DNA from: Rhizobium rhododendri
Lineage (GTDB): Bacteria > Pseudomonadota > Alphaproteobacteria > Rhizobiales > Rhizobiaceae
DNA: 64,000 nucleotides
Assembly (NCBI RefSeq): GCF_007000325.2
Contig: NZ_CP117269.1
Span: 310,001-374,000 of the forward strand
Reading direction: 5' to 3'
This document shows positions 1 to 64,000 of the stretch, piece by piece (the stretch's first letter is position 1; each line of letters starts with the position of its first letter). A program made the position numbers and the translations under genes. The notes under the pieces are model-generated. The model was not told where the DNA came from. It ran no database searches and worked only from the letters and a program-made list of their open reading frames with translations.

Positions 1-660
1 GGCGGACCAATGAACCAAGGGGCGTCGCCGACTCCCTGGGCCAATTCGCTAGGAATACGTCCTCGATGACGAGCGAGCAGAGGACCTTTTTTATCGTTTC
101 GGCCCATCTTCGATCGAACTTGACCTCCTGATGGCGCCAAAGCATGCCAGGCGCCAAGAGCTGCCGTTTGTGGGCGAATAGCCAACCTAACTTCGTCTCC
201 AATGCCTTGATCAGGGAGTAAGTCGCCTTGACGCGCGCCTCATTCGGATAGTTCTTGTTGGCGAGAACGATGACTCCAAGGCCTTCGCCAGGCACCATGG
301 CAATATATCCACCAAACCCGTTGGTCGAGCCCGTCTTGTTAAGGATCACGCTTTTCTGCGGCGGAAGCGGCGGGGTGATCCTGATAACTGGCTGGGGCTT
401 CATGATGAAGTCATAACCGTTGCCCGACATCATCATTTCCAGGTCTGCCGGCCATAGATATTGCTCCCAAATCATGTCGTGAGTGAAGAAGGTGGTCTTG
501 TACTGTCCTTTTGGAGCATGGTTATGGCGGCCCGCAAGATCGCCTGGCTTGGGCATTGACACTCGATCTTCTTATGCTGCTTTCAGTCCCCGCGCTTGGC
601 GGAAACTTATTCAGGGTTGTGACGCGAGGTGGTCCCGGGGCTCCAGCTATCATGAAATTG
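1..660 (-). pseudogene. AmpC-like class C beta-lactamase, decayed 3' part
   Basis: Reading the minus strand from about 590 down to 1 gives an open frame with the class C beta-lactamase C-terminal signature: a KTGSTNGFGGYIAMVPGEG segment (KTG box near 300-345) followed by GVIVLANKNYPNEARVKA, typical of the last helix. Upstream the frame hits a stop near 587. A WSPGTTSRHNPE-like stretch, matching the family's W-PGT-R-Y-N region, lies in another frame at about 610-650. The middle of the gene is therefore frameshifted or deleted and no start is present. The gene would encode a periplasmic serine hydrolase of beta-lactams, but this copy cannot make the enzyme. The frame is still open at base 1, so the true 3' end may lie outside the window. 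Confidence 0.72.
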
Positions 661-1011
661 ACGAAATAGGCAGTGTATCGAAATGTGCCAAAGCACGACG
701 AACTTAATCGCCGTTCCGTCCGCGCTCACGTGAGAGGCGTGCAATATCGTAACGCCGTATGATTTCCTGCAGGTGATACCTCTTGCAACTGAGGCATCCG
801 AGCGTCACAGGCCCGTCTCCTCGGAGGGGGCCCACTCATACTAGTTTTAGTCTTTCACACCGCTCCAGAGAAATGCGAGCATTCTGGCAGTCTATATGGG
901 GGAAGCCCTGATCAACCTCACGACGAGAAATGCGCTGGATGCCCGCTTTATTGAATAGACATTCGGCGGCCTTGTCCAATAAACTGCTGCCAATCGATCC
1001 GAGCGTTCTAT
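661..1011. other. Intergenic stretch, no gene recognised
   Basis: No convincing coding frame, RNA gene or terminator was seen here. The only long frame is antisense to the ArsR gene and looks like a shadow. Confidence 0.5.
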
Positions 1012-1350
1012 ATGAGCGCAGATGTAAAGATCGACATTTGGTGTTTTATGGCTGAGTTTTCTTCGGTACACTTCGAGACTTTTATAGTCTCCAGCAACAC
1101 TCTTTTGGCGGCCATGGCGCATCCCAAACGAATTCAAATGCTGCAGATTTTGCTTGAAGAAGAGCTGCCCGTAACCGATCTGGCCAATCGATGTGGAGTT
1201 AAAATAGGCACGGTATCTCGGCATCTGACGATACTTAAGGTTGCCCGTTTGGTGACTTGCAGACCTTCCGGGACAACCTCCTATTACTCCTGTAAGTCGT
1301 CGGCCGTGACGAGGATGATGAGAACCTTGGCCGATGTTCAATTTTCATAG
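1012..1350 (+). CDS. ArsR/SmtB-family winged-helix transcriptional regulator
   Basis: A 112-residue protein. Residues about 30-95 form an ArsR-type winged helix: LLAAMAHPKRIQMLQILL (helix 1-2), then VTDLANRCGVKIGTVSRHL (recognition helix) and a wing with LVTCRPSGTTSYYS. No cysteine metal site of the ELCVCDL type is seen in the recognition helix, so metal sensing is not supported. The family represses nearby genes and releases DNA on binding a ligand or metal. The start is uncertain: the ATG at 1012 and the in-frame ATG at 1048 both lack a clear Shine-Dalgarno sequence. The gene stands alone between decayed genes, so its target is unknown. Confidence 0.75.
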   Translation: MSADVKIDIWCFMAEFSSVHFETFIVSSNTLLAAMAHPKRIQMLQILLEEELPVTDLANRCGVKIGTVSRHLTILKVARLVTCRPSGTTSYYSCKSSAVTRMMRTLADVQFS

Positions 1351-1655
1351 GCAACTGCGGTGTGGTCTTGAATTTCAAGCAGTATGCCAATTTGCTCAAC
1401 TCTTGGCATAAAGTCCACGTGCAGTCGGCAGGAAAGCTTTGATCGAAATGCAGTCGGCATCTAGTGCGAGCAGAATAGATGACGTTAAGGCGCGCCGTTT
1501 CCCAAGTGGCTGGCTAAAGAGAAATCTCGGCAGCACCAGGATGCTCCGAATCCAACATTGAGGGCTTGGCTTCCCCCAAGAGCCTGATGCCGATCTTTTG
1601 GACACGAAAACAACAGCAGCAAGACCTGTGGTTCGCTTCGCGACACGTTTCCGGC
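1351..1655. other. Intergenic stretch, no gene recognised
   Basis: A minus-strand frame overlaps the 3' end of the IHF-like gene here, but its composition and overlap suggest a shadow. No RNA gene or terminator was recognised. Confidence 0.4.
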
Positions 1656-1943
1656 TTACGGACTCTCGGAATTTAAGCGCTCTTGTATTTCCTTTCCGGC
1701 CTTGAAAAATGGCACCCATTTGTCATCGACGAAGACGGTTTCCCCGTTTCTCGGGTTGTGCCCTGAGCGCGGCCCGCGGTGTCGCACGGAGAAGCTCCCG
1801 AACCCGCGAAGCTCGACCCTCCCGCCCTCTTCCAATGCCTCGGTAATTTCCTCAAGAATGATATCGACGATCCGCTCGACGTCTCTGTGGTAGAGGTGAG
1901 GATTGCGCGCAGCGACGATTTGGACGAGTTCCGATCTTATCAT
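1656..1943 (-). CDS. ihfB: Integration host factor beta-like DNA-bending protein
   Basis: A 95-residue protein with the full HU/IHF fold. The N-terminal dimerisation helices ([12 protein letters not shown], then [16 protein letters not shown]) are followed by the conserved [15 protein letters not shown] strand pair, the DNA-intercalating beta arm with [10 protein letters not shown], and the terminal [15 protein letters not shown] helix. The length matches IHF-beta (about 94 residues). The ELRGFGSF and VP-FK-GKE motifs favour IhfB over HU. The protein would bend DNA as a heterodimer with chromosomal IHF-alpha, assisting replication, recombination or relaxosome assembly. No alpha subunit gene lies in this window, so this is an extra copy on an accessory replicon. 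Confidence 0.85.
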
Positions 1944-2149
1944 TGTTTGGGCCTGTAAAATCTGGTGGCTGACAGAGGGTTAGTTACGTGTCGGAAGGAA
2001 GCACGACAACAGTGATCGTGCAACGCAGCTCGCTCTTTGCATTGGCAGCCACCTCCTTTCTGCCCAGGTCGTGAGCGCCTGCTGATTGGCACGCGCGAGA
2101 GCACTGGCATCGACAATACCACGCCATCCTTCGGGCTTGCCGACTACAT

Positions 2150-2625
2150 CAGGGCGATCCCCTAATCCCAGCAAGTGGCGTTCATGACAGTGGTGGTGAC
2201 CGCCTTGTCGATTGATCCCGGTAGCGCACCCTGGTTCTCGTGGAGTGTCGTCGCATAGCCATGATCAAGACTTTGGTAAGAAGTTTTGTCTAACCTGACC
2301 AGGCCAACTCCATCCCCTGGCGAGAACATACTGCCGTCGAGCTCCACATGTAGTGCGTCGGGCTCGACGGCCTTTACCGTCCCAAACATGCCATTCTTCA
2401 CGCGGAGATCGCGATTATTCTCCAGGAAGACCAGCCGGTCTCGGCGGTGTCGCTGATGTACTTGTGCGAATTGCCATATCCTGCTTGTCTATTGCAAGAT
2501 CGACATGATGTCGGTCGGCGCCATGGCTCCATGAATGTTTCAAGACTTCCGCGCGGCAGGCCATGGCGTGCTCGACATGGACCATCTCGCGCGTCGAATC
2601 CCGCGCAAGTGTGATCTCCCCGTCG
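2150..2625 (-). pseudogene. traA: Remnant of Ti/Sym-plasmid type TraA relaxase-helicase
   Basis: Minus-strand reading gives DRLVFLENNRDLRVKNGM then FGTVKAVEPDALHVELDG and LDHGYATTLHENQGA. These match the late helicase motifs of rhizobial TraA (flENNRdLgVKNGMlGTV and iDHGYAtTiHKnQGAT). A further piece at about 2530-2620 reads ARDSTREMVHVEHAMA in another frame, resembling the TREMxxxE-MA-RA stretch of the same protein. Frames shift between the pieces, the nuclease domain is absent and the C-terminus is lost, so the gene is dead. It implies that an earlier conjugation system of the quorum-sensing type was present on this replicon or on one that recombined with it. Confidence 0.68.
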
Positions 2626-2774
2626 CCAATTCCGTCCGCTTCGCTTCCAACTCGACCAGAACAGGCGAGGCTAAGACGGACGCAAAGGCGTTGAAAATGC
2701 TTGCGGATCCTCGTTAATAAATTTCATCAGGATCCCACCCGAATGCTGCCTTTAGCAGACCCGCGTGAAGGCGC

Positions 2775-2957
2775 CTAGGGCATGGACTTAAATGCTCGTG
2801 CGCGCCGGATCGTGATTTTCGTTGTGACGCTCTCATCGGCCGCAACAGTGAAGGTTATGTTATCTTTGGCGCAAATCTCTCCATAAACTTTCGCGGCAGC
2901 TGTTGCTTCATCATCCGCCTCGACCAGCGCTGTGTGAGAGACCAGGAAATACGGCAT
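2775..2957 (-). CDS. Small conserved-looking protein of unknown function
   Basis: A 60-residue protein starting MPYFLVSHTALVEADDE, with an alternating pattern that suggests a small alpha-beta fold. An AAAGG ribosome-binding site sits just upstream of the ATG at 2957. Similar short proteins (PYFLVSHTxLVEADDE type) are, from memory, common on rhizobial replicons, but no function is known. No membrane segment or signal peptide is visible. It stands alone. Confidence 0.55.
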   Translation of the reverse strand: MPYFLVSHTALVEADDEATAAAKVYGEICAKDNITFTVAADESVTTKITIRRARAFKSMP

Positions 2958-3145
2958 TCATTACCTTTGAACGTGCTTTGAGGGATACATGCGTTAGGCA
3001 GAATTGTCGGTCGCTACGAAGTGACATTCGGGATCATGATACCTCTGGATCGCTCACAAACTAGCTCAAGCAATGGCATGACGATGGACGCTTGATGGCC
3101 CCTTTCCCCACGACGCCGACCATCAGTCAGATCTTCAACATCGCG

Positions 3146-3730
3146 TCAATTTGTCGGTGAGGCTGCTCCAAAACGTTCCAGCATTTTCCTAAGCTGCGCA
3201 TTCTGGTGCCGCAGGTGTTCCGCAAGGAGCCGCTTCAGGCGGAGGTTTTCGGCAGAGAGCAATGCCAAGTCATCCGAGTGGGTCCCGGCTACATCAACCG
3301 CCATCACGACAGAAGGCGTTGCGAGGACATCCTCGGCAATAGACCGGCGACGTCTTTGAAGACGCAGTGCCTTTGCTGTCTGGCGTGTCGGCTCACTGGC
3401 CGGCACCTTCACGACCTGACTATCACTGGAAACCGCATCGTGCTGATTTGGCTCAATCTTGTCGGAATCAACTGGCGGCATCGCGCGAGGCGGTTCTCCA
3501 CCGGCCTCGCTGACCTCGGCGACTTCGATCTTCTTTTCCAGGTCGCTTGGCACGTTTTTACGACTGACCAAGGTTTCCGAGTCGGCGTTGTGAATAAACG
3601 GAAGGGTTGCCTCGGTATCCCTCACCAGAGCCGCGAAATCGGTATTGCCCCAGATGGATTTCGGCTGTGTTTTTAGTCGCCGGCGTGCCGATTTGATTTC
3701 GACGACGAAACTGCGCTGCTGTGTTCTCAT
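3146..3730 (-). CDS. SyrB-like protein, third of a tandem trio
   Basis: A 194-residue protein. The N-terminal third is basic (KSARRRLKTQPKS), the middle is acidic and low in complexity, and the last 35 residues form a leucine-rich heptad helix (LRLKRLLAEHLRHQNAQL then RKMLERF). The tail is clearly shared with the two genes upstream. Rhizobial SyrB-type proteins act on symbiotic regulators such as SyrM, but only the general architecture is recognised here and the target is unknown. The gene follows the preceding paralogue by 27 bp, so one transcript is likely. AGAGAAGAAA precedes the ATG at 3730. Confidence 0.6.
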   Translation of the reverse strand: MRTQQRSFVVEIKSARRRLKTQPKSIWGNTDFAALVRDTEATLPFIHNADSETLVSRKNVPSDLEKKIEVAEVSEAGGEPPRAMPPVDSDKIEPNQHDAVSSDSQVVKVPASEPTRQTAKALRLQRRRRSIAEDVLATPSVVMAVDVAGTHSDDLALLSAENLRLKRLLAEHLRHQNAQLRKMLERFGAASPTN

Positions 3731-3757
3731 TTTCTTCTCTGATTGTGGTCTTCGTAC

Positions 3758-4360
3758 TCAGGTGCGTTCGAAGCGCTTGAGCATTTCTCTGAGCTGGGCA
3801 TTTTGAATACGCAACTTTTGCGCAAGCAGATCCTTGAGATGTTTGATGTCTTCATCCAGGCTTGTGGCGTTTTCAAAAAAAGGGTCCGCGGTGGAAGATG
3901 CGGCAGGAACCGGCAAGTCCGCGACGGCGCCAGGAATTTCGTCTGCCGAGCCGACGCGGACTTTCTTTGCGGTCTTCAACCTCGCCTGCCGAAGCTTCGG
4001 CAACTGAACAGCAGCCTCTACTTCTAGCCGCTCCTCTAACAGATCGGAGTTGGACTGCGCTTTCTCCTTTGTCACCTCGGCCTTAGCTGCTTCGGGGTAG
4101 TCCAATTGCAGATCAGGCGTCTCGGGAACCATTTCGTTCTCGATAGACGCCGGTGCCGGTGCGAGGTTTTCAGGCTCGCCCTCGTCCACTTGCTCGGTTC
4201 CAACATTGGCCTTCTGGGACGAGAGCAGGATAGTCGTAGCTGGCTGCAGTTCTATTTCGACAAGCTTTCGAGCGCTGTCAGGCGCGCTTGCTTCGTCCGC
4301 TGTCCCGGAGGATCTTTGCCGGGACAGCAGCTGCGCTAGATATTTCCAAGGTGGTTTCAT
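3758..4360 (-). CDS. SyrB-like protein, second of a tandem trio
   Basis: The frame opens at 4441, but the start MKPPWKYLAQLLSRQ at 4360 follows an AGAAG sequence and is preferred, giving about 200 residues. The centre is rich in Ala, Glu and Pro and probably disordered. The C-terminus (IKHLKDLLAQKLRIQNAQL then REMLKRF) is a coiled-coil helix nearly identical in pattern to its neighbours. The function is inferred only from similarity to SyrB-like regulators. The divergent N-termini and conserved tails suggest the proteins could pair through the shared helix while using different partners. Confidence 0.58.
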   Translation of the reverse strand: MKPPWKYLAQLLSRQRSSGTADEASAPDSARKLVEIELQPATTILLSSQKANVGTEQVDEGEPENLAPAPASIENEMVPETPDLQLDYPEAAKAEVTKEKAQSNSDLLEERLEVEAAVQLPKLRQARLKTAKKVRVGSADEIPGAVADLPVPAASSTADPFFENATSLDEDIKHLKDLLAQKLRIQNAQLREMLKRFERT

Positions 4361-4509
4361 AGGACTTCTTTCTGAGCGGCAGAGATGTGACGATTCTGAC
4401 AGCTCTCCGTCCCGGCTCGAAGCCGAGCCAGGATATTTCAAAAGCTAAGCTATTCGATGGTAACGAAGATCAATTGCGCGAGCGGCGAACAACGTTGAAG
4501 CGAGATCAA

Positions 4510-4920
4510 TCAAACGCCGAGGCGCTTGCGCAGATCAGCATTTTCCGCGCGCAACTTTTCGGCCAAAGCCTGACGAAGCGTCTTGTTTTCTTCCTCAAGC
4601 TGAAGAAGATCAGCCATCTCATCACCAGCGGTGAGAGGTGCTGGCGGTGTTGCCGGCTGTGCGACAGGCTTGGGATTTGCTGGACCCTTGGCGACTGATT
4701 TCTTCGTGGCAACAGGTACGGTTGTTGTTCCACTTACTGGTGCGACTTCAGCCTTGCCAATCCGCTTCTGGCGAACCTTTGGTGTCTTTGCAGCTGCCGC
4801 GGCTTCAATCTCGGTTTTAGAACGACGAGGCGCGCGCTGTTTTTTAGACGCAGGCGCCTCAGTTGGAGCCTCTGGTGCTGCAACATCAATTTGCGCGCCT
4901 GTTTCGGTTTCGTCAGCCAT
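4510..4920 (-). CDS. SyrB-like regulator, first of a tandem trio
   Basis: A 136-residue protein starting MADETETGAQIDVAAPEAP at 4920, with a GGAG site six bases upstream; the frame also contains an ATG at 4932. The N-terminal half has the KKQRAPRRSKTEIEAAAAA segment characteristic of SyrB-like proteins, and the C-terminal helix reads LEEENKTLRQALAEKLRAEN then ADLRKRLGV. This is the most canonical member of the trio. SyrB of Sinorhizobium meliloti dampens syrM-dependent regulation; whether this paralogue does anything similar is unknown. It is the promoter-proximal gene of the three. The 265 bp upstream hold no gene. Confidence 0.65.
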   Translation of the reverse strand: MADETETGAQIDVAAPEAPTEAPASKKQRAPRRSKTEIEAAAAAKTPKVRQKRIGKAEVAPVSGTTTVPVATKKSVAKGPANPKPVAQPATPPAPLTAGDEMADLLQLEEENKTLRQALAEKLRAENADLRKRLGV

Positions 4921-5185
4921 TGCTATCTCCATGTGCGGGTAAAATTGTTTTCGACTTCAGAACGGCTAGTGTCAACTGAACTGCACTTTAATACCGTTCG
5001 TTTCAGTCAATGCGGCTGAAAATCTCGTGAAATTTCACATCTGCAGGACTTCTACGGATCCATTCTGCAAACTCTGACTTAGGAAACGGTTGCTCCCTGC
5101 TGGGCGTGGTCCTGCTGACTGACGGATCATAATCGCATCCCATTCGCTTGTAAGCCGTGGGGGAAGTGATGCTTCTTGGCGGCGC

Positions 5186-5452
5186 TTACAATTTAATTCG
5201 CTCAGCGAGCCTAGGCTTATAACCCCTGGCTCGCTTTTGCCGGACGATGGCTAGAAACAGCTCCACAGCTTGGCTTTCGTTCTCGAAGCAATGGATTTTC
5301 TGCCGCCCGGTTGATGCGATCCGGCCCCACCGTCGCAACAGCGACGCGTCGCCGAACAATGTCGGTTCTATCGACATTGCATAAAAGCGCGCTTTGTTCT
5401 CTGCCTTGTCCGTCCGCTCGATGTAGACGTTGTAGGGTTGGGTGATCATCAT
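5186..5452 (-). CDS. WGR-domain protein
   Basis: The longer frame starts at 5668, but the conserved part begins at MMITQPYNVYIERTDKAENK (5452), giving about 88 residues that are almost entirely one WGR domain. The signature LLRRWGRIASTGRQ lies near residue 40 and is followed by ENESQAVELFLAIVRQKRARGY, the usual amphipathic helix. Bacterial stand-alone WGR proteins are thought to bind nucleic acid ends, by analogy with PARP and MolR families. No clear ribosome-binding site was found. It is transcribed divergently from hicAB. Confidence 0.72.
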   Translation of the reverse strand: MMITQPYNVYIERTDKAENKARFYAMSIEPTLFGDASLLRRWGRIASTGRQKIHCFENESQAVELFLAIVRQKRARGYKPRLAERIKL

Positions 5453-5738
5453 GAGGCTAGATTGGCTGGCACAAGTTCCTACGTCCAACGACACTTTTGA
5501 ATCAGGCGATCTCCATCGATTCAATTCGTTGATGGGCAGACGATACCCTTTGCGGAGCACTTTGCCAGGCCACGCCGAGACGGAGCATAAAAGGTTGGCT
5601 CGGTAAATCTCTTGAGGCTGTTGCCCGGGTCGGTGGGTGCGCGTGCATTTCGTACGCGACGCCACCAATTACGCCTTGTTTTTCGCGGAATGGCATCGGC
5701 TTGCCGCAAAACCGAAACGTCTTTACACTACCTTGAAT

Positions 5739-5759
5739 TATACACATATCGTGTGTATA
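5739..5759. promoter_or_regulatory. Inverted-repeat operator upstream of hicA
   Basis: TATACAC at 5739-5745 and GTGTATA at 5753-5759 form a perfect dyad with a 7-bp centre, ending 8 bp before the hicA ATG. HicB C-terminal ribbon-helix-helix domains commonly autoregulate by binding such sites, so this is the likely operator, overlapping the promoter. The binding is inferred. Confidence 0.6.
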
Positions 5760-5767
5760 TTGTTCTT

Positions 5768-5956
5768 ATGAAGAGCGTCGATATCATTTCTGCTTTGACG
5801 AATGATGGTTGGTTTGAGGTTGCCAAGAAAGGCAGCCATGTCCAGCTTAAACACCCGACAAAGCGAGGCCGTGTAACCGTTCCTCATCCTAAGCGAGATA
5901 TCCCGATGGGGACGCTCAAGAGCATCGAAAAGCAATCTGGGCTAAAACTGAGGTAA
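5768..5956 (+). CDS. hicA: HicA-type mRNA interferase toxin
   Basis: A 62-residue protein beginning MKSVDIISALTNDGWFEV at 5768; the frame opens earlier, but only this start leaves the family core. It has the double-stranded-RNA-binding-like fold of HicA: helix 1, then VAKKGSHVQLKHPTKRGRVT with the catalytic histidine in GSH, then VPHPKRDIPMGTLKSIEKQS. The toxin cleaves mRNA and tmRNA and is neutralised by HicB, encoded 5 bp downstream. All family landmarks are intact, so it should be active. An inverted repeat just upstream is a likely HicB operator. Confidence 0.88.
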   Translation: MKSVDIISALTNDGWFEVAKKGSHVQLKHPTKRGRVTVPHPKRDIPMGTLKSIEKQSGLKLR

Positions 5957-5961
5957 TCACT

Positions 5962-6363
5962 ATGCGCAACTATATCGGACTGATCCACAAGGAAGCTGAA
6001 AGCGATTACGGTGTTTCCTTTCCTGACTTCCCAGGTGTCGTAACAGCCGGCACTGACTTGGATGACGCTCGTCGCATGGCCGAAGAGGCTTTGGCTTTTC
6101 ACGTCGATGGTCTTGTCGAAGACGGAGAGGCTATCCCTGAAGCATCTTCCCTCACCGACATTATGGCCAATCCTCACAATTCTTCAGGTACCGCCATTCT
6201 TGTTTCGCTAAAGACAGAAACAAAAAAGGCCGTCCGCGTAAACATCACGATCCCCGAGGATGTCTTGCAGGAGGTGGACGCCTATGCAGAAGCACATGGT
6301 TTGACCAGGTCAGGATTTCTCGTTCAAGCAGCAAAGCGGGAGATCGGGAAGATTGCGGCTTAG
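5962..6363 (+). CDS. hicB: HicB-type antitoxin with ribbon-helix-helix domain
   Basis: A 133-residue protein. Residues 1-70 are the partly degraded RNase H-like HicB fold: YIGLIHKEAESDYGVSFPDF, then VVTAGTDLDDARRMAEEALA. Residues 90-133 form a ribbon-helix-helix DNA-binding domain (VRVNITIPEDVLQEVDAYAE, then LTRSGFLVQAAKREI). It binds and inactivates HicA and should repress the operon through the dyad at 5739-5759. The order toxin then antitoxin is the usual hicAB arrangement. Such modules stabilise plasmids. Confidence 0.9.
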   Translation: MRNYIGLIHKEAESDYGVSFPDFPGVVTAGTDLDDARRMAEEALAFHVDGLVEDGEAIPEASSLTDIMANPHNSSGTAILVSLKTETKKAVRVNITIPEDVLQEVDAYAEAHGLTRSGFLVQAAKREIGKIAA

Positions 6364-6461
6364 CAATACCCTACAGATATAAAGCGATAGGCCCGCCTGC
6401 GCCACGCGAAGTGTGCCGCAGTACGATGCATGGCATTAGCCAATGATTGGCGGCGCGTGTT

Positions 6462-7082
6462 TTACCATCCGATCTCCCAAGGGCGCGGCTTGCCGTGAAA
6501 GACCACAACGCGCGCATCTTCGGGGGTCGAACCATTGCCACTTTCATCATCAGCACTTGCCCGCCTCACCTGGGACTTCCACGAGACAATCTGGCCAGGC
6601 AGTATATCCTGCCAGCGGTCGGCGGCATTGATCCAACAGTGTTCCAATACCGCCTGATCGCCACCCTTCCGACAAGTATCCATCCAATGCTCGGGTGAGC
6701 TGATCCATTTGGACCAAACCGGAGCGCGAACTGCCTCTGGCAGATACATAATGGACGATTGCAGTCCCTCTGGACGATAAACATCGCGCATCAGAGCGAG
6801 GCGCCCGACGGAGACGATATCGTCAAGGCGGCCAATTATTGAGGTGTCGAGATCCATGAAAAGGATGTCTCCGGAGATTTCAGGTCGAAACAACTCCATC
6901 TTCGACCACCAGCCCGGCCAATCGTAAGTCAGCGGGAGCGTCTGGACACTCCCGATCCAAATGTCGCAAAGACACCGAAAGTCGGCTTTCGGTAGGTGAT
7001 GCATCACCTGAGCTTGAAGCCGCAAGACATGGTCGGCGGTGTATTCTCCGCCGGATCTCAGAACGCAAAAGATGGAAGTCAC
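6462..7082 (-). CDS. Glycosyltransferase-like protein
   Basis: A 206-residue protein with a GTG start at 7082. It opens SIFCVLRSGGEYTADHVLRL, typical of a nucleotide-sugar binding Rossmann-like start. Around residue 75 it has DILFMDLDTSIIG, a DxD metal-binding motif of the GT-A fold, and later GGDQAVLEHCW and VVFHGKPRPWE, which resemble the acceptor and C-terminal HGxxKPW segments of such enzymes. No signal peptide or membrane helix is visible, so it acts in the cytosol. The sugar donor and acceptor cannot be told. It has no linked polysaccharide genes. Confidence 0.65.
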   Translation of the reverse strand: MTSIFCVLRSGGEYTADHVLRLQAQVMHHLPKADFRCLCDIWIGSVQTLPLTYDWPGWWSKMELFRPEISGDILFMDLDTSIIGRLDDIVSVGRLALMRDVYRPEGLQSSIMYLPEAVRAPVWSKWISSPEHWMDTCRKGGDQAVLEHCWINAADRWQDILPGQIVSWKSQVRRASADDESGNGSTPEDARVVVFHGKPRPWEIGW

Positions 7083-7087
7083 GTCGA

Positions 7088-7267
7088 GTGGATCCTGTTT
7101 ACTACCTTCGCGTCAAGGAAGACGCGTCACACGCCGGCTGGCTGCGGACCATGCAGCGGTGCGACGGGAGGGACGTGATATTTGCCCTTCCATTCCATGA
7201 TAACTGGACGGAGATGACGGTCTCATATCGCCTATCAACCAAAGGACGCGGCAAAAATTGTGTATAA
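7088..7267 (+). CDS. Possible 59-residue protein of unknown function
   Basis: A short frame from GTG at 7088 reads VDPVYYLRVKEDASHAGWLR, later VIFALPFHDNWTEMTVSYRL, and ends at TAA 7265-7267. Its residue use looks coding rather than random (aromatic/acidic pairs, a strand-like DNWTEMTVSYRL). It could be the tail of a longer, partly lost gene, because the frame stays open upstream into the divergent glycosyltransferase. A perfect dyad AGCGTA-A-TACGCT follows at 7267-7279. No function is recognised. From 7280 to 7510 nothing else was seen. Confidence 0.35.
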   Translation: MDPVYYLRVKEDASHAGWLRTMQRCDGRDVIFALPFHDNWTEMTVSYRLSTKGRGKNCV

Positions 7268-7510
7268 GCGTAATACGCTAATTCCTGTCAATATGTCCTA
7301 TTTTCAGTCATATAATGCGACATACTGGATCTATCCAAGCGTATCAAGCTCAGATCACAACACAGATGAATAAAATTTAGGTATGGCATTTGGGAGATTT
7401 GGCCGCTATCACCCGATCTCGACCCAGCCCTACTATAGCTCGTGATTTGTATGATATTTGCGAAATTGCCCTCAACCTGCCGCCGGGAGAGCTGCATAGA
7501 ACCGAAGAGA

Positions 7511-8035
7511 ATGCTTAGGCCGATGATGTCTGCCGTTTTGGCGACGGTTGGCTTGATGCTGAATATACCTGGGGCAGGTGCGACCGCTCTGACCCCCAAC
7601 GGATGCAAAAAAGGCGTCTTCCTGACGATCAGCGGCAGGATTGGCAAAACTACAAATAATATCGACAGAACCTATGAACTGTCAGAGCGTGAATTTCTTG
7701 CCTTACCGACATCCACAGTAACGACATCAACACCCTGGACCCCCAAAAGCGAATTCGTCGGGCCCTTACTCAGCGATTTGCTCAAAGTAGTCGCAGCGAA
7801 GGGAAATAATATACGCCTCATGGCGCTCGATGATTTCAGCGTCGAGGTGGACGCGGACTACCTTAGCAAGTTTGGCACCATATTAGCGACCACCAAGGAC
7901 GGAGTACGCATGACTGTGAGAGATTTCGGGCCGATCTTCGTCATGTTTCCTCGTGATCGCTTTAGGACGGAGCTGGACACACCGGTCGGTGCATCAAATA
8001 TGGTCTGGCAACTATGCGGGATCGAGGTGGAATGA
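7511..8035 (+). CDS. Secreted oxidoreductase-molybdopterin-fold protein
   Basis: The preferred start is the ATG at 7511, after GAAGAGA. The protein is about 174 residues: an N-terminal hydrophobic signal (SAVLATVGLMLNIPGAGATA), then a domain that matches periplasmic proteins built on the molybdopterin-binding oxidoreductase fold (ALPTSTVTTSTPWTPKSEF, LLSDLLKVVAAKGNNIRLMA, VRDFGPIFVMFPRD). It lacks the cysteine expected of a true sulfite-oxidase Mo ligand, so it is more likely a sensor accessory than an enzyme. Its stop codon overlaps the start of the adjoining histidine kinase, so the two are translationally coupled and may act as ligand binder and receptor. Confidence 0.65.
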   Translation: MLRPMMSAVLATVGLMLNIPGAGATALTPNGCKKGVFLTISGRIGKTTNNIDRTYELSEREFLALPTSTVTTSTPWTPKSEFVGPLLSDLLKVVAAKGNNIRLMALDDFSVEVDADYLSKFGTILATTKDGVRMTVRDFGPIFVMFPRDRFRTELDTPVGASNMVWQLCGIEVE

Positions 8036-9732
8036 AATCTCTTCATCTGGCGTGGTTCGGTTTCCCAGCAGCGATCGTCGCCGTATCCGTCGGCATCGTC
8101 GCTTCTCACTGGAGCATACTGAGAGCCGAATACATGCCGTGGTCCGAGATGAGCACACGGAACCCAATGTATTTCTACTGGCCGACAGCGCAGGTCATGA
8201 GAGAGTTCGAAACCGTCAGGCTGGATTTGAAGACAATTGCCGACGGATCTACCGTCGAACCGGAAAGGGTATCATTTCACGTCAACGTCCTCATATCCGG
8301 CATCGATATCATTGTACGGCCTTCTGAACTAAACGACGGATACCGGAAAATCGCCGAATTTTCACGCGATGGTCCGCTTCTAGTCGAGTTCGCGACACGC
8401 GTTCTGCCTTCGATTAAGCCGGGAATATCGGCATCGGCTGCTAAAGCATTGATGCCAACGTTTGTGGATGTGGGCAATCTTTTGCTGAGATTGTCCAAGG
8501 AAGCCTGGGACCAAGACAGCCGCTTAAAGGAAAAGTCCCTCGAAACCATCCGGACCGCACATTCAATTATCCTCGTTATCGCCGCACTGCTGGCTTGCGC
8601 CGTTTTGTCCTCTCTCATCATCTCAATATTCTACTGGCGGGCGATCTTGGCAAAGACGCGCGCGGTAGAGGCAGCGGAAGCCGCTGTCGAGGACAAGATG
8701 AGCTTCCTTGCAATGATCAGCCACGAGCTTCGAACACCGCTTCAGGTTATCGTCTCGGCGTTGGATGTTCTCGACAGACCTCAAGACGTAAGGACCCGGG
8801 ACGAAACGACTGCGCGCATTCGTCGGGCGGCAAACAGCCTGACTACCCAGCTTCGTGACATGCTGACGCTAGCCCGTGCTCAAAGCGGGTATATCGAGCT
8901 GCAACCAGCCGCATTTGAGATACGGGAACTCGTTCGAGGGGTCGTAGGCGATTATCAGGCCGCTGCAGCAGCCAAGCACCTCGAGTTGCGGCTAAATTTT
9001 CCCGATGAGGCCTATTTTGTCGTCGCCGATAGTGAGCGCGTCGCACAATTGCTGCATAACCTCATATCAAATGCGGTTAAATATACGCCGTCCGGGTATG
9101 TTCAGGTTGATCTCGCCCCTTTCGACGAGAAGGTAGGCAAGCTGATATTGCGATTGATGGATACAGGGCCTGGATTGCCACCCAGAGTGCTTGAGAACAG
9201 CATCAATGCAAAGGGCCTGCTGAGCCTTGGAAGCGGGAGAGGGATCGGCCTGTCGGTTGTCCAGACTTTGTTGCGACAGCTCGGTGCACGCATGGCACTT
9301 AAAGGCTTGCCGGGTGGCGGCACTAGCTTCGAGCTGGAAATACCTGCTGTTGAAGCGCCGGAACATTCCAACAAGGTATCTGACAACCAAAAACGAGTCC
9401 TGATTGTCGACGATCATCCCGAAGTTTTGAAAGGGCTTTCAAGCGTATTTGCGGACCATGGATTCTCGGCCGACACTGCCGCTTCCGGCATGATGGGATT
9501 GAATTTTTTTGCCGCACACAGTTATTCAATTATCTTGATCGATCTCGACATGCCGGTCATGACAGGATGTGAGCTGGCATCGCATATTCGCAAGTTAGAT
9601 CCGAACCGTCGGACCAGATTGGTCGCAATAACAGCGGCAAGGCATCGCCCCCAGCATGACCTGTCACTATTTGACGCCATATTGGATAAACCGGTACGTG
9701 ACCAGCAGTTGCTGGCGATCATGCACTCTTGA
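8032..9732 (+). CDS. Membrane hybrid histidine kinase with C-terminal receiver
   Basis: A protein of about 566 residues starting at ATG 8032. TM1 is at residues 5-25, a periplasmic domain spans about 26-180, and TM2 is SIILVIAALLACAVLSSLII near 185. Then come HisKA with the phospho-acceptor in MISHELRTPLQVIV (near residue 231), HATPase with the N-box HNLISNAVKYT and G-boxes DTGPGLP and GRGIGLSVV, and a receiver domain from RVLIVDDHPEVL with the acceptor Asp in ILIDLDMPVMTG (near 505). It would pass phosphate from sensor to its own receiver and then to a partner. Its last 14 bases overlap the 3' end of the convergent HTH-receiver gene, a likely partner. Confidence 0.88.
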   Translation: MKSLHLAWFGFPAAIVAVSVGIVASHWSILRAEYMPWSEMSTRNPMYFYWPTAQVMREFETVRLDLKTIADGSTVEPERVSFHVNVLISGIDIIVRPSELNDGYRKIAEFSRDGPLLVEFATRVLPSIKPGISASAAKALMPTFVDVGNLLLRLSKEAWDQDSRLKEKSLETIRTAHSIILVIAALLACAVLSSLIISIFYWRAILAKTRAVEAAEAAVEDKMSFLAMISHELRTPLQVIVSALDVLDRPQDVRTRDETTARIRRAANSLTTQLRDMLTLARAQSGYIELQPAAFEIRELVRGVVGDYQAAAAAKHLELRLNFPDEAYFVVADSERVAQLLHNLISNAVKYTPSGYVQVDLAPFDEKVGKLILRLMDTGPGLPPRVLENSINAKGLLSLGSGRGIGLSVVQTLLRQLGARMALKGLPGGGTSFELEIPAVEAPEHSNKVSDNQKRVLIVDDHPEVLKGLSSVFADHGFSADTAASGMMGLNFFAAHSYSIILIDLDMPVMTGCELASHIRKLDPNRRTRLVAITAARHRPQHDLSLFDAILDKPVRDQQLLAIMHS

Positions 9733-10585
9733 AACTGGCATTCAAGGCGGCGATGAGTATCGGCATACTCGCTGGCTTCGCGAAGAATTTCAGATCGTGC
9801 CGCGCCAGAGCCGCGGCTATATTTGCTTCATCGGCATTGCCTGTCCTGATCTGCCCCGTCAATATGATGATTGGGCAGCGGGCATTACGCGCGCGAATTT
9901 TTTCGACCAACTCGAGCACCGTCTGGCGGCGTGCATCACGCTCGATGATCCAATCAAGCACATAGGCGTCGAACCCGCTCTGATCGCACAAGTCTTCAGG
10001 TTCGTTGAAAGCCACCGCATCAAGACCTGACGTCTCCATATAGCGGACAATTGTTTCTGCGGTGTCGACGTGATCGTCGAGAACCGCCACCCGACGACGT
10101 GAGTTCGTCGGTTCGATCAACAGACGGGTCACAGCGTGTGCCGGTATAGTCGATTTGGCATCTGATGGCATGACGCGCCACGCACCATCGATCTCGGTTG
10201 CAATCAAAGTGCCTGGAGGCACCTGCCCCACAGCATTTCCCAATCGGATCCGGCAGGGCACGATGTGACTGTTGATAACAATCGAAGCGTCAATCAGTGC
10301 GTCTGTGGTGTCGAGACTGATGAGCTCTTCCAATGTTTCCCCAAAGTGTCCGGCAATTTGTGTCAATTCCTCCAAGGAGCAGGAAGCGTTCATGGTCAGA
10401 CGGCGATTGGCGGCTGAATAGGATAGCCCAAGAATTTCTGAAACTGTAACCGCATGGCGATATTTTGGAATGCCGTGACGAACCAACAGGGCGGCAATAC
10501 ACCGCGCGGCAAGACCGGGTTCGCCGTCGAACCCATCTGAGCGTTTTTCGATAATATCAATGTCATTCGAGCTATTTTTGCTCAT
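9719..10585 (-). CDS. BetR-like HTH protein fused to a response-regulator receiver
   Basis: About 288 residues from the ATG at 10585. The N-terminal 90 residues hold a BetR/XRE-like helix-turn-helix (HAVTVSEILGLSYSAANRRL). A linker of about 75 residues follows, with a small beta domain (GTLIATEIDGAWRVMPSDA), then a receiver domain from RRRVAVLDDHVDTAETIVRY with the acceptor Asp in YVLDWIIE and the conserved Lys in LKFFAKPAS. The DNA-binding part precedes the receiver, the reverse of OmpR or NarL types. The gene is convergent with the hybrid kinase and overlaps it by 14 bp, so it is the natural candidate target of that kinase. Confidence 0.72.
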   Translation of the reverse strand: MSKNSSNDIDIIEKRSDGFDGEPGLAARCIAALLVRHGIPKYRHAVTVSEILGLSYSAANRRLTMNASCSLEELTQIAGHFGETLEELISLDTTDALIDASIVINSHIVPCRIRLGNAVGQVPPGTLIATEIDGAWRVMPSDAKSTIPAHAVTRLLIEPTNSRRRVAVLDDHVDTAETIVRYMETSGLDAVAFNEPEDLCDQSGFDAYVLDWIIERDARRQTVLELVEKIRARNARCPIIILTGQIRTGNADEANIAAALARHDLKFFAKPASMPILIAALNASFKSA

Positions 10586-10882
10586 ATGCAACTATTCCAC
10601 TCTTGCGACCGCGTTCCTTACGGATATATATGTCCAGCACAACGCAATGCCATTACTTTCAGATGTTGGAGCGCATTTGTTCAACTCGTGGGGACGGTAT
10701 TCTAGTGGTCTCAAGACAGCATTTAAATCAACTGGCGCGCACGCGAAGTGGGCAAGACGTTGACGTCTTGTCTAGCTATCACAACTCTCTAGCCCTGGAC
10801 CGTTAAACGACCACCACAAATCGGCGAAAACCGCGGCGGATTTGCCTCAGCCTATCAATGACGACGAAGGAAATGAGTTCGA

Positions 10883-11170
10883 ATGGAAGATGCCGGTAAT
10901 AACATCGTCGTGAGTGTTCCCCATGTCGGTTTGGGCAAGCACAGCGCGCGGGGCTTCGCACTTGATCAATTTGCTAGACAGCAGGGCTATCAATCATTTG
11001 CAGAATGGTCGGTTCACTGCTTCGATCAGGCGTTGCAGATCTCTGGTGAAGTCCGTGAAAGCGACTCTATCGACGTCACCATTCCCTCGGACGAACCGGC
11101 GGGGATACTGCTCAAAACATTTGGCTACGAGGTCGTTCTCCGGCTTCAAAAGGCAGAGAGCTACGAGTAG
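10883..11170 (+). CDS. Hypothetical protein, 95 residues
   Basis: A short acidic protein (MEDAGNNIVVSVPHVGLGKH at the start, SDSIDVTIPSDEPAG in the middle). GAAGGAAATGAG lies just upstream of the ATG at 10883. No known domain, signal peptide or membrane segment was recognised. It lies between the two-component genes and repC and is transcribed toward the 3' end of repC. Confidence 0.45.
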   Translation: MEDAGNNIVVSVPHVGLGKHSARGFALDQFARQQGYQSFAEWSVHCFDQALQISGEVRESDSIDVTIPSDEPAGILLKTFGYEVVLRLQKAESYE

Positions 11171-11248
11171 CCCTTTCATCTGGCCTACAACGCGATCCCG
11201 GCGAACTTGCGTACGATCAACTTCGAGTCGCCGGAACGCCTCGTGCTC

Positions 11249-12553
11249 TTACGAATGTACCCTCCGCCCTGCTGCGGCCATCCCGAAAAGTGATCGACTT
11301 AATCTGAGTGTCCCCCGCCTGCTCCGCTTGACCAGTTCCCGTAGATACCCACCCGGATTGCAAACCGAGCCATTGGCACTCCGCTCAGCAGTCAGTGCCA
11401 GCGCCACGATCGCGAGATCTTGCCCAAGCACTTCTACCGCCTCATGGTAGACCTGGGGGTCGACGTGACAAAGGCGGCAAAGTAGCCCGCCTGACGAACG
11501 GAACACCTCCCAATGGCTGAACACTTCGGGCACCATCTCCGATAGTTGCAAAAATGCCGACCGCAAGAGCGACAATGAAACGCAGACCACGTCGTCATCC
11601 CGGCCCACCGGCTGCCTTCCTTGCTCTCTTAGAGCCGCTGCTTCCGAAGGTTTTTTCTCAAAAGCCCTCGCACCAATGTCGCCGACCTCGCTGATGCGGT
11701 TCGCGTCGGAGCAATTCCTCAGATCACTACAAGATTCAGAATCTAGAATTTCGGCTGTAGTTTGTAGGGGCCGAAATTTCACCAGCACGGTGTTAGAATC
11801 TCGGCTCCCATATAGAGCCTCCAGGAGTTCGAACGCTTCAATGCGCAGGGCCTCGAGCGCGTCCACGACCTCGGTCAGTTCCAGGAATCCCTGGGCGCGC
11901 CGCTCGCGTAGTCGGTCAAGGCGGGCCAACAGCGCATTCCAAGTCTCGTTCAGCGATCCCAATTCCCGTCTCGCCGCCTCCACGATTGCCGCAATGGACC
12001 GTCTGAGCGACGTGCGCCGATAAGAAAGAACCTTGCACTGCCTTGCTTCAAACTCCGCGGCATCCGCGAGATCGACCAATTCGCGGTAGCGAGCAGCAAT
12101 TGGCGATAAATTGATACCATAGGCCTCGATGATATGGCCGCCTTCACAGCGCCGGCCGCGCCGTTGATATGTGGGATGGTCCGAGTAACAAATCAGACCG
12201 ACGTCGACCAAGCCAGAAAGGTGGTATTTCAGCGTCGATATCTTTATGCCGAGGCGCCGGGCCAACAGTTCATTCGAAGGCCAGACGACAGGATCTATCC
12301 CAATGTCCGACCAATCCACGGCCTTGGTGAATGCAAACAGCTGGTCGATGAGGGCAATCTTTGCGGCTTTCAACCCGATTGCCGATGCAAAGCGTTTGGC
12401 CACCTGGAGGGCCTGTGTTCGCGACGGATGGCTCTTGCTGCACCCACTTCCTTTTTCCGCTCGGTAAGCCGTGAGGATGCGGTCAGTCTTGATGCTGGCG
12501 GCACTCACCCGCCGATGTGTACGTTCATGATGAGAATTGGGCGTGCTTATCAT
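11249..12553 (-). CDS. repC: RepC-type plasmid replication initiator
   Basis: Start chosen at ATG 12553 because GAGGA lies six bases upstream; the frame is open to 12676. The 434-residue protein has the rhizobial RepC pattern: KAAKIALIDQLFAFTKAVDW then VVWPSNELLARRLGI (winged helix), STLKYHLSGLVDVGLICYSD, and GGHIIEAYGINLSPIAARYR, followed by a long helical region and a C-terminal domain ending SLLRSAFLQLSEMVPEVFSH and NPGGYLRELVKRSRRGTL. RepC is the only protein essential for replication in repABC plasmids, and oriV usually lies inside repC. No repA or repB is present upstream, so this is an orphan repC; partition must come from elsewhere. A probable antisense RNA lies in its leader. Confidence 0.88.
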   Translation of the reverse strand: MISTPNSHHERTHRRVSAASIKTDRILTAYRAEKGSGCSKSHPSRTQALQVAKRFASAIGLKAAKIALIDQLFAFTKAVDWSDIGIDPVVWPSNELLARRLGIKISTLKYHLSGLVDVGLICYSDHPTYQRRGRRCEGGHIIEAYGINLSPIAARYRELVDLADAAEFEARQCKVLSYRRTSLRRSIAAIVEAARRELGSLNETWNALLARLDRLRERRAQGFLELTEVVDALEALRIEAFELLEALYGSRDSNTVLVKFRPLQTTAEILDSESCSDLRNCSDANRISEVGDIGARAFEKKPSEAAALREQGRQPVGRDDDVVCVSLSLLRSAFLQLSEMVPEVFSHWEVFRSSGGLLCRLCHVDPQVYHEAVEVLGQDLAIVALALTAERSANGSVCNPGGYLRELVKRSRRGTLRLSRSLFGMAAAGRRVHS

Positions 12554-12646
12554 TCGCGTCCTCTTCCAAGGACACGGCAACAGAAAACCGATCGCCAAAT
12601 GGCGTCGATGCTTGACAACAATAGGGTTTTTGGAGATGATCGCGAC

Positions 12647-12736
12647 ATTCTTGTGGGTGATCAACCCCGTATCCAAGCATTGAGCTTTGACGGATCGACC
12701 TTGAAAGCGGCAACTTTCGAGGTCGTTTTCGTTTTG
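12647..12736 (+). ncRNA. Probable counter-transcribed RNA controlling repC
   Basis: In the 385-bp repC leader the plus strand carries TTGACA (12612-12617), a 17-bp spacer and GATGAT (12635-12640), then about 90 bp to a strong intrinsic terminator (12697-12736). The transcript would be antisense to the repC mRNA leader, 94-183 nt upstream of the start codon. In repABC plasmids a ctRNA in exactly this place represses RepC and sets incompatibility. The identification rests on position, promoter and terminator, not on sequence comparison. The start point is estimated. Confidence 0.68.
12697..12736 (+). terminator. Intrinsic terminator of the repC antisense RNA
   Basis: GACCTTGAAAG at 12697-12707 pairs with CTTTCGAGGTC at 12714-12724 (11 positions including one G-U pair, 6-nt loop), followed by GTTTTCGTTTT. 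This fits a rho-independent terminator on the plus strand. Confidence 0.78.
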
Positions 12737-12820
12737 CCGTGCGCTATCCTTTCACCTGATTGATCGAATCGCCAAGGGAGCGACTGGTCTCATAAATCGT
12801 TGATATTGGAGCCTTTCAAT

Positions 12821-12846
12821 TTAAGCGGCTTAGGTAGCTCGCTTAA
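12821..12846. repeat. Perfect dyad TTAAGCG...CGCTTAA upstream of the repC leader
   Basis: TTAAGCG at 12821-12827 and CGCTTAA at 12840-12846 flank a centre that itself contains GCT-TAGGT-AGC, so nearly the whole 26 bp can form a hairpin. It lies between the stop of the upstream gene (12938) and the antisense RNA. It may be an operator or partition-like site, or simply a hairpin at the end of the upstream transcript; no T-tract follows on either strand. Confidence 0.5.
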
Positions 12847-12937
12847 ATGAGCAATATAACAAACGATGCGGTGAATACAAGCGCGTGACATGGGCCCCGC
12901 AGTCGATGAGTCAGCATACTGAGCTTGAACAATTGGA

Positions 12938-13573
12938 TCAGGGAGGCGTGATGTCGTCGATCGCTTGTCCCGTCACCTCGACGTGAGCGGCGTGCAAGGC
13001 TTTAAGTGCGTCCTGACGGATACTGAAGATCTTCGCGGCCTTGCCTTTTCGAACCGAGGAGGCACTCCTAACGTCAATGACGCCCCTCTCCTTCATCGTC
13101 TTTGCAAGTCCAGTGATCTGCGAGACGTGGTTATCCGAGCAATTGGCAATCGAGCTGGCGGTAGGCTTCCGGCCGGCGGCAACCTCTGCCGCCACCGCTG
13201 CCAGGAAACCAACCTGTCGCAGACGCGTAGATCCTGTATCATCAGGGAAACGCGAAGCCAGCACGACATAAAATAGCTTGTGAAGATTGTCGGCTGAGCC
13301 GACCTCGACGCTGCTCACGGTTTCAGCAGACTCAGCCCGCGGTTGGTCGGAAACGACGGGTTTGTCCTGCGCCCGTCCCTCAGATGCCGCAATCTGCGCG
13401 ACAACCAGCTTCCCCAGGACGACAGGCATTCGCTCCTCAACCTCCGCCGCGAAACTCATAACCCATTCGTGGGCGTCCCGTGGAAGGAATACTCGAGATT
13501 CGGTCAGGTGATCACCGAGCGATTTAGCCCACCAGGCCCGACGATAGGCGTTGTATTTTTCGCGTGATGTCAT
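12938..13573 (-). CDS. Unknown protein upstream of repC with winged-helix-like C-terminus
   Basis: About 211 residues from the ATG at 13573 (MTSREKYNAYRRAWWAKSLG); the longer frame uses a TTG. The C-terminal 90 residues read like a MarR/GntR-type winged helix (TASSIANCSDNHVSQITGLA, then MKERGVIDVRSASSVRKGK). The N-terminal half is unrecognised. It occupies the place where repB would lie in a repABC operon and is co-oriented with repC, so a role in replication control or copy number is conceivable but unproven. No similarity to ParB motifs was seen. Confidence 0.55.
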   Translation of the reverse strand: MTSREKYNAYRRAWWAKSLGDHLTESRVFLPRDAHEWVMSFAAEVEERMPVVLGKLVVAQIAASEGRAQDKPVVSDQPRAESAETVSSVEVGSADNLHKLFYVVLASRFPDDTGSTRLRQVGFLAAVAAEVAAGRKPTASSIANCSDNHVSQITGLAKTMKERGVIDVRSASSVRKGKAAKIFSIRQDALKALHAAHVEVTGQAIDDITPP

Positions 13574-13731
13574 GCTGATCTTGAAGCCAGGAGCCAAGCC
13601 AATTGGAAAGGAGGGAGCGGATATTCGCTCCTCGAGTCATATAGGTTGGACATCCGGCCCGCAAGACAACAGCTGCCACGGGAAATCCTGGGGTCCGAAC
13701 CATGCCAACTGACCTGCTCAAGCCCATCTAC

Positions 13732-14010
13732 CTAATCACCATGATCTTTATCCAATGGACTGTAGAAGCTCGGGTCTCTATCGAATACGTCATGGTTCTG
13801 TACGGAGCGGCGTGGCCCTATCTCTGTGGCTTTTCTACGGAAACCAACTCGAAAAGCTATTGCGAGCAGAGCGATCCCACATCCAACTCCCAGAAGTACA
13901 GCAGCGAATGTTTCCACGACGTTGCCCTTTGTCAGTTGGACGATGACAGGTGCTTGCACGTCAGCAAGCGATTTGTCGGGCATGACCGCGCTGCCGAAAG
14001 CTTCTGTCAT
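13732..14010 (-). CDS. Small single-pass membrane protein, unknown
   Basis: A 92-residue protein with one strong hydrophobic segment near residues 34-53 (ETFAAVLLGVGCGIALLAIA) followed by positive charges (FRVGFRRKATE), predicting N-out/C-in insertion. It starts one base after the stop of the preceding gene, so the two form an operon. No family recognised. Confidence 0.5.
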   Translation of the reverse strand: MTEAFGSAVMPDKSLADVQAPVIVQLTKGNVVETFAAVLLGVGCGIALLAIAFRVGFRRKATEIGPRRSVQNHDVFDRDPSFYSPLDKDHGD

Positions 14011-14011
14011 C

Positions 14012-14458
14012 CTAAGTCGACGACTGCTTTAACACGGCGTCGTCACGTTCTCCATTGAGGTGTCTTTGAAGCGACGACTGAAAACGCGAAAGGTCCCCGT
14101 AAGTTACAGAAAACTCGGCGCTGATTGTATTCCGCCCTTGCTCAATCTGCATGGTTTCCCGTGCGGGTGTAGCCAAGAGGACCTTCACACTCAGCAATCC
14201 TCTCAGGCCAATCGGAACGATTTGGAGGCTGAGATGCGCCTGATCAATCGAGTCACCTTCGAAGAAGCCGCCCTCTAATAACGCTGGGGCGTCGCCTTGG
14301 CCTATTGGATATGCCCCAAGGGACATCTCGAATTTACGAAGTTCGGCAAGGCTAAACCATGCAGCGCTTTTTCCGGAGAAGTCTCCGCTTTGGACGAAAG
14401 CGGTCAATTCACCATGATGATCGTCGTCTGGTTTGTATTGGAATGTGATCTTCTGCAC
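14012..14458 (-). CDS. Hypothetical protein, 148 residues
   Basis: Starts MQKITFQYKPDDDHHGELTA and alternates hydrophobic strands and polar turns (GLRGLLSVKVLLATPARE, NTISAEFSVTYGDLSRFQSS), suggesting a beta-rich soluble domain of unknown function. There is no signal peptide. It is the first gene of a two-gene operon with the membrane protein downstream. Confidence 0.55.
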   Translation of the reverse strand: MQKITFQYKPDDDHHGELTAFVQSGDFSGKSAAWFSLAELRKFEMSLGAYPIGQGDAPALLEGGFFEGDSIDQAHLSLQIVPIGLRGLLSVKVLLATPARETMQIEQGRNTISAEFSVTYGDLSRFQSSLQRHLNGERDDAVLKQSST

Positions 14459-14763
14459 GGCACCCCCAAAAACGGTCTATCACCTGAACGATAGACTTTT
14501 TAACACGACTGGCGGGCCGAGTGTCTATGGCCGCTTCGGCCCGAAATCGGACATAAGACTTTGACAACATCGCGCCAGAAGTGGTCATTGAGGTCAATAT
14601 AATCGGAACGTCTCATTAAAACTATTCATGGAAGCGATGAAGCCAGAAGGCTGGATTTGGCCGCTTGGCAGCGATATCATTGATCGGCTCAGATTATTCA
14701 AGCTTGTCCATCCTGCCGAGACCTCCCCGTTGCGCGGCAATCGGCCCTTCGAAAAGGTTCTCC
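14459..14763. other. Intergenic stretch with a possible 49-codon ORF
   Basis: A plus-strand frame at about 14630-14777 reads MEAMKPEGWIWPLGSDIIDR and ends FEKVLHVAT, overlapping the start of the acetyltransferase gene by 14 bp. It may be the tail of a lost gene or a leader ORF. It contains an AAAAGG that probably serves as the ribosome-binding site for the ATG at 14764. Nothing else was seen. Confidence 0.35.
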
Positions 14764-14811
14764 ATGTCGCTACTTGATTCGGACGCAATGCACCCAATCA
14801 CTCTGCCTGAC
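14764..14811 (+). pseudogene. 5' end of an acetyltransferase gene cut off by IS insertion
   Basis: ATG at 14764 after AAAAGG encodes MSLLDSDAMHPITLPD. Removing the IS4 element and one copy of the 9-bp duplication joins this in frame with GRVYSDTVYLRNVIDHPRIE at 16074, restoring the normal N-terminus of a CatB/Vat-type acetyltransferase. The original gene is therefore 14764-14811 plus 16074-16658. Confidence 0.85.
14803..14811. repeat. Left copy of the 9-bp target-site duplication
   Basis: CTGCCTGAC directly abuts the left inverted repeat of the IS4-family element and is repeated exactly at 16065-16073. Confidence 0.92.
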
Positions 14812-16064
14812 CTCAGGAATCCCCTCATTCAAATGATCCCGAAAGTACGTTTGAGGATTTGATGGTCGCGGAAGAGCGTCTCGAACTGTAGGATGAGAGG
14901 GCGTAATCTTTCCTCGGGCATGTTGGGGATCAGTTGATAGTACATCACGCCCTGCCGGAAGAGTGAATGCACGCGTCGCGATGTCGTGCTCGTGCGCAGA
15001 TGGCGGTCGTAGCCGATGGCCTCTCCGGCAGCGCCCAGCAGGGTTAGGAGCACAATGGCAAGAGCGGCGATCAACCACAGCCTGTCGCGCCGAGCGGGCG
15101 TGGAGACGCGGGTTGCCGACATGCCCATCCCGAACCGCCAATCCTTGGCATCGCGAAACGCGCATTCGATGCCCCAGCGCCGGGAGTAAAGATCAATGAG
15201 GATCTTTGCCGTCACCTTGGTCAGGCTGGTTGCGAGGCACCATGGCTCTTTCATGTCCTTGGCGTGGACGCACACGACCGCACCGACGGGGCATCCCTGC
15301 GCCGTGACTGTCGCCTCGCGCAGCAGCCTGGCACGTCCCGAGGGGCCGATCCACTCCTTCGCCGGACGGCTCTCACCGCCGGTCGTCACCTGGATGTTGC
15401 CGCGAAAGCGGATGACATAGTCGAAGTGCAGCTCGTCCTTTAGGACGCCGTAGAGCTTGGCGTCGCCAAAGCCGCGATCGGCGACGAGCAGCACCTTCAC
15501 TTCTGTTGGCAACAGCTCGGCAAGCCGGGTCACGATCCAGTATTCATACTGATTGCGCCGCGCTTTCAGCTCCGCCTTGCGTACCGTCAACCACAGGAGT
15601 GGCGTCGCCCGGCCATGTTCGGTAAGCAGCGACAGCATCAGGGTCGAGTGCCCGTCGGCATCGAAGTCGGTCCAGTCCATGGCGACGACGATATCGGTGC
15701 GGCTACCAAGACAATAGTCGGCCCAGTCGGCCATCAGCGCGTCGACTTCGATCCCGTCGTTCGACAGCATCCGGTCGACCTGCTTGATCGCATGACGCGA
15801 GAGCCCTCCTTCGGCCAGCGCAAGACCGTGGCCAATCGCGCTCACCGCCAGCGACGACGCCTGCAGCGTGCCAACCGTCGCCTTCGCCAGCGACGTTACC
15901 CGCTTCGCGTGCAGGCCCTCGCCAAAAAGTTCGTCAACAAAGGAATGCACCGCTTCAGAAGAAAACTCCGCCTTGCCGTTCATCTGACTCTGCTCTCCGT
16001 TCGAACGGAAATGCAGAATCATCTTTCCCGCCCTACGTCATCTCAAAATGAGGGGATGCCTGAG
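14812..16064 (-). mobile_element. Complete IS4-family insertion sequence
   Basis: The element is 1253 bp. Its ends are imperfect inverted repeats: left CTCAGGAATCCCCTCATT (14812-14829), right, read inward on the minus strand from 16064, CTCAGGCATCCCCTCATT, with one mismatch in 18. It carries one full-length transposase gene on the minus strand and is flanked by a perfect 9-bp direct repeat, so insertion is recent and the element is probably still mobile. Confidence 0.92.
14829..16022 (-). CDS. IS4-family DDE transposase
   Basis: A 397-residue protein. The catalytic triad can be placed: first Asp in DIVVAMDWTDFDADGHSTLM, second Asp in VKVLLVADRGFGDAKLYGVL, and Glu in the IDLYSRRWGIECAFRDAKDW helix, matching the Y-x2-R-x3-E type motif of IS4. 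It cuts and pastes the element defined by the CTCAGG-ended inverted repeats. No frameshift or internal stop is present. Confidence 0.93.
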   Translation of the reverse strand: MILHFRSNGEQSQMNGKAEFSSEAVHSFVDELFGEGLHAKRVTSLAKATVGTLQASSLAVSAIGHGLALAEGGLSRHAIKQVDRMLSNDGIEVDALMADWADYCLGSRTDIVVAMDWTDFDADGHSTLMLSLLTEHGRATPLLWLTVRKAELKARRNQYEYWIVTRLAELLPTEVKVLLVADRGFGDAKLYGVLKDELHFDYVIRFRGNIQVTTGGESRPAKEWIGPSGRARLLREATVTAQGCPVGAVVCVHAKDMKEPWCLATSLTKVTAKILIDLYSRRWGIECAFRDAKDWRFGMGMSATRVSTPARRDRLWLIAALAIVLLTLLGAAGEAIGYDRHLRTSTTSRRVHSLFRQGVMYYQLIPNMPEERLRPLILQFETLFRDHQILKRTFGII

Positions 16065-16658
16065 CTGCCTGACGGCAGAGTCTACTCAGACACGGTTTAC
16101 CTGAGGAACGTCATTGACCACCCGCGTATTGAGGTCGGCAACTTCAGCTATTTCACGCATTCTGGAAAACCGGAAGAAACGGCACAGACACTTGCACCCT
16201 ATCTCGGTCACGCATGTCGCGAGCGGCTGGTGATTGGCAAATTTGTGCAGATTGCTCGGGGCAGCTATTTCATAACCAGTTCGGCCAATCATCCAATGAC
16301 TGGTTTCACGACATATCCATTTCGGGTCTTCAAGCCCGAGACATTTGGCTACAAGGACCTGCCTGTCAGAGATACGGTCGTCGGCCATGACGTATGGATT
16401 GGCCACGACGCAGCAATCATGCCCGGCGTGAGCATTGGTGCGGGCGCAATCGTGGCCGCAAGCTCGGTCGTTACTCGCGACGTGCCGCCGTACGCAATGG
16501 TTGGTGGCAATCCGGCCGCCGTCATTAAAATGCGTTATCCGGCGGACGTTATAAGCGACCTCCTCGAAATTGCCTGGTGGGATTGGCCGATCGAGAAGAT
16601 TGAAGTCAATTTGACATCCTTGAGCAATGGTGACCTAGCCGCTCTCAAGATCGCTTAG
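16056..16658 (+). CDS. CatB/Vat-like hexapeptide acetyltransferase, N-terminus rebuilt at the IS end
   Basis: A left-handed beta-helix acetyltransferase. Family marks include GNFSYFTHSG, VIGKFVQIARGSYFITSSAN, HPMTGFTTYPF, VVGHDVWIGHDAAIMPGVSI and GAGAIVAASSVVTRDVPPYA. The family transfers acetyl from acetyl-CoA to antibiotics or other hydroxyl groups. The IS4 insertion removed the first 13 codons, but the IS end supplies an in-frame ATG at 16056 and the target duplication restores Leu-Pro-Asp, so a 200-residue protein MPELPDGRVYSD... remains open. The GAGGGG before this ATG is too close to be an ideal ribosome-binding site, so expression is doubtful. Confidence 0.75.
   Translation: MPELPDGRVYSDTVYLRNVIDHPRIEVGNFSYFTHSGKPEETAQTLAPYLGHACRERLVIGKFVQIARGSYFITSSANHPMTGFTTYPFRVFKPETFGYKDLPVRDTVVGHDVWIGHDAAIMPGVSIGAGAIVAASSVVTRDVPPYAMVGGNPAAVIKMRYPADVISDLLEIAWWDWPIEKIEVNLTSLSNGDLAALKIA
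16065..16073. repeat. Right copy of the 9-bp target-site duplication
   Basis: CTGCCTGAC, identical to 14803-14811, immediately outside the right inverted repeat. It encodes the Leu-Pro-Asp of the interrupted acetyltransferase. Confidence 0.92.
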
Positions 16659-16719
16659 CCTCGGGCCGCGTCCGCTTCAAGCTGACACCGCGCTTGGCAG
16701 AATCTCCAAGAGCGGCCAT

Positions 16720-17241
16720 TCAGAATAGCCGAAGCTCTTCGTAAACCACGACTGGCGGGAATCGCACAAAATCCGCCAAATCGAACTCGACTGTGAACGC
16801 GAGCCTCCGGGTCTTTGCCCACTCAATAGCGGCCGGTTTGGCAGACTGCGGTACTTTGATTGCGAGGGAGCAGTGGGGAACCCATTGGCCGACGCGATAG
16901 TGTTCGTGACAAGTAAGCGGGTCTAAATGGTCGTGCAACCTCTCGTGAAGGCGCGATAACACTTGATCCGGGCGCGGTTTTGCCCATAGAACCATAGGGT
17001 CGTTATCGAAATATTTCACGGCGTCAAAGGTAATTGACAACTTTTCTTGCGTTGAAAACACCGCCGTCATGATCGTGCTTATGTCGACAGGCCATTGAGT
17101 TAGAACTGCAAGCGTCAGATGGGGCGGGTACCCTAATTCCTGCATGGAGGCGGAAGGCTCGAAGGTCCTCGCTTCGTTCCAAAGCTTCTTGATTTCAACC
17201 GCCGTGGCGTTGCAGCTTTTAACACTGATTCCGTAGGCCAT
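16720..17241 (-). CDS. 2'-5' RNA ligase-like 2H phosphoesterase
   Basis: A 173-residue protein with the two histidine motifs of the 2H superfamily: YPPHLTLAVL near residue 42 and VPHCSLAIKV near residue 131, spaced as in bacterial LigT/2'-5' RNA ligase-like proteins. These enzymes open 2',3'-cyclic or 2'-5' phosphodiester bonds in RNA or nucleotides. No partner gene is evident. It is convergent with the acetyltransferase and divergent from the MerR gene. Confidence 0.78.
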   Translation of the reverse strand: MAYGISVKSCNATAVEIKKLWNEARTFEPSASMQELGYPPHLTLAVLTQWPVDISTIMTAVFSTQEKLSITFDAVKYFDNDPMVLWAKPRPDQVLSRLHERLHDHLDPLTCHEHYRVGQWVPHCSLAIKVPQSAKPAAIEWAKTRRLAFTVEFDLADFVRFPPVVVYEELRLF

Positions 17242-17451
17242 TCGTTACGTCCGTTGTAGGTTGTTGTTCGACCTTATCGCAACTGAGGGCGCTGGGTCGA
17301 GTGCCGCTTCAGGCCGACAGCCGCCCAACATGTTGGCAGCTCTGCGCCATAAGCGTACATGGCCGCCGCAAAAGCTCGAAAATTTCCGCTTGAACCATAC
17401 CCAACGTCATACCTTAGATCAGGTAGGACTATTTGGGAGCCACCATGCGGA

Positions 17452-18309
17452 ATGACATCGAGGAAGATACATTTGACTGCGGCGCAATGCGCGAAACGTG
17501 TTGGCTTAACGGTTCGCGCCTTACGGCTATATGAGCAAACTGGCCTCATTCATCCCCGTAGGACAGACGCGAACTGGCGGCTCTACGGAGCCCGCGAAAT
17601 CGCTCGGCTGAACGAAATCCTTACGTTGAAGCGGCTTGGCCTGAGTCTGCAGCACATCGCGCGGCTGTTGGCTGGGCAAGCGACCGATCTCGACCGTATG
17701 CTGCACATGCAGAACGTTGCCCTACGTGAACGGCTCGCGCGAACTCAGCATAGTCTCGCCATCGTCGATGCCCTCAGAGCAAAGACCGCCGCTGGCGTCT
17801 CCATATCTGTCGAAGGACTCCTGCAACTGGCAAAGGATACAATGATGACCGACACCTCACTCGATGACGTCGCGGGGCGTCGCTACGACCAGGCAAGGCC
17901 ACGAAAAGAGAAGAAGATCGAGCCCGCCTTCTACGCTGATTATGAAGGGTATGCCAGCCCGAGCTTGAAATCTTCCCCGAGGTGGTTCCACTTCCCGCCA
18001 TTCGTAAGCGCCAGCGATACCGATGGGAGGATTGTCCTGGAGAGCCAAACGCATCGACGGCGAAAGACGAGGGTCGTCTTTATTGATGGTGATCCAATAG
18101 GTTCCGCCTCGTCTCAGGATGGGGTTGAGACCGTAGGCTCCGTTGCGATCCCAGATGTATCCGATACCTACGCCAAGAAGAACGATGGCAGACGCGGCAA
18201 TGGCGAGTGGCAGTTTGTACTTCAACGGGAATTCCTCATCGGAGACTGGATAGGGCGTCTGCAGTACACTGGTGGCCGATTTATGTTTGAAAAGCGGCAG
18301 TTGGAATAG
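17452..18309 (+). CDS. MerR-family regulator with aberrant C-terminus
   Basis: The preferred start is ATG 17452 (MTSRKIHLTAAQCAKRVGLT). Residues 8-80 are a MerR winged helix (VRALRLYEQTGLIHPRRTDA, then ARLNEILTLKRLGLSLQHIA) and residues 80-145 a coiled coil plus LDDVAGRRYDQARPR. Beyond about 17900 the frame runs antisense through another gene that looks genuine, so the original C-terminal domain appears to be replaced by meaningless sequence after a recombination event. MerR proteins twist promoter DNA in response to ligands. The stop at 18309 is the fused one. Confidence 0.6.
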   Translation: MTSRKIHLTAAQCAKRVGLTVRALRLYEQTGLIHPRRTDANWRLYGAREIARLNEILTLKRLGLSLQHIARLLAGQATDLDRMLHMQNVALRERLARTQHSLAIVDALRAKTAAGVSISVEGLLQLAKDTMMTDTSLDDVAGRRYDQARPRKEKKIEPAFYADYEGYASPSLKSSPRWFHFPPFVSASDTDGRIVLESQTHRRRKTRVVFIDGDPIGSASSQDGVETVGSVAIPDVSDTYAKKNDGRRGNGEWQFVLQREFLIGDWIGRLQYTGGRFMFEKRQLE

Positions 18310-18369
18310 TGCGTCATTTGCTCCGTCTCCGCGAATCGGATTCATCATAGAACGTGAAACTTTCAGCAT
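17857..18369 (-). CDS. Unknown single-pass membrane protein, probably 3'-truncated
   Basis: A 170-residue frame. It has a TM segment near residues 53-70 (KLPLAIAASAIVLLGVGIGY) and then an extracytoplasmic stretch GTYWITINKDDPRLSPSMRL, LALQDNPPIGIAGAYEWREV that reads like a conserved rhizobial protein. After about residue 145 the sequence becomes unlike the rest and overlaps the MerR coding end on the other strand. I infer a deletion or inversion junction near 17870-17960 that cost both genes their 3' ends. The function is unknown. Confidence 0.5.
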   Translation of the reverse strand: MLKVSRSMMNPIRGDGANDALFQLPLFKHKSATSVLQTPYPVSDEEFPLKYKLPLAIAASAIVLLGVGIGYIWDRNGAYGLNPILRRGGTYWITINKDDPRLSPSMRLALQDNPPIGIAGAYEWREVEPPRGRFQARAGIPFIISVEGGLDLLLFSWPCLVVATPRDVIE

Positions 18370-18456
18370 CTGGAAAAGAACGGAGACCCCATTTTTAGGA
18401 TCGAATATTTCAAGCGTATCGGGGTTCGCTACCGGCTCCCGCTATCTCTGGCGACA

Positions 18457-19167
18457 TTGCTGGGATGGCTCGTGATAACGGGCGTCGCTGCCCATTTAAG
18501 CGCGGGCAGCGAACGTTCTGTGGTCAAATTTTTCGGCCAAGGCATCGCGTGGCCAATGGTCTTCGCAGTGGTTTTTATGGCGATAGTAATCTCCACGTTC
18601 CGGTGGTGGGACCTGGGTTTTTCTGCGTTCTCGATGAGAACGTCGCTCAAGCTGAGTTGGCTGCCCATGGTCTACCTGGCCGCACTTGGGGTCCTAGTCG
18701 CAATAGTCGGTTTGCCGCCGCTGCGTAGCGCGATTTTCATTGGCATCAACACGGTTATTGTCGGTATGTCTGAGGAAGTGATGTTCCGAGGAATATTGTT
18801 TACCGGGCTGCGTTCGAAGCTCCGGCTATGGCCATCTCTCTGGGTGTGTTGTGGACTTTTCGGGTTCATTCACGTCCTGAATGCATTACCGACTGGGCAA
18901 TGGACAGTCGCAACCCTTCAGGCGGTGGCGGCGTTTCAGACTGGCTTTATGTTGATGGCGCTTCGTTTGAGAACTGGTTCGCTTTATCCGGTCATACTTC
19001 TGCATGCCGTGTGGGATTGTTCGCTGCTGCTGGTTGCGAGCCATACCGGTGGCGGGAGCCCAAATCAGCCACTGCCAGCATACGCTTTTGTAGCTCCGCT
19101 TTTCCTGCTACCCAATTTTTTATATGCATTGTATTTGTTGCGGCCAAAGGTACTGGCCAAAAATTAA
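18457..19167 (+). CDS. CPBP-family intramembrane protease (CAAX-type)
   Basis: About 236 residues from a TTG at 18457. The frame is open back to 18358 with no ATG or GTG, so the N-terminus may be longer or damaged. Several TM helices are seen, and the catalytic signature EEVMFRGILFTGLRS with a second motif FGFIHVLN and a third HAVWD, as in Rce1/CPBP glutamic proteases. Such proteins process prenylated or membrane peptides, often as bacteriocin self-immunity. No bacteriocin gene is adjacent. It converges on virD4. Confidence 0.75.
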   Translation: MLGWLVITGVAAHLSAGSERSVVKFFGQGIAWPMVFAVVFMAIVISTFRWWDLGFSAFSMRTSLKLSWLPMVYLAALGVLVAIVGLPPLRSAIFIGINTVIVGMSEEVMFRGILFTGLRSKLRLWPSLWVCCGLFGFIHVLNALPTGQWTVATLQAVAAFQTGFMLMALRLRTGSLYPVILLHAVWDCSLLLVASHTGGGSPNQPLPAYAFVAPLFLLPNFLYALYLLRPKVLAKN

Positions 19168-19273
19168 GCGGTCAGTTGCACTCTCCACTCCGATATAGAT
19201 GATGCCCTGAGGAATGCTGTCACGCCGGATAGCGCCAACATCGGACGCACGGCCGCTATGGGCCCACTGCCGT

Positions 19274-21637
19274 TCAGAAAATAGGAAGCCGGTTTTCTTC
19301 CTCAAATTCCGTCATCGAATGGTCCAATGCGCCTTTGAAACTGGTCAGCGCGACCGCAAGCGCGTTTGGATCGTTCACCTGCTTGCTGTTCGTCGCGGCC
19401 TCCGCAATATCCGCAACCTGGGCGACGACCTCTTTGGCCGATGAAAACCCCAACCGCAGACGGTTGGCCTCGTCCTCTCGCTCGTCGTCCTCGATATCAC
19501 TCGCCTCGGATGAATTGTCGCCGGGCGTAAAAGACAAGCCCTCATGCTCCGCCGTTTCGGAAAGTCGGGCCGCGATGACAGCCCAGCGCGCCTCAGAGAT
19601 CGCATTGCGCAGTGGCCAGACCGACGCCAGTGCCTGCTCCCTCATGCGTCTGTCCCGACGGCCCAAGCGCCCCTTCCCACCCTTGAGTTTTCCAATCGTT
19701 TGAGGTGCTGTTCTCAGCCGAAACAAAAGATCGGCCGTCGGCTGGTCGTCCAAGGCCGATACCGCTGATCGAAAGACATGCATGAGCAGCGCGGGTTCGA
19801 CGAATACGGCGCTCGCGTGCTCCAGCACGACCATCTCGTGGTCAACCCCCACGGGTTCCCGCTGTTCGGTGTTTGCTGCAGGCAATTCCGCTGCCTGCTC
19901 CGCCGGCTGAGGCGTAAACAGCGGCCACTCGGCGTGGATCCTGATCTCTGGGATCACAAGCTTGCTCTTCCATCCCGCGACGTCCCGCCGTCGCGCGACA
20001 AACCGCGCATCGCTGTAAAAGTTGAGCTTGTTCAGGATGGCGCCGTAGCCGCTGCGCACCTGCAAGATCGTACTGTCATCATCCAGCCGCTGGACGGAAC
20101 CGGGATCCATCAGTGGCACCAATTCAAACCGGCCGGTCGACGCCTGCTTACCGAACAGAAGCCCTGTCTGTCTTCCCCAGCCTTCACGTTCCACATATTT
20201 GCGGCCAAGATTGTCGGAGACGATCTTGGCGGTTGCGTCATCACCAACAGCGATACTGAGCTTGACGTCCATGTTGCCGAGCAGCGCATTTCGGGTTTGC
20301 GGTCCATAACGTTCATCGATTTGTGGAATGTTCTGGGCGACAAGGGCGATCGTCAGTCCGTAGCCCGCAACCAGGGGAGCACGTTTGACGATCTCCGGCA
20401 GGCGCTCAAACTGGTAGAACTCGTCAAGCATCATCAGGATCTTATGCGGTTCATCGGGCGCCGGGAGGGATCGCAGCATCACATCGTGGATTTGCTGGAT
20501 CAAAAGCCGGATGATCGGCTCGACCGTGGCGAAGTCCGACACAGGGGCTGCAATGAACAGCGAGAACGGCTTGCGACGCAGGTCGCGGATGTCGAAATCG
20601 CTTGCCGAACAAGCCTCAGCTATCAAAAGGTTGTTGAACGCCGCCAGTGCCGTCGTCACGTGACTCTCGAACGAGGGCCGTTGTTCCTCGTCACGTGAAA
20701 GATGCTGGCGAAAGCTGCCGAGAATAAATTGATCGAGCTTCGGTTCATTGTCGATGATGTCTTTCAGCACGTCCGAGAACGGCCGGCCGGTCGAGAAGAG
20801 CCGCAGCACGGAACGTAAGTTTCGCCTGCCCTCCATTGTGCGGGACTCCAGCACGTAGCCGAGAGCGCCTGCGAGCAGTCCACGCGCGGTCTGTTTCCAA
20901 TAGGCCTCCTCCCTGTCGCCGATCGGCAAGAGGCTGGCCGCCAGATTGACCAGATCCGTCGAGCGCTCAGGCCATCCACGGACGAAGTCCAGCGGGTTCC
21001 AGCGATGAGAGCGGGCCGATCCCGGCGCAAACACAAAGCACTGTTGTCCCATCTTCAGACGCGCCGGTCCGGTCAGCGTGTAATTCTCGAGCTTGACGTC
21101 GAGCACGACGACCGATCCCTCGTATTCGAGAAGGTTCGGCATGACGAAGCCGCGACCCTTGCCAGAGCGAGAGGGCCCGTTGACGAAGAAGTGGCTTTCG
21201 CCGCTATAGCGGACGTCCACCGCCGAGTTACCCTTGCCGAAGGTGCCGAGCAGGACGGACCTGCCAGGCGTGCCGCCCAGTAGCCCCGCGCGCTCAAGAT
21301 CTTTCAGTGTTGCAAAGCGCGATCCGTCGGCGGGAGGCCGGACTTGCCAGGGTCGCTTGATTGCGAGCGTTATCCCGACAGCGACGACTGCACTCAAGGT
21401 CAGCGTCGACATCGTTGCTGATGACACCAGCTTGGTGACAACAGGATTGCCAAAATAGAACCAGGCTTGTCTTGCCGGCATCAGCACGTCACCACCGGCA
21501 AAACTCTTCCACATGGCCGAGCTTTTCAGGGAGAAATATGAGGCTGCGGCGTAGCTGGCGGACCAGGCGTAGAAGGCGGCCCCGACACCCACGATCGGTC
21601 CTGCGACAAGGACCACCACCTTCTCGAAGCGTCTCAT
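19274..21637 (-). CDS. virD4: VirD4/TraG-type coupling protein
   Basis: About 787 residues from ATG 21637, which follows GGAG by six bases and overlaps the virB11 stop; an in-frame ATG lies at 21649. Two N-terminal TM helices precede the RecA-like ATPase: Walker A NGPSRSGKGRGFVMPNLLEY, Walker B PHKILMMLDEFYQF, and motif VAQNIPQIDERYG. The last 200 residues are an acidic extension, rich in Glu and Asp, which may bind substrates. It links the relaxase-DNA complex to the VirB channel at the inner membrane. It is the last gene of the virB transcription unit. Confidence 0.93.
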   Translation of the reverse strand: MRRFEKVVVLVAGPIVGVGAAFYAWSASYAAASYFSLKSSAMWKSFAGGDVLMPARQAWFYFGNPVVTKLVSSATMSTLTLSAVVAVGITLAIKRPWQVRPPADGSRFATLKDLERAGLLGGTPGRSVLLGTFGKGNSAVDVRYSGESHFFVNGPSRSGKGRGFVMPNLLEYEGSVVVLDVKLENYTLTGPARLKMGQQCFVFAPGSARSHRWNPLDFVRGWPERSTDLVNLAASLLPIGDREEAYWKQTARGLLAGALGYVLESRTMEGRRNLRSVLRLFSTGRPFSDVLKDIIDNEPKLDQFILGSFRQHLSRDEEQRPSFESHVTTALAAFNNLLIAEACSASDFDIRDLRRKPFSLFIAAPVSDFATVEPIIRLLIQQIHDVMLRSLPAPDEPHKILMMLDEFYQFERLPEIVKRAPLVAGYGLTIALVAQNIPQIDERYGPQTRNALLGNMDVKLSIAVGDDATAKIVSDNLGRKYVEREGWGRQTGLLFGKQASTGRFELVPLMDPGSVQRLDDDSTILQVRSGYGAILNKLNFYSDARFVARRRDVAGWKSKLVIPEIRIHAEWPLFTPQPAEQAAELPAANTEQREPVGVDHEMVVLEHASAVFVEPALLMHVFRSAVSALDDQPTADLLFRLRTAPQTIGKLKGGKGRLGRRDRRMREQALASVWPLRNAISEARWAVIAARLSETAEHEGLSFTPGDNSSEASDIEDDEREDEANRLRLGFSSAKEVVAQVADIAEAATNSKQVNDPNALAVALTSFKGALDHSMTEFEEENRLPIF

Positions 21638-22704
21638 CGATCGCTCCATTTGCTGAAATAAATCTCGCGAACGCCGCGCTTCATGGTGACGGGATCGCGA
21701 GCCACCTGGATGACGACCGGCACGATGAAGCGCACGAACTCCATCAGCTCTACCTTGGTCAGGCCAAGGCCTGCCTGCATGGTGGCCATTGCCAGGCGCT
21801 CATAGGCGCCACGTGGATTGTCGGCATGCAGCGTCGAGATGGAGCCTGGATGCCCGGTGTTGACCGCCTGCAGAAAGCTGAAGGCCTCGGCGCCGCGGAT
21901 CTCGCCCATGAAAATGCGGTCGGGCCGCAGGCGAAGTGCTGCCTCGAGGCACTCCTGAATGGTCGTGCGGGCCCTGCCCTGTCCACCCTTTGAGGTGACC
22001 AGCGCCAGATAGTTCGGCTGCGAGGGTTTGAGCTCACGTGTATCCTCAATCGATATCAGCCGTTCCCACGCCGGCACGTCCTTCAGCAGCCCGTTGAAAA
22101 ATGTGGTCTTGCCGCTCGACGTGCCTCCGGAAATCAACATCGTGACGCGATTTTCGACAGCAAAACGGAGCCACTCACGCCGTGCTTGCGGCGACGGGTC
22201 CACCATGCGCGCGACCAACTCGTGTTCGAGATCGCTCAAGCCCTCCCCATCAGGCACCCCGACCCCGCTCACCTGGATACCATCGAGACCGCCGAGCGCG
22301 AGATAGTCGTCAAGCGTCATGTCGCGGATAACCTGTTTGCGGATGGCAAAGGCGCCGCCCATGACGGCCACGGGAGAAAGCACTGCCTGGAACCGCTCGC
22401 CATGGGGCATGGCAGCTGACAGAAGCGGGGTTTCCTCGTTGACGCTTTGCTGCGTCGTTCCCGCAATCATCTGCGCCAGTGCGGTGATCGCCTTTGCATC
22501 GAGAGCTGGCACGTCGTGTCGGCTCATATGACAGCTGTCGAGACTCTCAATCCAGATCTCACCTGGGCGATTGCACATGATTTCGATCACGGCTGGATCC
22601 TCCAGCCAGCGGCGAATGGGTTGAGCAGTCTGCCTGACGTAAATGGGCAAGCTGTCCCACATGGACTTCGAGCGTTCGGCCTGCGGCGGTTGAGGCTCTA
22701 TCAC
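21634..22704 (-). CDS. virB11: VirB11-type traffic ATPase
   Basis: The frame is open to 22848 inside virB10. A GTG at 22704, two bases after the virB10 stop, or ATG 22662 are the plausible starts. The protein of about 356 residues has the VirB11/PulE landmarks: Walker A ISGGTSSGKTTFFNGLL, Asp box RLISIEDTRELK, Walker B DRIFMGEIRGAEAF and His box TGHPGSISTLHAD. The hexamer works at the cytoplasmic face, switching the machine between pilus assembly and DNA export. Confidence 0.93.
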   Translation of the reverse strand: MIEPQPPQAERSKSMWDSLPIYVRQTAQPIRRWLEDPAVIEIMCNRPGEIWIESLDSCHMSRHDVPALDAKAITALAQMIAGTTQQSVNEETPLLSAAMPHGERFQAVLSPVAVMGGAFAIRKQVIRDMTLDDYLALGGLDGIQVSGVGVPDGEGLSDLEHELVARMVDPSPQARREWLRFAVENRVTMLISGGTSSGKTTFFNGLLKDVPAWERLISIEDTRELKPSQPNYLALVTSKGGQGRARTTIQECLEAALRLRPDRIFMGEIRGAEAFSFLQAVNTGHPGSISTLHADNPRGAYERLAMATMQAGLGLTKVELMEFVRFIVPVVIQVARDPVTMKRGVREIYFSKWSDR

Positions 22705-22705
22705 G

Positions 22706-23977
22706 TCACGGACCGGGCTTTGCGACCGAATGGCGTATCTGCGCGCGGCGAAGGTCATTGACGGCTTGCCGGACCGGATCGGGATAGAGCGAGGAGAAAT
22801 CGAGATCCTTGCGCACGAACACCATGATCTCGGTTCCCTGGTCGACATAGATCGTGGGAGGGATGCTGATTGAATCCTTCAGCGCCATGTTGGCCATCTC
22901 CGCCATGGTCTGGGACAGGGTTTGTTGCGCCTGGCTCTGCGCGTTCGAGCCTGATGAGGAGGATGCAGAACTGCTTGACCCGTCGCTGTTCAAGCCTGCA
23001 ACAAAGGAGGAGACGCCTCCGACCATGCTGAGCACGGCTGCCGCACCGAAGCGCTCGAGATAATGCTTGTCGACGGAGCCCGCGAGCCCCGAACGCCCAA
23101 GGTCGTCCGTTCCATAGGACCCGAGTGCAACGGACGTTCCGTCACTGCGCAGCGCCCGCGTCCAGACGATCAGCACCCGTGTCTGGCCGCGGGCCATACC
23201 GCTTCTATATTCGCCCGTCAGCATGGTTCCTTTCGGCAGCAGGATCCGCCGGCCATCGAAGGAATAGACATCGGTCGAGATTACGGCTCTGACCATGCCG
23301 GGAAGGTCGGACTGGATTGCCGTTTCGAGCACTCCGCGGATCAATGTTCCCTGCGGGATCAGGGCGTCGATGCGATCGTTGCGGGAGGCCGTCACGGTCT
23401 CGACATCCTCGGACCCGACGGCCTGCGCGAACCTGCGGTTCGGGTTCTCGTCGGCACTTGCGCTGTTCCCGGCGCTTTGCGCCGATGAGATGCCAGCAGC
23501 AGACGTGCCACGTTCACCCCTGGTAGATTGGTCGACGACCAGCATGTTCGAGCGGAGCCGCGCCTGGCGCAACTCCTCTTGTTTCTTTGCCCGCTCGGCC
23601 TCATCAGCGGCCCGCCGCGCCGCCGCCTCATCTATGGCCGGTGGTGTAACGACAGGGGCGGCAATGGGAGGTGGCTGGACGACTGCAGGTGCGGGTGGCG
23701 GTGGTGGCGCAAGGACCAGCCTGTTGTCAGTGGGGGCTGGTGGCGGATTATCCGTGTCGAAGTTCAGATGCGCGGCGTGGCTCGCCGTCTTGAACGCTTC
23801 GTTTGTATCCGTCTTCTTCGCTTTATCTGGCTTGATGAAGCTGACATAGCCGGCATAGGCAAGGATCACCAGGGCAACGGAGGCGAGAAGCACCGGGATC
23901 AACCTGCCTCTGCTGGCATCGGGGGACCGCGCAACAGTCTCGGTAATACGCGCCTCTTCTTCGAAATCAATGGCCAT
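22706..23977 (-). CDS. virB10: VirB10-type outer-membrane core/inner-membrane scaffold
   Basis: Start at ATG 23977 after AGGAGA; its first bases overlap virB9. About 423 residues: a short cytoplasmic tail, one TM helix (PVLLASVALVILAYAGYVSF), a proline-rich periplasmic linker (PPPPPAPAVVQPPPIAAP), a heptad-rich stretch with AAARRAADEAERAKKQEELR, and the VirB10 C-terminal barrel domain (LIPQGTLIRGVLETAIQS, then GRRILLPKGTMLTGEYRSG). VirB10 spans both membranes and senses ATP use by VirD4 and VirB11. Confidence 0.94.
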   Translation of the reverse strand: MAIDFEEEARITETVARSPDASRGRLIPVLLASVALVILAYAGYVSFIKPDKAKKTDTNEAFKTASHAAHLNFDTDNPPPAPTDNRLVLAPPPPPAPAVVQPPPIAAPVVTPPAIDEAAARRAADEAERAKKQEELRQARLRSNMLVVDQSTRGERGTSAAGISSAQSAGNSASADENPNRRFAQAVGSEDVETVTASRNDRIDALIPQGTLIRGVLETAIQSDLPGMVRAVISTDVYSFDGRRILLPKGTMLTGEYRSGMARGQTRVLIVWTRALRSDGTSVALGSYGTDDLGRSGLAGSVDKHYLERFGAAAVLSMVGGVSSFVAGLNSDGSSSSASSSSGSNAQSQAQQTLSQTMAEMANMALKDSISIPPTIYVDQGTEIMVFVRKDLDFSSLYPDPVRQAVNDLRRAQIRHSVAKPGP

Positions 23978-24788
23978 GGCTGATCTCCTGCGGCTGGCCG
24001 TCTGACCACTTGTTTTCTTGCGGTGGCGGCGTGCCGATCGGATGCTGCAGGTTGAACACGCAGGTCGCAACAGTGCCTGATCGCAGGGTCCATTGGCGCG
24101 CCACCTTGTCGATGACGATGTAGTCGCCCTCGCGCCGGTAGTTCACGAGAGACTCCCTGCCATCGGACTTGACGGCAAAGAACGCCGGAACTTCACCGCT
24201 GAACTGGAAAAACGTCTTCGTGCCATCGTCGAAAATCGACGTCGGCCTGGCATCGACAGCACCTTTGTATCCATAGTCATAGTTGATCCGGCCGGGGTTT
24301 GCCAAAGCCGCCCGAATGTTGGGCATGGCGGCATTCTGTCGGGCGGCGGCCAAGAGGTTGGCGTCCATGGTGTCGTCGGGATATGAAAAACGCAGCTTAA
24401 TGACCGCCGCTTTGGTGTTGCCGGGTTTGGCGCCGTTCAGGAAGAAGGTGTAGACCCGCTTCGACGTCACGACGTTCATGTTGGTCTGTGCGTCGGGCTG
24501 AAGCGGCTTGATGAACAGGAAGCGCTTGGATTGATCCGGAACGGCCTGCCAGGCCAGGCTGTCGCCCATGGCGACCGTTGCGATCTGTTCGTCGTCATTG
24601 AAGACGATCATGGTCGACACGCCCATCATGCCGGCGAGATAGACGACGTTGTCCTTCTGGAAAGGCACGGTACGAATGCGTGAGTCCGCCCTGACCGATT
24701 GCGGCTGCACTTCCGCCAGAACGACAGGTGAGCGCGCGAGCATGGTGATCGCAGCGATACTGCCGATAAGAAGATGCCGTGTCCTCAT
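23967..24788 (-). CDS. virB9: VirB9-type outer-membrane core component
   Basis: About 273 residues from ATG 24788 (MRTRHLLIGSIAAITMLARS), which overlaps the virB8 stop. A signal peptide ends near VLAEVQPQ. It has the typical N-terminal beta domain (DSRIRTVPFQKDNVVYLAGM) and C-terminal domain (DARPTSIFDDGTKTFFQFSG, then VNYRREGDYIVIDKVARQWT). It forms the periplasmic/outer-membrane ring with VirB7 and VirB10. Confidence 0.93.
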   Translation of the reverse strand: MRTRHLLIGSIAAITMLARSPVVLAEVQPQSVRADSRIRTVPFQKDNVVYLAGMMGVSTMIVFNDDEQIATVAMGDSLAWQAVPDQSKRFLFIKPLQPDAQTNMNVVTSKRVYTFFLNGAKPGNTKAAVIKLRFSYPDDTMDANLLAAARQNAAMPNIRAALANPGRINYDYGYKGAVDARPTSIFDDGTKTFFQFSGEVPAFFAVKSDGRESLVNYRREGDYIVIDKVARQWTLRSGTVATCVFNLQHPIGTPPPQENKWSDGQPQEISHGH

Positions 24789-25516
24789 TGGGCCTCCTCC
24801 CCCGCTGTCACTGTCTCCTGGTCGCGCCGATACTCGGTCACCTGGAACCCGAGGGGATTGTCGAAGCGCCAGTCGTTGCGCATCGGCTCGGACGTATATT
24901 TGAAGCGGACATTGGCGACCCAATGGTCCGTGACAGCAGGCCCTGACGTGCCGGAGCGTGTCGTCGAAAAGCGGACGGCGGCCGTGTTGTCGTTGAGGAA
25001 GATGACACTTTTGACGAACACGGTGATTTCGGTGTTGGGCCCAAAGAGTTTGACAGGGTTGTTGATGTTCGAGCTGGAATAGGTATTTGCGAGATCGGCG
25101 GATGCTTTTCCGGTCGAATAGAGCGAAGCCAAGTCGAAATTGTCCCGCAATTCCTTTGGATCGTAGGTTTCGCGAGCGCGGATGAAGCGTACGATGTTGG
25201 CCCGTGTCACCGCCTCATTCTGCGTGAGATCACCACGCTCCTGCAGCGGTCGGCTGACTTCCACGTAGCCCGTGGTCTTGTCGACCTCGAGGACGACGAC
25301 ATCGAAGGTTTTGAGCGGCAGCAGCATCCAGAGCAGGCCGATCGACGATGCCAAGGCGACGCCGAGCAGCACGGCGACCGTCCTCCAGACGCCGCGAGAC
25401 ATTGCGACCGACCGATAGACCGAGCGCTCCCATCGGTCTCCCTCACTATAATAGCGGGGATCAATCCCTCCAAGTGGCGCGTCCAGCGCCCCCACCCTGA
25501 TGTCGTTCTTACCCAT
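24785..25516 (-). CDS. virB8: VirB8-type bitopic assembly factor
   Basis: A 243-residue protein: a short cytoplasmic N-terminus with YYSEGDRWERSVYRSVAMSR, a TM helix near residue 47 (VAVLLGVALASSIGLLWMLL), then the NTF2-like periplasmic domain (VDKTTGYVEVSRPLQERGDL, VRFIRARETYDPKELRDNFD). GGAGAGAC lies before the ATG. VirB8 nucleates the inner-membrane complex. Confidence 0.92.
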   Translation of the reverse strand: MGKNDIRVGALDAPLGGIDPRYYSEGDRWERSVYRSVAMSRGVWRTVAVLLGVALASSIGLLWMLLPLKTFDVVVLEVDKTTGYVEVSRPLQERGDLTQNEAVTRANIVRFIRARETYDPKELRDNFDLASLYSTGKASADLANTYSSSNINNPVKLFGPNTEITVFVKSVIFLNDNTAAVRFSTTRSGTSGPAVTDHWVANVRFKYTSEPMRNDWRFDNPLGFQVTEYRRDQETVTAGEEAQ

Positions 25517-25536
25517 TCATGTCTCTCCAGGGATGC

Positions 25537-26562
25537 TTATTTGCGGGCATTGGCGGCGGCGGCTCGCACCTGGGCTGCGGCGGGATCACCATCTCCGATC
25601 GTCGCCGGCGCACCGGGCCGCTGGTTGAACAGATATCCGCCAGCCCGAGCGATGCCTTGTCCGGACATGGCAGCCGCTCTCCAAGCGAGCCTCACCGTCG
25701 TTACCGCCGCCGCCGCACCGAGGGCGTCAATTCTCGGTCCCCCGCCGGCAATCGCCAACGCGATCGAGATCGCATGGGTCAAGAGGAAGGCCGTTACGAT
25801 CGACATCAGCATGAAAGGAGCCAGCGTCGTCATGTTGGCCGCACTGGCATCGGCAGTCAGCGCATCCACCCTGGCCTTCAGCAGCGTCAACATAAATCCG
25901 AGGATCACATAGACGATGATCGGCAGAAGCGCGTAACCCGCAAGACTGGCAATCCAGCCATCCACCACCCGCGACGTCAGATTGAACAGCGCGCAACACA
26001 GCACGATCGGGCCGATCGCCAGCAGGATGAACATGGTCATCTTACCGATCATCAGCAGCGTGACGGCGATGGCGCAAAGAATGCAGACGACCGCAAGCAC
26101 GACGATGGCAAGGATGTACATGCCAACGGCTGTGATACCGCCGGCATCCACCATGGTCTTGACGACGGCGATCCCGCTATTCCAGATGTCGGTCAGACCC
26201 TGCGTCACCGACGAACCTGAACTGCCGTCCCCGCCGCAATCGCTGCCGCCGGTCGACTGGCAAACAATGGTCGCCATACCATCTGGCGCTTCCAGCAAGG
26301 GCTTGACGATCAGAGGCTGATAGGTAGCCCATGACACGATCAGGCTGTAGCAGATGAACGCCCGACCAAACCTCCAGACGAACGTCCCGGCGGTCATCTG
26401 GGCGCGCCCGAACAGCATCTCATAACCCCACCAGACGACATAGACAGTAAGCCCTGCTAGGAACAATGGCCCGAGATAGCCGGCAAGCGTCGTGTACATG
26501 GACTGCACGGCGCTGATGCCCATGGCGTCGATCTTGCCGAACAGGATATCGAAGGGGTTCAT
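25537..26562 (-). CDS. virB6: VirB6-type polytopic inner-membrane channel component
   Basis: A 341-residue protein with at least six hydrophobic segments, for example AGYLGPLFLAGLTVYVVWWG, GMYILAIVVLAVVCILCAIA and LLPIIVYVILGFMLTLLKA, and a large periplasmic loop with SGGSDCGGDGSSGSS. The family forms part of the translocation path for DNA through the inner membrane. Start at ATG 26562, 14 bp after the preceding lipoprotein gene. Confidence 0.9.
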   Translation of the reverse strand: MNPFDILFGKIDAMGISAVQSMYTTLAGYLGPLFLAGLTVYVVWWGYEMLFGRAQMTAGTFVWRFGRAFICYSLIVSWATYQPLIVKPLLEAPDGMATIVCQSTGGSDCGGDGSSGSSVTQGLTDIWNSGIAVVKTMVDAGGITAVGMYILAIVVLAVVCILCAIAVTLLMIGKMTMFILLAIGPIVLCCALFNLTSRVVDGWIASLAGYALLPIIVYVILGFMLTLLKARVDALTADASAANMTTLAPFMLMSIVTAFLLTHAISIALAIAGGGPRIDALGAAAAVTTVRLAWRAAAMSGQGIARAGGYLFNQRPGAPATIGDGDPAAAQVRAAAANARK

Positions 26563-26575
26563 GCTCTCGCGCCGC

Positions 26576-26806
26576 TCAAAGCATGGTCACCCCGCTGCGA
26601 TCATCGTTTCCGACAACGCCGCGCTGACGAACCATCGGTCCGCAATGATCGTCGTCGATGCCACCGGCATAGGCCTCAGAGAACAGGATGGAGCCTATCC
26701 CGGCCGAGCACGGCGCCTTGAGTTCCTTATGGCCAGCACATCCGGGCAACGCGGCAAAGGCCGCAACCACGAGCGCGAGGCAAACGGTTTGGCCCACCCG
26801 CGTCAT
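26576..26806 (-). CDS. Small lipoprotein in the VirB7 position
   Basis: About 76 residues. A signal peptide (VGQTVCLALVVAAFAALPGC) ends in a lipobox LPGC, so the mature protein would be lipidated on Cys. AAGGGAG precedes ATGATG at 26809/26806. VirB7 lipoproteins stabilise VirB9 at the outer membrane; the gene order here places the lipoprotein between virB5 and virB6, as in several plasmid systems (eex or TrwH-like). An entry-exclusion lipoprotein is the alternative. Confidence 0.7.
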   Translation of the reverse strand: MTRVGQTVCLALVVAAFAALPGCAGHKELKAPCSAGIGSILFSEAYAGGIDDDHCGPMVRQRGVVGNDDRSGVTML

Positions 26807-26816
26807 CATCTCCCTT

Positions 26817-27557
26817 TCACTGCCCAACGAAGGAGACCTCATTCGGATGGTAGGTCATGAATGCAGATGTTGCCGCCTCCGCTGCCAGCTGGCGCATCTG
26901 TTCGGCGTTCAGAGCAGCGTTTCCGGCGTTGACAGCCCCGACGAGTTCGTTGACCGTTTGTGCGGTCTGGGTCTGTACTTGCGAGTTTTGATCGATGGAG
27001 CCCTTGATGTCGGGTGCCGATCCGATTTGTCCCTGGACAGCCTGAAACGCGGACGATCGCTGCTGTGCGCTGTTCTGCGTTCCCGCAATCGACGCCGTCA
27101 GCGCTGTCGCCGTGTTCACCAACCCCTGATAGGCCTTGTCGCCGCGCGTCAAATTTGTGCTTGCTGTTTCACCCGACAAGGACCTGACGAGATTGAGACC
27201 GTTCAGGATCGTTGCGGCCGTATTGCCGAAAGAACCAAGATTGCCCCAGGACATCTGACCGCTGAGCAATGAGGAAAAATCGGGTGCATTGCCGATCGAA
27301 AACCCGGAGCCGAGGGCAGCACCGGCGATTTCGCTGGTCGACCGGTTTCCGGTGACCGCTGCAAGTGTCCTGTTTACCGTTTGCAGGATATCGCTGTTCG
27401 ACGACATGATCTGCGCGGTGTTCGACGCGGTCTTCGTTGCCTGGGATAGGGTCGCCTCATCAATGACGGGGACCTGCGCAAAAACACTGCCGCAGGGAAC
27501 CGCCGCCATGAGCAGAGCCAAGGCGGGCTTGGACAGGATATTGGATGGCTTCATCAT
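26817..27557 (-). CDS. VirB5/TrwJ-like secreted pilus protein, copy 1
   Basis: About 246 residues (MMKPSNILSKPALALLMAAV; the frame opens at 27575). A cleavable signal ends near GSVFAQVPV. The mature part is helical, rich in Gln, Ser, Thr and Ala with heptad character (QTQTAQTVNELVGAVNAGN) and ends AFMTYHPNEVSFVGQ. VirB5 proteins sit at the pilus tip and contact recipients. The C-terminal MTY-P-xVSF ending and the mature start AQVPV are shared with the next gene upstream, marking tandem paralogues. Confidence 0.75.
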   Translation of the reverse strand: MMKPSNILSKPALALLMAAVPCGSVFAQVPVIDEATLSQATKTASNTAQIMSSNSDILQTVNRTLAAVTGNRSTSEIAGAALGSGFSIGNAPDFSSLLSGQMSWGNLGSFGNTAATILNGLNLVRSLSGETASTNLTRGDKAYQGLVNTATALTASIAGTQNSAQQRSSAFQAVQGQIGSAPDIKGSIDQNSQVQTQTAQTVNELVGAVNAGNAALNAEQMRQLAAEAATSAFMTYHPNEVSFVGQ

Positions 27558-27567
27558 CTGAACTCTC

Positions 27568-28221
27568 CTACTCATTGCCGTTGATGAACGATACCGAGCC
27601 CGGATCGTAGGTCATGACTTTCGATGCAGCGCTTTCCGCTGCTGCCTGGTCGACCAGTCGCTGGTTTCGCAATCGAACCGTTGTCGTCGCCGACTGGATC
27701 GCCTGGTTCCAGATCTGGGCGCTCGACAGGCGCGCGGTGGTGTTCTGGTCGAAGGCGCCCTGCAGGGAGTTGGCATTGCCGATTGTCGCTGCCTGGTTTT
27801 GAAGTGTCGAGGTATTGGCGCTGATCGCGGCGGCCGTTGCGGCGAGCGCGCTCACCACCTGGCCGATATTCCTGGTTTTCAGGGCCTGGACGCTTGAACC
27901 GGTGGCCAGAAGGATCGACAGGTCGCTAGTGCCAATTGCAGTCCCGGAAAGCGGTGACCCGGAGATGGCCGCACCTGAGATCGGTGGGATGCCGGCAAGA
28001 TCCCCCTTCGCCGTGACACTCGACGTGACACCTCGCGACGGTGCCACGGAAGACTGTTTGAAGGTCCGTGCGCGTTGCACGCAGACGGCCGTCTTCGTCT
28101 CTTCGGTCGTTCGCGCGGCGTCGTTGACCGGCACCTGTGCCATCGTCGGCGAGATCCCCGACATCGCCACCAGTACCACCAGGCACATAGAAGCGCTGAG
28201 ATTTCGGTTCCGGACGCTCAT
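27568..28221 (-). CDS. VirB5/TrwJ-like secreted protein, copy 2
   Basis: A 217-residue protein with a signal peptide (LVVLVAMSGISPTMAQVPV). The mature N-terminus AQVPVNDAARTTEETKTA and C-terminus KVMTYDPGSVSFINGNE parallel copy 1, but the centre differs (SGAAISGSPLSGTAIGTS) and it has a Cys near residue 47. The start overlaps the virB4 stop. The two may be alternative pilus-tip subunits, or one may be an assembly accessory. Confidence 0.7.
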   Translation of the reverse strand: MSVRNRNLSASMCLVVLVAMSGISPTMAQVPVNDAARTTEETKTAVCVQRARTFKQSSVAPSRGVTSSVTAKGDLAGIPPISGAAISGSPLSGTAIGTSDLSILLATGSSVQALKTRNIGQVVSALAATAAAISANTSTLQNQAATIGNANSLQGAFDQNTTARLSSAQIWNQAIQSATTTVRLRNQRLVDQAAAESAASKVMTYDPGSVSFINGNE

Positions 28222-30674
28222 CTCATATCACCTCTTGCGTCCGGAGGATTGTCAGGCTCCTGGCTCCAGCCACAGTAATAGGGCAGCCAGAGCTCCGGGG
28301 CGTCGCCGTAGCGACGACGCAGACGCTCGCATTCGGCGACCGTTTCAGCCCTGCCGGACAGCACCTTGATGAAGTCCGGGAGTGCGGAGAGATCAAGCCG
28401 CGCGATAAGGCTGTCGTGGTCGTGCTTGACCAGGAACTGACGGCTTGTCGACGCGGTCGACCTCACCCACTCAAATTCGGTTTCCGAAAGTCCAAAACCT
28501 TTGACATAGCTCTCCCGATCCGCCTTCGGGTTGGGGAAGAAGATGGTCGTCGGGCTTTGCTCGAGCAGCGTATGGGCGATCCGCGATGTGGTGATATCGC
28601 GTGCAGATTGCGTGCCAATTCCGACAATACCGTTCTTCTTGCGGATGGTCTTCAGCTGGTCGTTGATGAAGGCGCCTGCCCGGTCGTCGCTCAGGAGTTT
28701 CCAGCCTTCGTCAACGAAGAGCATCATCGGCCGCTCGCCATCCAGCATCTGGCCGATGCGAAAGAAGATATAGCCGAGCGCCACTGTGCGGACTTCCGGA
28801 TCATCGAGGACGGCGGTCAGATCAAAGCCGAAGATGCCGCGCTCGCCATCCCAAAGATCCACCGTGTTGTTAAACAACCATCCCCGGGTATCGCACCAGG
28901 CCTCGAAACGCGACGCCAGATCGTCGCGCCCGGCGGCCTCGCCCCCTCGCAGCAGATGGACGACGTCCGAGAACAGGCGCTCCCGGACCGGCACGCTGAA
29001 GATCTGCTCGACCGCTCGGTAGAGGATTTTCTCCTGCTCGGCCGACAGCTTTTCGGCATCATCCTTTGGGCGAACGAGATAGCTGAGGAGGTCATAGACG
29101 AACGCCCTGTTATCAGGACTGTCTGGAAGTTGCAGCGGATTGAAACCGGTTGGAACGCCGGGTTGCAGCACCTCGTACTGACCACCGCAGGCACGAATGA
29201 AGACCTCCCCACCACGATCCTTGTCGAAAAAGGCGCATCGAGGTTGGGGTCTTGCCCGCATTGCCTGCGACAGCAAAAACAGGAGCGCCACGGTCTTTCC
29301 CGAACCCGTCGGGCCGGTGACGATGAAATTGCCGACCTCACCCTTGTGGAAGTTGAAGAAATAGGGGGTCATCGACGTCGTCTGCAGCAAGGAAACAGCC
29401 GGTCCCCAGTGATTTCCACGGGGTTTTCCAAGAGCAAAATTATGAAACGACGCCAGTCCACAAAAATTGCGCGACGAAATCAGCGCGCGACGTGCGATAT
29501 AGGAGAAGTTGCCCGGTAGCTGGGCGTAAAAGACCGGCTCGCTGTTCAGATCCTCGCGCACGACCACCATACCGGCATTCTGCAATTCCTTGGTGATGGC
29601 CTGGGCGCCGGCCTCGGTCTCCTTGATCGAAGCCCCTAACGCCATCACCGACAGATGGTGATAGCCCATGACGGCGCGGCCGTTGACCAACTCATCCCTG
29701 GCAATCGAGATAGCACTTCCAAGGCTCGTGCCACGCTCATCCGAAACACTGATCTGACGCTCTATCCGATCCATCTCCGACAGGACTGGCGCACGATCTT
29801 GCAAGGCGAAACTTTGCGACAGGATGAACTCGCCTGGGACCTTCAGCAGCCCGTCGATCATGCCAGCCGCGGTGTAGGGTGGGTATTCGCGGATCGACAA
29901 CATTGCGCCGAACCGGGTTTCGATGTCGCTGGCGCCGCGCATTTCGAAGACACGGCGGCCGAAGGTGATACGGCGGGTCGGCAGATATTGGTCGAGAGGC
30001 ATGCGCGGCAAGGCCATGGCGACTGGCTCGCCGCCGTTAAGCAGCATCGCCAGGAACTCGAGCGGCTCGGACGCCACGTGCCGCTCCCGCGCCACCACCT
30101 TCAGGACCCGGACGCCGTAATGTTCCATTCCCTTGACGATGTTGGCGACATGCTCGCGCAGCTCCTGGCGGGCCTCCAGATCCATCGCCCGCTCGGATAC
30201 ACCGGACGCCTTGCGCAAGCGCGATAAGATCTCGTCCGCCAGTCCGACCTTGCCCTGGAAGCCCCGCCGGATGATCGTCAGGTAGAGCTCGTTCAAATAC
30301 ATGCTGTTGTCTTTTAGGCTCAGCATGTAACGATCATTGAGAGCCCTGCAGAATGGGATATCGAACGTACCACCGAGTTGAGGGGGAATACGACGCCGCA
30401 CGATGTGGGCGTAGGCTGCAAAACGGCTGTCTGCGAGGGCCCGAACCAGCGTGTTGCGCGCGGTCGCCTCGACATCGATGATTTGCTGATCGGCGGTCTG
30501 GTGACAGAAGCCATCGATCTTGATGATCGTCAGCAGCATTCCGTCCTTGGTTCGCAGTGTTTCCTCGTCGACATGCCTGAGGTAGGGGACATGCGCCGAG
30601 ATCGGCTTTTCCCGGGCGCTTTCAGCTCCGAACCGAAGATCCTTGCGGATGGACTTTTGCATCGCCGCCCCCAT
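28218..30674 (-). CDS. virB4: VirB4-type ATPase
   Basis: About 818 residues; ATG 30674 with GGGAG upstream is preferred over the TTG at 30689. It has the N-terminal CagE/VirB4 domain (VPYLRHVDEETLRTKDGMLL) and a C-terminal RecA-like domain with Walker A VTGPTGSGKTVALLFLLS, Walker B RPMMLFVDEGWKLL and the motif GIVGIGTQSARDI. VirB4 is the universal energising ATPase that helps extract pilin and drives transfer. It overlaps the next gene by four bases, so translation is coupled. Confidence 0.95.
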   Translation of the reverse strand: MGAAMQKSIRKDLRFGAESAREKPISAHVPYLRHVDEETLRTKDGMLLTIIKIDGFCHQTADQQIIDVEATARNTLVRALADSRFAAYAHIVRRRIPPQLGGTFDIPFCRALNDRYMLSLKDNSMYLNELYLTIIRRGFQGKVGLADEILSRLRKASGVSERAMDLEARQELREHVANIVKGMEHYGVRVLKVVARERHVASEPLEFLAMLLNGGEPVAMALPRMPLDQYLPTRRITFGRRVFEMRGASDIETRFGAMLSIREYPPYTAAGMIDGLLKVPGEFILSQSFALQDRAPVLSEMDRIERQISVSDERGTSLGSAISIARDELVNGRAVMGYHHLSVMALGASIKETEAGAQAITKELQNAGMVVVREDLNSEPVFYAQLPGNFSYIARRALISSRNFCGLASFHNFALGKPRGNHWGPAVSLLQTTSMTPYFFNFHKGEVGNFIVTGPTGSGKTVALLFLLSQAMRARPQPRCAFFDKDRGGEVFIRACGGQYEVLQPGVPTGFNPLQLPDSPDNRAFVYDLLSYLVRPKDDAEKLSAEQEKILYRAVEQIFSVPVRERLFSDVVHLLRGGEAAGRDDLASRFEAWCDTRGWLFNNTVDLWDGERGIFGFDLTAVLDDPEVRTVALGYIFFRIGQMLDGERPMMLFVDEGWKLLSDDRAGAFINDQLKTIRKKNGIVGIGTQSARDITTSRIAHTLLEQSPTTIFFPNPKADRESYVKGFGLSETEFEWVRSTASTSRQFLVKHDHDSLIARLDLSALPDFIKVLSGRAETVAECERLRRRYGDAPELWLPYYCGWSQEPDNPPDARGDMR

Positions 30675-30692
30675 CAGGTTGGCTCCCAAGAA

Positions 30693-30989
30693 TTACGGTT
30701 CATAGGAATTACCGCCCCAGAAGTGACGGTTCTTCGTCCAGGGGCATTTGGCGATCCGCACGAGAGCGACGTTCGCCAGGTGCGGATCGCGAACCGTGAT
30801 CACGTAAGCCGCGGCATGCAGGGGCAGGAAGAGAAGGAACATCGCAAGGTTCTTCGTATTGAGGAACGTCATGACGACAATCATCAGTTCGCCGACGAAG
30901 ACGCCGATCGGCACGCCCCAGAACATTCTTGGCCGCGTGAGACCGAGAACCAGCGGCGCCACTTCCGCCCTTACCTCTGCCTCGCTCAT
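30693..30989 (-). CDS. virB3: VirB3-type inner-membrane protein
   Basis: About 98 residues from ATG 30989, which overlaps the virB2 stop. It has LTRPRMFWGVPIGVFVGELM and a second hydrophobic run LAMFLLFLPLHAAAYVITV, then DPHLANVALVRIAKCPWTKN, the usual VirB3 tail. It works next to VirB4 in pilus assembly. Confidence 0.9.
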   Translation of the reverse strand: MSEAEVRAEVAPLVLGLTRPRMFWGVPIGVFVGELMIVVMTFLNTKNLAMFLLFLPLHAAAYVITVRDPHLANVALVRIAKCPWTKNRHFWGGNSYEP

Positions 30990-31342
30990 CAGCCACCCAA
31001 TCCGGAAGACATGGACTGCACGAGCTGCGAGCCGCCAAAGATGAAGGCGATGCCAACGATGATGGAAAAGCACCAACTCCAGGGGATACGGCTCGTCAAC
31101 GCCATGTAGCCGACGGCAGCACAGGCGATGGTCGCCGCTGTCGTCGCGAACGTTCCGGTCATGAAATTGAGGAGTGTCGTGAACACCGAATTGATCGGCT
31201 GGAAGATATCGCCGGCGGCATAGGCTAGTTCGACATTGCCCATCATCACAGCGCCGGCGACCCCTGCCAACACCAAGATGTTTCCGTTGATCCGTCCGGT
31301 CGACATCACCGATCGGGCGAGATTGTATAGCCTTGTCTTCAT
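30989..31342 (-). CDS. virB2: VirB2-type major pilin
   Basis: About 117 residues from ATG 31342 after GAAAGGAG. A long signal (NGNILVLAGVAGAVMMGN) ends near ELAYAAGDIF, followed by a mature pilin with two hydrophobic helices (VFTTLLNFMTGTFATTAATI and WCFSIIVGIAFIFGGSQLV). It is processed and assembled into the conjugative pilus. Confidence 0.88.
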   Translation of the reverse strand: MKTRLYNLARSVMSTGRINGNILVLAGVAGAVMMGNVELAYAAGDIFQPINSVFTTLLNFMTGTFATTAATIACAAVGYMALTSRIPWSWCFSIIVGIAFIFGGSQLVQSMSSGLGG

Positions 31343-31364
31343 CTGGGGCTCCTTTCTTTCCTGA

Positions 31365-32072
31365 CTACTGCACGTACAGAACCGAGCCGCCGATCCAGTC
31401 GTGATCGCCGGCTTGCAGTCTGGTTTGATGGATGGGGGTTGGCTGCTCGGAGGCTGGCGTTTGCGCCAGCAGGTCCACGCCGGCAGCAGCAACGGCTCGA
31501 CTGCCCGCAGCGGCGGCCTTGGCGGCCCGCTTGCCGCCCTTCAGGTAATTGTCAAAGCCGTAATAGGCGTTGGTAACCAGTGCCGTGTAGGAGACGGTCT
31601 CGGCAATATCCGGCACGCCCCCTGCGGCAACGACACGACCCTCTCCGGCATTATAGGCCGCAACCACGAGCATAATGTTGCCTCCAAAGGCCGCCGTCAG
31701 ATCCTTGAGGTAGCTGACGCCGCCCCGAATATTCTCGGCCGCGTCGCAAATATCCGTCACCTGATAGCGCGCGGCGGTCCTTGGCATGAGCTGCATGGGA
31801 CCGCGCGCTCCCGCGGTCGAATTGACGTGGGCGCCGAAGCCGGACTCCTGATCGGCAATTGCCAGTGCCAACCTGGCGTCGACCCCCTGGCGCGACGTTT
31901 CCCTGGTGATGAGCTGGCGAATGGTCTTTGCATCCACCGCACCGTCAGCGCAGTCGGAAGAGACATTGACTGTGAACGCGCCCGAACTGGGCGATGCATC
32001 GTTGGCCAAAGCCAGACAGGGAAAGACGAGGTTCACGACAACGATCGCAGTGCGCATGGGGGCTATGGACAT
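31365..32072 (-). CDS. virB1: VirB1-type lytic transglycosylase
   Basis: About 235 residues from ATG 32072. After a signal peptide (IVVVNLVFPCLALANDA) comes an SLT domain: catalytic Glu in LAIADQESGFGAHVNSTAGA, then GPMQLMPRTAARYQV and VVAAYNAGEGRVVAAGGVP. It cuts peptidoglycan locally so that the channel can be built. It is the promoter-proximal gene of the virB operon. The C-terminus has an Ala-rich low-complexity stretch. Confidence 0.92.
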   Translation of the reverse strand: MSIAPMRTAIVVVNLVFPCLALANDASPSSGAFTVNVSSDCADGAVDAKTIRQLITRETSRQGVDARLALAIADQESGFGAHVNSTAGARGPMQLMPRTAARYQVTDICDAAENIRGGVSYLKDLTAAFGGNIMLVVAAYNAGEGRVVAAGGVPDIAETVSYTALVTNAYYGFDNYLKGGKRAAKAAAAGSRAVAAAGVDLLAQTPASEQPTPIHQTRLQAGDHDWIGGSVLYVQ

Positions 32073-32153
32073 TTGCGTTTCCCGAGTTATAAGTGCATAT
32101 ATATAAAAACATGATAACAACGCAAGTGCCTTTGTAAAATGCCAGGAGCGCAG
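32073..32153. promoter_or_regulatory. Divergent promoter region between virB1 and the trbM-like operon
   Basis: An 81-bp AT-rich gap (TATATATAAAAACATGATAA core) separates the oppositely oriented operons and must hold both promoters. On the minus strand TTGCGT followed 17 bp later by ATATAT is a possible promoter for virB1. Joint control of channel and accessory genes is likely. Confidence 0.5.
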
Positions 32154-32624
32154 ATGTCATCGATCGCCAGATGCGGCATTTTTGCCTCATCCGTTCTTGC
32201 CGTCTGGCTTTCCCAGAACGTCGCGGCTGACGCCGCGGATGCGGATTGGGGCTGTCAGATCGTCCTTTGCGTGGCAGCGCAGACGCCGAGCTGGCATGGT
32301 ATCTCCTACTGTGTACCGCCAATGGAAAAGCTGATTGCCGCAATGGCGTTGCCCGGCTTTTCCTGGCCGGCCTGCAAGGCAGCCGGTACCGGCGCGCCTG
32401 GCTTTGAGGCGTTCGAGGATTGCCCGAGTGGCTATGTCGAGGCAGACGACCAATCCGGCCATGGCGGTGACTTGGCAAGCTATTGCGCCAAGTACACGAT
32501 CGAGCGTGGCGAGCGGACCGAGATCGATCGTCAGCCACGGCCGCGAAGGGCCAGACCCTGGTATTTCGACATCAGGCAAAAAGACGGCACGTCCACACGC
32601 GCATGGTTTGATTTGCAGAAGTGA
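32154..32624 (+). CDS. TrbM/KikA-like conjugation protein
   Basis: About 156 residues from ATG 32154, preceded by GGAG; the frame also opens at 32139. A signal peptide (IFASSVLAVWLSQNVAADA) is followed by a Cys-containing domain WGCQIVLCVAAQTP and ISYCVPPMEKLIAAM then FSWPACKAAG, the spacing typical of TrbM-family exported proteins. In IncP plasmids TrbM/KikA-like proteins are accessory to mating. It is the first gene of the plus-strand accessory operon. Confidence 0.75.
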   Translation: MSSIARCGIFASSVLAVWLSQNVAADAADADWGCQIVLCVAAQTPSWHGISYCVPPMEKLIAAMALPGFSWPACKAAGTGAPGFEAFEDCPSGYVEADDQSGHGGDLASYCAKYTIERGERTEIDRQPRPRRARPWYFDIRQKDGTSTRAWFDLQK

Positions 32625-32675
32625 CAGACAGGGCGCGCCTGCTTCGCCGGAGTTGGTTTTGAAAGGAGTACGCCG

Positions 32676-33056
32676 ATGGGCAAGGAGATCTGGTTTTTTC
32701 ATCGCCTGGGGCCGATCGAGATCGTTGCTGCCACGATTGCAATCAGCGGCACGGCGACGATCGCCGGGATATGGGTCACAACGGCTGCGAAATCCGTCTA
32801 CGCCCACCCGATGGACAACCTCGCATACACGTTTTTGGTCCTGGCTCTTTATCTGCTCTTCAATGCAGTGCTCGTCGGGCTCTGCTGTGCGGCGGCGCTC
32901 TGTATCCTCAAAGGTCTCTACGCCTCGGCCAGCACAAGTCTTCGGCTTATCCGCACGGCTCTGATCCAACTAATCCTCCTGGTGCGCGCTCTTACAGCGT
33001 TCGTCGACGCGATGTTCGACAAGTCCGTAGCGCTCTGCCGGCGTCTGACGCGCTAA
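32676..33056 (+). CDS. Small membrane protein of the conjugation accessory operon
   Basis: A 126-residue protein with two hydrophobic segments (IVAATIAISGTATIAGIWV and YTFLVLALYLLFNAVLVGLC) and a third amphipathic stretch LIQLILLVRALTAFVDAMF. A strong GAAAGGAG lies before the ATG. It is unknown, but its place suggests an inner-membrane partner of the exported proteins around it. Confidence 0.6.
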   Translation: MGKEIWFFHRLGPIEIVAATIAISGTATIAGIWVTTAAKSVYAHPMDNLAYTFLVLALYLLFNAVLVGLCCAAALCILKGLYASASTSLRLIRTALIQLILLVRALTAFVDAMFDKSVALCRRLTR

Positions 33057-33077
33057 ACATCCTCTTGAGGCTCCCAG

Positions 33078-33554
33078 ATGAAACGTACCCTTGCTGTCCT
33101 CGCTCCGCTCCTGATCCTCGCCCTTACCTCCACCGACCGCGCCACGGCACAGGGTGGTCACACGCTGGCGCTTAAACTCACCACCAGGGATGCCAAGCAT
33201 GATCCTGATGGCATCTGGACCGACGACGATCTTGCCAGCATTCGCCAGCTCACTGGACAGGCCAAAATCTACACTGCGCGTATCACCACGCCCTCGGGTA
33301 CCTGGCTGTTGTCCCAGACAAACGGCGATTGCAATTTGCAAGGCATGTGTACGGCCCTTCTGGTGTTGATCAGACCCGATACGCAAGCAGCGCAACTGCC
33401 GCGACCGGTGCGACCGGAGCGGATGGCAAATCCGCAAATGCCGCTCGGTGGCACCGCTGTCCTGTCGCCTGATGCCGCCACACTCACAACCGCGGAAATT
33501 GGCGAGGACGGGAAGGCGTTTATCGGCATATATCAGGTTGAGCCAATTCGATGA
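33078..33554 (+). CDS. Secreted protein of the conjugation accessory operon
   Basis: A 158-residue protein with a signal peptide (TLAVLAPLLILALTSTDRA, cleavage near TAQ-GG). The mature part is beta-rich (IYTARITTPSGTWLLSQTNG, then CNLQGMCTALLVLI with two Cys that could form a disulphide). No domain recognised. It overlaps the next gene by four bases, so the two are translationally coupled. Confidence 0.6.
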   Translation: MKRTLAVLAPLLILALTSTDRATAQGGHTLALKLTTRDAKHDPDGIWTDDDLASIRQLTGQAKIYTARITTPSGTWLLSQTNGDCNLQGMCTALLVLIRPDTQAAQLPRPVRPERMANPQMPLGGTAVLSPDAATLTTAEIGEDGKAFIGIYQVEPIR

Positions 33555-34219
33555 TATCTGTTGCCCCCTCCCCGGCTGCCAACAACTGGCAGCCCAACAG
33601 ACAGGATCTCCTGGCAAATCTTGGGCTGTCGCTCGGTTTTGCAGCATCACTGGCATTTGCCGGCGAAAGCGCTCTCAGTCTCTTGAACGCCGGAATGCCG
33701 GCTGGATGTGCCGAATACGCGTCCAACGTCAGTCATAGCGAAGGGAATTTCAACAGTGTTTCCCCCGTCGTCAACGGGACGCGCTGCTATGGTGCATTTC
33801 AGTTCTGCGACAGCGGGACGTTGCAAGCCTATTGGGACGGTTCGCGCGAGGATTTTCTGAACAACCCTTCAGCGCAGGTCGCCGCCTGGGAGCGTTATCA
33901 ACGCGGCCAATGGAATGCCGCCCAGAAAAATGGCATGACCAGCCTGATCGGGCAACAGGTCTGCTATCAGGGCACTTGTGCCACGATCTCGCAGTCCTCG
34001 ATCCTCAAGGCCTGTCAGTTCGGCTGCGGCACTGGGGGCAAGCTCTATAATCTTGCAAAATCCGGTCTCGACTGCAGCGCGGCCGGCACGCGCGACGGCG
34101 CCGGCACCAGTGTCTGTGCCTACCTCATCTCCGGAGCTGGCTACAATGTCGGCTGCATCACCAACTCCGATGACGGCGTAGACTGCGCGCCGATTTCGGC
34201 AAAGGAGGTGCAGGAATGA
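33551..34219 (+). CDS. Secreted Cys-rich protein, possibly muramidase-like
   Basis: A 222-residue protein. A hydrophobic segment near residues 25-42 (LGLSLGFAASLAFAGESAL) could be a signal or anchor. The mature region has GCAEYASNVSHSEGNFNSV and GTRCYGAFQFCDSGTLQAYW, which recalls the E-S-N-x-G-A-x-Q-F pattern of lysozyme-like folds, and about ten Cys. I infer a possible second peptidoglycan enzyme for the mating channel; the evidence is limited to this pattern. It overlaps the next gene by four bases. Confidence 0.55.
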   Translation: MISVAPSPAANNWQPNRQDLLANLGLSLGFAASLAFAGESALSLLNAGMPAGCAEYASNVSHSEGNFNSVSPVVNGTRCYGAFQFCDSGTLQAYWDGSREDFLNNPSAQVAAWERYQRGQWNAAQKNGMTSLIGQQVCYQGTCATISQSSILKACQFGCGTGGKLYNLAKSGLDCSAAGTRDGAGTSVCAYLISGAGYNVGCITNSDDGVDCAPISAKEVQE

Positions 34220-34803
34220 CAGGGACAAGGCCGGGCGCCAAGATACTGCTGGTTGCCCTGAGCATCTCGATGGCGATACCGCGTTCCATGGTGACCGCTG
34301 AGGCGGCCCAGCCGTCATCCCATGTGTTTGCAGTTCCGCAGACCGGCGTCACCTTTCTGACCGGGGATAGTTGGCAACAGGCAGGCCAGACGATGCGCCT
34401 CTACGGCGTCCAGGCGTGCATCCGTGGAACCACCTATACCGACAAATCAGGCCAGAAGCAGGACTGTGGTGCAGTCTCTCTGGCGATGCTGGCAGCCATC
34501 TTCCAGGATACTAAACCCACCTGTGCTCCGCTCGCCGAGGTAGCAACCCCTACCTCCAGCCAGCACTCGACCATACTCGTCATCTGCTCGGCGCATGTCG
34601 GCAGCAACGCGCTCGACGTCGGCACCATGCTGATCACGCAGGGGTTTGCTTTTGCCGCGCTCACAACCAGCGGCAAGGCAGTCTATATGCCCTACGGCAT
34701 TGAGGAAGGGATTGCGCAGCAGTCGCGTGCCGGGCTCTGGGCTTACCCCGACATCCCGTATCCCAATCATGTGCTGTTCTCGAATCCCGCCAGACGTGAG
34801 TGA
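34216..34803 (+). CDS. Secreted SNase-fold (thermonuclease-like) protein, probably inactive
   Basis: A 195-residue protein with a signal peptide ending near TAEAAQPSS. The body resembles the staphylococcal nuclease/OB fold: QTMRLYGVQACIRGTTY where active enzymes have RLxGIDAPE, then QDCGAVSLAMLAAIF, LDVGTMLITQGFAFA and YGIEEGIAQQSRAGLWA. The glutamate that follows the R-L-x-G-I-D-A-P motif in active nucleases is not present, so catalysis is doubtful and a binding role is more likely. It is coupled to the gene before it. Confidence 0.65.
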   Translation: MTGTRPGAKILLVALSISMAIPRSMVTAEAAQPSSHVFAVPQTGVTFLTGDSWQQAGQTMRLYGVQACIRGTTYTDKSGQKQDCGAVSLAMLAAIFQDTKPTCAPLAEVATPTSSQHSTILVICSAHVGSNALDVGTMLITQGFAFAALTTSGKAVYMPYGIEEGIAQQSRAGLWAYPDIPYPNHVLFSNPARRE

Positions 34804-34866
34804 CGGGAGCACAGCCCTTGCCCACTATCCGCATCTATTCAATCCAAACAAAGAGGGAGATCCCAA

Positions 34867-35202
34867 ATGCCTGCGAACGTATCAGAAATGACGAATTACG
34901 TTGAGTTTGCCAACGATGGAAAAATCCTGCGAGGCAACATCGCTTCGATCGCCTATGACATCGATATTGCCGGCGAACCCTACAAAAGCGAACATCCGAA
35001 AGCGCCGGTTTATCGCTTGTTCTCTACAAGCCCGCGTGGTCGACGGGTCGAGATTGGTGGTATCTGGAAGAAGCAGAACCAAAACGGCGGCGACTACTTC
35101 ACCCTCACCGTCAACACCGGCTATGGCAAGCTCAATGCCAATCTCGGCCGATATCCCGGCCAGGATGACGAAAGCCTCATGGCGATCATTCCGTGGGACT
35201 GA
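34867..35202 (+). CDS. DUF736-family protein
   Basis: A 111-residue protein starting MPANVSEMTNYVEFANDGKI after GAGGGAG. The C-terminal part is the DUF736 signature: VEIGGIWKKQNQNGGDYFTL, then NANLGRYPGQDDESLMAIIP. DUF736 genes recur next to conjugation genes of rhizobial plasmids and integrative elements, and single-strand DNA binding has been suggested, but the role is unproven. It is the last gene of the accessory operon. Confidence 0.82.
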   Translation: MPANVSEMTNYVEFANDGKILRGNIASIAYDIDIAGEPYKSEHPKAPVYRLFSTSPRGRRVEIGGIWKKQNQNGGDYFTLTVNTGYGKLNANLGRYPGQDDESLMAIIPWD

Positions 35203-35345
35203 TCGGTTAAACAGGTTTGCCACGCAATGCCAGTCACCGTAGCCGCGATGCTGGAGGGCCCTGATTTTGAGGTCGGCGTGCGGAACCGACGCCGCGATGG
35301 CGGTTGTCAGCCATAAGGAGTAGGATGGCGGGCGGCACTGTAAAC
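35203..35345. other. Short gap after DUF736, nothing recognised
   Basis: No gene or terminator was identified between the DUF736 stop and the next small frame. Confidence 0.4.
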
Positions 35346-35555
35346 TTAAAGCCGTGACACCGTTCTATGGGCCTGAGGGTCTGACTTATGCGGCGTCAGG
35401 CACGCGATTTGGCGCCATGTTTGCATGGCTACTGATCGCAGTTCGCGGTGGTGCGCAAATGGAATATCATAGCGGGGAACGTTAAATAGATTGCTATTCG
35501 AGTCGTGGATGGAAACGAAACGGTGAAGCTGGCACGCTGACTTGGAGCGCTTCAT
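35346..35555 (-). CDS. Possible small protein of unknown function
   Basis: A 69-residue frame from ATG 35555 (MKRSKSACQLHRFVSIHDSN), preceded by a strong GGAGAGG site. It contains SNLFNVPRYDIPFAHHRELR and MQTWRQIACL, a pattern that looks conserved. The start overlaps by two bases the start of a plus-strand frame, so the two would be transcribed divergently from overlapping signals. The function is unknown. Confidence 0.45.
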   Translation of the reverse strand: MKRSKSACQLHRFVSIHDSNSNLFNVPRYDIPFAHHRELRSVAMQTWRQIACLTPHKSDPQAHRTVSRL

Positions 35556-35814
35556 GATCCTCTCCTGTAAGGATGATGGCCTTTCTAAATACGTTGTCGA
35601 CCGCTGCCCGAAGACCTCGGGCAAACGGATCGTCAAGGCCTCGCTCTTTGTCCTTTCCGATCCTGATGTCGCCGACAAGAACACCCTCGATACCGATTAC
35701 GCCTTGGCAATCAAATGCAGGCTCGCATCACTCGGCGTTGATGACCACGCTCACAATGAAGACGAAGAAAGTCAAAAAGGCATGGCAAGCGCGACGGCTG
35801 ACATCTTGATGTAA
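35554..35814 (+). CDS. Possible small protein upstream of a terminator
   Basis: An 86-residue frame from ATG 35554 (MILSCKDDGLSKYVVDRCPK), with GGAG six bases upstream, ending in an acidic DDHAHNEDEESQKG stretch. An intrinsic terminator follows at 35883. It competes with the minus-strand frame beginning at 35555 for the same start region. No family recognised. Confidence 0.4.
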   Translation: MILSCKDDGLSKYVVDRCPKTSGKRIVKASLFVLSDPDVADKNTLDTDYALAIKCRLASLGVDDHAHNEDEESQKGMASATADILM

Positions 35815-35839
35815 CGGAAGTCGGCTATCGATAGCGAAC

Positions 35840-35871
35840 GAGATAGTTACCTTCCGTTCCCCGCTATCTCG
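35840..35871 (+). repeat. Hairpin-forming repeat GAGATAG...CTATCTC
   Basis: GAGATAG near 35842 and CTATCTC near 35865 can pair across about 17 nt just before the terminator at 35883. It may protect the 3' end of the transcript. Confidence 0.4.
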
Positions 35872-35882
35872 AGTTCCTTACT

Positions 35883-35913
35883 GACCCGCCCTCGCGCGGG
35901 TCTTTTCTTTTTT
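35883..35913 (+). terminator. Intrinsic terminator
   Basis: GACCCGC at 35883-35889 pairs with GCGGGTC at 35896-35902 and is followed by TTTTCTTTTTT, a typical rho-independent terminator on the plus strand. Confidence 0.82.
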
Positions 35914-35940
35914 AAGCAAGGGACCAGGCAACCGGTCGGA

Positions 35941-36168
35941 TCACAAACGCCTCAAACCAGCGAAACCGTCTTCGCCTGGAAGTATACGACGCAGTTCGGC
36001 AAGCAGATTGATTAGTGGGTGCGTGGAGACAAGGTCGACAGCGGCTGTGATCGCCCTGCGTCCATGCGCGCTATCGATGCGCGCGCCGCGTTCGTCGCAA
36101 TAGGCGGTCACAGCCGCTATAACGGCCTCAATTTCATGGTTTTCAAGACTGATAAGAGACTGGAGCAT
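35941..36168 (-). CDS. Small conserved-looking protein, unknown
   Basis: About 75 residues from ATG 36168 (MLQSLISLENHEIEAVIAAV), with GGAGG nine bases upstream; the frame opens at a TTG further up. It contains CDERGARIDSAHGRRAITAA and VDLVSTHPLINLLAELRRIL. It is helical, without a signal. From memory such short proteins are frequent on rhizobial replicons without known function. Confidence 0.55.
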   Translation of the reverse strand: MLQSLISLENHEIEAVIAAVTAYCDERGARIDSAHGRRAITAAVDLVSTHPLINLLAELRRILPGEDGFAGLRRL

Positions 36169-36417
36169 TTCGAATGCCCTCCGCAACAAAACGCTGGAAT
36201 ATGTTCGGTTCTGACAGTTGAAAAGTAGGTCCCGCTCGGCTCAGGGGAATGGCCCGTCCGTGAAGTTTTTGCGATGTTGACACGCGCCTGAGAGTGGAGA
36301 CTGACGTGACGCGCTTCGCGCTTCAGCCAGCTTTCACGAGCGCGCCCTTTGGAGTTGACGCGCTCTGCCTGATGTGCGGTGCAGGTTTCACAAAGTCCCG
36401 GACAAGGATTTCCGTAA

Positions 36418-36660
36418 GATCCCATGGGGAGTGAAGAGCGGCCGTGACTCTGGCAAAGTGAGGCTGCGATATCGCACTCACCTGATAGGGGACGCTGTTA
36501 TGGAAGCTGTCGCTTCCCAACCGCAAATGCCAGCCGTTATCCCCACTGATCGTGGCGCGATTTTCATCTCATTTGGAAATCAGCAGCGCGACCTGGCTGG
36601 TTACATCTTTGTCGCCGGGCAATGGAGAGAAGATGTCAAAGCACTCGGTAGATGGCGGTG
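36418..36660 (+). pseudogene. 5' fragment of an IS110-family transposase
   Basis: The bases from about 36418 (AGATCCCATGGGGAGTGAA...) parallel those at 51178 upstream of the larger IS110 copy, and the frame then reads VIPTDRGAIFISFGNQQRDL, matching VDLGAIFVSLELSKSTWLV of that copy. Only the N-terminus is left. It marks a second, older insertion of the same IS type. Between 36190 and 36417 nothing was recognised. Confidence 0.6.
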
Positions 36661-36859
36661 ATGGGCCCGCATTGGCATGTCATTAGAGCGGTTCATCGGT
36701 CCATCAACCGCGGTGCAAGACTGTAAAATTGGCTCTGTGTGTGTCCACTCACGGCCGACGATACATGTCAGGCACCTCTCCTGACCATAGGGAGACTGCG
36801 CCGAACATACCGTCAGAGATAGGGGGCGGATCTTGACACGCGCAAGCAGGCCTTCTGCG

Positions 36860-37348
36860 TCACGCAGATTCCTGCGGTTCGCGGGGTACTGGCGCACCAT
36901 GGTCCGTTATCAAGGTCCCATTGAGATGATCGATCTCGTGCTGAAGACATGTGGCAAGGAGGCCTTCGGCTTCGAGAGTCTCCTTGCCGCCACCCAGCGT
37001 GTCGTATTCGACGGTAATCCTCGCTGGCCTGACGATGTCGACCATGGTGCCAGGAAGCGAAAGGCAGCCTTCCCTGAAAGTCGAACATTCCGTGGACGTA
37101 TCGACAATCACTTGATTGATGAGAACCCGGGCATCCCGACGCGCCTCCTGGACGACCCCGACGTCGACAACTACAACGCGTTTCAGAATGCCGATCTGCA
37201 CAGCCGCCAGCCCCACACCAAATGCGTTGTACATGGTTTCCAGCATGTCATCGATTAAAACGGCCGTCTCTGCGGCCTGGGGGTCAACCGCATCCGAAAT
37301 CTGACGTAGTGCTGGGTCAGGTATTGTGATTATTGTTCTTGTAGTCAT
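36860..37348 (-). CDS. def: Peptide deformylase, accessory copy with altered C-terminus
   Basis: About 162 residues from ATG 37348 after GGAG. All three metal-site motifs are intact: GVGLAAVQIG, EGCLSLPG (Cys ligand) and QHEIDHLNG (two His ligands and catalytic Glu). After that motif the usual YI/FIDHLSxLKR tail is replaced by TLITDHGAPVPREPQESA and a stop, so the last helix is missing or frameshifted. Deformylases remove the N-formyl group from nascent proteins; plasmid copies can lower sensitivity to inhibitors. It stands alone on the minus strand. Activity is uncertain without the C-terminal helix. Confidence 0.8.
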   Translation of the reverse strand: MTTRTIITIPDPALRQISDAVDPQAAETAVLIDDMLETMYNAFGVGLAAVQIGILKRVVVVDVGVVQEARRDARVLINQVIVDTSTECSTFREGCLSLPGTMVDIVRPARITVEYDTLGGGKETLEAEGLLATCLQHEIDHLNGTLITDHGAPVPREPQESA

Positions 37349-38258
37349 TTGAATCTCCAATCGTCATCAATCAAAGTGTGTGTTAAAATTAGAAGATGGA
37401 GAGGGTAAATTTCTTGTGGGTTTAAGATATGCTCCTTGTCCCGGTTTAGTTGTCACAAGACAGACTGACCCGGCATCCGTTCGTTTTAGGCGCTGTATGC
37501 ACCAGATTTTAGGTCACAATGTTCAAACCAGCGCCGGAAGTATTAGACAAAGCGGCGGGGATTCGACTCTTTTACAAAATGATTTTTTGACCATGTAGTA
37601 CGAGGATAACCTCACCACTTGAGATGGAAGGCACATTCATGATCGAATGATCTATTTCCGCTCGCTAGCCCTTCTTCAGCGCTGCCTTTACAGGGTTTGC
37701 CATCAAGAAATCCGAGATCTCCCTTTCGCTCATCGGGAAGCTGATCAGGAAGCAACTTGCTGTACTTGAACTTCGTGCTTTTTTGGCTCCCCGAGCCAGA
37801 CATCAGTCGTCTTACGCCACTGGCGAATAAACCCCAATTTTGTCGCATATTTCACCCATGCTACTGTATTGCGCTGCAACATACCAAATCTGATCACGAA
37901 TTCGTGAATTGGCAAATGAAGATTCTATGAAGCTTTATGTACCTGATTTCGTTGAATATTTCTGTTCAATGGGTGGAATTTTCTCACGGAAGACTACATG
38001 TTTCCCGAATTTTTAGCCCGCAATCAGCTACCTGGCCTTTGGCCAGTCCGACGACGTTTCCAAAATGTGGATAGCTCGGCAGCGAGCGGCACTTCAGAAA
38101 TATCGCTGTCGAGAACGAGCGAGCCGCAGACAAGCTGCCCAACCGGCTAACGAATGCTCAACGCCAAGCCAAGTTGTGCATAGATAGACGGCCATCCGTC
38201 AGTTCGCGGAGGGTCCCTTTTGCGAATACCTGAAGGCATCTCCCCCGGGACCACTCGA
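37349..38258. other. 900-bp region without a convincing gene
   Basis: Only short frames lie here. A minus-strand frame at about 37612-37760 reads MSEREISDFLMANPVKAALK in one phase, which might be a small gene fragment. AT-rich sequence occurs near 37850-38000. No terminator, IS end or RNA gene was recognised. Confidence 0.4.
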
Positions 38259-41200
38259 CTACCGCTGACGCGGCTTGTGCGAATGTCTTTGCGTTTCCTT
38301 CTGCATCTTAGCGATGGCGTCCTTCTCTGCCAGAAGTTCTTGCTGGGCTTGCCGTTGGCGCTCGATTTCAGGCGACTGGGTCACGTCGGCTGGAATGGGC
38401 GTCGACGGGTTTTGGTCGATAGCCTGTTTGGCCCGCGCAGCCGCATTTGCTTCCGCCTGCGTTCTATATGCGTGGTCGTCTCCGCCGCCGTCGATCGGCC
38501 GCTCGTTGGTGGCTGCGGTGCGTCCGGCTTGGCGCACCTCCCGCTCGGCCTCGACATCGGTGCGCTCGCGTATTGTCTGAAGGGCGATCGCGATTTCTAT
38601 GTCCGTCTTTTGACCTGGCCCTTGGACTCTGGAGCCCTCGGCAAGGCCAAGTCGACTTTCTTCGCCAGCCTTCTCTTGTCGCCGACGTTCCTCCACTTTT
38701 TCCCGCGCGGCCGTCAATTTGTCCTGTAGCTCGGGATTGCCAATTTTGAAGCCATGTTCGGCCGCAAGCTCGACAGCGAGGGCCTTCTCGCGCTCGGATC
38801 CGTTGACCGTGATCTTGTCCCACCTCCTTGCCGCCTCGCGCATCGCCGCCAGCATCGATTCACGATCGCGATCGGCCGGCTTTATTTTCTCGCTCTCGAC
38901 AATCGGCGCCTTGGGATCAGTGAGGGGCGGCTGTGGGGTCGCCCGTCCCACCGCTTGGGTTTGAGCTTGAGCCTTGACTTGCCCCTCGATACTGGCCTCA
39001 TCGGTACTCACGCCAGCCGAATTGCCGCCCCGATCAGCGCGGTCCCTTGTCATTTGTGCTTGGGTAGCGGCCAGCTTGTCCTGCAGCTCGGGGTTGGCAA
39101 TCTTAAATCCGTATTCTGCAGCAAGCTCGACGACTAGCGCCTTGTAGCTTTCAGTGCCATTGATGGTCAGCGCCCCCCATTTGCGGGACGCAACCTGCAT
39201 CGCGGCCAAAACCACCTGCCGATCCTTCCAATCGGCAATCTCCACCCTGTCGCCGTGATCGGTGAAAGCGACACTGCCGGCCCTGCCGCGATCGTTGCGA
39301 TGACTATAGCGGATTGTCTCGCCGTGCTCTTCGGCCACGAATTCGCGGAACTCATGTCTGACAGGTGCCACGAAGGTCTCGCCTTGGACCAAACCCCGTT
39401 TTTTCTCAATGCGCTCCTGCGTCGCCAGCATATCCTGCTGGGCCTCTCGAAGCTTACCGTGGAGCTTTTCGATCTGGGGCTGCTGTTCTGGTGGAAGATG
39501 CTGTTTGATCACCTCCATCTGGGCGTCCATCTCCGCAAATGAAGCAGTCATTACCTTCAGGTTTGCCATGTCGTCTGTCTCCTTTGGCGTTCCGCCTTTC
39601 TGATATGAAATGGATTGATACTCCTCGAACTCCGGCGCCATCGCACGCACCGCCATCTCACCGCGGTCACGGAAATGGAGGACGCTTGCCGTTACCACTT
39701 CCGCCGGCACCAACGGGCGCATCCTGTCGGCAAGGTCTCGCGCGACGACGAAGTGGTCGTTACCGCCACCCAGTGCGGGTTGACGGCGCGCCGGCGTGAT
39801 CCGATGCATCTCCGTCGGCCGAACATCGACAAACCCGAGCGTTCCGCCATCCCGACGTGCCAATTCCGCGGCAGCCGAGAGATCGCGGGTGAAGAGTGGC
39901 ACCGACGACCGCGTTCCAGGTCGCTCCGCCCGGTAGAGCCGCAACACGCCTGGATCTGGTGCAAATTGCGTAGGCGACCGCAAAGCCATGGCCGCCACGT
40001 CGCTCCAGCCGCTGGCTGCGGCTACAGCATGACGCTTTCCTTCTTCCCGTATCGGAATGTGGACAGCACCCATCCTTGCCGCCTCGACGCGCCGACGCAC
40101 GTTTTGCGATGCGACGCCTCTTTCCACGCGCTGGATGTCCTTCAGCTTATACCCGGGAGGGTTTGCCCGCTCGAACCGGCTCATCGCGTCCATGGGAATG
40201 TTTCGCTCACGCGCCTCTTCGGCCAGAGTTTTGCGCCAGCGCCTGAAATCCTGGATCCGCGGGTGAAGACGCTGGCCGGCGTCCGAGAGCATCTTGATGG
40301 CGGCATGAACATGAAGATGCTGCCGATCCCCGTGAAGCACGAAGGCATAGCGATGCCCGGCGAATTCCCTGGCAAGCGTTGCACGCACGGCATCGACGAA
40401 CCGATCCCTTGGCGTCCCCGGCTTGGCGCTAAAAATGACGTGGGCGACGTCACGGCGCTCTTGCGAACGGAGGTCGCGCTTCCAGTCCTTCGCCTCCTCC
40501 AGCGAACTTGCACCGGCACCGACCACCACATCCTCGCCAAACGATCCGTCCTTGTTCAGGCGAACCGCGCGCACGGCGTGGTGCATTCCCTTGCGAACCT
40601 GAGCGAGGTAGCGACTAACGCCTTCCACTCCGTGCGCAAAGCCATAGAGTTCTACTTGTCCGCCAGCGCCGAACGACACTTGCAGCAGCCTGTCGAGCTT
40701 GCTCAGGGATTTTCGGTTGTCGTAGATACGCTGCGCGCTTGCTTCACCGGGATGGGGACGGGCTGCAGCGCTGAGAACCACTTCAACAGATCGTCCCTTC
40801 CCTTTAGCATCGGGCTCGCTCCGCCATGCGATGCGGTGGCCAGGCAGCGCCTGTTTCAACGCCTCGCCCACAGCCTCATCTGAGTGCGATCGTACGAACA
40901 ATCCCAGCCGCAGCACATCCTTTGACGGCTGACGCCCGTATTCTTCTGCCCATTCGTCGGCAAGCGCCTGGATCCAAGATGCGCCTGCAACCTGTTCACC
41001 GGTCTCGCGTTCGACGGTCAATTCGCCATCACGGCTCTGATAGGCAAGAAGTTTGCGGACACGGGCACTTCCGGCAGCAAAACTCACCAGCTTGACCACT
41101 GCCGGCTGTGACCCTGCCGCAACGCCCAGGCGCTCGGCCAGGCCGGTAGTCCAGATCGGCGCGGCTCTCGCAGCACCTTCGCCGATATTTGAGCCAGGAG

Positions 41201-41516
41201 CAGCCTTTGCCCTCGCAGGTGAGCTGGCATGTCCCGCCGCCAAGGTGCCCAACCCTCCGCCTCCCCCGCTAACGCGGCGCTTGCGTCCTTCATCCTCCAA
41301 CTCCATCGGTACGGGCATGAACCCCGTACGCGGCCTGCTGCCCGTATAGGGCGTCCCATCGCCCCTGCGGCGCTTGCGCTTTGGTCCGGGCTTCTGGCGG
41401 ATTTTGCGGATAGCAAGGCCATCGAAATCCTGATCCTGGAAAGTGGCGGACGCACGCCGCTTCCGCCGCCGCTCGATATCGTCCAGGACACCCAGGAAAG
41501 CATCGACATCAAACAT
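38259..41516 (-). CDS. MOBP-like conjugative relaxase with C-terminal LPD7-like repeats
   Basis: About 1085 residues from ATG 41516, which overlaps the mobC stop. A basic N-terminal segment (KIRQKPGPKRKRRRGDG) precedes the relaxase domain: LLAYQSRDGELTVERETGEQ with a candidate catalytic Tyr, HVIFSAKPGTPRDRFVDAVR, and the three-His metal motif LHGDRQHLHVHAAIKML. The C-terminal third has two related repeats (RKWGALTINGTESYKALVVE and RRWDKITVNGSEREKALAVE, each followed by ELAAE-GFKI-NPELQDKL), resembling LPD7-type domains, plus long coiled coils. It should nick oriT and pilot the strand through VirD4. There is no helicase domain, unlike TraA. Confidence 0.88.
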   Translation of the reverse strand: MFDVDAFLGVLDDIERRRKRRASATFQDQDFDGLAIRKIRQKPGPKRKRRRGDGTPYTGSRPRTGFMPVPMELEDEGRKRRVSGGGGGLGTLAAGHASSPARAKAAPGSNIGEGAARAAPIWTTGLAERLGVAAGSQPAVVKLVSFAAGSARVRKLLAYQSRDGELTVERETGEQVAGASWIQALADEWAEEYGRQPSKDVLRLGLFVRSHSDEAVGEALKQALPGHRIAWRSEPDAKGKGRSVEVVLSAAARPHPGEASAQRIYDNRKSLSKLDRLLQVSFGAGGQVELYGFAHGVEGVSRYLAQVRKGMHHAVRAVRLNKDGSFGEDVVVGAGASSLEEAKDWKRDLRSQERRDVAHVIFSAKPGTPRDRFVDAVRATLAREFAGHRYAFVLHGDRQHLHVHAAIKMLSDAGQRLHPRIQDFRRWRKTLAEEARERNIPMDAMSRFERANPPGYKLKDIQRVERGVASQNVRRRVEAARMGAVHIPIREEGKRHAVAAASGWSDVAAMALRSPTQFAPDPGVLRLYRAERPGTRSSVPLFTRDLSAAAELARRDGGTLGFVDVRPTEMHRITPARRQPALGGGNDHFVVARDLADRMRPLVPAEVVTASVLHFRDRGEMAVRAMAPEFEEYQSISYQKGGTPKETDDMANLKVMTASFAEMDAQMEVIKQHLPPEQQPQIEKLHGKLREAQQDMLATQERIEKKRGLVQGETFVAPVRHEFREFVAEEHGETIRYSHRNDRGRAGSVAFTDHGDRVEIADWKDRQVVLAAMQVASRKWGALTINGTESYKALVVELAAEYGFKIANPELQDKLAATQAQMTRDRADRGGNSAGVSTDEASIEGQVKAQAQTQAVGRATPQPPLTDPKAPIVESEKIKPADRDRESMLAAMREAARRWDKITVNGSEREKALAVELAAEHGFKIGNPELQDKLTAAREKVEERRRQEKAGEESRLGLAEGSRVQGPGQKTDIEIAIALQTIRERTDVEAEREVRQAGRTAATNERPIDGGGDDHAYRTQAEANAAARAKQAIDQNPSTPIPADVTQSPEIERQRQAQQELLAEKDAIAKMQKETQRHSHKPRQR

Positions 41517-41916
41517 GACTGCCCACCAGGCGCCGCGCACGCGCGCGGCTGCTTGCACGCAACGCGTCAATCTCCCGCTCGTGCTGTACGACAAGCCTGG
41601 CAAGCCGTTCCACACCGCCATGCAGATGTTCATATCCGGGCACGCGACCACTGTTCAGTGCCCGCGCAATCTGGTTGAGGTTAACCCCCACTTTCCGAAG
41701 CTGAACCACGGTCGCCTTGAGCCGCTGCGCCACCTCGCCCTCAAAGGTTGGCCCAAAGCCTCCGGCTTCGCGCGCCAATCGCCGCAGCACTTCGCTGGTG
41801 GGGAGTGCAGCCTCTTCCGCGAACTTCGTCAGCGCTGCAAATTCCGCTTCCGACAATCTCACGCGCACCGATCTGTTCCGGCTTGGCCGCCTATGTGCAA
41901 TCGAGGTCTTGCTCAT
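41509..41916 (-). CDS. mobC: MobC-like relaxosome accessory protein
   Basis: About 135 residues from ATG 41916 after GAGAAGGG. The N-terminal half is a ribbon-helix-helix-like DNA-binding region (RNRSVRVRLSEAEFAALTKF, then SEVLRRLAREAGG), followed by the MobC signature VVQLRKVGVNLNQIARALNS. MobC proteins bind oriT and open the nick site for the relaxase. Its stop overlaps the relaxase start, so the two are coupled. Transcription runs away from the oriT candidate. Confidence 0.85.
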   Translation of the reverse strand: MSKTSIAHRRPSRNRSVRVRLSEAEFAALTKFAEEAALPTSEVLRRLAREAGGFGPTFEGEVAQRLKATVVQLRKVGVNLNQIARALNSGRVPGYEHLHGGVERLARLVVQHEREIDALRASSRARARRLVGSHV

Positions 41917-41982
41917 CCCTTCTCGCTCCGGTCGCCCTTGGCGACTGCCGGACGAGCCCGTCAGCCCATCGGGCACATGCCG

Positions 41983-42012
41983 GTTTTCGTACACCGAAAA
42001 CTGCTATCCTGC
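41983..42012 (+). other. oriT: Candidate oriT core: inverted repeat and nick-like site
   Basis: GTTTTCG (41983-41989) and CGAAAAC (41995-42001) form a perfect 7-bp inverted repeat with a 5-bp loop. Ten bases after it lies TATCCTG/C (42005-42012), the nick consensus YATCCTG/Y of RP4/VirD2-type relaxases; in RP4 the repeat-to-nick distance is also about 8 bases. The site lies 67 bp upstream of mobC, divergent from parA, where oriT is expected. The nick position after 42011 is inferred. Confidence 0.7.
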
Positions 42013-42057
42013 CAACCATATAATTCCCTTTTATCGTTCATATACAAGCGCCTATGC

Positions 42058-42183
42058 AACTTGCCTCACTTTGCACACTTCTAGCAGTGGCTCCACTTGT
42101 GGCACCTTCTCCACCTGTTTCCCTCACGCCACTTCTCTCACTTCCGGTCCGCACGCCACTTGTGTCAGTCCCGTCAGTTCGAG
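42058..42183. repeat. Degenerate 9-bp tandem array next to oriT
   Basis: CACTT or CACYT begins at 42067, 42076, 42094, 42103, 42112, 42130, 42139 and 42157, all separated by multiples of 9 bp; CAGT variants fall on the same register at 42085, 42166 and 42175, and AACTT at 42058. That makes about 14 units of consensus CACTTnnnn. It looks like a binding array for a protein of the relaxosome (MobC, ParA partner or the small DNA-binding protein at 43142) rather than coding sequence. Confidence 0.65.
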
Positions 42184-42198
42184 GACGATCACCCCTTT

Positions 42199-42218
42199 CG
42201 CCACTCAAGGAAGTGGCG
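42199..42218. repeat. Perfect dyad CGCCACT-CAAGGA-AGTGGCG
   Basis: Seven-bp arms (42199-42205 and 42212-42218) flank a 6-bp centre. The arm contains the same CCACT word as the neighbouring 9-bp array, so it may be a paired binding site for the same protein. Confidence 0.6.
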
Positions 42219-42368
42219 GATCTCGTCAAAGCTCTTGAACGACCGGAAGCGGGGTCACGGAGACAACTGCCCCTACTTAGACCCCTCGTCTGCTCCGCAA
42301 ACTTGCAGCACTGCTGGTCGTGCTCCCACGCCTTCCACTGGCTTAGGCGCGGGGGCTGCGTTCAGTGG

Positions 42369-42388
42369 TGCAAGCGAGCAGGCTTGCA
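42369..42388. promoter_or_regulatory. Perfect dyad upstream of the ParA-like gene
   Basis: TGCAAGC (42369-42375) and GCTTGCA (42382-42388) with a 6-bp centre, 50 bp before the parA-like start. It is a plausible autoregulatory operator; no T-tract follows, so it is not a terminator. Confidence 0.5.
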
Positions 42389-42438
42389 AAAGCGATCGCC
42401 TATCTGTATTTGCTATATAACTAGTAATTCACCGCGAC

Positions 42439-43125
42439 ATGAAGATCCTGAAAATGACCATTATCGCTTTGGCAAATTCCAAGGGCGGCGTCGGCAAATC
42501 GACCCTGTGCCTCCTGATTGCCTCCGAACTCGCGGAGAACGGTGCCAGTGTTCTCGTCATCGATGCCGATCCCCAGCAGTCCTGTCGTCAATGGGTAGAC
42601 CGCTGCAACAGCGTCGGCACGCTTCCATCGTCATTGTGGGTCACCACAGCATCCTCGCCGCATGACCTGAAATTCGCCCTCACGACGGCGACCGCATCCA
42701 TCGTCCTCATCGACGTCCAGGGTTCGATCAACGATCTCCTGATTGCCGCTATTGTCGCAAGCGACATCACGCTCGTGCCGGCCAAGGCCAACGTGATGGA
42801 AATGATCGAGACCGTAAAGCTTTTCGAATGGGCGAAAGCCAGCCTCAAACGCGCGCCTCTCAAGCTCCTTCTCAATCGCGTCGAAGGCATCGACACCAGG
42901 ACGACAGCATTCCAGGACGCTGTCCAGATGATCCGTGACAACAAGCTTCCAGCCCTTCCCACCTTCGTTCGCGCCCGAAAAGTCTACGAGCAGTTTTCGA
43001 AAGAGGCCGGTTCGCTTGCGCGGATCGGCAATGACCCTGGCAAAGCCGATCAGGTCGCCAAGGCACGCGCCAACATCGTCAGCGTCATCGCCGACATTAC
43101 GAAGGCCATAGGCGAAGCTGAATGA
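42439..43125 (+). CDS. ParA/VirC1-like ATPase
   Basis: A 228-residue protein with a deviant Walker A (ANSKGGVGKSTLCLLIASEL), the Asp of Walker A' in VLVIDADPQQSCRQWVDR, Walker B IVLIDVQGSIND and ITLVPAKANVMEMIETVKLF. The second Met (MTIIALANSKGG) may be the true start. VirC1 binds near the T-DNA border and recruits the relaxosome to the pole; with oriT and the relaxase next door, the same job is likely here, rather than plasmid partition. Its partner follows 16 bp downstream. Confidence 0.82.
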   Translation: MKILKMTIIALANSKGGVGKSTLCLLIASELAENGASVLVIDADPQQSCRQWVDRCNSVGTLPSSLWVTTASSPHDLKFALTTATASIVLIDVQGSINDLLIAAIVASDITLVPAKANVMEMIETVKLFEWAKASLKRAPLKLLLNRVEGIDTRTTAFQDAVQMIRDNKLPALPTFVRARKVYEQFSKEAGSLARIGNDPGKADQVAKARANIVSVIADITKAIGEAE

Positions 43126-43141
43126 GCAAACGGAGGAGACC

Positions 43142-43480
43142 TTGAGCGAAATTCCGCCACTGCAGAAATCGCGTCGGAACCTGTCGGATCTGGATTCCCT
43201 GATCGCCGACTCCATCGGGAAAATGGCTTCCTATGGAGAAATGCATGGACCACCGAAGTCCAACGCGGCGGTGGGCGAGCCGCAATCTTTTGAGCCGCCA
43301 CCGCAAACGATCCAAGCCCATCCTAACACGGTCGATGACAAGCCGGAGCGGTTTCAGATATGTCTCTCCGGCACGGTGATCATCGCTACAAAGCTGGAGG
43401 CGCTGAAACGGAAGACGACGGCCGGTGAGATCACTGAACGGGCGCTCAGGTCGTATCTGGGGATGCCTCCGAAGATCTGA
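43142..43480 (+). CDS. Small VirC2-like or RHH-like protein
   Basis: A 112-residue protein with a TTG start at 43142 after GGAGGAGA. The N-terminal part is polar and Pro-rich (SKSNAAVGEPQ-type). The C-terminal 45 residues (RFQICLSGTVIIATKLEALK, then TAGEITERALRSYLG) resemble a ribbon-helix-helix domain, as in VirC2. It is probably the DNA-binding partner of the ParA-like ATPase and a candidate binder of the 9-bp array. Confidence 0.6.
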   Translation: MSEIPPLQKSRRNLSDLDSLIADSIGKMASYGEMHGPPKSNAAVGEPQSFEPPPQTIQAHPNTVDDKPERFQICLSGTVIIATKLEALKRKTTAGEITERALRSYLGMPPKI

Positions 43481-43869
43481 CGCCTACAATGGGCGCCCTA
43501 TTGTCTCTGGCAATGAATATGCCTGGAGATCGGCATGTGACGCAATTGCAATCCGCGTCGTTGATCAGGTTTCCCACGAGCCTCCGGCAAACCCTACAGC
43601 GCTTTTGGGGGCGCGGGTTGCCTCCGGCTGCTGCATTCCTTCGAGCCCAAATGCCCAGCATTTGTCACGAACTCACTCCGGCCGCTGACGCGGCTGGAAA
43701 ACCCTCATCGCCTGAATACCTCCGTTAAAAGAGACCTTGGCGCTCGTGAGCCGAATTCGACAAGAAAGCGCCGGCGTCCTCCACCAAGTATGAAAAAGGT
43801 GAGGTGTCATTTGCGCGTATCCAAAATCCGCCATCATATGGTTGCTTCGTTTCAACGCCGAGAGAAATT
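43481..43869. other. Intergenic region, no gene supported
   Basis: A minus-strand frame (43446-43661) contains KRCRVCRRLVGNL and a later Cys pair, which could be a degraded zinc-ribbon protein, but it overlaps the preceding gene and has no clear start signal. No terminator was recognised. Confidence 0.35.
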
Positions 43870-45249
43870 ATGCAGGACTTCACGATGGGCGCTATCTCCG
43901 CTCAAGACATTGTCGACACTCTACGAGATGGCCTACTGGTCCTAACCAGCGATCTCACGGTCATTTCAGCCAATCGCGCATTCTATGCGATGTTTAAGGT
44001 GAGCGAACCGGACACGGTTGGTCGCAAGCTTTACGATCTGGGAAATGGACAATGGAATATCGATGCATTGAAGCGTTTGCTTGAGGACATTCTCCCCACG
44101 GAAAACTCCGTCGAAGGGTTCGAGGTCGATCACGTATTTACCGGCCTCGGACGCAAGGTGATGCTCTTGAATGCTCGAAAGGTGGTTTGTTCGGGAGATA
44201 GTTCTCATTTTCTACTGCTGGCAATTGATGACGTGACAGAGGCGCGGGTCAGTCAGATCGAGGCAGAGCGAAATTTGCGCATCGCCCAAAATATCGTTGA
44301 CACGATCCGGGATCCATTGGTCATCCTCGAGTCCGATATGTCCGTGGTGACAGCAAGCCGCTCTTTCCTCGCTCTCTTCAACGCCACGGCAAGCCAGGTT
44401 GTCGGGAGAAAGCTCGAAGCCCTCGGTCAGGGACAGTGGGATACCTTTGCCCTGCGCAAATCATTGGAGCGTGTGGTTCCTCACGAAGAAGCAATAGACG
44501 GCTTCCTGCTCGAGGACGATTTTCCCGGAATTGGTCGCCGTATCTTCAAAGTGAACGCCCGCAAGGTATATCGTCCAGGCAATCATATGACACGGTTGCT
44601 GGTCGTGTTCGAAGACGCGACGGACGAGGTCCTGCTTGACCGTCACCGCGATATGTTGGCAGCCGAGCTGGCGCACCGGATCAAAAATAGTCTTCAGATC
44701 ATTTCCGCGTTCGTTGCCTTTGAACTGAAGCGGGCAGGCGAACCCTGTGTTCTAGGTTACCAGGCAATGCAGGCACGAATTTCTGCGGTCGCTCAGCTCT
44801 ACGATGTAATCGCCCAATCGAGCAGTCTTGGGCCGGTGCCGATGCCTTCCTACCTTGAGGGCATAAGTGCAAGTGTCCAATCCAGCCTGTTGGGACAATC
44901 ATCCGACATTACCGTAACATCGGCAGCAGAGCCCCTCAGCATTCTACCTGACCACGCTGTCGCCATTGGGTTAATTGCAAATGAACTCGCGACAAATGCG
45001 ATAAAGCATGCCTTCCCAAAAGGTAAGGGCGAAATTAATCTCGGTTTTCACAGGAGAGATGGTGAAGTCACGCTCACGGTCAGCGATAATGGATCAGGCC
45101 TTGCATTGAAGGTTGAAGGTTCCGGTCTCGGCTCCCGGTTCGTTGAAGCCTTTGTAAAACAGCTTGGCGGTACGTTGGCGACCGCCAGTAGCCCGAAAGG
45201 GACAACATTCACGGTTCGGTTGCCGACCTCAATATTGGCTGCTGCCTAG
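43870..45249 (+). CDS. Cytosolic HWE/HisKA2-type histidine kinase with two PAS domains
   Basis: About 459 residues from ATG 43870; the frame opens at 43804. Two homologous PAS units are present: residues 10-115 (DIVDTLRDGLLVLTSDLTVI, ends with RKVMLLNARKV) and 135-245 (NIVDTIRDPLVILESDMSVV, ends with RRIFKVNARKVYRPG). Then HisKA_2 with the phospho-acceptor in AELAHRIKNSLQIISAF, and an ATPase domain with NELATNAIKHAFPKG and EGSGLGSRFVEAFVKQLGG. No TM helix is seen. Such kinases often act in the general stress response or light/redox sensing. No response regulator is linked. Confidence 0.87.
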   Translation: MQDFTMGAISAQDIVDTLRDGLLVLTSDLTVISANRAFYAMFKVSEPDTVGRKLYDLGNGQWNIDALKRLLEDILPTENSVEGFEVDHVFTGLGRKVMLLNARKVVCSGDSSHFLLLAIDDVTEARVSQIEAERNLRIAQNIVDTIRDPLVILESDMSVVTASRSFLALFNATASQVVGRKLEALGQGQWDTFALRKSLERVVPHEEAIDGFLLEDDFPGIGRRIFKVNARKVYRPGNHMTRLLVVFEDATDEVLLDRHRDMLAAELAHRIKNSLQIISAFVAFELKRAGEPCVLGYQAMQARISAVAQLYDVIAQSSSLGPVPMPSYLEGISASVQSSLLGQSSDITVTSAAEPLSILPDHAVAIGLIANELATNAIKHAFPKGKGEINLGFHRRDGEVTLTVSDNGSGLALKVEGSGLGSRFVEAFVKQLGGTLATASSPKGTTFTVRLPTSILAAA

Positions 45250-45397
45250 CCGCTCCTTTAGACGATCCTCGACAAACAATCGCAGCAGAGGAAGTGCTAG
45301 AACGCCTTCGCAAGAAATTCGAAAACCCTTTATCGGAACCGGGCAAATAGGAGAGGCGGTCCGGGCGCACTCGCCCAACAATCATCACGCCAGCAAC

Positions 45398-45709
45398 TCA
45401 AACTGGTCGCAGACCCCGTTCGCGCTCAAATTCGTCGTCAGTGTCCAGCGACTTTTGTACATCTTCGCCCTTCGCTTTGCCGGGCGATGTTTCAACAGCG
45501 ACCGATGAGACGATGCTGAGACTGTCGGCAAATTTCCGTCCCCTGCTCTCAGCTAAGGCGTAGTTCAGGGTCACGCCTGTTTCGAGCCGTGGTAATTTTG
45601 CTGCCTCGACGCTCTTAAGAGGAAGATAGACGTCGGCTCCACCCTCATGGGGAATGATGAAACCAAAGCCCTTTGCGACGTTGAACCATTTTACCTTTCC
45701 AGTCGGCAA
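45398..45709 (-). CDS. Cold-shock-domain protein with acidic C-terminal tail
   Basis: I prefer the TTG at 45709 (read as MPTGKVKWFNVAKGFGFI), six bases after AGGAG, over the ATG at 45754. The first 65 residues are a cold-shock domain with RNP1 KGFGFIIPH and RNP2-like DVYLPLKSV; then comes a charged tail of about 35 residues (GKAKGEDVQKSLDTDDEFER). Single-domain Csp proteins are RNA chaperones. The tail is an addition to the usual 69-residue form. It is monocistronic. Confidence 0.8.
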   Translation of the reverse strand: MPTGKVKWFNVAKGFGFIIPHEGGADVYLPLKSVEAAKLPRLETGVTLNYALAESRGRKFADSLSIVSSVAVETSPGKAKGEDVQKSLDTDDEFERERGLRPV

Positions 45710-45946
45710 ATCCACACTCCTGTAAATTATGGAATTTCCACGATCATGTCTCAATGCAGCGGACTCAAAGGAACTGTTGGAGTCGCAATCTACAGCGATG
45801 GGAAGCCTTTCGCCTCCAGGCCCGGAGCTTGCAGCAAATGCACTGACAAAAAGCTTCTAACGGTGACATTCCCTTGACCAGTTTGTCACCCGCCTGCTCA
45901 TCGGCAGCAAACGCGCAGTTTTCAGCTCCATTTGACCGCTTGCGTC

Positions 45947-46282
45947 TCAAGCAACAGCGAGCGTCAGATGGCCGACTGGATCGGCAGTCGGCTTCACGGT
46001 AATTTCGATGTCATAGCCAAGTCGGCTCAAACATTCCATAAGTTTGCGCTCCGACAGGTTTGCGAAATCGCCTCGAAGCAGCAAGGATACTTTCGGTTGC
46101 GGAAGTCCCATGCGATGGCCCGCCTGTTCTTGCGTCAAATCAAGTCGGCGCACCGCTTTCGCAATCTCGATGACAAGACCGGATTTTATTTTCAGCTTCT
46201 CAGCATCGGTAAGCCCCAGATTCGCAAATACATTGCCAGAACTGCTTTCGACCTCAATGCCATTAATGATGCGAGGTGCCAT
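45947..46282 (-). CDS. HigA-like XRE antitoxin
   Basis: A 111-residue protein. After a 30-residue N-terminus (MAPRIINGIEVESSSGNVFA) comes an XRE helix-turn-helix: LTQEQAGHRMGLPQPKVSLL, then RGDFANLSERKLMECLSRL and YDIEITVKP. This is the typical antitoxin of the Gp49/HigB-type modules. GGAGATAAGC lies before the ATG. Its toxin gene, immediately upstream and overlapping, is broken, so the antitoxin now stands without its cognate toxin. Confidence 0.82.
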   Translation of the reverse strand: MAPRIINGIEVESSSGNVFANLGLTDAEKLKIKSGLVIEIAKAVRRLDLTQEQAGHRMGLPQPKVSLLLRGDFANLSERKLMECLSRLGYDIEITVKPTADPVGHLTLAVA

Positions 46283-46646
46283 TGCTTATCTCCTTTGCAA
46301 GAATTTCCGCAACCTTGAGCCGGGCTCGGATGATATCCATATCCTCTTTCGGTGTAGCGATCCCGCTTTGCTCTTTTTCTGGAAGCAATGAAGGACGAAG
46401 ACAGCCTCTTCAAACCTAACCGTGTAAACAGCGCGGTAGGTACCGCCTTCATCGTTCTAAACCACTTCCAGGACACCGGCTCCACCGAAGCCCTTCAGTA
46501 CCCTGGCCGCATGGTGCTGGCCGTCGTGCTGGGGCAAAATGCAAGGCATAACCGAACTACTTGCGCACATCTGCTGGAAGTTTTAGCAGGTCTTTTCGGC
46601 TACTGCCTATCCATTCAAGCGGGCGTTCGTTTTGGTTCATATTCAT
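46263..46646 (-). pseudogene. HigB-like (phage Gp49-type) toxin, inactivated
   Basis: Reading from ATG 46646: MNMNQNERPLEWIGSSRKD, then LLKLPADVRK followed by a TAG. It continues FGYALHFA, a one-base frame change, QHDGQHHAARVLKGFGGAG, VLEVV and another TAG, then NDEGGTYRAVYTVRFEEAVF, VLHCFQKKSKAGIATPKED and DIIRARLKVAEILAKE. These are the family landmarks in order (KGFGGAGVLE, YRAVYTVRF, LHxFQKKSKxGIATPK). Two stops and a frameshift abolish it. It ends at 46263, overlapping the intact antitoxin start. Confidence 0.8.
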
Positions 46647-46953
46647 TTTATATCTGAACTGGTATAAATTGCAACGGACCTATCTGGATATTTCATCATG
46701 CTTAAATCCGATCCTCCATCACGCGCGTTCTCTCTCGCTTCCGGATAATACGGTTCGGACAAACGTTCAGAGCCTCGGCCACAAGCCGATCCTGTGAAAA
46801 CAGGCTGCCCTTGAATTCGCTTCTCAAGTTGAATTCTACTAAAACACTTCAGATGCGGGATTCGTGTCAAGGCTTGTGCCGAGTTCCTGAACATCGGTAA
46901 AACGCGATGGCGCGACCCTAATTGTCCCCACGGCTCATCACCGCGACGGGCGA
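46647..46953. other. Intergenic region, nothing recognised
   Basis: No coding frame, terminator or repeat that I can support. Confidence 0.4.
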
Positions 46954-48345
46954 ATGGTCGCCTTCCAGAAGGCTGATCCTTACGCTTGCGTTTTTTCCGG
47001 CGGCGTCCCAGAATCGATCTGTCATAAGTGCGACGTCCAAAGAAAATTTCATGAGGCCATTTTTTTGATCTTCCCCGAGCAACTTGATCATCTCCCCGAC
47101 AGAAAACGCCGCGAGCTGTCTCAGGTCGTGAAGATCATATTTGAGGAGTTCGAGGACGCCCAGAAGACCAAGCTTTCCGAAAAAGCTCGGGCTGGACGGA
47201 TCCTGAAGTTGATCCTGTTTGGCTCCTACGCTCGTGGTGACTGGGTCGAAGACCACGACAGTGGTTATCGCTCCGACTACGACCTTCTGGCCATCGTCAA
47301 CACCAACAGATTTGCTGAGGAAAACGAAGTCTGGCTTAAGATAGACGAACACCTCACACAGGAATTTACCGTCACACAGCGCCTCCAGACGCCGGCTAAA
47401 GTCATCGTTCATAGCTTGCCGGACGTGAATGATAAACTTGCCCGCGGCCTGCCCTTCTTTGTCGACATCGCCCGTGATGGCATCATGCTATACGAAGCCC
47501 CGGGGCATCCGCTAACCGAGCCCAAGTCACTGGCGCCAGAAGCTGAGCGGCAAGAGGCGCAGCGGCATTTCGATCAGTGGTTTCCGGATGCAGTAGAATT
47601 TATCGCAATAGCGGAGTTTTGTCTCAGCCGGAAAAATTTCAAGCTTGCCGCGTTCAATTTGCATCAGGCGACCGAACGCTTTTATCACTGCGCGCTTCTC
47701 GTACTGACGCTTTACAGCCCGAAATCGCACCGCCTTAACATGCTCAGAACCCATGCCGAGCGCGTCGATCAACGCTTAATTGAGGCGTGGGCACGTGACA
47801 CAAAGTTTGCGACGCGATCATTCACAAGGCTTGATCGTGCCTATGTGGATGCCCGTTATTCGGCTCACTACGAAATCACCAAGGAAGAACTCGATTGGCT
47901 TGTCGACCACATCAAGCAACTCGGAGTTGCGTCCCACAGCCTTTGGCGGCTGTTTGCCTTCAGCGCCAGAGCCGCTGTCGTCGGTGTCGCCACCATCTAT
48001 GTCGTCCTTAGGCTTGAAGCTCTTCATGCTCGCCCAGGCTTCGATCAAGGTGCCGTCTACCGAGAAGTGCTCGTCCGACAGCAGCGCCTTCACCCGCGGC
48101 TGGCCCAGCAATGCGGCCAGAAACTTGGCGGCGATGTCGCCCGCCAGAAGCCGCTCACGGTTCTTGGTAAACACCGTGACGTCCCAGATCGGCGCGTCCA
48201 TCGACAAGCCGACGAACCATCGAAACAGCAGATTGTAATCCATCTGCTCCATGAGCTGACGCTCCGAGCGGATCGTGTAGAAGGCCTGCAACAACAGTGC
48301 ACGCAGCAGCTTCTCCGGCGGGATCGAAGGGCGGCCGATCGCTGA
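46954..48345 (+). CDS. MNT-type nucleotidyltransferase fused to HEPN domain, 3' end replaced by IS sequence
   Basis: Native coding runs to about 47932. The MNT domain has ILKLILFGSYARGDWVEDHD (GSxxRGD) and YRSDYDLLAIVNT (second Asp pair). A HEPN domain follows: QWFPDAVEFIAIAEFCLSRK, NLHQATERFYHCALLVLTLY, ending YEITKEELDWLVDHIKQL. The last few native residues and about 138 extra codons read antisense through an IS5 remnant. The start is uncertain: the native N-terminus may begin at ATG 47052, from which a run of seven T's puts LDHLPDRKRREL out of frame. MNT/HEPN proteins are toxin-antitoxin or AMPylation modules; fused, they are often stress or defence proteins. Confidence 0.72.
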   Translation: MVAFQKADPYACVFSGGVPESICHKCDVQRKFHEAIFLIFPEQLDHLPDRKRRELSQVVKIIFEEFEDAQKTKLSEKARAGRILKLILFGSYARGDWVEDHDSGYRSDYDLLAIVNTNRFAEENEVWLKIDEHLTQEFTVTQRLQTPAKVIVHSLPDVNDKLARGLPFFVDIARDGIMLYEAPGHPLTEPKSLAPEAERQEAQRHFDQWFPDAVEFIAIAEFCLSRKNFKLAAFNLHQATERFYHCALLVLTLYSPKSHRLNMLRTHAERVDQRLIEAWARDTKFATRSFTRLDRAYVDARYSAHYEITKEELDWLVDHIKQLGVASHSLWRLFAFSARAAVVGVATIYVVLRLEALHARPGFDQGAVYREVLVRQQRLHPRLAQQCGQKLGGDVARQKPLTVLGKHRDVPDRRVHRQADEPSKQQIVIHLLHELTLRADRVEGLQQQCTQQLLRRDRRAADR

Positions 48346-48492
48346 ATACATCGCCTCAAAATCTGGCGACAGAACTTCCAGCGCTTCATCTACAATGGCA
48401 CGGATCGGCCGCAGCGGATGGTTTGTCGGAACGCGGGCTTCGCAGCTCACATAAGAAAACAGTCCCGCCGTCTGGTTATCACTGCCGCGCAT
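47935..48492 (-). mobile_element. IS5-family transposase remnant (N-terminal half)
   Basis: From ATG 48492 the frame reads MRGSDNQTAGLFSYVSCEAR, VPTNHPLRPIRAIVDEALEV, LLRALLLQAFYTIRSERQLM and FSVDGTLIEAWASMKSF, the N-terminal region and first Asp of IS5-type transposases. It ends abruptly after KQPPKAVGRN at about 47935, where it joins the MNT-HEPN gene; the catalytic C-terminal half is gone. The element's outer end lies near 48530, next to the EamA gene stop. Confidence 0.8.
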
Positions 48493-48528
48493 GTCATGCT
48501 CCCGCCGACCAATCACTCAGCAATGGAA

Positions 48529-49494
48529 TCACGGCAGTAGGCTCGCAGCAAGCGCCTTTTTCCGCAGCCTGTTAAACGCTCCGATCGCGGCAACCACCCC
48601 TCCCGTCAATAGCGCGATGCCCCCAGCTTCCGTCAAAGTTGGAAGCCGTCCATGCGCCGCTAGCCCGAACACCGTTCCGAAAACGGTTTCTGAAACGATC
48701 AGTTGCGCGCAAAGCGTCATAGGCAATCGTTTCGCTGCAAGCGTCCAGGCGAGAGCGCCGCCAACCGATGCAAAAATAGCCAGCGACACACCCCATAGAT
48801 ACAAAGGGGCCGCCGCATTCCAAGATAGGCCCAGACGCGGGATTTCGAACACGCCGATCATCTGTCCGACTGGAATGAACGCCAACATTTCCAATCCGCC
48901 GCCGGCCATGATCAACGCGGTCCAAACGGCGCCGTGCATGCCCGGACGCTCTGCCAATGCGGTCTGGTTTGCAAGCCCGAACCAGGTCCACAGGATGACG
49001 GCGGCAATGGCTAGCGGGATGCCGACCAGAAGTGACGACGAGGTCTGAAGTCCAGCAGGCTCGAAAACGCTGATATTGACAAGGGTAAGACCGATTGCAG
49101 TCAGGGCGAGCGGCAGAACCAATCCACGCCATTGCACAACCGGCTGACGCAAATTGCCGGCGATGGCCAAAACGACGGGAACCAGCCCCAGACATGCCGG
49201 CGCCACGACGGGACCAGCAAAGATGGCGGCGCCCACCACCGTGAGGAAATAGCCGACATAACCGATGAATCCGAGCCAGAAAGCAGTTAGCCAGTCGCGC
49301 ATTGTCAACAGGCGAACAAGATCCCACTTAAAGGCGAGAAAACCGAACCCGATGGCACCTGAGATGACGAACCGGAAGACGGCGAAATCAAAGACAGAGT
49401 AGTCCCCGATTACATAGGGGACGACGAAATTCATCGACCACGCCAGGGCGGCCAGGAGAGCTGCCGCAATGCCGATCAGCATGGACTTGGTCAC
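48529..49494 (-). CDS. EamA/DMT-family transporter, 10 TM
   Basis: A 321-residue protein with a GTG start at 49494 preceded by GGAAGGGG. Two EamA repeats of five TM helices are visible: GIAAALLAALAWSMNFVVPY, WLTAFWLGFIGYVGYFLTVV, LVGIPLAIAAVILWTWFGLA, ALIMAGGGLEMLAFIPVGQM and GGIALLTGGVVAAIGAF. The family exports small metabolites or amino acids. It lies in a three-gene minus-strand operon behind a second EamA gene and a TetR regulator. The IS5 remnant abuts its 3' end. Confidence 0.85.
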   Translation of the reverse strand: MTKSMLIGIAAALLAALAWSMNFVVPYVIGDYSVFDFAVFRFVISGAIGFGFLAFKWDLVRLLTMRDWLTAFWLGFIGYVGYFLTVVGAAIFAGPVVAPACLGLVPVVLAIAGNLRQPVVQWRGLVLPLALTAIGLTLVNISVFEPAGLQTSSSLLVGIPLAIAAVILWTWFGLANQTALAERPGMHGAVWTALIMAGGGLEMLAFIPVGQMIGVFEIPRLGLSWNAAAPLYLWGVSLAIFASVGGALAWTLAAKRLPMTLCAQLIVSETVFGTVFGLAAHGRLPTLTEAGGIALLTGGVVAAIGAFNRLRKKALAASLLP

Positions 49495-49509
49495 GTATTG
49501 CCCCTTCCG

Positions 49510-50343
49510 TCATGAGGCGCCGAGGCAGATGGCACCGCCGGCGACGATGGCGCAGGCAACTAACCGTTTGAACGTCAGCGCCTCGCCGAGAAACACGCGC
49601 CCGATCAGAACGGCGAACACCACGCTGGTTTCCCTGAGCGCCGTGATCGGACCGGCGGGGCCAAGAGCGAAGGCGGCGATCACCGCGCCGTAGGCGACAA
49701 GCGAGACCATCCCACCGCCGATCGCCGTCCAGGTCTCGGGCGAGCGGATATCCACCCTCAACCGCCCGCGCATCAGCATGAAGGTTGCAGTCATCAGGAT
49801 GCCGTAGATCAGGAAAATCCAGATGGCATAACTGCGGGCATTGCCGGAGATATGCACGCCAATCGCATCGACGGTGGCATAGCTGGCGATGAAAAGACCG
49901 GTGAGCAGCGCAAACAGGATCGAGGCGGTAGAGGCGCGGGATCGGCCAAGCGACAGGCTCATGATGCCGATGGCGACAAGAGCAACGCCGATCGTGCCGT
50001 TTTCACTGAGACGTTCGCCGGCAAAGGCCAGTCCGCCCAGCGTCACCAGCAGCGGCACGCTGCCGCGCACGACGGGGTAGACCTGGCCAAGTTCGCCATG
50101 CCGATAGGCCGAAACGAGGAAGACGCTGTAGCCAACCTGGAGGCAGGAGGAGCAGACGAGATAGGGCCACGCTGCCGGTAACGGAAGGGGAAACACGAAG
50201 GCAAGGGGCACAGCGACTGCGGCCATCGAAAGGCTCATGACCGTCACGGTCCATAGGCGATCGGCACCCGAGCGCAGGAAAGCGTTCCATGTCGCGTGCA
50301 GGACTGCGGCGAAGAGCGCGAGCGCAATAACGGTCGCTGTCAT
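49510..50343 (-). CDS. EamA/DMT-family transporter, second copy
   Basis: About 277 residues from ATG 50343 (MTATVIALALFAAVLHATWN), overlapping the tetR stop; the frame is open much further upstream, but that is antisense to nothing useful and inside tetR. TM helices include TVTVMSLSMAAVAVPLAFVF, LFALLTGLFIASYATVDAIG, AIGGGMVSLVAYGAVIAAFA and LVACAIVAGGAICLGAS. It is translationally coupled to the TetR gene and probably the main target of that repressor. Confidence 0.84.
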   Translation of the reverse strand: MTATVIALALFAAVLHATWNAFLRSGADRLWTVTVMSLSMAAVAVPLAFVFPLPLPAAWPYLVCSSCLQVGYSVFLVSAYRHGELGQVYPVVRGSVPLLVTLGGLAFAGERLSENGTIGVALVAIGIMSLSLGRSRASTASILFALLTGLFIASYATVDAIGVHISGNARSYAIWIFLIYGILMTATFMLMRGRLRVDIRSPETWTAIGGGMVSLVAYGAVIAAFALGPAGPITALRETSVVFAVLIGRVFLGEALTFKRLVACAIVAGGAICLGAS

Positions 50344-50924
50344 CGCCGTTCGCCAGGCACGCCGAGGATGTTTGATGCAGCGAGACGGACGCCGCGCATA
50401 GCGGCGTCGCCCTGCCCCATCTGCGCAAGCAGCGTGGCACCCTCCAGCAGCATGAACAGTGCAGTCGCTGCACTCTCCGCCCGGTCCGCCGGCATCTCCG
50501 CTTCGAGAATATCCTGCAGACGCTGCCTCAGTCCGTCCTTGTGCCCCGCCACCGCCTGAAACACGGGATGGCCGGCATTGCCGAATTCCGCCAGCGCATG
50601 GGCAAACAGGCAACCGTGAAATTCCGGGCTGCGAAACCAGCGCTCATACCAGTCGAAGACAGTGGCGATCTTTTCGCACGGAGTAACGACCTTCTCGGCG
50701 AGATCGTCAAGTTGCCTGTTGAATCGGTCCGTCCTGTAGCGCAGGACTTCGACGATCAGGCCGTCCTTGCTTGGAAAATGTCGGTACATTGTCATCTTGG
50801 CCACGTCGGCGTCCGCGATGATGCGGTCTATTCCCGTGGTGTGAAACCCCCCGCTTTTGAACAGGGCATAGGCGGTTTCGATGATGCGCTGGCGTTTGTC
50901 ACTGGTAGCGGCTTGTGACGGCAT
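50340..50924 (-). CDS. TetR-family repressor
   Basis: A 194-residue protein. The N-terminal HTH is RIIETAYALFKSGGFHTTGI, DRIIADADVAKMTMYRHFPS, KDGLIVEVLRYR. The C-terminal ligand domain contains WFRSPEFHGCLFAHALAEFG and ALFMLLEGATLLAQMGQG, as in TetR regulators of the TetR_C AcrR-like type. It leads the operon with two EamA exporters and would release them when its ligand binds. Confidence 0.88.
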   Translation of the reverse strand: MPSQAATSDKRQRIIETAYALFKSGGFHTTGIDRIIADADVAKMTMYRHFPSKDGLIVEVLRYRTDRFNRQLDDLAEKVVTPCEKIATVFDWYERWFRSPEFHGCLFAHALAEFGNAGHPVFQAVAGHKDGLRQRLQDILEAEMPADRAESAATALFMLLEGATLLAQMGQGDAAMRGVRLAASNILGVPGERR

Positions 50925-51177
50925 GAGCTATATCCCGGGTGGTGAGACAGGTCTGTATCACCACTTTGCGCTTTGTTGCCCGCATCGTCAACTGGGATGG
51001 TTGGGCCAATCCCTATCTGGCTTCTCGAAAAGCGCGGACGGGTGGGCCGATGGATCGAGCCTCACGGGACGGAGTGAAGTGCACGGCCGGTCCTGCCTAC
51101 GCGATTCATATCGTATGAAGGGCGCTCGGGATGGGACAGGAAGGCGTACCGAGGTGTATCGACTATTCGCTCGCCTT
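50925..51177. other. Intergenic, no gene recognised
   Basis: The space between the tetR start and the left end of the IS110 element. It must hold the tetR promoter; no operator dyad stood out. Confidence 0.35.
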
Positions 51178-52310
51178 GAGATCCCATCAGGGGTGAGTAG
51201 CGGCCTGCACCGTGGCAGAGTGAGGTCGCTAGAAAACTCTCTGGAGGCCAATCATGCCGATAACAGCAGATCGAAACTCAAGCGCAGACCACTACCCCCG
51301 TCGATCTTGGCGCAATATTCGTCTCGTTGGAATTAAGTAAATCGACGTGGCTGGTGACAGCTCTGTCACCTGGCAGCGAGAAGATGTCCCGCCACTCCGT
51401 TACTGGAGGGGATATTGCCGGCTTGTTCGCGTGCTTTGCAGCGCTTCGTCAGAAAGCCACCCGGCGAAAGAACATACTTTACCCACTGGTAGTGATCCAG
51501 GAGGCCGGGCTGGATGGCTTCTGGCTGGGACGAGTGCTCAGCAAGGAAGCTTGGATTGAGAGCCACATTGTAGAAGCCGCATCAATTGCCATGCCGCGCC
51601 GGCATCGCCGGGCGAAGACCGACCGTATCGACGGCGAAACGCTGATCCGCGCTTTGATGGCATGGAAACGTGGCGAGCCTCGTGCGTGCTCGATGGTCAA
51701 ACTTCTTACACCCGAGGAAGACGACAATCGACGAATTGGACGGGAGCGGAAAACTCTGATTACGGAACGTGTCTTCCACGTCAATCGCATAAAGGGCCTG
51801 CTCTTCACGCAAGGAATTCGGGATTACCAACCTGTCAATCGAGATCGCCGCCAACGTCTGGAAGAACTTCGGACTGGCGATGGTCGACCGCTCTCAAAAC
51901 ATTTGATAGCAGAAATATGCAGAGAACTCGATCGCCTCGAATTGTTGCTCACACAAATCAAGGCTGTTGAGGCCGAGCGAGATGCCTTGATCGTTCAGGA
52001 GACGCCGGAAACGCCGAAAGAAGCGACCGCGCTTTTAGGCATCAAAGGAATAGGGCCGGAATTCGCTACGATACTCACACGGAGGGCCTGTTCAGACACT
52101 TCGACAATCGACGCCAAATTGCATCTTACGCAGGTCTTGCCCCCTCCCCCTGGCAAAGCGATAACGTCAATCGCGAACAGGGCGTGTCTAAGGCGGGAAA
52201 TCCGCGTTTGCGAGCCACCATGGTCGAGCTCGCCTGGCTATGGTTGCGGCATCAACCGAAATCGACATTAACATTATGGTTCAAAGAGCGCATCGCTCGG
52301 AACGCCGGCC
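51178..52310 (+). pseudogene. IS110-family transposase, frameshifted
   Basis: The frame from about 51300 reads VDLGAIFVSLELSKSTWLV, VVIQEAGLDGFWLGRVLSKE, HRRAKTDRIDGETLIRALMA (DEDD-type Asp/Glu region) and ALLGIKGIGPEFATILTRRA. After about 52130 the frame shifts: the transposase_20 continuation NVNREQGVSKAGNPRLRATM, VELAWLWLRHQPKSTLTLWF lies in another frame. The 3' end is degenerate. The start of the element parallels the fragment at 36418. Confidence 0.8.
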
Positions 52311-52426
52311 GCTTAAACCGCTCGACGAGGACGGGCTATGGTTCCGGCCCGGTCGCTTCGTCTTGGTATCTCATGTTCCCGGCATCCAAGCCGATATCAG
52401 GTCTATCGATCCGAGCAGTGTGCAAC

Positions 52427-52560
52427 TCACATTTTAGACAACCTTTCAACTTCCGCGATGGCCCATTTCCGTTCCAGGTCGTGTAAAGGCTTATCTTCGA
52501 TCCAGCACTGGATCGCGTTGATGCTTTCGTTTGCTCTTTCATCGTCTAGGCGAATTCGGC
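52427..52560 (-). pseudogene. Unidentified coding remnant at a recombination junction
   Basis: A frame ending at 52427 reads RLDDERANESINAIQCWIED, then KPLHDLERKWAIAEVERLSK, with strongly coding character but no start. It directly follows, in a different frame, the abruptly ended isomerase gene at 52546. It is probably the C-terminus of another gene joined here by a deletion. Family unknown. Confidence 0.35.
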
Positions 52561-53052
52561 GAGCTCGAAATCATGGTTATGATAAGCCATGCTCATGCCT
52601 TGGGCCGCGATCTTGTCAGCGTATCCGCCGAGCTCCTTGCCGAGAGCTTGCCAACCCTTGGCATCGGTTGGTCGCTGGTCCGGCATCAGATACGGCATGG
52701 TGATAACCGTGTTGCCAACAGCCATCTGCTCGGCAATCACCTTGTCGAGCTCGCTTCTCATCCGCACGATCGGAACGTGCGAGGAGATGACCTTGATCTT
52801 GTGCTTGTCAAGGAGGGCCTTGAGTTCATCACTGCTCAGCTTCTGCATGTCGACCGTTTCAACATTCGACACGCCCGCGCGGTTCAAGATTGCGAACTGC
52901 TCGTCGACGCTTCCGGCGTCGCGCAACGTATACATCTGCGCCGCGACTGGCAGAGGTTTCGCCGCGTCCTGTGCGGACGCCGTCTGCATTCCGGCAAATG
53001 ACAGGGCCAGAAGTGCCACCGCCGCAGGCATCGACCTTCTTGAAATCGTCAT
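52546..53052 (-). CDS. Exported sugar-phosphate isomerase/epimerase-like protein, truncated
   Basis: About 168 residues from ATG 53052, after AGAGGAG. A signal sequence (AVALLALSFAGMQTASAQ) is followed by the start of a xylose-isomerase-like TIM barrel: AAQMYTLRDAGSVDEQFAIL, VISSHVPIVRMRSELDKVI and MSMAYHNHDFELAEF. Full-length relatives run on for about 100 further residues. The frame stops at the junction beside the IS110 remnant, so the metal-binding half is missing and the protein is probably non-functional. It is the last gene of the sugar operon. Confidence 0.7.
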   Translation of the reverse strand: MTISRRSMPAAVALLALSFAGMQTASAQDAAKPLPVAAQMYTLRDAGSVDEQFAILNRAGVSNVETVDMQKLSSDELKALLDKHKIKVISSHVPIVRMRSELDKVIAEQMAVGNTVITMPYLMPDQRPTDAKGWQALGKELGGYADKIAAQGMSMAYHNHDFELAEFA

Positions 53053-53161
53053 CGTCTCACTCCTCTTTGGCCAGGCTCCAGCGTTCCGGCACCACCCCAT
53101 TGCGGCGCCGGTGGGAAAAGCCTCGATTGCCGGAATTTTCAACTCCCGGGCAATTTTGCAG

Positions 53162-54319
53162 TTACAGTTTCAAGTTCTCCCAGGATGATGCCGCATTGGA
53201 CTTCACGGCGGCGTCGATGAAAGCGAGCCCGGCAATGCCTTCGCGGATGCCCGGGTAGATCACGTCCGAAGCTGGCTTTTCACCGGTGCGAGCTGCAATT
53301 ATCGCGTCCGCTGCCTCCCGGTAGATTGTTGCAAAGCCCTCCAGATATCCTTCCGGGTGCCCGGCCGGCACGCGGCTGACGCGGGCCGCCGCCGCCCCGC
53401 CACCGGCACCGTTGCGGGTGATCGTCCGCGTGGCTTTGCCATAGGGCGTGTAGCTCATCTGGTTGAGCGTCGCGTGGCTCCATTCCAGTCCCGCCTCGTC
53501 ACCATAAACGCGCAAGGTCACGGTATTCTCATTGCCGACCGCAACCTGGCTCGCCCACAGAATGCCTTTGGCACCGCTGGCATATCGCATCAAAATGTTG
53601 GCGCTGTCGTCGAGCTTTCGACCGGGAACGAAGGACGTTAGGTCCGCAAGCAAACGGTCGGGCGTTTCGCCAGTGACGAAGGCGGCCAGATTGAAGGCAT
53701 GCGTGCCGATATCGCCGATCGATCCGCCAGCACCGGAACGCAGCGGGTCAGTCCGCCATTCGGAACCTTTAGCTCCCGTGCTTTCGGCTGCTTCGGTCAA
53801 CCAGTCCTGGACATACTCGACCTGCACGTGTCGCAGTTTGCCGATCGCGCCGGTGGCGACCATCTCGCGCATCTGTCGGATCATCGGGTAGCCCGTGTAG
53901 TTGTGCGTCAGCACGAAAACCTGGCCGCTCTTTTCGATGATCCCGGATAACTCACGGGCCTCGTCCAGCGTGGTCGTCACCGGCTTGTCGCATATCACAT
54001 GGAAACCGGCATTGAGGAAGGTGCGGGCAGGACCGAAATGCATATGGTTGGGCGTGACGATCGCCACGACCTCTATGCCGTCGTCACGGGCGCGTTCGCG
54101 CTCGGCCATCTCTTCGAAAGAGGCGTAGCATCGATCGTCCGCCAGCCCGAGTTCGCGGCCCGAGGCTAGGGCCTTTTCGGCATTCGAGGACAGGGCCCCG
54201 GCCACCAGCTCATAACGATTGTCCAGCCGGGCGGCAATCCGGTGGACGCCACCGATGAATGCCCCCTGGCCGCCGCCGATCATGCCGAGCCGGATACGAT
54301 GTGGATTTGATGTGCTCAC
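53162..54319 (-). CDS. Gfo/Idh/MocA-family dehydrogenase
   Basis: About 385 residues; GTG 54319, nine bases after AGGAG, is preferred over the TTG at 54328. It has an N-terminal Rossmann fold with LGMIGGGQGAFIGGVHRIA and the motif EVVAIVTPNHMHFGPARTFL, then the catalytic HVICDKPVTTTLDEARELSG (Lys of the EKP-like motif). The C-terminal domain has GGSIGDIGTHAFNLAAFVTG (GDxGxHxxD-like). These enzymes oxidise or reduce a sugar or inositol carbon with NAD(P). It works with the isomerase encoded just upstream in the operon. Confidence 0.9.
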   Translation of the reverse strand: MSTSNPHRIRLGMIGGGQGAFIGGVHRIAARLDNRYELVAGALSSNAEKALASGRELGLADDRCYASFEEMAERERARDDGIEVVAIVTPNHMHFGPARTFLNAGFHVICDKPVTTTLDEARELSGIIEKSGQVFVLTHNYTGYPMIRQMREMVATGAIGKLRHVQVEYVQDWLTEAAESTGAKGSEWRTDPLRSGAGGSIGDIGTHAFNLAAFVTGETPDRLLADLTSFVPGRKLDDSANILMRYASGAKGILWASQVAVGNENTVTLRVYGDEAGLEWSHATLNQMSYTPYGKATRTITRNGAGGGAAAARVSRVPAGHPEGYLEGFATIYREAADAIIAARTGEKPASDVIYPGIREGIAGLAFIDAAVKSNAASSWENLKL

Positions 54320-54331
54320 GGTCTGCAACTC

Positions 54332-55381
54332 CTAAAGGCCGAGGACAAGGCGGTTGGCGGCGCTATCGACTCCAGTTTTAGCAAAGTCGTCGAAGGCATG
54401 TTCCGTCACCCGGATGATGTGATCGAGGATGAAACCGGCGCCTTCGCGCGCTCCGTCCTCGGGATGCTTGAGCGCGCATTCCCATTCGAGCACGGCCCAG
54501 CCGTCGAAATCATATTGGGTCAGCTTGGAAAACACGGCCCGGAAATCCACCTGGCCGTCACCGAGCGAGCGGAACCGCCCCGGTCGCTCGACCCAGCCCT
54601 GATACCCGCCATAGACGCCAGACCGACCAGTCGGATTGAATTCGGCATCCTTGACGTGAAAGGCGCGGATCCGTTCATGGTAGATGTCAATGAAGTCAAG
54701 GTAGTCCATCGCTTGCAAAACGAAATGCGACGGATCGTAGAGAATGGCCGCACGGGCATGCGATCCCGTTGCCTCCAAAAACCGCTCGAAGGTGATCCCG
54801 TCATGCAGGTCCTCCCCCGGATGCAATTCGTAACAGACGTCGACACCGCTGGCGCCGAAAGCGTCAAGAATCGGCGTCCAGCGCTTTGCAAGCTCCGCAA
54901 AGGCCTCTTCCACTAGCCCTGACGGACGTTGCGGCCATGGATAGATATAGGGCCAGGCAAGCGCCCCGGAAAATGTCGCGTGGCTTTTCAAGCCAAGATA
55001 TTCCGACGCCTTGGCTGCGGCTTTTAGCTGGCCGACCGCCCATTGCTGGCGCTCATCCCTCTTGCCACGCAGATGCTGAGGCGCGAAGCCATCGAACAGG
55101 GTGTCGTAGGCCGGATGCACGGCTACAAGCTGGCCCTGGATATGTGTCGAAAGCTCGGTAATCTCGATAGAGTGCTCGGCAAGGCGTCCGCGGACATCGT
55201 CGCAATAATTCCTCGACTGTCCGGCAATGTCGAGATCGAACAGGCGCGGATCGGTCGGAATCTGGATGCCCTTATAGCCAAGCGATGCCGCCCATGCGGC
55301 GAGGTTGTCGAGCGTGTCAAACGGTGGTGTTTCGCCAAAAAACTGCGCCAGAAAAATCGCAGGGCCTTTGATCGTTTTCAT
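54332..55381 (-). CDS. Sugar-phosphate isomerase/epimerase (TIM barrel)
   Basis: About 349 residues from ATG 55381, after GAAAGGTACAAG. The barrel motifs are intact: GYKGIQIPTDPRLFDLD, EITELSTHIQGQLVAVHP, SHATFSGALAWPYIYPWPQ, DVCYELHPGEDLHDGITFER (Glu ligand), AAILYDPSHFVLQAMDYLDF (Asp/His) and RAFHVKDAEFNP (His). It matches the AP-endonuclease-2/xylose-isomerase-like family that epimerises sugars or inositol derivatives. It lies between LacI and the dehydrogenase. Confidence 0.88.
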   Translation of the reverse strand: MKTIKGPAIFLAQFFGETPPFDTLDNLAAWAASLGYKGIQIPTDPRLFDLDIAGQSRNYCDDVRGRLAEHSIEITELSTHIQGQLVAVHPAYDTLFDGFAPQHLRGKRDERQQWAVGQLKAAAKASEYLGLKSHATFSGALAWPYIYPWPQRPSGLVEEAFAELAKRWTPILDAFGASGVDVCYELHPGEDLHDGITFERFLEATGSHARAAILYDPSHFVLQAMDYLDFIDIYHERIRAFHVKDAEFNPTGRSGVYGGYQGWVERPGRFRSLGDGQVDFRAVFSKLTQYDFDGWAVLEWECALKHPEDGAREGAGFILDHIIRVTEHAFDDFAKTGVDSAANRLVLGL

Positions 55382-55410
55382 CTTGTACCTTTCGGGTCTG
55401 GCTTCATTAC

Positions 55411-56421
55411 TCAATCGTGCGGCGCAACCGAGCAGCGGATAACAAGTTCTGTTTCCAGTTCTATGATTTTGGGCGTGGAATTGCCCGACAGGCGGTCGAT
55501 CATCAACGCCATCGCCTGACGCCCCATTTCCCGGCGCGGCTGCCGAACGGTGGTCAGAGGGGGCTCGTAGGCATTGGCAAAAATCATGTCGTCGAAGCCG
55601 ATGACAGACACATCCTTCGGCACGACCCGACCGTGGATACGCAACTCGCTGATGGCGCCGATCGCCATCTCATCGCTGGATGCAAAAATCGCAGAGAACC
55701 GGATTCCAGCTTCAATCAATCGCCGAACTGCTGCCCGACCGGCGTCGATACTGTAATCCCCGGGGATTACCAGATCCTCCCGCAAGTCAATTCCCGCTTC
55801 TGTCAGGGCCTGTCGGTAGCCTTCGAGGCGTTCACTGGCAATCGATTCAGGCAACAGCCCAGCGACATGGACAATCTCGCGATGGCCTGAGGAGATCAGA
55901 TGTCGGACAGCCTCGCGCGAAGCTGCAACGTTATCGACTTTCACGGTAGGTAGATCGATCCCGGGAACCGCTTCGGACGCAATGACTATCGGAGGGAGCA
56001 GACCTGGTTGGGCAAGAATTTCAGTGGGGAACTGCCCGGTCATCAGGATGAGCCCATCGGCGTGTTTCTGCCGGACCATGTCGATATGCGCACCAACGCG
56101 GCCAGCGTCGTTGCGCGCATCACCCATCAGCACCTTATAACCCGCCTCGCTCGCGACCTCCTCCACGCCCTTGTAGATATCCAAATAAAATGGATTACCG
56201 ATATCGCGAACCAGTAGAATCACGGTGCGGTTTGACTGGAGACGAAAGCTTCGTGCCTGCGCATTCGGTACGAAATTCGCCTGCTTGATCGCGGCCAGCA
56301 CCTTTTCCCGCGTCTCGGGCCGCACCCGGTCAGGATATTGCAGGCTCCGGGTCACGGTCGCCGTCGACACCCCGGCCAATGCCGCCACCTGCCTGATATT
56401 GCTGGCCTGTTCGTTGCTCAT
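55411..56421 (-). CDS. LacI-family repressor of the sugar operon
   Basis: A 336-residue protein. The N-terminal HTH is IRQVAALAGVSTATVTRSLQ with hinge helix VRPETREKVLAAIKQ, followed by a periplasmic-binding-like domain (ILLVRDIGNPFYLDIYKGVE, SSDEMAIGAISELRIHGRVV, VIGFDDMIFANAYEPPLTTV). Two perfect LacI-type operators overlap the promoter upstream of the binding-protein gene (60973-61008), so it very probably represses its own operon until the sugar or a metabolite appears. Being inside the operon gives negative feedback. Confidence 0.9.
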   Translation of the reverse strand: MSNEQASNIRQVAALAGVSTATVTRSLQYPDRVRPETREKVLAAIKQANFVPNAQARSFRLQSNRTVILLVRDIGNPFYLDIYKGVEEVASEAGYKVLMGDARNDAGRVGAHIDMVRQKHADGLILMTGQFPTEILAQPGLLPPIVIASEAVPGIDLPTVKVDNVAASREAVRHLISSGHREIVHVAGLLPESIASERLEGYRQALTEAGIDLREDLVIPGDYSIDAGRAAVRRLIEAGIRFSAIFASSDEMAIGAISELRIHGRVVPKDVSVIGFDDMIFANAYEPPLTTVRQPRREMGRQAMALMIDRLSGNSTPKIIELETELVIRCSVAPHD

Positions 56422-56423
56422 CT

Positions 56424-57392
56424 CTAGATCCGCAATTGTTTCTGTCGACCGTAGAGTAGCATGAGTGCGAGAAGCGTCGCGCCAAAGATCACCTGCCTTG
56501 ACCAGACATCAAGATTGAGGGTGATGAGCACGCTTTGCAGTATGGTGAGCGCCACCGCACCCGCCATGGTGCCGAGATACCCGCCGGCGCCGCCGGCCAG
56601 CGACGTGCCGCCGATCACCACTGCGATGACCGATGGCAGAACATACTGGTCACCGACGGAAATGAACGATGTGCCGGTATAACCGATGACGCAGACGCCG
56701 GTCAGCCCGGCGAACAGCCCGGACAGGCCGTAAAGCATTGTGCGGATCAGCGGCACCGGTAGACCAACGAGGCTGGCGGCACGTTCGTTGGAGCCGATCG
56801 CGTAGACCGCAAAGCCAAAGGCGGTCCGACGCAAGACGAAAAGCATCAACGCGGCGATTAGCACCCAGACAAACAGAATTCCGGGGATGCCGAACACGAG
56901 CGGCTGATTGATGAACTGCGCCAGCATTGGCGCAGCCGCGCCCGACGGAACGCCTTGCGAATAAACCACGAGACCACCCTGGATCACCGCCGTCATGCCG
57001 AGCGTCATAACCAGCGGCGGAATGCGCACGAAAGTGATGCCGATACCATTGACGATGCCGATCAGCGCCGGCACGGCGGCGCCGACCACGACGGCGAGCA
57101 GAATGCCGCTATTTTGGCCGTTCATCATATTGCCGGCCAAAACGGCTCCGAAGGAAATCATCGCTCCGACAGAGAGGTCGATGCCCTCGCGACCGCCGAG
57201 GATGACGATGTTCTGCCCGGCCGCGACTATGCCGAGGATGGCGGCAACGGTCAGTAGCCGAATGATCTGGTCGCCGCGGGCAAAACCCGGCGACAGTAGT
57301 TCGCCGATGATGAGCAAGGCGATCGAGGCGGCAATGGCGATGGCCAGCGGATCACGCAGCCAGGTGTAAACCCGCGAAGTAGCAATGGTCAT
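56424..57392 (-). CDS. Ribose-type ABC permease
   Basis: A 322-residue polytopic protein of the RbsC/BPD_transp_2 family, with motifs NIVILGGREGIDLSVGAMIS, GAAVPALIGIVNGIGITFVR and VIAVVIGGTSLAGGAGGYLG. At least eight TM helices are predicted. It pairs with the permease at 57394-58347 to form the channel of a CUT2-type sugar importer. It ends three bases before the lacI gene. Confidence 0.9.
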   Translation of the reverse strand: MTIATSRVYTWLRDPLAIAIAASIALLIIGELLSPGFARGDQIIRLLTVAAILGIVAAGQNIVILGGREGIDLSVGAMISFGAVLAGNMMNGQNSGILLAVVVGAAVPALIGIVNGIGITFVRIPPLVMTLGMTAVIQGGLVVYSQGVPSGAAAPMLAQFINQPLVFGIPGILFVWVLIAALMLFVLRRTAFGFAVYAIGSNERAASLVGLPVPLIRTMLYGLSGLFAGLTGVCVIGYTGTSFISVGDQYVLPSVIAVVIGGTSLAGGAGGYLGTMAGAVALTILQSVLITLNLDVWSRQVIFGATLLALMLLYGRQKQLRI

Positions 57393-57393
57393 C

Positions 57394-58347
57394 TCAGCGC
57401 CTCGTCACAAAAACACCGCCCGCAAGAGCTGCGAGCACGATCAGTCCCTGCACCAGGGTCTGATATTCGAACGGCATGCCGGCAAAGAAGATGACATTGC
57501 CGATCAGCCCCAGGACCAATGCGCCGGCAATAGAGCCGAGCGAACTTCCAAAGCCTCCTGCCAACGCAGTTCCGCCGAGCACGACGGCGGAGACCGACGA
57601 CAGCGCCAGTGTGGCGCCGAGCAGCGGATCGCCCGAGGCCGTCTCGCCGGTCAGGCACAGCGCCGCAAATGCCGAAAAGCAGCCGGAAATCGCATACGCT
57701 CCGATGCGAATGGCATTTAGTCGCAAACCGGTCTGGAAAGCACCGGCCCGGTTGCCGCCGGCGGCTAAAAGATGCGTGTGAAACGGCATCCGCGACAATG
57801 TCAGCGCAAAGGCAAAGGCGGCGATCAGGATCCACAGCACGATCGGCAGTTCTAGCATCGAGCCGGCATAGGTTTCCCAATAGGCCTGCGGAACCGAAAG
57901 ACCGGCCTGGGGCATAACCCAGATTGCCAGGCCGGCGAAAACGATGCCTGAGGCAAAAGTCGTGACGATCGCCTGAAGGCGCAACACAGCGATGAAGATG
58001 CCGTTTATGATGCCACATGCCAGCCCCACCAGGATGCCCACGCCCAAGCCGATCCAGATCGCGCCGATGCCGGCATCATCGCCGCCGATAGCCGCGATAA
58101 CCGATACCGTCACCACATTGACCAGGGCAGCGATACTGCCGACCGACAGGTCGATGTCGCCGCCGAGAATGACGTATGTCTGGCCGATGGCAACCAGGAT
58201 GAGCGGCAGAAAAGTGGTCAGGTTCGACTGCAGGACGCCCGCCTCGATGAAGGAGGGCTGCAGGAAGGTATTGATCGCGGCAAGGAGGATCAGGACGACC
58301 AGGGTGATGGTCCACGGTTCCTTGCGCAGTGTCGATAGAATGCTCAT
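57394..58347 (-). CDS. Ribose-type ABC permease, partner subunit
   Basis: A 317-residue RbsC-like protein with IGQTYVILGGDIDLSVGSIA, GLACGIINGIFIAVLRLQAI and SAVVLGGTALAGGFGSSLGS. Its start overlaps the ATPase stop by four bases. Two different permease subunits imply a heterodimeric channel. Confidence 0.9.
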   Translation of the reverse strand: MSILSTLRKEPWTITLVVLILLAAINTFLQPSFIEAGVLQSNLTTFLPLILVAIGQTYVILGGDIDLSVGSIAALVNVVTVSVIAAIGGDDAGIGAIWIGLGVGILVGLACGIINGIFIAVLRLQAIVTTFASGIVFAGLAIWVMPQAGLSVPQAYWETYAGSMLELPIVLWILIAAFAFALTLSRMPFHTHLLAAGGNRAGAFQTGLRLNAIRIGAYAISGCFSAFAALCLTGETASGDPLLGATLALSSVSAVVLGGTALAGGFGSSLGSIAGALVLGLIGNVIFFAGMPFEYQTLVQGLIVLAALAGGVFVTRR

Positions 58348-59837
58348 ACGGCGTCTCCATAGGCGGCGCGCGTCATGTTAACGGGATTGATGTCGTTGCC
58401 GGAAAGTTCTGCCGAAACCCGTCCGCCGTTGAAGACGAGAACCCGGTCGGCGAACTCGATGATTTCGGAATCTTCTGAGGAATAGAAAAGGATCGTCGCA
58501 CCCGCATCAGCCTGCTGGCGCATCAGCGCAAAAAGATCAGCCTTCGCGCCAAGGTCGATGCCCTTGGTCGGGTCGTCGAGGAGAAGCAGCTTGGGCGAGG
58601 TCGCCAACCAGCGGGCGATGAAGATCTTCTGCTGGTTGCCACCCGACAGGGTGCCGATCGGCGCATCCATGTCGGAAAACTTAGTCTTCAGGTCCTCGGC
58701 GACCTTGCCGACCCTCTTTTTAAGCCCCGACGGCCGGATTACCGAGATCTTCTCCCGGACCATCAGGGCGGCGACGATGTTCTCGAAGATGGAACGGCCA
58801 GGGAAGGCGCCGTCGCGACCGCGATCGCCCGAGACATAAGCGATGCCCTGGCGAACCGCATCGGCGGGCTTGGCGATCCTGATTGTCTGGCCGTCAAACG
58901 ACGTGGTGCCATCCGTGAACGGCGCCGCGCCAAACAACCCGCGCAGCAGGGACGACTGTCCCTGCCCCTGCAGGCCGGCAAGGCCGCATATTTCACCGGG
59001 ATAGGCGTCGAAGCTGACGTTCCTCACGGTTGCATTGGAGACCGCGGCAACGGAAACACTGGCGGAGGATGTGGCAGGGCGCGCAGGCCGTGCCTCGGCC
59101 ACACGCACGTCGCCGACCATGTCGCGAACCACTGCTTCGCGGCTGGTTTCGGCAATTGCCCGTTCAGCGGTTGTTGCGCCATTGCGCATGACTGTGACCT
59201 GATCGCAGACGGCAAACACCTCGTCGAGCCGGTGCGAGATCATGATCGTCGAAACGCCCTCCGCCTTCTTTTCCTGGAGAATGTCGAAGAGACGCTGCGA
59301 CTGCCGGCCATCTAGCGCTGCCGTCGCCTCGTCCATGATCATCAGGCGTGCGTCTTGGGCAAACACCTTGAGGATCTCGACGATCTGGCGCTGGTCTGGC
59401 GGCAGGTTTCCTACAATGGCGGCCGGGGTCAGGCCCTCGCCCACAACACCATCGAAAAGCGCGATGAGCGCATCGGCAAGGCGCTGCATTTCCTTGCCAT
59501 CGACGAAGGGGCCGGCCTTTATCTCGCGACCGAGAAAGATGTTGTCGGTAACCGAAAGCTGCGGCACCAGACTGAGCTCCTGGTAGAACAGCGCGATGCC
59601 GGCTTTTTCCGCGTCCCGCGGATTTCTGAAACTGACGGACGCACCGCCAAACTCAAGCGAGCCGCCGCTCGGCGCGACGGCACCCGCTATGATCTTGCAA
59701 AGCGTGCTCTTACCGCAGCCGTTGGCGCCAAGAAGCGCATGGATCTCGCCCTCACCGACCGTCAGTCGGCCATCGGTGAGCGCCCGTACGGCGCCAAAAT
59801 TCTTCTGTATGCCGTCCGCTTTCAAAGCGTTCGTCAT
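58344..59837 (-). CDS. CUT2-type sugar ABC transporter ATPase
   Basis: About 497 residues from ATG 59837, after GGGAGCGAGTGGA. Two nucleotide-binding halves: the first has a full Walker A (GANGCGKSTLCKIIAG), an altered signature NLPPDQRQIVEI instead of LSGGQ, and Walker B ARLMIMDEATAALD; the second has a degenerate P-loop (LQGQGQSSLLRGLFG), a normal signature GTLSGGNQQKIFIARWL and LLLDDPTKGIDLGAK. This fused, asymmetric form is typical of RbsA/MglA proteins. Confidence 0.92.
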   Translation of the reverse strand: MTNALKADGIQKNFGAVRALTDGRLTVGEGEIHALLGANGCGKSTLCKIIAGAVAPSGGSLEFGGASVSFRNPRDAEKAGIALFYQELSLVPQLSVTDNIFLGREIKAGPFVDGKEMQRLADALIALFDGVVGEGLTPAAIVGNLPPDQRQIVEILKVFAQDARLMIMDEATAALDGRQSQRLFDILQEKKAEGVSTIMISHRLDEVFAVCDQVTVMRNGATTAERAIAETSREAVVRDMVGDVRVAEARPARPATSSASVSVAAVSNATVRNVSFDAYPGEICGLAGLQGQGQSSLLRGLFGAAPFTDGTTSFDGQTIRIAKPADAVRQGIAYVSGDRGRDGAFPGRSIFENIVAALMVREKISVIRPSGLKKRVGKVAEDLKTKFSDMDAPIGTLSGGNQQKIFIARWLATSPKLLLLDDPTKGIDLGAKADLFALMRQQADAGATILFYSSEDSEIIEFADRVLVFNGGRVSAELSGNDINPVNMTRAAYGDAV

Positions 59838-59897
59838 TCCACTCGCTCCCATGTCGTGCAATCGTCGCGGGCGCCTAGGCGGCCCGTCGGAGAAACA

Positions 59898-59921
59898 GGG
59901 CCGGCGTCGGTTCGCCGGCCC
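59898..59921 (-). promoter_or_regulatory. Stem-loop between the binding-protein and ATPase genes
   Basis: GGGCCGGCG (59898-59906) and CGCCGGCCC (59913-59921) form a perfect 9-bp GC-rich stem with a 6-nt loop, just after the binding-protein stop. Such hairpins stabilise upstream mRNA or partly terminate transcription, giving more binding protein than membrane components. Confidence 0.72.
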
Positions 59922-59929
59922 CTGGCGCA

Positions 59930-60952
59930 TTACTTGAAGAACTGCGCAGCTTGGTCTGGCGTGACCTCTGCGGTCACCGACCAATAGCCCGGCTTGCCGT
60001 CCGCGCTCTTGATATTGTCGCCCAGGTTGGCCGCATCGACAAACGGGATCGGGATGTAGATCGCATTGCCATAAGTGCCACCGAAAACGCCATCCTTGAA
60101 TTCCTTGCCTTGCAGCTTTAGGACAGCCACATTCAGTGCACTGGCCATCACGCCGGGCGGGTTGGCGGACGCACCGGAATTGTATTTCTTGTCGGCCCAG
60201 CGCTCCATGAAGTCCTTGCGGACCTCACCGGTCGCCGCGATGGATGCCGCCTTGCCGGCACCCTCGATAGCACGCCATGCGCCATCCGCCATGCCGTCCT
60301 GCACCCAGACGCCATTGATGTCTGGATAGGTTGCAAGCAAATTCTGCATTGCCTGTTGGCCCTGCGCCTGGTCCCAGTTGGCATTCGCCTGATTCAGGAG
60401 CTTGATGTCCGGGTATTTGGCAAAGATTTCCTTGTAGCCTGCGACCCTGCTTTCGTTGGCAGGATTGCCGGCTATGCCGTTAATGGCAACGACATTGCCC
60501 TTACCCTTCAGCGCGTCTGCGAGCCATTGGGCCGACTTGCGAGCCCAGTCCTTCTGGTCGATGCCAACATAGATCGCATCCTTAGAGGAGGCCTCCGCAT
60601 CGGTGGCGACCACCAGAATATTGCGCGCCTTGGCCTGCGCGAAGATAGGATTGAATGCAGTTGGGCTGCCGGGATCGATGATGATCGCATTGACGCCCTG
60701 GTTCATGAAGTTACGAACATGACCAATCTGTCCTTGCACGTCGACATTGCCGCTCTGGACAACGACCTCGACCTTCACGCCCTTTTGGGCCCAAGCCGCC
60801 GCGGCGGCCTTGGCTTCCTCAATCATCTGAGTTCGCCATTCGCTGCCGACGAACGCGTTCGAAATCCCGATTTTGTATGCGCCGTCCTGAGCAAAGGACA
60901 CAGTTGAGATGCCGACAAGAGTTGCTGCGGCAAGAGCAAACAATTTAATCAC
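59930..60952 (-). CDS. Periplasmic sugar-binding protein
   Basis: About 340 residues from a GTG at 60952, seven bases after GGAGG. A signal peptide (LFALAAATLVGISTVSFAQ) is followed by a ribose-binding-type fold: KIGISNAFVGSEWRTQMIEE, QIGHVRNFMNQGVNAIIIDP, YVGIDQKDWARKSAQWLADA, VVAINGIAGNPANESRVAGY and VWVQDGMADGAWRAIEGAG. It delivers a monosaccharide or polyol to the transporter. It is the first gene of the operon, next to the twin operators. Confidence 0.92.
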   Translation of the reverse strand: MIKLFALAAATLVGISTVSFAQDGAYKIGISNAFVGSEWRTQMIEEAKAAAAAWAQKGVKVEVVVQSGNVDVQGQIGHVRNFMNQGVNAIIIDPGSPTAFNPIFAQAKARNILVVATDAEASSKDAIYVGIDQKDWARKSAQWLADALKGKGNVVAINGIAGNPANESRVAGYKEIFAKYPDIKLLNQANANWDQAQGQQAMQNLLATYPDINGVWVQDGMADGAWRAIEGAGKAASIAATGEVRKDFMERWADKKYNSGASANPPGVMASALNVAVLKLQGKEFKDGVFGGTYGNAIYIPIPFVDAANLGDNIKSADGKPGYWSVTAEVTPDQAAQFFK

Positions 60953-60972
60953 AGAAACCTCCTCCAACCGAA

Positions 60973-61020
60973 TGTTACCGGTTACATTCTGAAATGTAAC
61001 CGGTAACACATTTCGGTCAA
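60973..61020 (-). promoter_or_regulatory. Promoter with twin LacI-type operators
   Basis: TGTTACCGGTTACA (60973-60986) and TGTAACCGGTAACA (60995-61008) are matching LacI-family sites whose centres lie 22 bp apart, two helical turns, and together form a larger perfect palindrome. On the minus strand -35 TTGACC (61015-61020), a 16-bp spacer and -10 TACATT (60993-60998) overlap them, so bound repressor would block RNA polymerase. The regulator is inferred to be the LacI protein at 55411. Confidence 0.85.
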
Positions 61021-61082
61021 GCAATTTTTGAAACTATAATCAGTATTACCGGTGCGTTCGTGCCGATGCGGAGCAGGAGAGG

Positions 61083-61496
61083 ATGAAAAGCCAACCCAAC
61101 GCGATCGGCATCCTGCAGGCCGATTGCTATAATGGCTTCAATCCTCTCTTCGACCGAACCAAGAAACAAACCCCGGTGACGCCAGCCTTCTGGTTTGCCC
61201 ATACGCGGCGAAAGTTCTTCGAGCTGGCCGATGTCTCGCGCAATGCCCGGTGGGGCAAGCGGGCGCGGATACTTTCCCTGCCCGACGGCGAAAGAGGGCG
61301 GGGCGCACCTGATGCAGGCGCAATCGTCGAAAGCCCTGTCTCCACCTTCGTATATCAGCTTTATCTACATGGCTTCATCACAACCGATGGAAGGAGCATA
61401 ATGACGCCTAGACCACTTGAAAACGAACATAAGAGGGATTTGAGCAGCAAAATTATCGCCGATCGTTTGCGCTGGCGGCGCAATGACATTGTTTAG
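61083..61496 (+). pseudogene. IS66-family transposase fragment
   Basis: The frame contains NAIGILQADCYNGFNPLF, then TPAFWFAHTRRKFFELADVS, the region before the catalytic centre of IS66 TnpC (LQADxYxGFNxLY...AxCWAHxRRKFFELAD), followed by unrelated or rearranged sequence ending DRLRWRRNDIV. No N-terminus or full catalytic triad remains. Confidence 0.72.
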
Positions 61497-62080
61497 TCGA
61501 TATTCCGGGGAATTGCGTTCTGTAGATCATCAGACAGCGGCTAAAGATTAGGTGAGATCGATTCGCCAGATTGTCGGGTCGTCTGCCAGGACCAGGACGA
61601 ATTTCGAGACAGACGCTCTATGATTTCGGCCTCAATCTGCTAGAAATTACGAAGCAAATTTTTTCGAAAAACTGCAACTCGAGCGTTTGAATTGATGAGA
61701 CGAAATCCTATGCTAGCGGAGTGCAATATCTGTTAGATCAAGAAACGCTTGTATATTAGGCAGTAACCTTTACCGTCATCGTTTGCAACATTGAGAGCCG
61801 ATGTTGCTTCGACGCGAGCTTTGTTAATGATGTAATTTTCGGTTGCATAACCGATCGGATCAGGTTAGCGTCACCATTGATATTAATCGAACGATGAAAG
61901 TCGTTCAAGCACAGCATACTCGCCAAGCTTGCATTTTTCTACGGCTTCGGCCGCGTGAAATGTGCACAGCATGCCGGCTCTATAGCCTTCCTGTGTCACG
62001 GAGCATTCATTCCTAACTTATGCAAGATTGGCATGAAATAAATTACTGCCCAATATTCAAGAGGCCAATATCCGATCAAC
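61497..62080. other. Region upstream of the LuxR gene with two dyads
   Basis: No gene was seen. TCGGTT-GCAT-AACCGA (61839-61854) and GAACGA-TGAAAG-TCGTTC (61889-61906, 18 bp) are perfect-armed dyads of lux/tra-box size in the likely promoter area of the LuxR-type gene, 175-240 bp before its start. Confidence 0.5.
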
Positions 62081-62839
62081 GTGACGGAGCTGACGGTGGA
62101 CATGGAGTTCTCAGCAATATCGAACGTCATGTTGGATTTTATAACAGAGACATCCCGTGCTCAAGACAGGGATGAAGTGTTTTCATCGTTAGGCAAAGTA
62201 TCCCGACATTTCGGCTTCAGCTGCTTTGTCGTTTCCGGAATACCATTACCAATCGAACGCCTTGAGCCCTATCTTATCTTAAGCGGCTGGCCGATAGAAT
62301 GGTATAATCGCTATCTGGAAAACAATTACGTGCATACCGACCCTGTAATACTCTTGAGTAAAACCCGTGACAGAGAATTTATCTGGTCAGATTTGCTGAA
62401 CGATCACAAGCTCGACCGGCAAAGCCGTCGCGTCATGAGCGAGGCGAGTGAATTCAAGATGCTCGATGGTCTGTGCGTTCCATTGCATGCCGCGACCGGG
62501 CTTCAGTCGATAATCAGCTTCGGAGCAGAAAAGGTCGATCTCTGCGTATCGGCTCGAAGAGCTCTGTATGTCCTATCGGCCTACGCGCTTAGCTTGCTGC
62601 GTGAGCAGAACGCGAAAGAAGCAAAGCAGACGACTAAGAATCTGCCAAACATAACACCGCGAGAACGCGAGATTATTCAGTGGTGCGCCGCTGGCAAGAC
62701 AGCGACCGAGATCGCGGATATTCTAGGACGATCGCATCGGACAATTCAAAATGAAATATTCAATCTTCAGCGGAAACTCGATGTCGTAAATGCGCCTCAG
62801 ATGGTTGCCGAAAGCTTTCGGCTTCGAATTTTACGTTGA
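62081..62839 (+). CDS. Orphan LuxR-type regulator with autoinducer-binding domain
   Basis: A 252-residue protein, GTG start at 62081; ATG 62102 is the alternative. The N-terminal autoinducer-binding domain has the invariant positions in [20 protein letters not shown] (Trp, Tyr, Asp-Pro) and FIWSDLLND (Trp). The C-terminal HTH is [57 protein letters not shown]. It would bind an acyl-homoserine lactone and activate or repress DNA. No luxI-type synthase lies in the window, so it is an orphan (solo) receptor here. Confidence 0.88.
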
Positions 62840-62882
62840 GGTCGCTCGTGTAGATTTCAGTGACGGTTGATGTTTCTTCCCT

Positions 62883-63030
62883 ATGGCCCGGAAAGCAGTG
62901 GCGTTGCGCGGGGTGAGCATTACACTCGCCTGCCGCACCTTCTAGGTCAGTGAGACCTGCTACCGTCCAGCGCCAAGCTGGACGACGAGAACGAGCAGAT
63001 TGCCGATCTCCTGATCGGCCGAGGGAAATG
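62883..63030 (+). pseudogene. IS3-family OrfB fragment
   Basis: The plus strand reads KAVALRGVSITLACRTF, a stop, VSETCYRP, then in another frame AKLDDENEQIADLLIG. This matches the segment of IS3-group OrfB just before the integrase core (RxCRxFGISETCYRY-PKLDDENEQIADLL). It is short, frameshifted and bordered by an IS110 remnant. Confidence 0.7.
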
Positions 63031-63084
63031 AACCGCTTCGTGACGGTCAACGAACCCGAGCTAGCCCAGCGTAAAAATGCGATC

Positions 63085-63450
63085 AACCGGTGGCTTTCCA
63101 TGGTCTTCACATGCACTGCGGAATATCAGCCGCTCGCCAGCATCTCGACGAGTGCCTGCGCATCCGCCTTGTCAGTCTTCTCTGGCCGCGCCTTCTTAGC
63201 ATCTGAGGCACGCCGCGCATCCATGCAGATATAGGAAAGCCAAGATTCTTCAGCCCATGGTAAAGCCAGGGCGTAAGCGATCCTCTCTCAAGCCCGACCT
63301 TCACGAGATGATCTTTCCATCTCTTCAGTCGCTAGGCGATCTTTGACGGTTGCTATCCACAGTCCCACGCCACACTACCTTGCATTCCTGATCAATAATG
63401 CAAATGTGGGTGCACTTGAGACTGACGTCCAATACAACATATATTTGCAT
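63085..63450 (-). pseudogene. IS110-family transposase N-terminal remnant
   Basis: From ATG 63450 the minus strand reads MQIYVVLDVSLKCTHICIID, QECKVVWRGTVDSNRQRSPS, a stop, then KVGLERGSLTPWLYHGLKNL and, after frame changes, AVHVKTMESHRLIAF-like residues. These are the DEDD N-terminal landmarks of IS110 (VGLDVSLKET, VGLETGxLTPWLYxxL, VHVKSxxSH). Several stops and shifts make it dead. It is a different IS110 lineage from the copy at 51178. Confidence 0.75.
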
Positions 63451-63547
63451 CGCTGCTCTCCGTAAGGTCTTCGACAAACCAAGGCGGATGTTCTCATCAG
63501 CCGAGGGTGGCAGCAACCTCATATATGGAATGTATTATCAGCTTTTC

Positions 63548-64000
63548 TCAGCGCCAGACAGCACCGCCGAATTGGGCGGTGGCGTCTTTCGGCGTGATGC
63601 CCGAAAGGTCACAATGATTGGGGTTGTCCGGAACCGGCGCTTGCAGCAATCGCGCGCTCTTGACCGGCGCCTTGATCACGCAATAAGCGTCGAAGCGTTG
63701 TGGCAGTCCCGGCAGCGTAGTGGCGAAATTTCCATTTGGCTTACAATTGACACTCGCTCCCTCCATACGACCGGATTGATTGACCGCCTCACCACTGAAG
63801 TCACACGTCTTCCCTGTTGAGGATCCCGGTTGGCCTTTAGGCCCAGTCAATGTTACCCCTCGTATGACCACGCCAGTCTCGACTGGCGTGACACCGGCAG
63901 TAGCGTTGTTTTTGACCTTCATGGTCTCCCCGGCTATGCCCGGCTCCACCATAGTGAACATCAGTGCGACAGCAAGGACGAATTTGAAAGCTCGTGTTGT
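63548..64000 (-). CDS. Secreted protein of unknown function, start beyond the window
   Basis: The frame is open from 64000 and reads TTRAFKFVLAVALMFTMVEP, a signal peptide with likely cleavage after GIAG. The mature part is ETMKVKNNATAGVTPVETG, VVIRGVTLTGPKGQPGSST, KTCDFSGEAVNQSGRMEGAS and HCDLSGITPKDATAQFGGAV. Three Cys could give disulphides. The start codon probably lies just past 64000. No domain recognised. Confidence 0.6.
   Translation of the reverse strand, partial: TTRAFKFVLAVALMFTMVEPGIAGETMKVKNNATAGVTPVETGVVIRGVTLTGPKGQPGSSTGKTCDFSGEAVNQSGRMEGASVNCKPNGNFATTLPGLPQRFDAYCVIKAPVKSARLLQAPVPDNPNHCDLSGITPKDATAQFGGAVWR

Follow-up and report, generated by a model that had tools for sequence, protein, structure and literature searches.

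ParA-like ATPases such as VirC1, StbB and TraL adjoin many transfer origins, and both the DNA that these proteins see and the reason why they do so are only partly understood. In R388, the MOB and ParA-like operons diverge from oriT with repeats lying between oriT and the operon, and these repeats (stbDRs; two sets of five 9-bp repeats with 2-bp spacing, an 11-bp step) are read by StbA, the DNA-binding protein of the operon, while the ParA-like StbB shows polar localisation (described for stb in PMC3098194). VirC1 and VirC2 likewise pair a ParA-like protein with one that binds DNA, at a site adjoining the target of the relaxase (PMC8716806), in their case the short element overdrive. SmpO of the pWBG749 plasmids is a ribbon-helix-helix (RHH) relaxosome accessory factor with two sites per oriT and an oriT specificity that switches with a single residue (PMC8136818), and ParR of NAH7, placed over the oriT region, provides a precedent (PMC12421886). 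A small ParA, an RHH partner and repeats 5' of the operon are also the ingredients of type Ib partition systems, e.g. TP228 parFGH and pSM19035 delta/omega (PMC5016525, PMC9499535, PMC5389482).

For the rhizobia, a traA/mobC/parA arrangement with avhD4/avhB has been published for the ‘tumorigenes’ Ti plasmids and placed in MOBP0 clade IVc (PMC10410297), and the order parA-mobC-mobZ is given for pSmeLPU88b (PMC13274422). In the available parts of these accounts of type IV rhizobial regions no oriT, repeat array or RHH partner is named, and the terms oriT, centromere, ribbon-helix-helix and direct repeat do not occur in the main text of the former (PMC10410297). The locus analysed here has the same genes in the same order as these regions, and its relaxase is that of the same plasmids. 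In a functional mapping, Giusti (2012) reportedly assigned the oriT of a relative to a 278-bp stretch separating the divergent parA and mobC, and this mapping may cover parts of the oriT presented below.

The locus shares features with all of these systems and departs from each. As in R388, repeats stand between a transfer origin and a ParA-like operon, but the register here is a contiguous 9 bp and the ATPase gene comes first with an RHH partner after it, whereas in stb the DNA-binder precedes the ATPase; the likeness is one of layout. A long array replaces the short overdrive of VirC1/VirC2 and the two sites of SmpO, and relative to type Ib partition the differences are the 9-bp register, the position beside oriT and the presence of a repABC replicon already on the plasmid. 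The oriT itself is ordinary, well supported and of the familiar MOBP type; given that we recognised no description of the 9-bp array in the parts of the open-access literature available to us, the novelty lies in the union of this oriT with a co-varying array, which is the less expected part. Our main reading, to which we give a probability of about three in four, is that a MOBP oriT and a ParA-RHH module are joined here, the latter docking the relaxosome in the manner of VirC1/VirC2 and Stb. For an unusual group of Ti plasmids, the locus offers a transfer-origin candidate at base level, and its nick site stays constant while the adjoining array diverges. Moreover, the DNA of this system is a long phased array, the code of which changes among natural variants along with the protein that probably reads it, and consequently the question of how ParA systems meet DNA becomes testable with natural proteins and natural arrays alone.

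Replicon and transfer genes

The window is a stretch of 64,000 nucleotides of Rhizobium rhododendri (NZ_CP117269.1, positions 310,001 to 374,000), carried by contig C3 of a genome of four contigs and 5.96 Mb. Among the matches listed, its relaxase shares 99.5% identity with that of pTiL51_94 and 93% with those of other ‘tumorigenes’-type Ti plasmids, and near-identical genes of this transfer region are present in pTiL51_94. Judged by relaxase identity, the replicon is most likely a Ti plasmid of the ‘tumorigenes’ clade, and a second relaxase-fold frame (409 aa, at C3:181842) would fit VirD2. A RepC-like replication gene within the window (11252-12676, minus strand; NCBIfam RepABC_RepC 198.7 bits, cut-off 150) is the second on this contig, besides repC at C3:2455, and two such genes agree with the proposal that these plasmids have a cointegrate history (PMC10410297).

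The gene mobC (41509..41916, minus strand; start as annotated in the near-identical record NZ_CP072145) encodes a NikA-like relaxosome accessory protein that exceeds the Pfam cut-offs for both NikA-like (34.8 bits) and MobC (31.8 bits) families. It is followed by a relaxase with an LPD7 domain (38259..41516, minus strand; Pfam Relaxase 47 bits, LPD7 100 bits), whose start at 41516 we infer from the mobC overlap annotated in a related locus (L005); the Relaxase match is above its Pfam cut-off and the NCBIfam MobP1 match under it (60.9 against 200). Genes for a VirB/VirD4-type secretion system, comprising a coupling protein and VirB11, 10, 9, 8, 6, 5, 4, 3 and 1, were recognised with Pfam at 19274..32120 (minus strand), and a frame inside this cluster (27568-28221) had no match in the Pfam scan. 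Close to its C-terminus, the VirD4-like coupling protein (19277-21649, minus strand) matches the BID domain weakly (25.5 bits against a cut-off of 29.5). The type IV rhizobial Dtr gene set, i.e. relaxase, mobC, divergent parA and MPF-T genes, is present, and by gene content the region belongs with the type IV rhizobial (MOBP0) transfer systems, the MOBP0 clade assignment being taken from PMC10410297.

Hairpin and presumed nick region of the probable oriT

With gene starts as annotated in NZ_CP072145, the gap between mobC and parA spans 41917-42453. On its plus strand, the arms GTTTTCG (41983..41989) and CGAAAAC (41995..42001) enclose the loop TACAC, and a TGC spacer separates the right arm from the nick region TATCCTG/C (42005..42012), in which the presumed cut at 42011/42012 is placed by analogy with the MOBP nick consensus (C/T)ATCCTG(C/T) and its adjacent inverted repeat, as described in PMC3772185. 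The left arm is recognisable from the sequence itself, from folding and from relatives, the right arm from the sequence and from covariation in relatives, and the nick region from sequence and conservation. Relatives also reveal a conserved element 5' of the hairpin, GGGCAC (41971..41976, plus strand), of which at least GGCAC is retained in 26 of 27 rows, with AGCAC in the remaining locus (L017). The arm in the window extends to nine pairs if one G.T pair is allowed, the best hairpins of 27 relatives have between 6 and 11 pairs, and as single-stranded DNA the hairpin folds with -6.3 kcal/mol (z -4.2). A short, conserved hairpin-like GCCC...GGGC (41957-41975) on the mobC leader side, 5' of the oriT hairpin, recurs in relatives and may represent an operator or else belong to oriT.

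Thus the window contains a MOBP nick consensus, an inverted repeat immediately 5' of it, and an adjacent relaxase and accessory gene. Transfer origins of the RP4/VirD2 type are likewise built from a hairpin followed by TATCCTG/C, but RP4 has a 16-bp repeat (PMC3772185) where the arms here are shorter, and a TraK site where the long 9-bp array stands here. We regard it as highly probable that 41971-42014 forms the core of the oriT of a type IV rhizobial (MOBP0) conjugative plasmid; the position and strand of the nick within it (42011/42012, plus) are presumed from the published consensus. The original prediction had named the 7-bp dyad and TATCCTG/C with exactly these letters, had set dyad, nick and array in the gap between the divergent mobC-relaxase and parA genes, which the gap coordinates bear out, and had read them as an oriT, a reading now strengthened by the rarity of the dyad (0.05 expected) and by conservation beside mobC. 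Its distance of ten bases between the repeat and TATCCTG/C is right for the presumed nick (42001 to 42011) but not for the heptamer, which begins 3 bases past the arm.

A hairpin with TATCCTG might also arise by chance, or serve as a regulatory structure of the mobC leader, and TATCCTGCCA alone is indeed not rare, with 17 occurrences in the genome against 3 for a reversed-pattern control; because the motif is common by itself, the case for an oriT rests on context and conservation. Among 17 YATCCTGY sites in the window, only that at 42005 is preceded by a perfect dyad of at least 7 bp, and perfect dyads of at least 7 bp with a loop of 3-8, ending 0-8 nt before YATCCTGY, arose 10 times in total in 200 dinucleotide shuffles, i.e. 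about 0.05 per window. A promoter and terminator scan of 41900-42460 found neither, nor any terminator-like site, and conservation emerged from both directions of search, by relaxase and by pattern. A chance or regulatory origin of the combination therefore seems very remote.

Regarding conservation, the original prediction had proposed a comparison of related relaxase loci, and in this comparison TATCCTGCCA adjoins mobC in 16 of 18 plasmid loci and in all 10 genome-contig loci (the former taken from 40 listed among 717 records matched by relaxase similarity, with three more added later; the latter including one record identical to L002). The two plasmid loci that lack it are L019, a partial relaxase match in which mobC was not found, and L016 (Methylocystis), where a ten-pair hairpin at about position 2066 of the locus precedes TTTCCTGCC in place of TATCCTGCC, possibly a variant nick site. 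Further afield, L047 and L048 have a strong hairpin of 10-11 pairs directly 5' of TATCCTGCC, and L046 has TATCCTGCC with a poor hairpin in an ungapped search. From the other direction, the pattern GGGCAC, 20-32 bases, CTATCCTGCCA occurs at 9 sites in 8 of 394 genomes of the family, the window's own included, against 2 sites for a reversed-pattern control, and these sites neighbour a relaxase homologue (9/9), a recognisable mobC (8/9) and parA (7/9), although several of these loci carry the same arrays, at 90% identity, as the set from the relaxase search. The sole match of a shorter-gap pattern in 397 genomes (L036; its reversed control also gave 1) had none of these genes and was set aside.

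Only rows containing CTATCCTGCCA entered the array and hairpin comparisons; that this motif does not vary in the hairpin alignment (A4) therefore follows from the selection, and the fair figures are 16/18, 10/10 and those from the distant loci. Alignment A4 holds 16 of 22 distinct hairpin sequences, with L018 pairing one base out of register; L007/L010, L024, L027, L028, L040 and L045 were excluded because the loop or arm length of their hairpins differs. Across A4, 86.3% of the cells of a ten-pair hairpin are paired, as opposed to 78.9% when columns are shuffled (none of 500 shuffles reaches the observed share), and sliding the hairpin by 1-3 columns lowers pairing to 30-54%. Two-sided pair changes number 8 cells versus 2.2 in shuffles, yet a slide of -1 gives 7, and the 4 pairs with a two-sided change are reached by 31 of 500 shuffles, such that these counts are weak when taken alone. 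Arm letters vary by locus, e.g. GGAC/GTCC in L026 and GCAGAAATC/GATTTCTGC in L018, and the dyad is kept throughout; a dyad maintained under changing letters is what one would expect of a relaxase hairpin whose cut site is fixed.

A 9-bp register between oriT and parA

Written nine bases per line, much of the stretch 42050-42395 aligns CACTT, CAGTG, AAGTG and CACTG in one column, delimiting an array (about 42050..42395, plus strand) with the motif (C/A)A(C/G)T(T/G) and space for about 38 units, a putative binding site of the RHH protein. Lags of 9, 18 and 27 surpass other lags in 72-nt segments starting from 42040 to about 42340; one segment within mobC (41800-41871) is also high at these lags (0.36 versus 0.23). 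The phased array of the original prediction is thus real, but its end at 42218 was drawn too short, as the register runs on to about 42395; similarly, the array-side dyad that it noted (42199-42218, CGCCACT/AGTGGCG) is present, but lies within the array and resembles units in opposite orientation. The array fills most of the gap up to parA, and it probably belongs to the ParA-RHH pair and not to the relaxase.

Averaged over lags 9, 18 and 27, z comes to 4.4 in the window, and 20 of 27 non-redundant loci score 3 or more (300 shuffles each), whereas among 400 control stretches of equal length, drawn from the window and the loci and given 60 shuffles each, none reaches 3 at period 9 and 6 do so at some period of 5-15. 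Seven loci fall below 3, namely L010 (2.7), L026 (2.0), L027 (1.7), L014, L022, L037 and L018, with a best period of 17 in L014, L022 and L037 and of 7 in L018. In a pooled cyclic model of 21 loci, period 9 leads periods 7, 8, 10 and 11 by about 690 log units, a result that describes rather than tests the register, since L014, L018, L022, L037, L026 and L027 had been dropped beforehand. Past their first units the arrays align poorly between clades, and the register persists.

Some of the loci with other periods have features of their own. In L018 (Ochrobactrum), the gap beside mobC has a 7-bp register (7.5 at lag 7) with the same nick site adjoining, and its RHH-like protein is a different one with a weak Pfam RHH_10 match. 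L014, L022 and L037 combine a 17-bp register with an RHH variant whose strand reads RLQVK, and the 17-bp consensus of L022 and L037 contains CT and AAG half-sites.

A period of nine, being a multiple of three, could point to a functionless relic or product of coding sequence or of simple tandem duplication, and the gaps of L003 and L004, which differ by exactly 9 bases, would suit such an origin. Nonetheless, whichever of the six frames is taken, at most 7 of 21 loci keep it open over 240 nt, on which ground a coding origin of the register was rejected; most loci show no elevation at lags 12 and 15, and letters drift between clades while the register stays. We therefore consider such a relic very unlikely, and treat the periodicity as a probable protein-binding array.

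The company that the array keeps varies among the loci. None of the four distant loci (L016, L046, L047, L048) has a 9-bp array like that of the window, although lag 9 reaches z 3.6, among other lags, in one stretch of L047. In L027, parA and the RHH gene are present and the overall 9-bp signal is weak (1.7). L028 and L044 keep an array of the GGC class (3.4 and 3.7), and parA was not found in the stretch examined; the genome of L044 has a second locus, L045, with parA, an RHH gene and the same array class, and it is possible that these serve the L044 array in trans.

The ParA-RHH pair and a probable code of the array

The gene parA (42454..43125, plus strand; start as annotated in NZ_CP072145) encodes a ParA-family ATPase that PDB and Pfam comparisons identify as ParF- and VirC1-like. 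It is small (223 aa), without an N-terminal HTH, and aligns from residue 1 with 5u1g/4dzz; its closest PDB relatives are ParA/ParF partition proteins, and it scores 105 against NCBIfam ParA_partition (under the cut-off of 180) and, for VirC1, 37.8 bits in Pfam (cut-off 24) and 37.7 in NCBIfam (cut-off 313). The next gene (43142..43480, plus strand; one copy in the genome) encodes a 112-aa protein with a C-terminal RHH domain, the probable reader of the array, for which 35 homologues were found. The window protein itself had no match in Pfam or NCBIfam scans, nor did a profile of its close homologues (A3) match any PDB chain, while the wider profile A5, built from 17 partner C-termini with members and boundaries picked by eye, matches solved CopG-family RHH proteins over the strand and both helices (best E 2.2e-9). 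A single-chain structural model has a mean pLDDT of 65 (76-86 in the two helices), and a Foldseek search with it returned no useful match; given this model and this null result, the RHH assignment rests on profile A5. VirC2 is itself an RHH protein, and scans of the locus proteins with Pfam and NCBIfam gave no match to the VirC2 family.

Per-clade models of the array yielded two motif classes, A(C/G)T and GGC/GCC, which were scored by motif pairs 9, 18 and 27 bases apart relative to shuffles. The class follows the third residue of the RHH strand, which we take to correspond to the base-contacting strand position of Arc. Where this residue is Gln (RFQI, RLQI), A(C/G)T is the stronger class in 12 of 12 loci (z 10.5-24.0 in eleven, 1.3 in L010), and where it is Arg or Lys (RFRI, RFRV, PLKL), GGC/GCC is the stronger in 8 of 8 (z 5.8-18.7). 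Some loci are mixed, with GGC also in L006 (z 7.6) and L005 (4.1) and A(C/G)T also in L040 (8.1), and L017, with the strand KWGVQL, has neither class in spite of a strong 9-bp signal. L039 (Gln) and L040 (Lys) are sisters in the ParA tree (support 98/98, L039 on a flagged long branch) and differ in both residue and array class, from which it follows that protein and array have switched together at least twice, a co-variation that comprises two switches only and in which motif classes and strand position were picked after looking.

That the RHH protein encoded after parA reads the array is, in view of this co-variation, likely. A different candidate for the reader is MobC (NikA-like) or the relaxase complex. 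MobC/NikA-type proteins bind near oriT in known systems, and the MobC strand residue does differ between the two main clades (Arg or Cys versus His); but it is His in both L039 and L040, whose arrays differ in class as the RHH residue goes from Gln to Lys, so that MobC does not track the class in this pair and was judged the less likely reader. L026 and L041, moreover, have mobC and relaxase, yet parA and RHH matches were looked for there and not found, and their array signal is weak (2.0 and 1.9). Reading by MobC or the relaxase complex accordingly appears improbable.

With the RHH protein as the likely reader, the relaxase and MobC would recognise the hairpin and cut the plus strand after TATCCTG (42011/42012), and the cut strand would leave with its parA side in front, by way of the VirB/VirD4-type channel whose genes lie at 19-32 kb; the same lead is described for stb of R388 and its relatives (PMC3098194). 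RHH dimers would occupy the 9-bp array in register and recruit the ParA/VirC1-like ATPase, ParA and RHH together might hold or steer the relaxosome to the channel, and RHH protein on the array would probably also repress the parA operon.

A role of ParA, RHH and array mainly in transfer rather than in inheritance is, to our minds, slightly the better-favoured option. Alternatively, the array could chiefly be an inheritance centromere, with parA, the RHH gene and the array forming a type Ib partition cassette that merely stands beside oriT and has no part in transfer. A small ParA without HTH, an RHH protein (by profile A5) and repeats 5' of the operon are all found here, type Ib systems place a repeat centromere 5' of a small ParA and RHH operon (PMC5016525), the omega protein recognises 7-bp repeats whichever way they point (PMC9499535), and the nearest PDB relatives of this ParA are partition proteins. 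Against this, the replicon has its own repC at C3:2455 and the second repC-like gene in the window. Systems of the repABC kind carry their own partition genes. Furthermore, parA accompanies mobC-relaxase in most loci seen, and its product also exceeds the Pfam cut-off for VirC1. We therefore hold a purely partitioning array to be doubtful, though a serious contender, and prefer a docking role in transfer.

A more far-reaching and speculative proposal is that oriT and centromere are one composite site, in which the RHH protein would read a register of some 38 units of nine bases, with a single residue setting the code (Gln for A(C/G)T, Arg/Lys for GGC/GCC), and which relaxosomes ParA delivers to the channel would depend on this private code. 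If so, plasmids with the same TATCCTGCCA nick site would be insulated from each other by their arrays, and whole arrays would change code together with the RHH protein.

Beyond the RHH gene on the same strand, a 463-aa protein (46954-48342, plus) combines a HEPN match above the cut-off with a nucleotidyltransferase match (Pfam), and is possibly a toxin-antitoxin-like or defence element.
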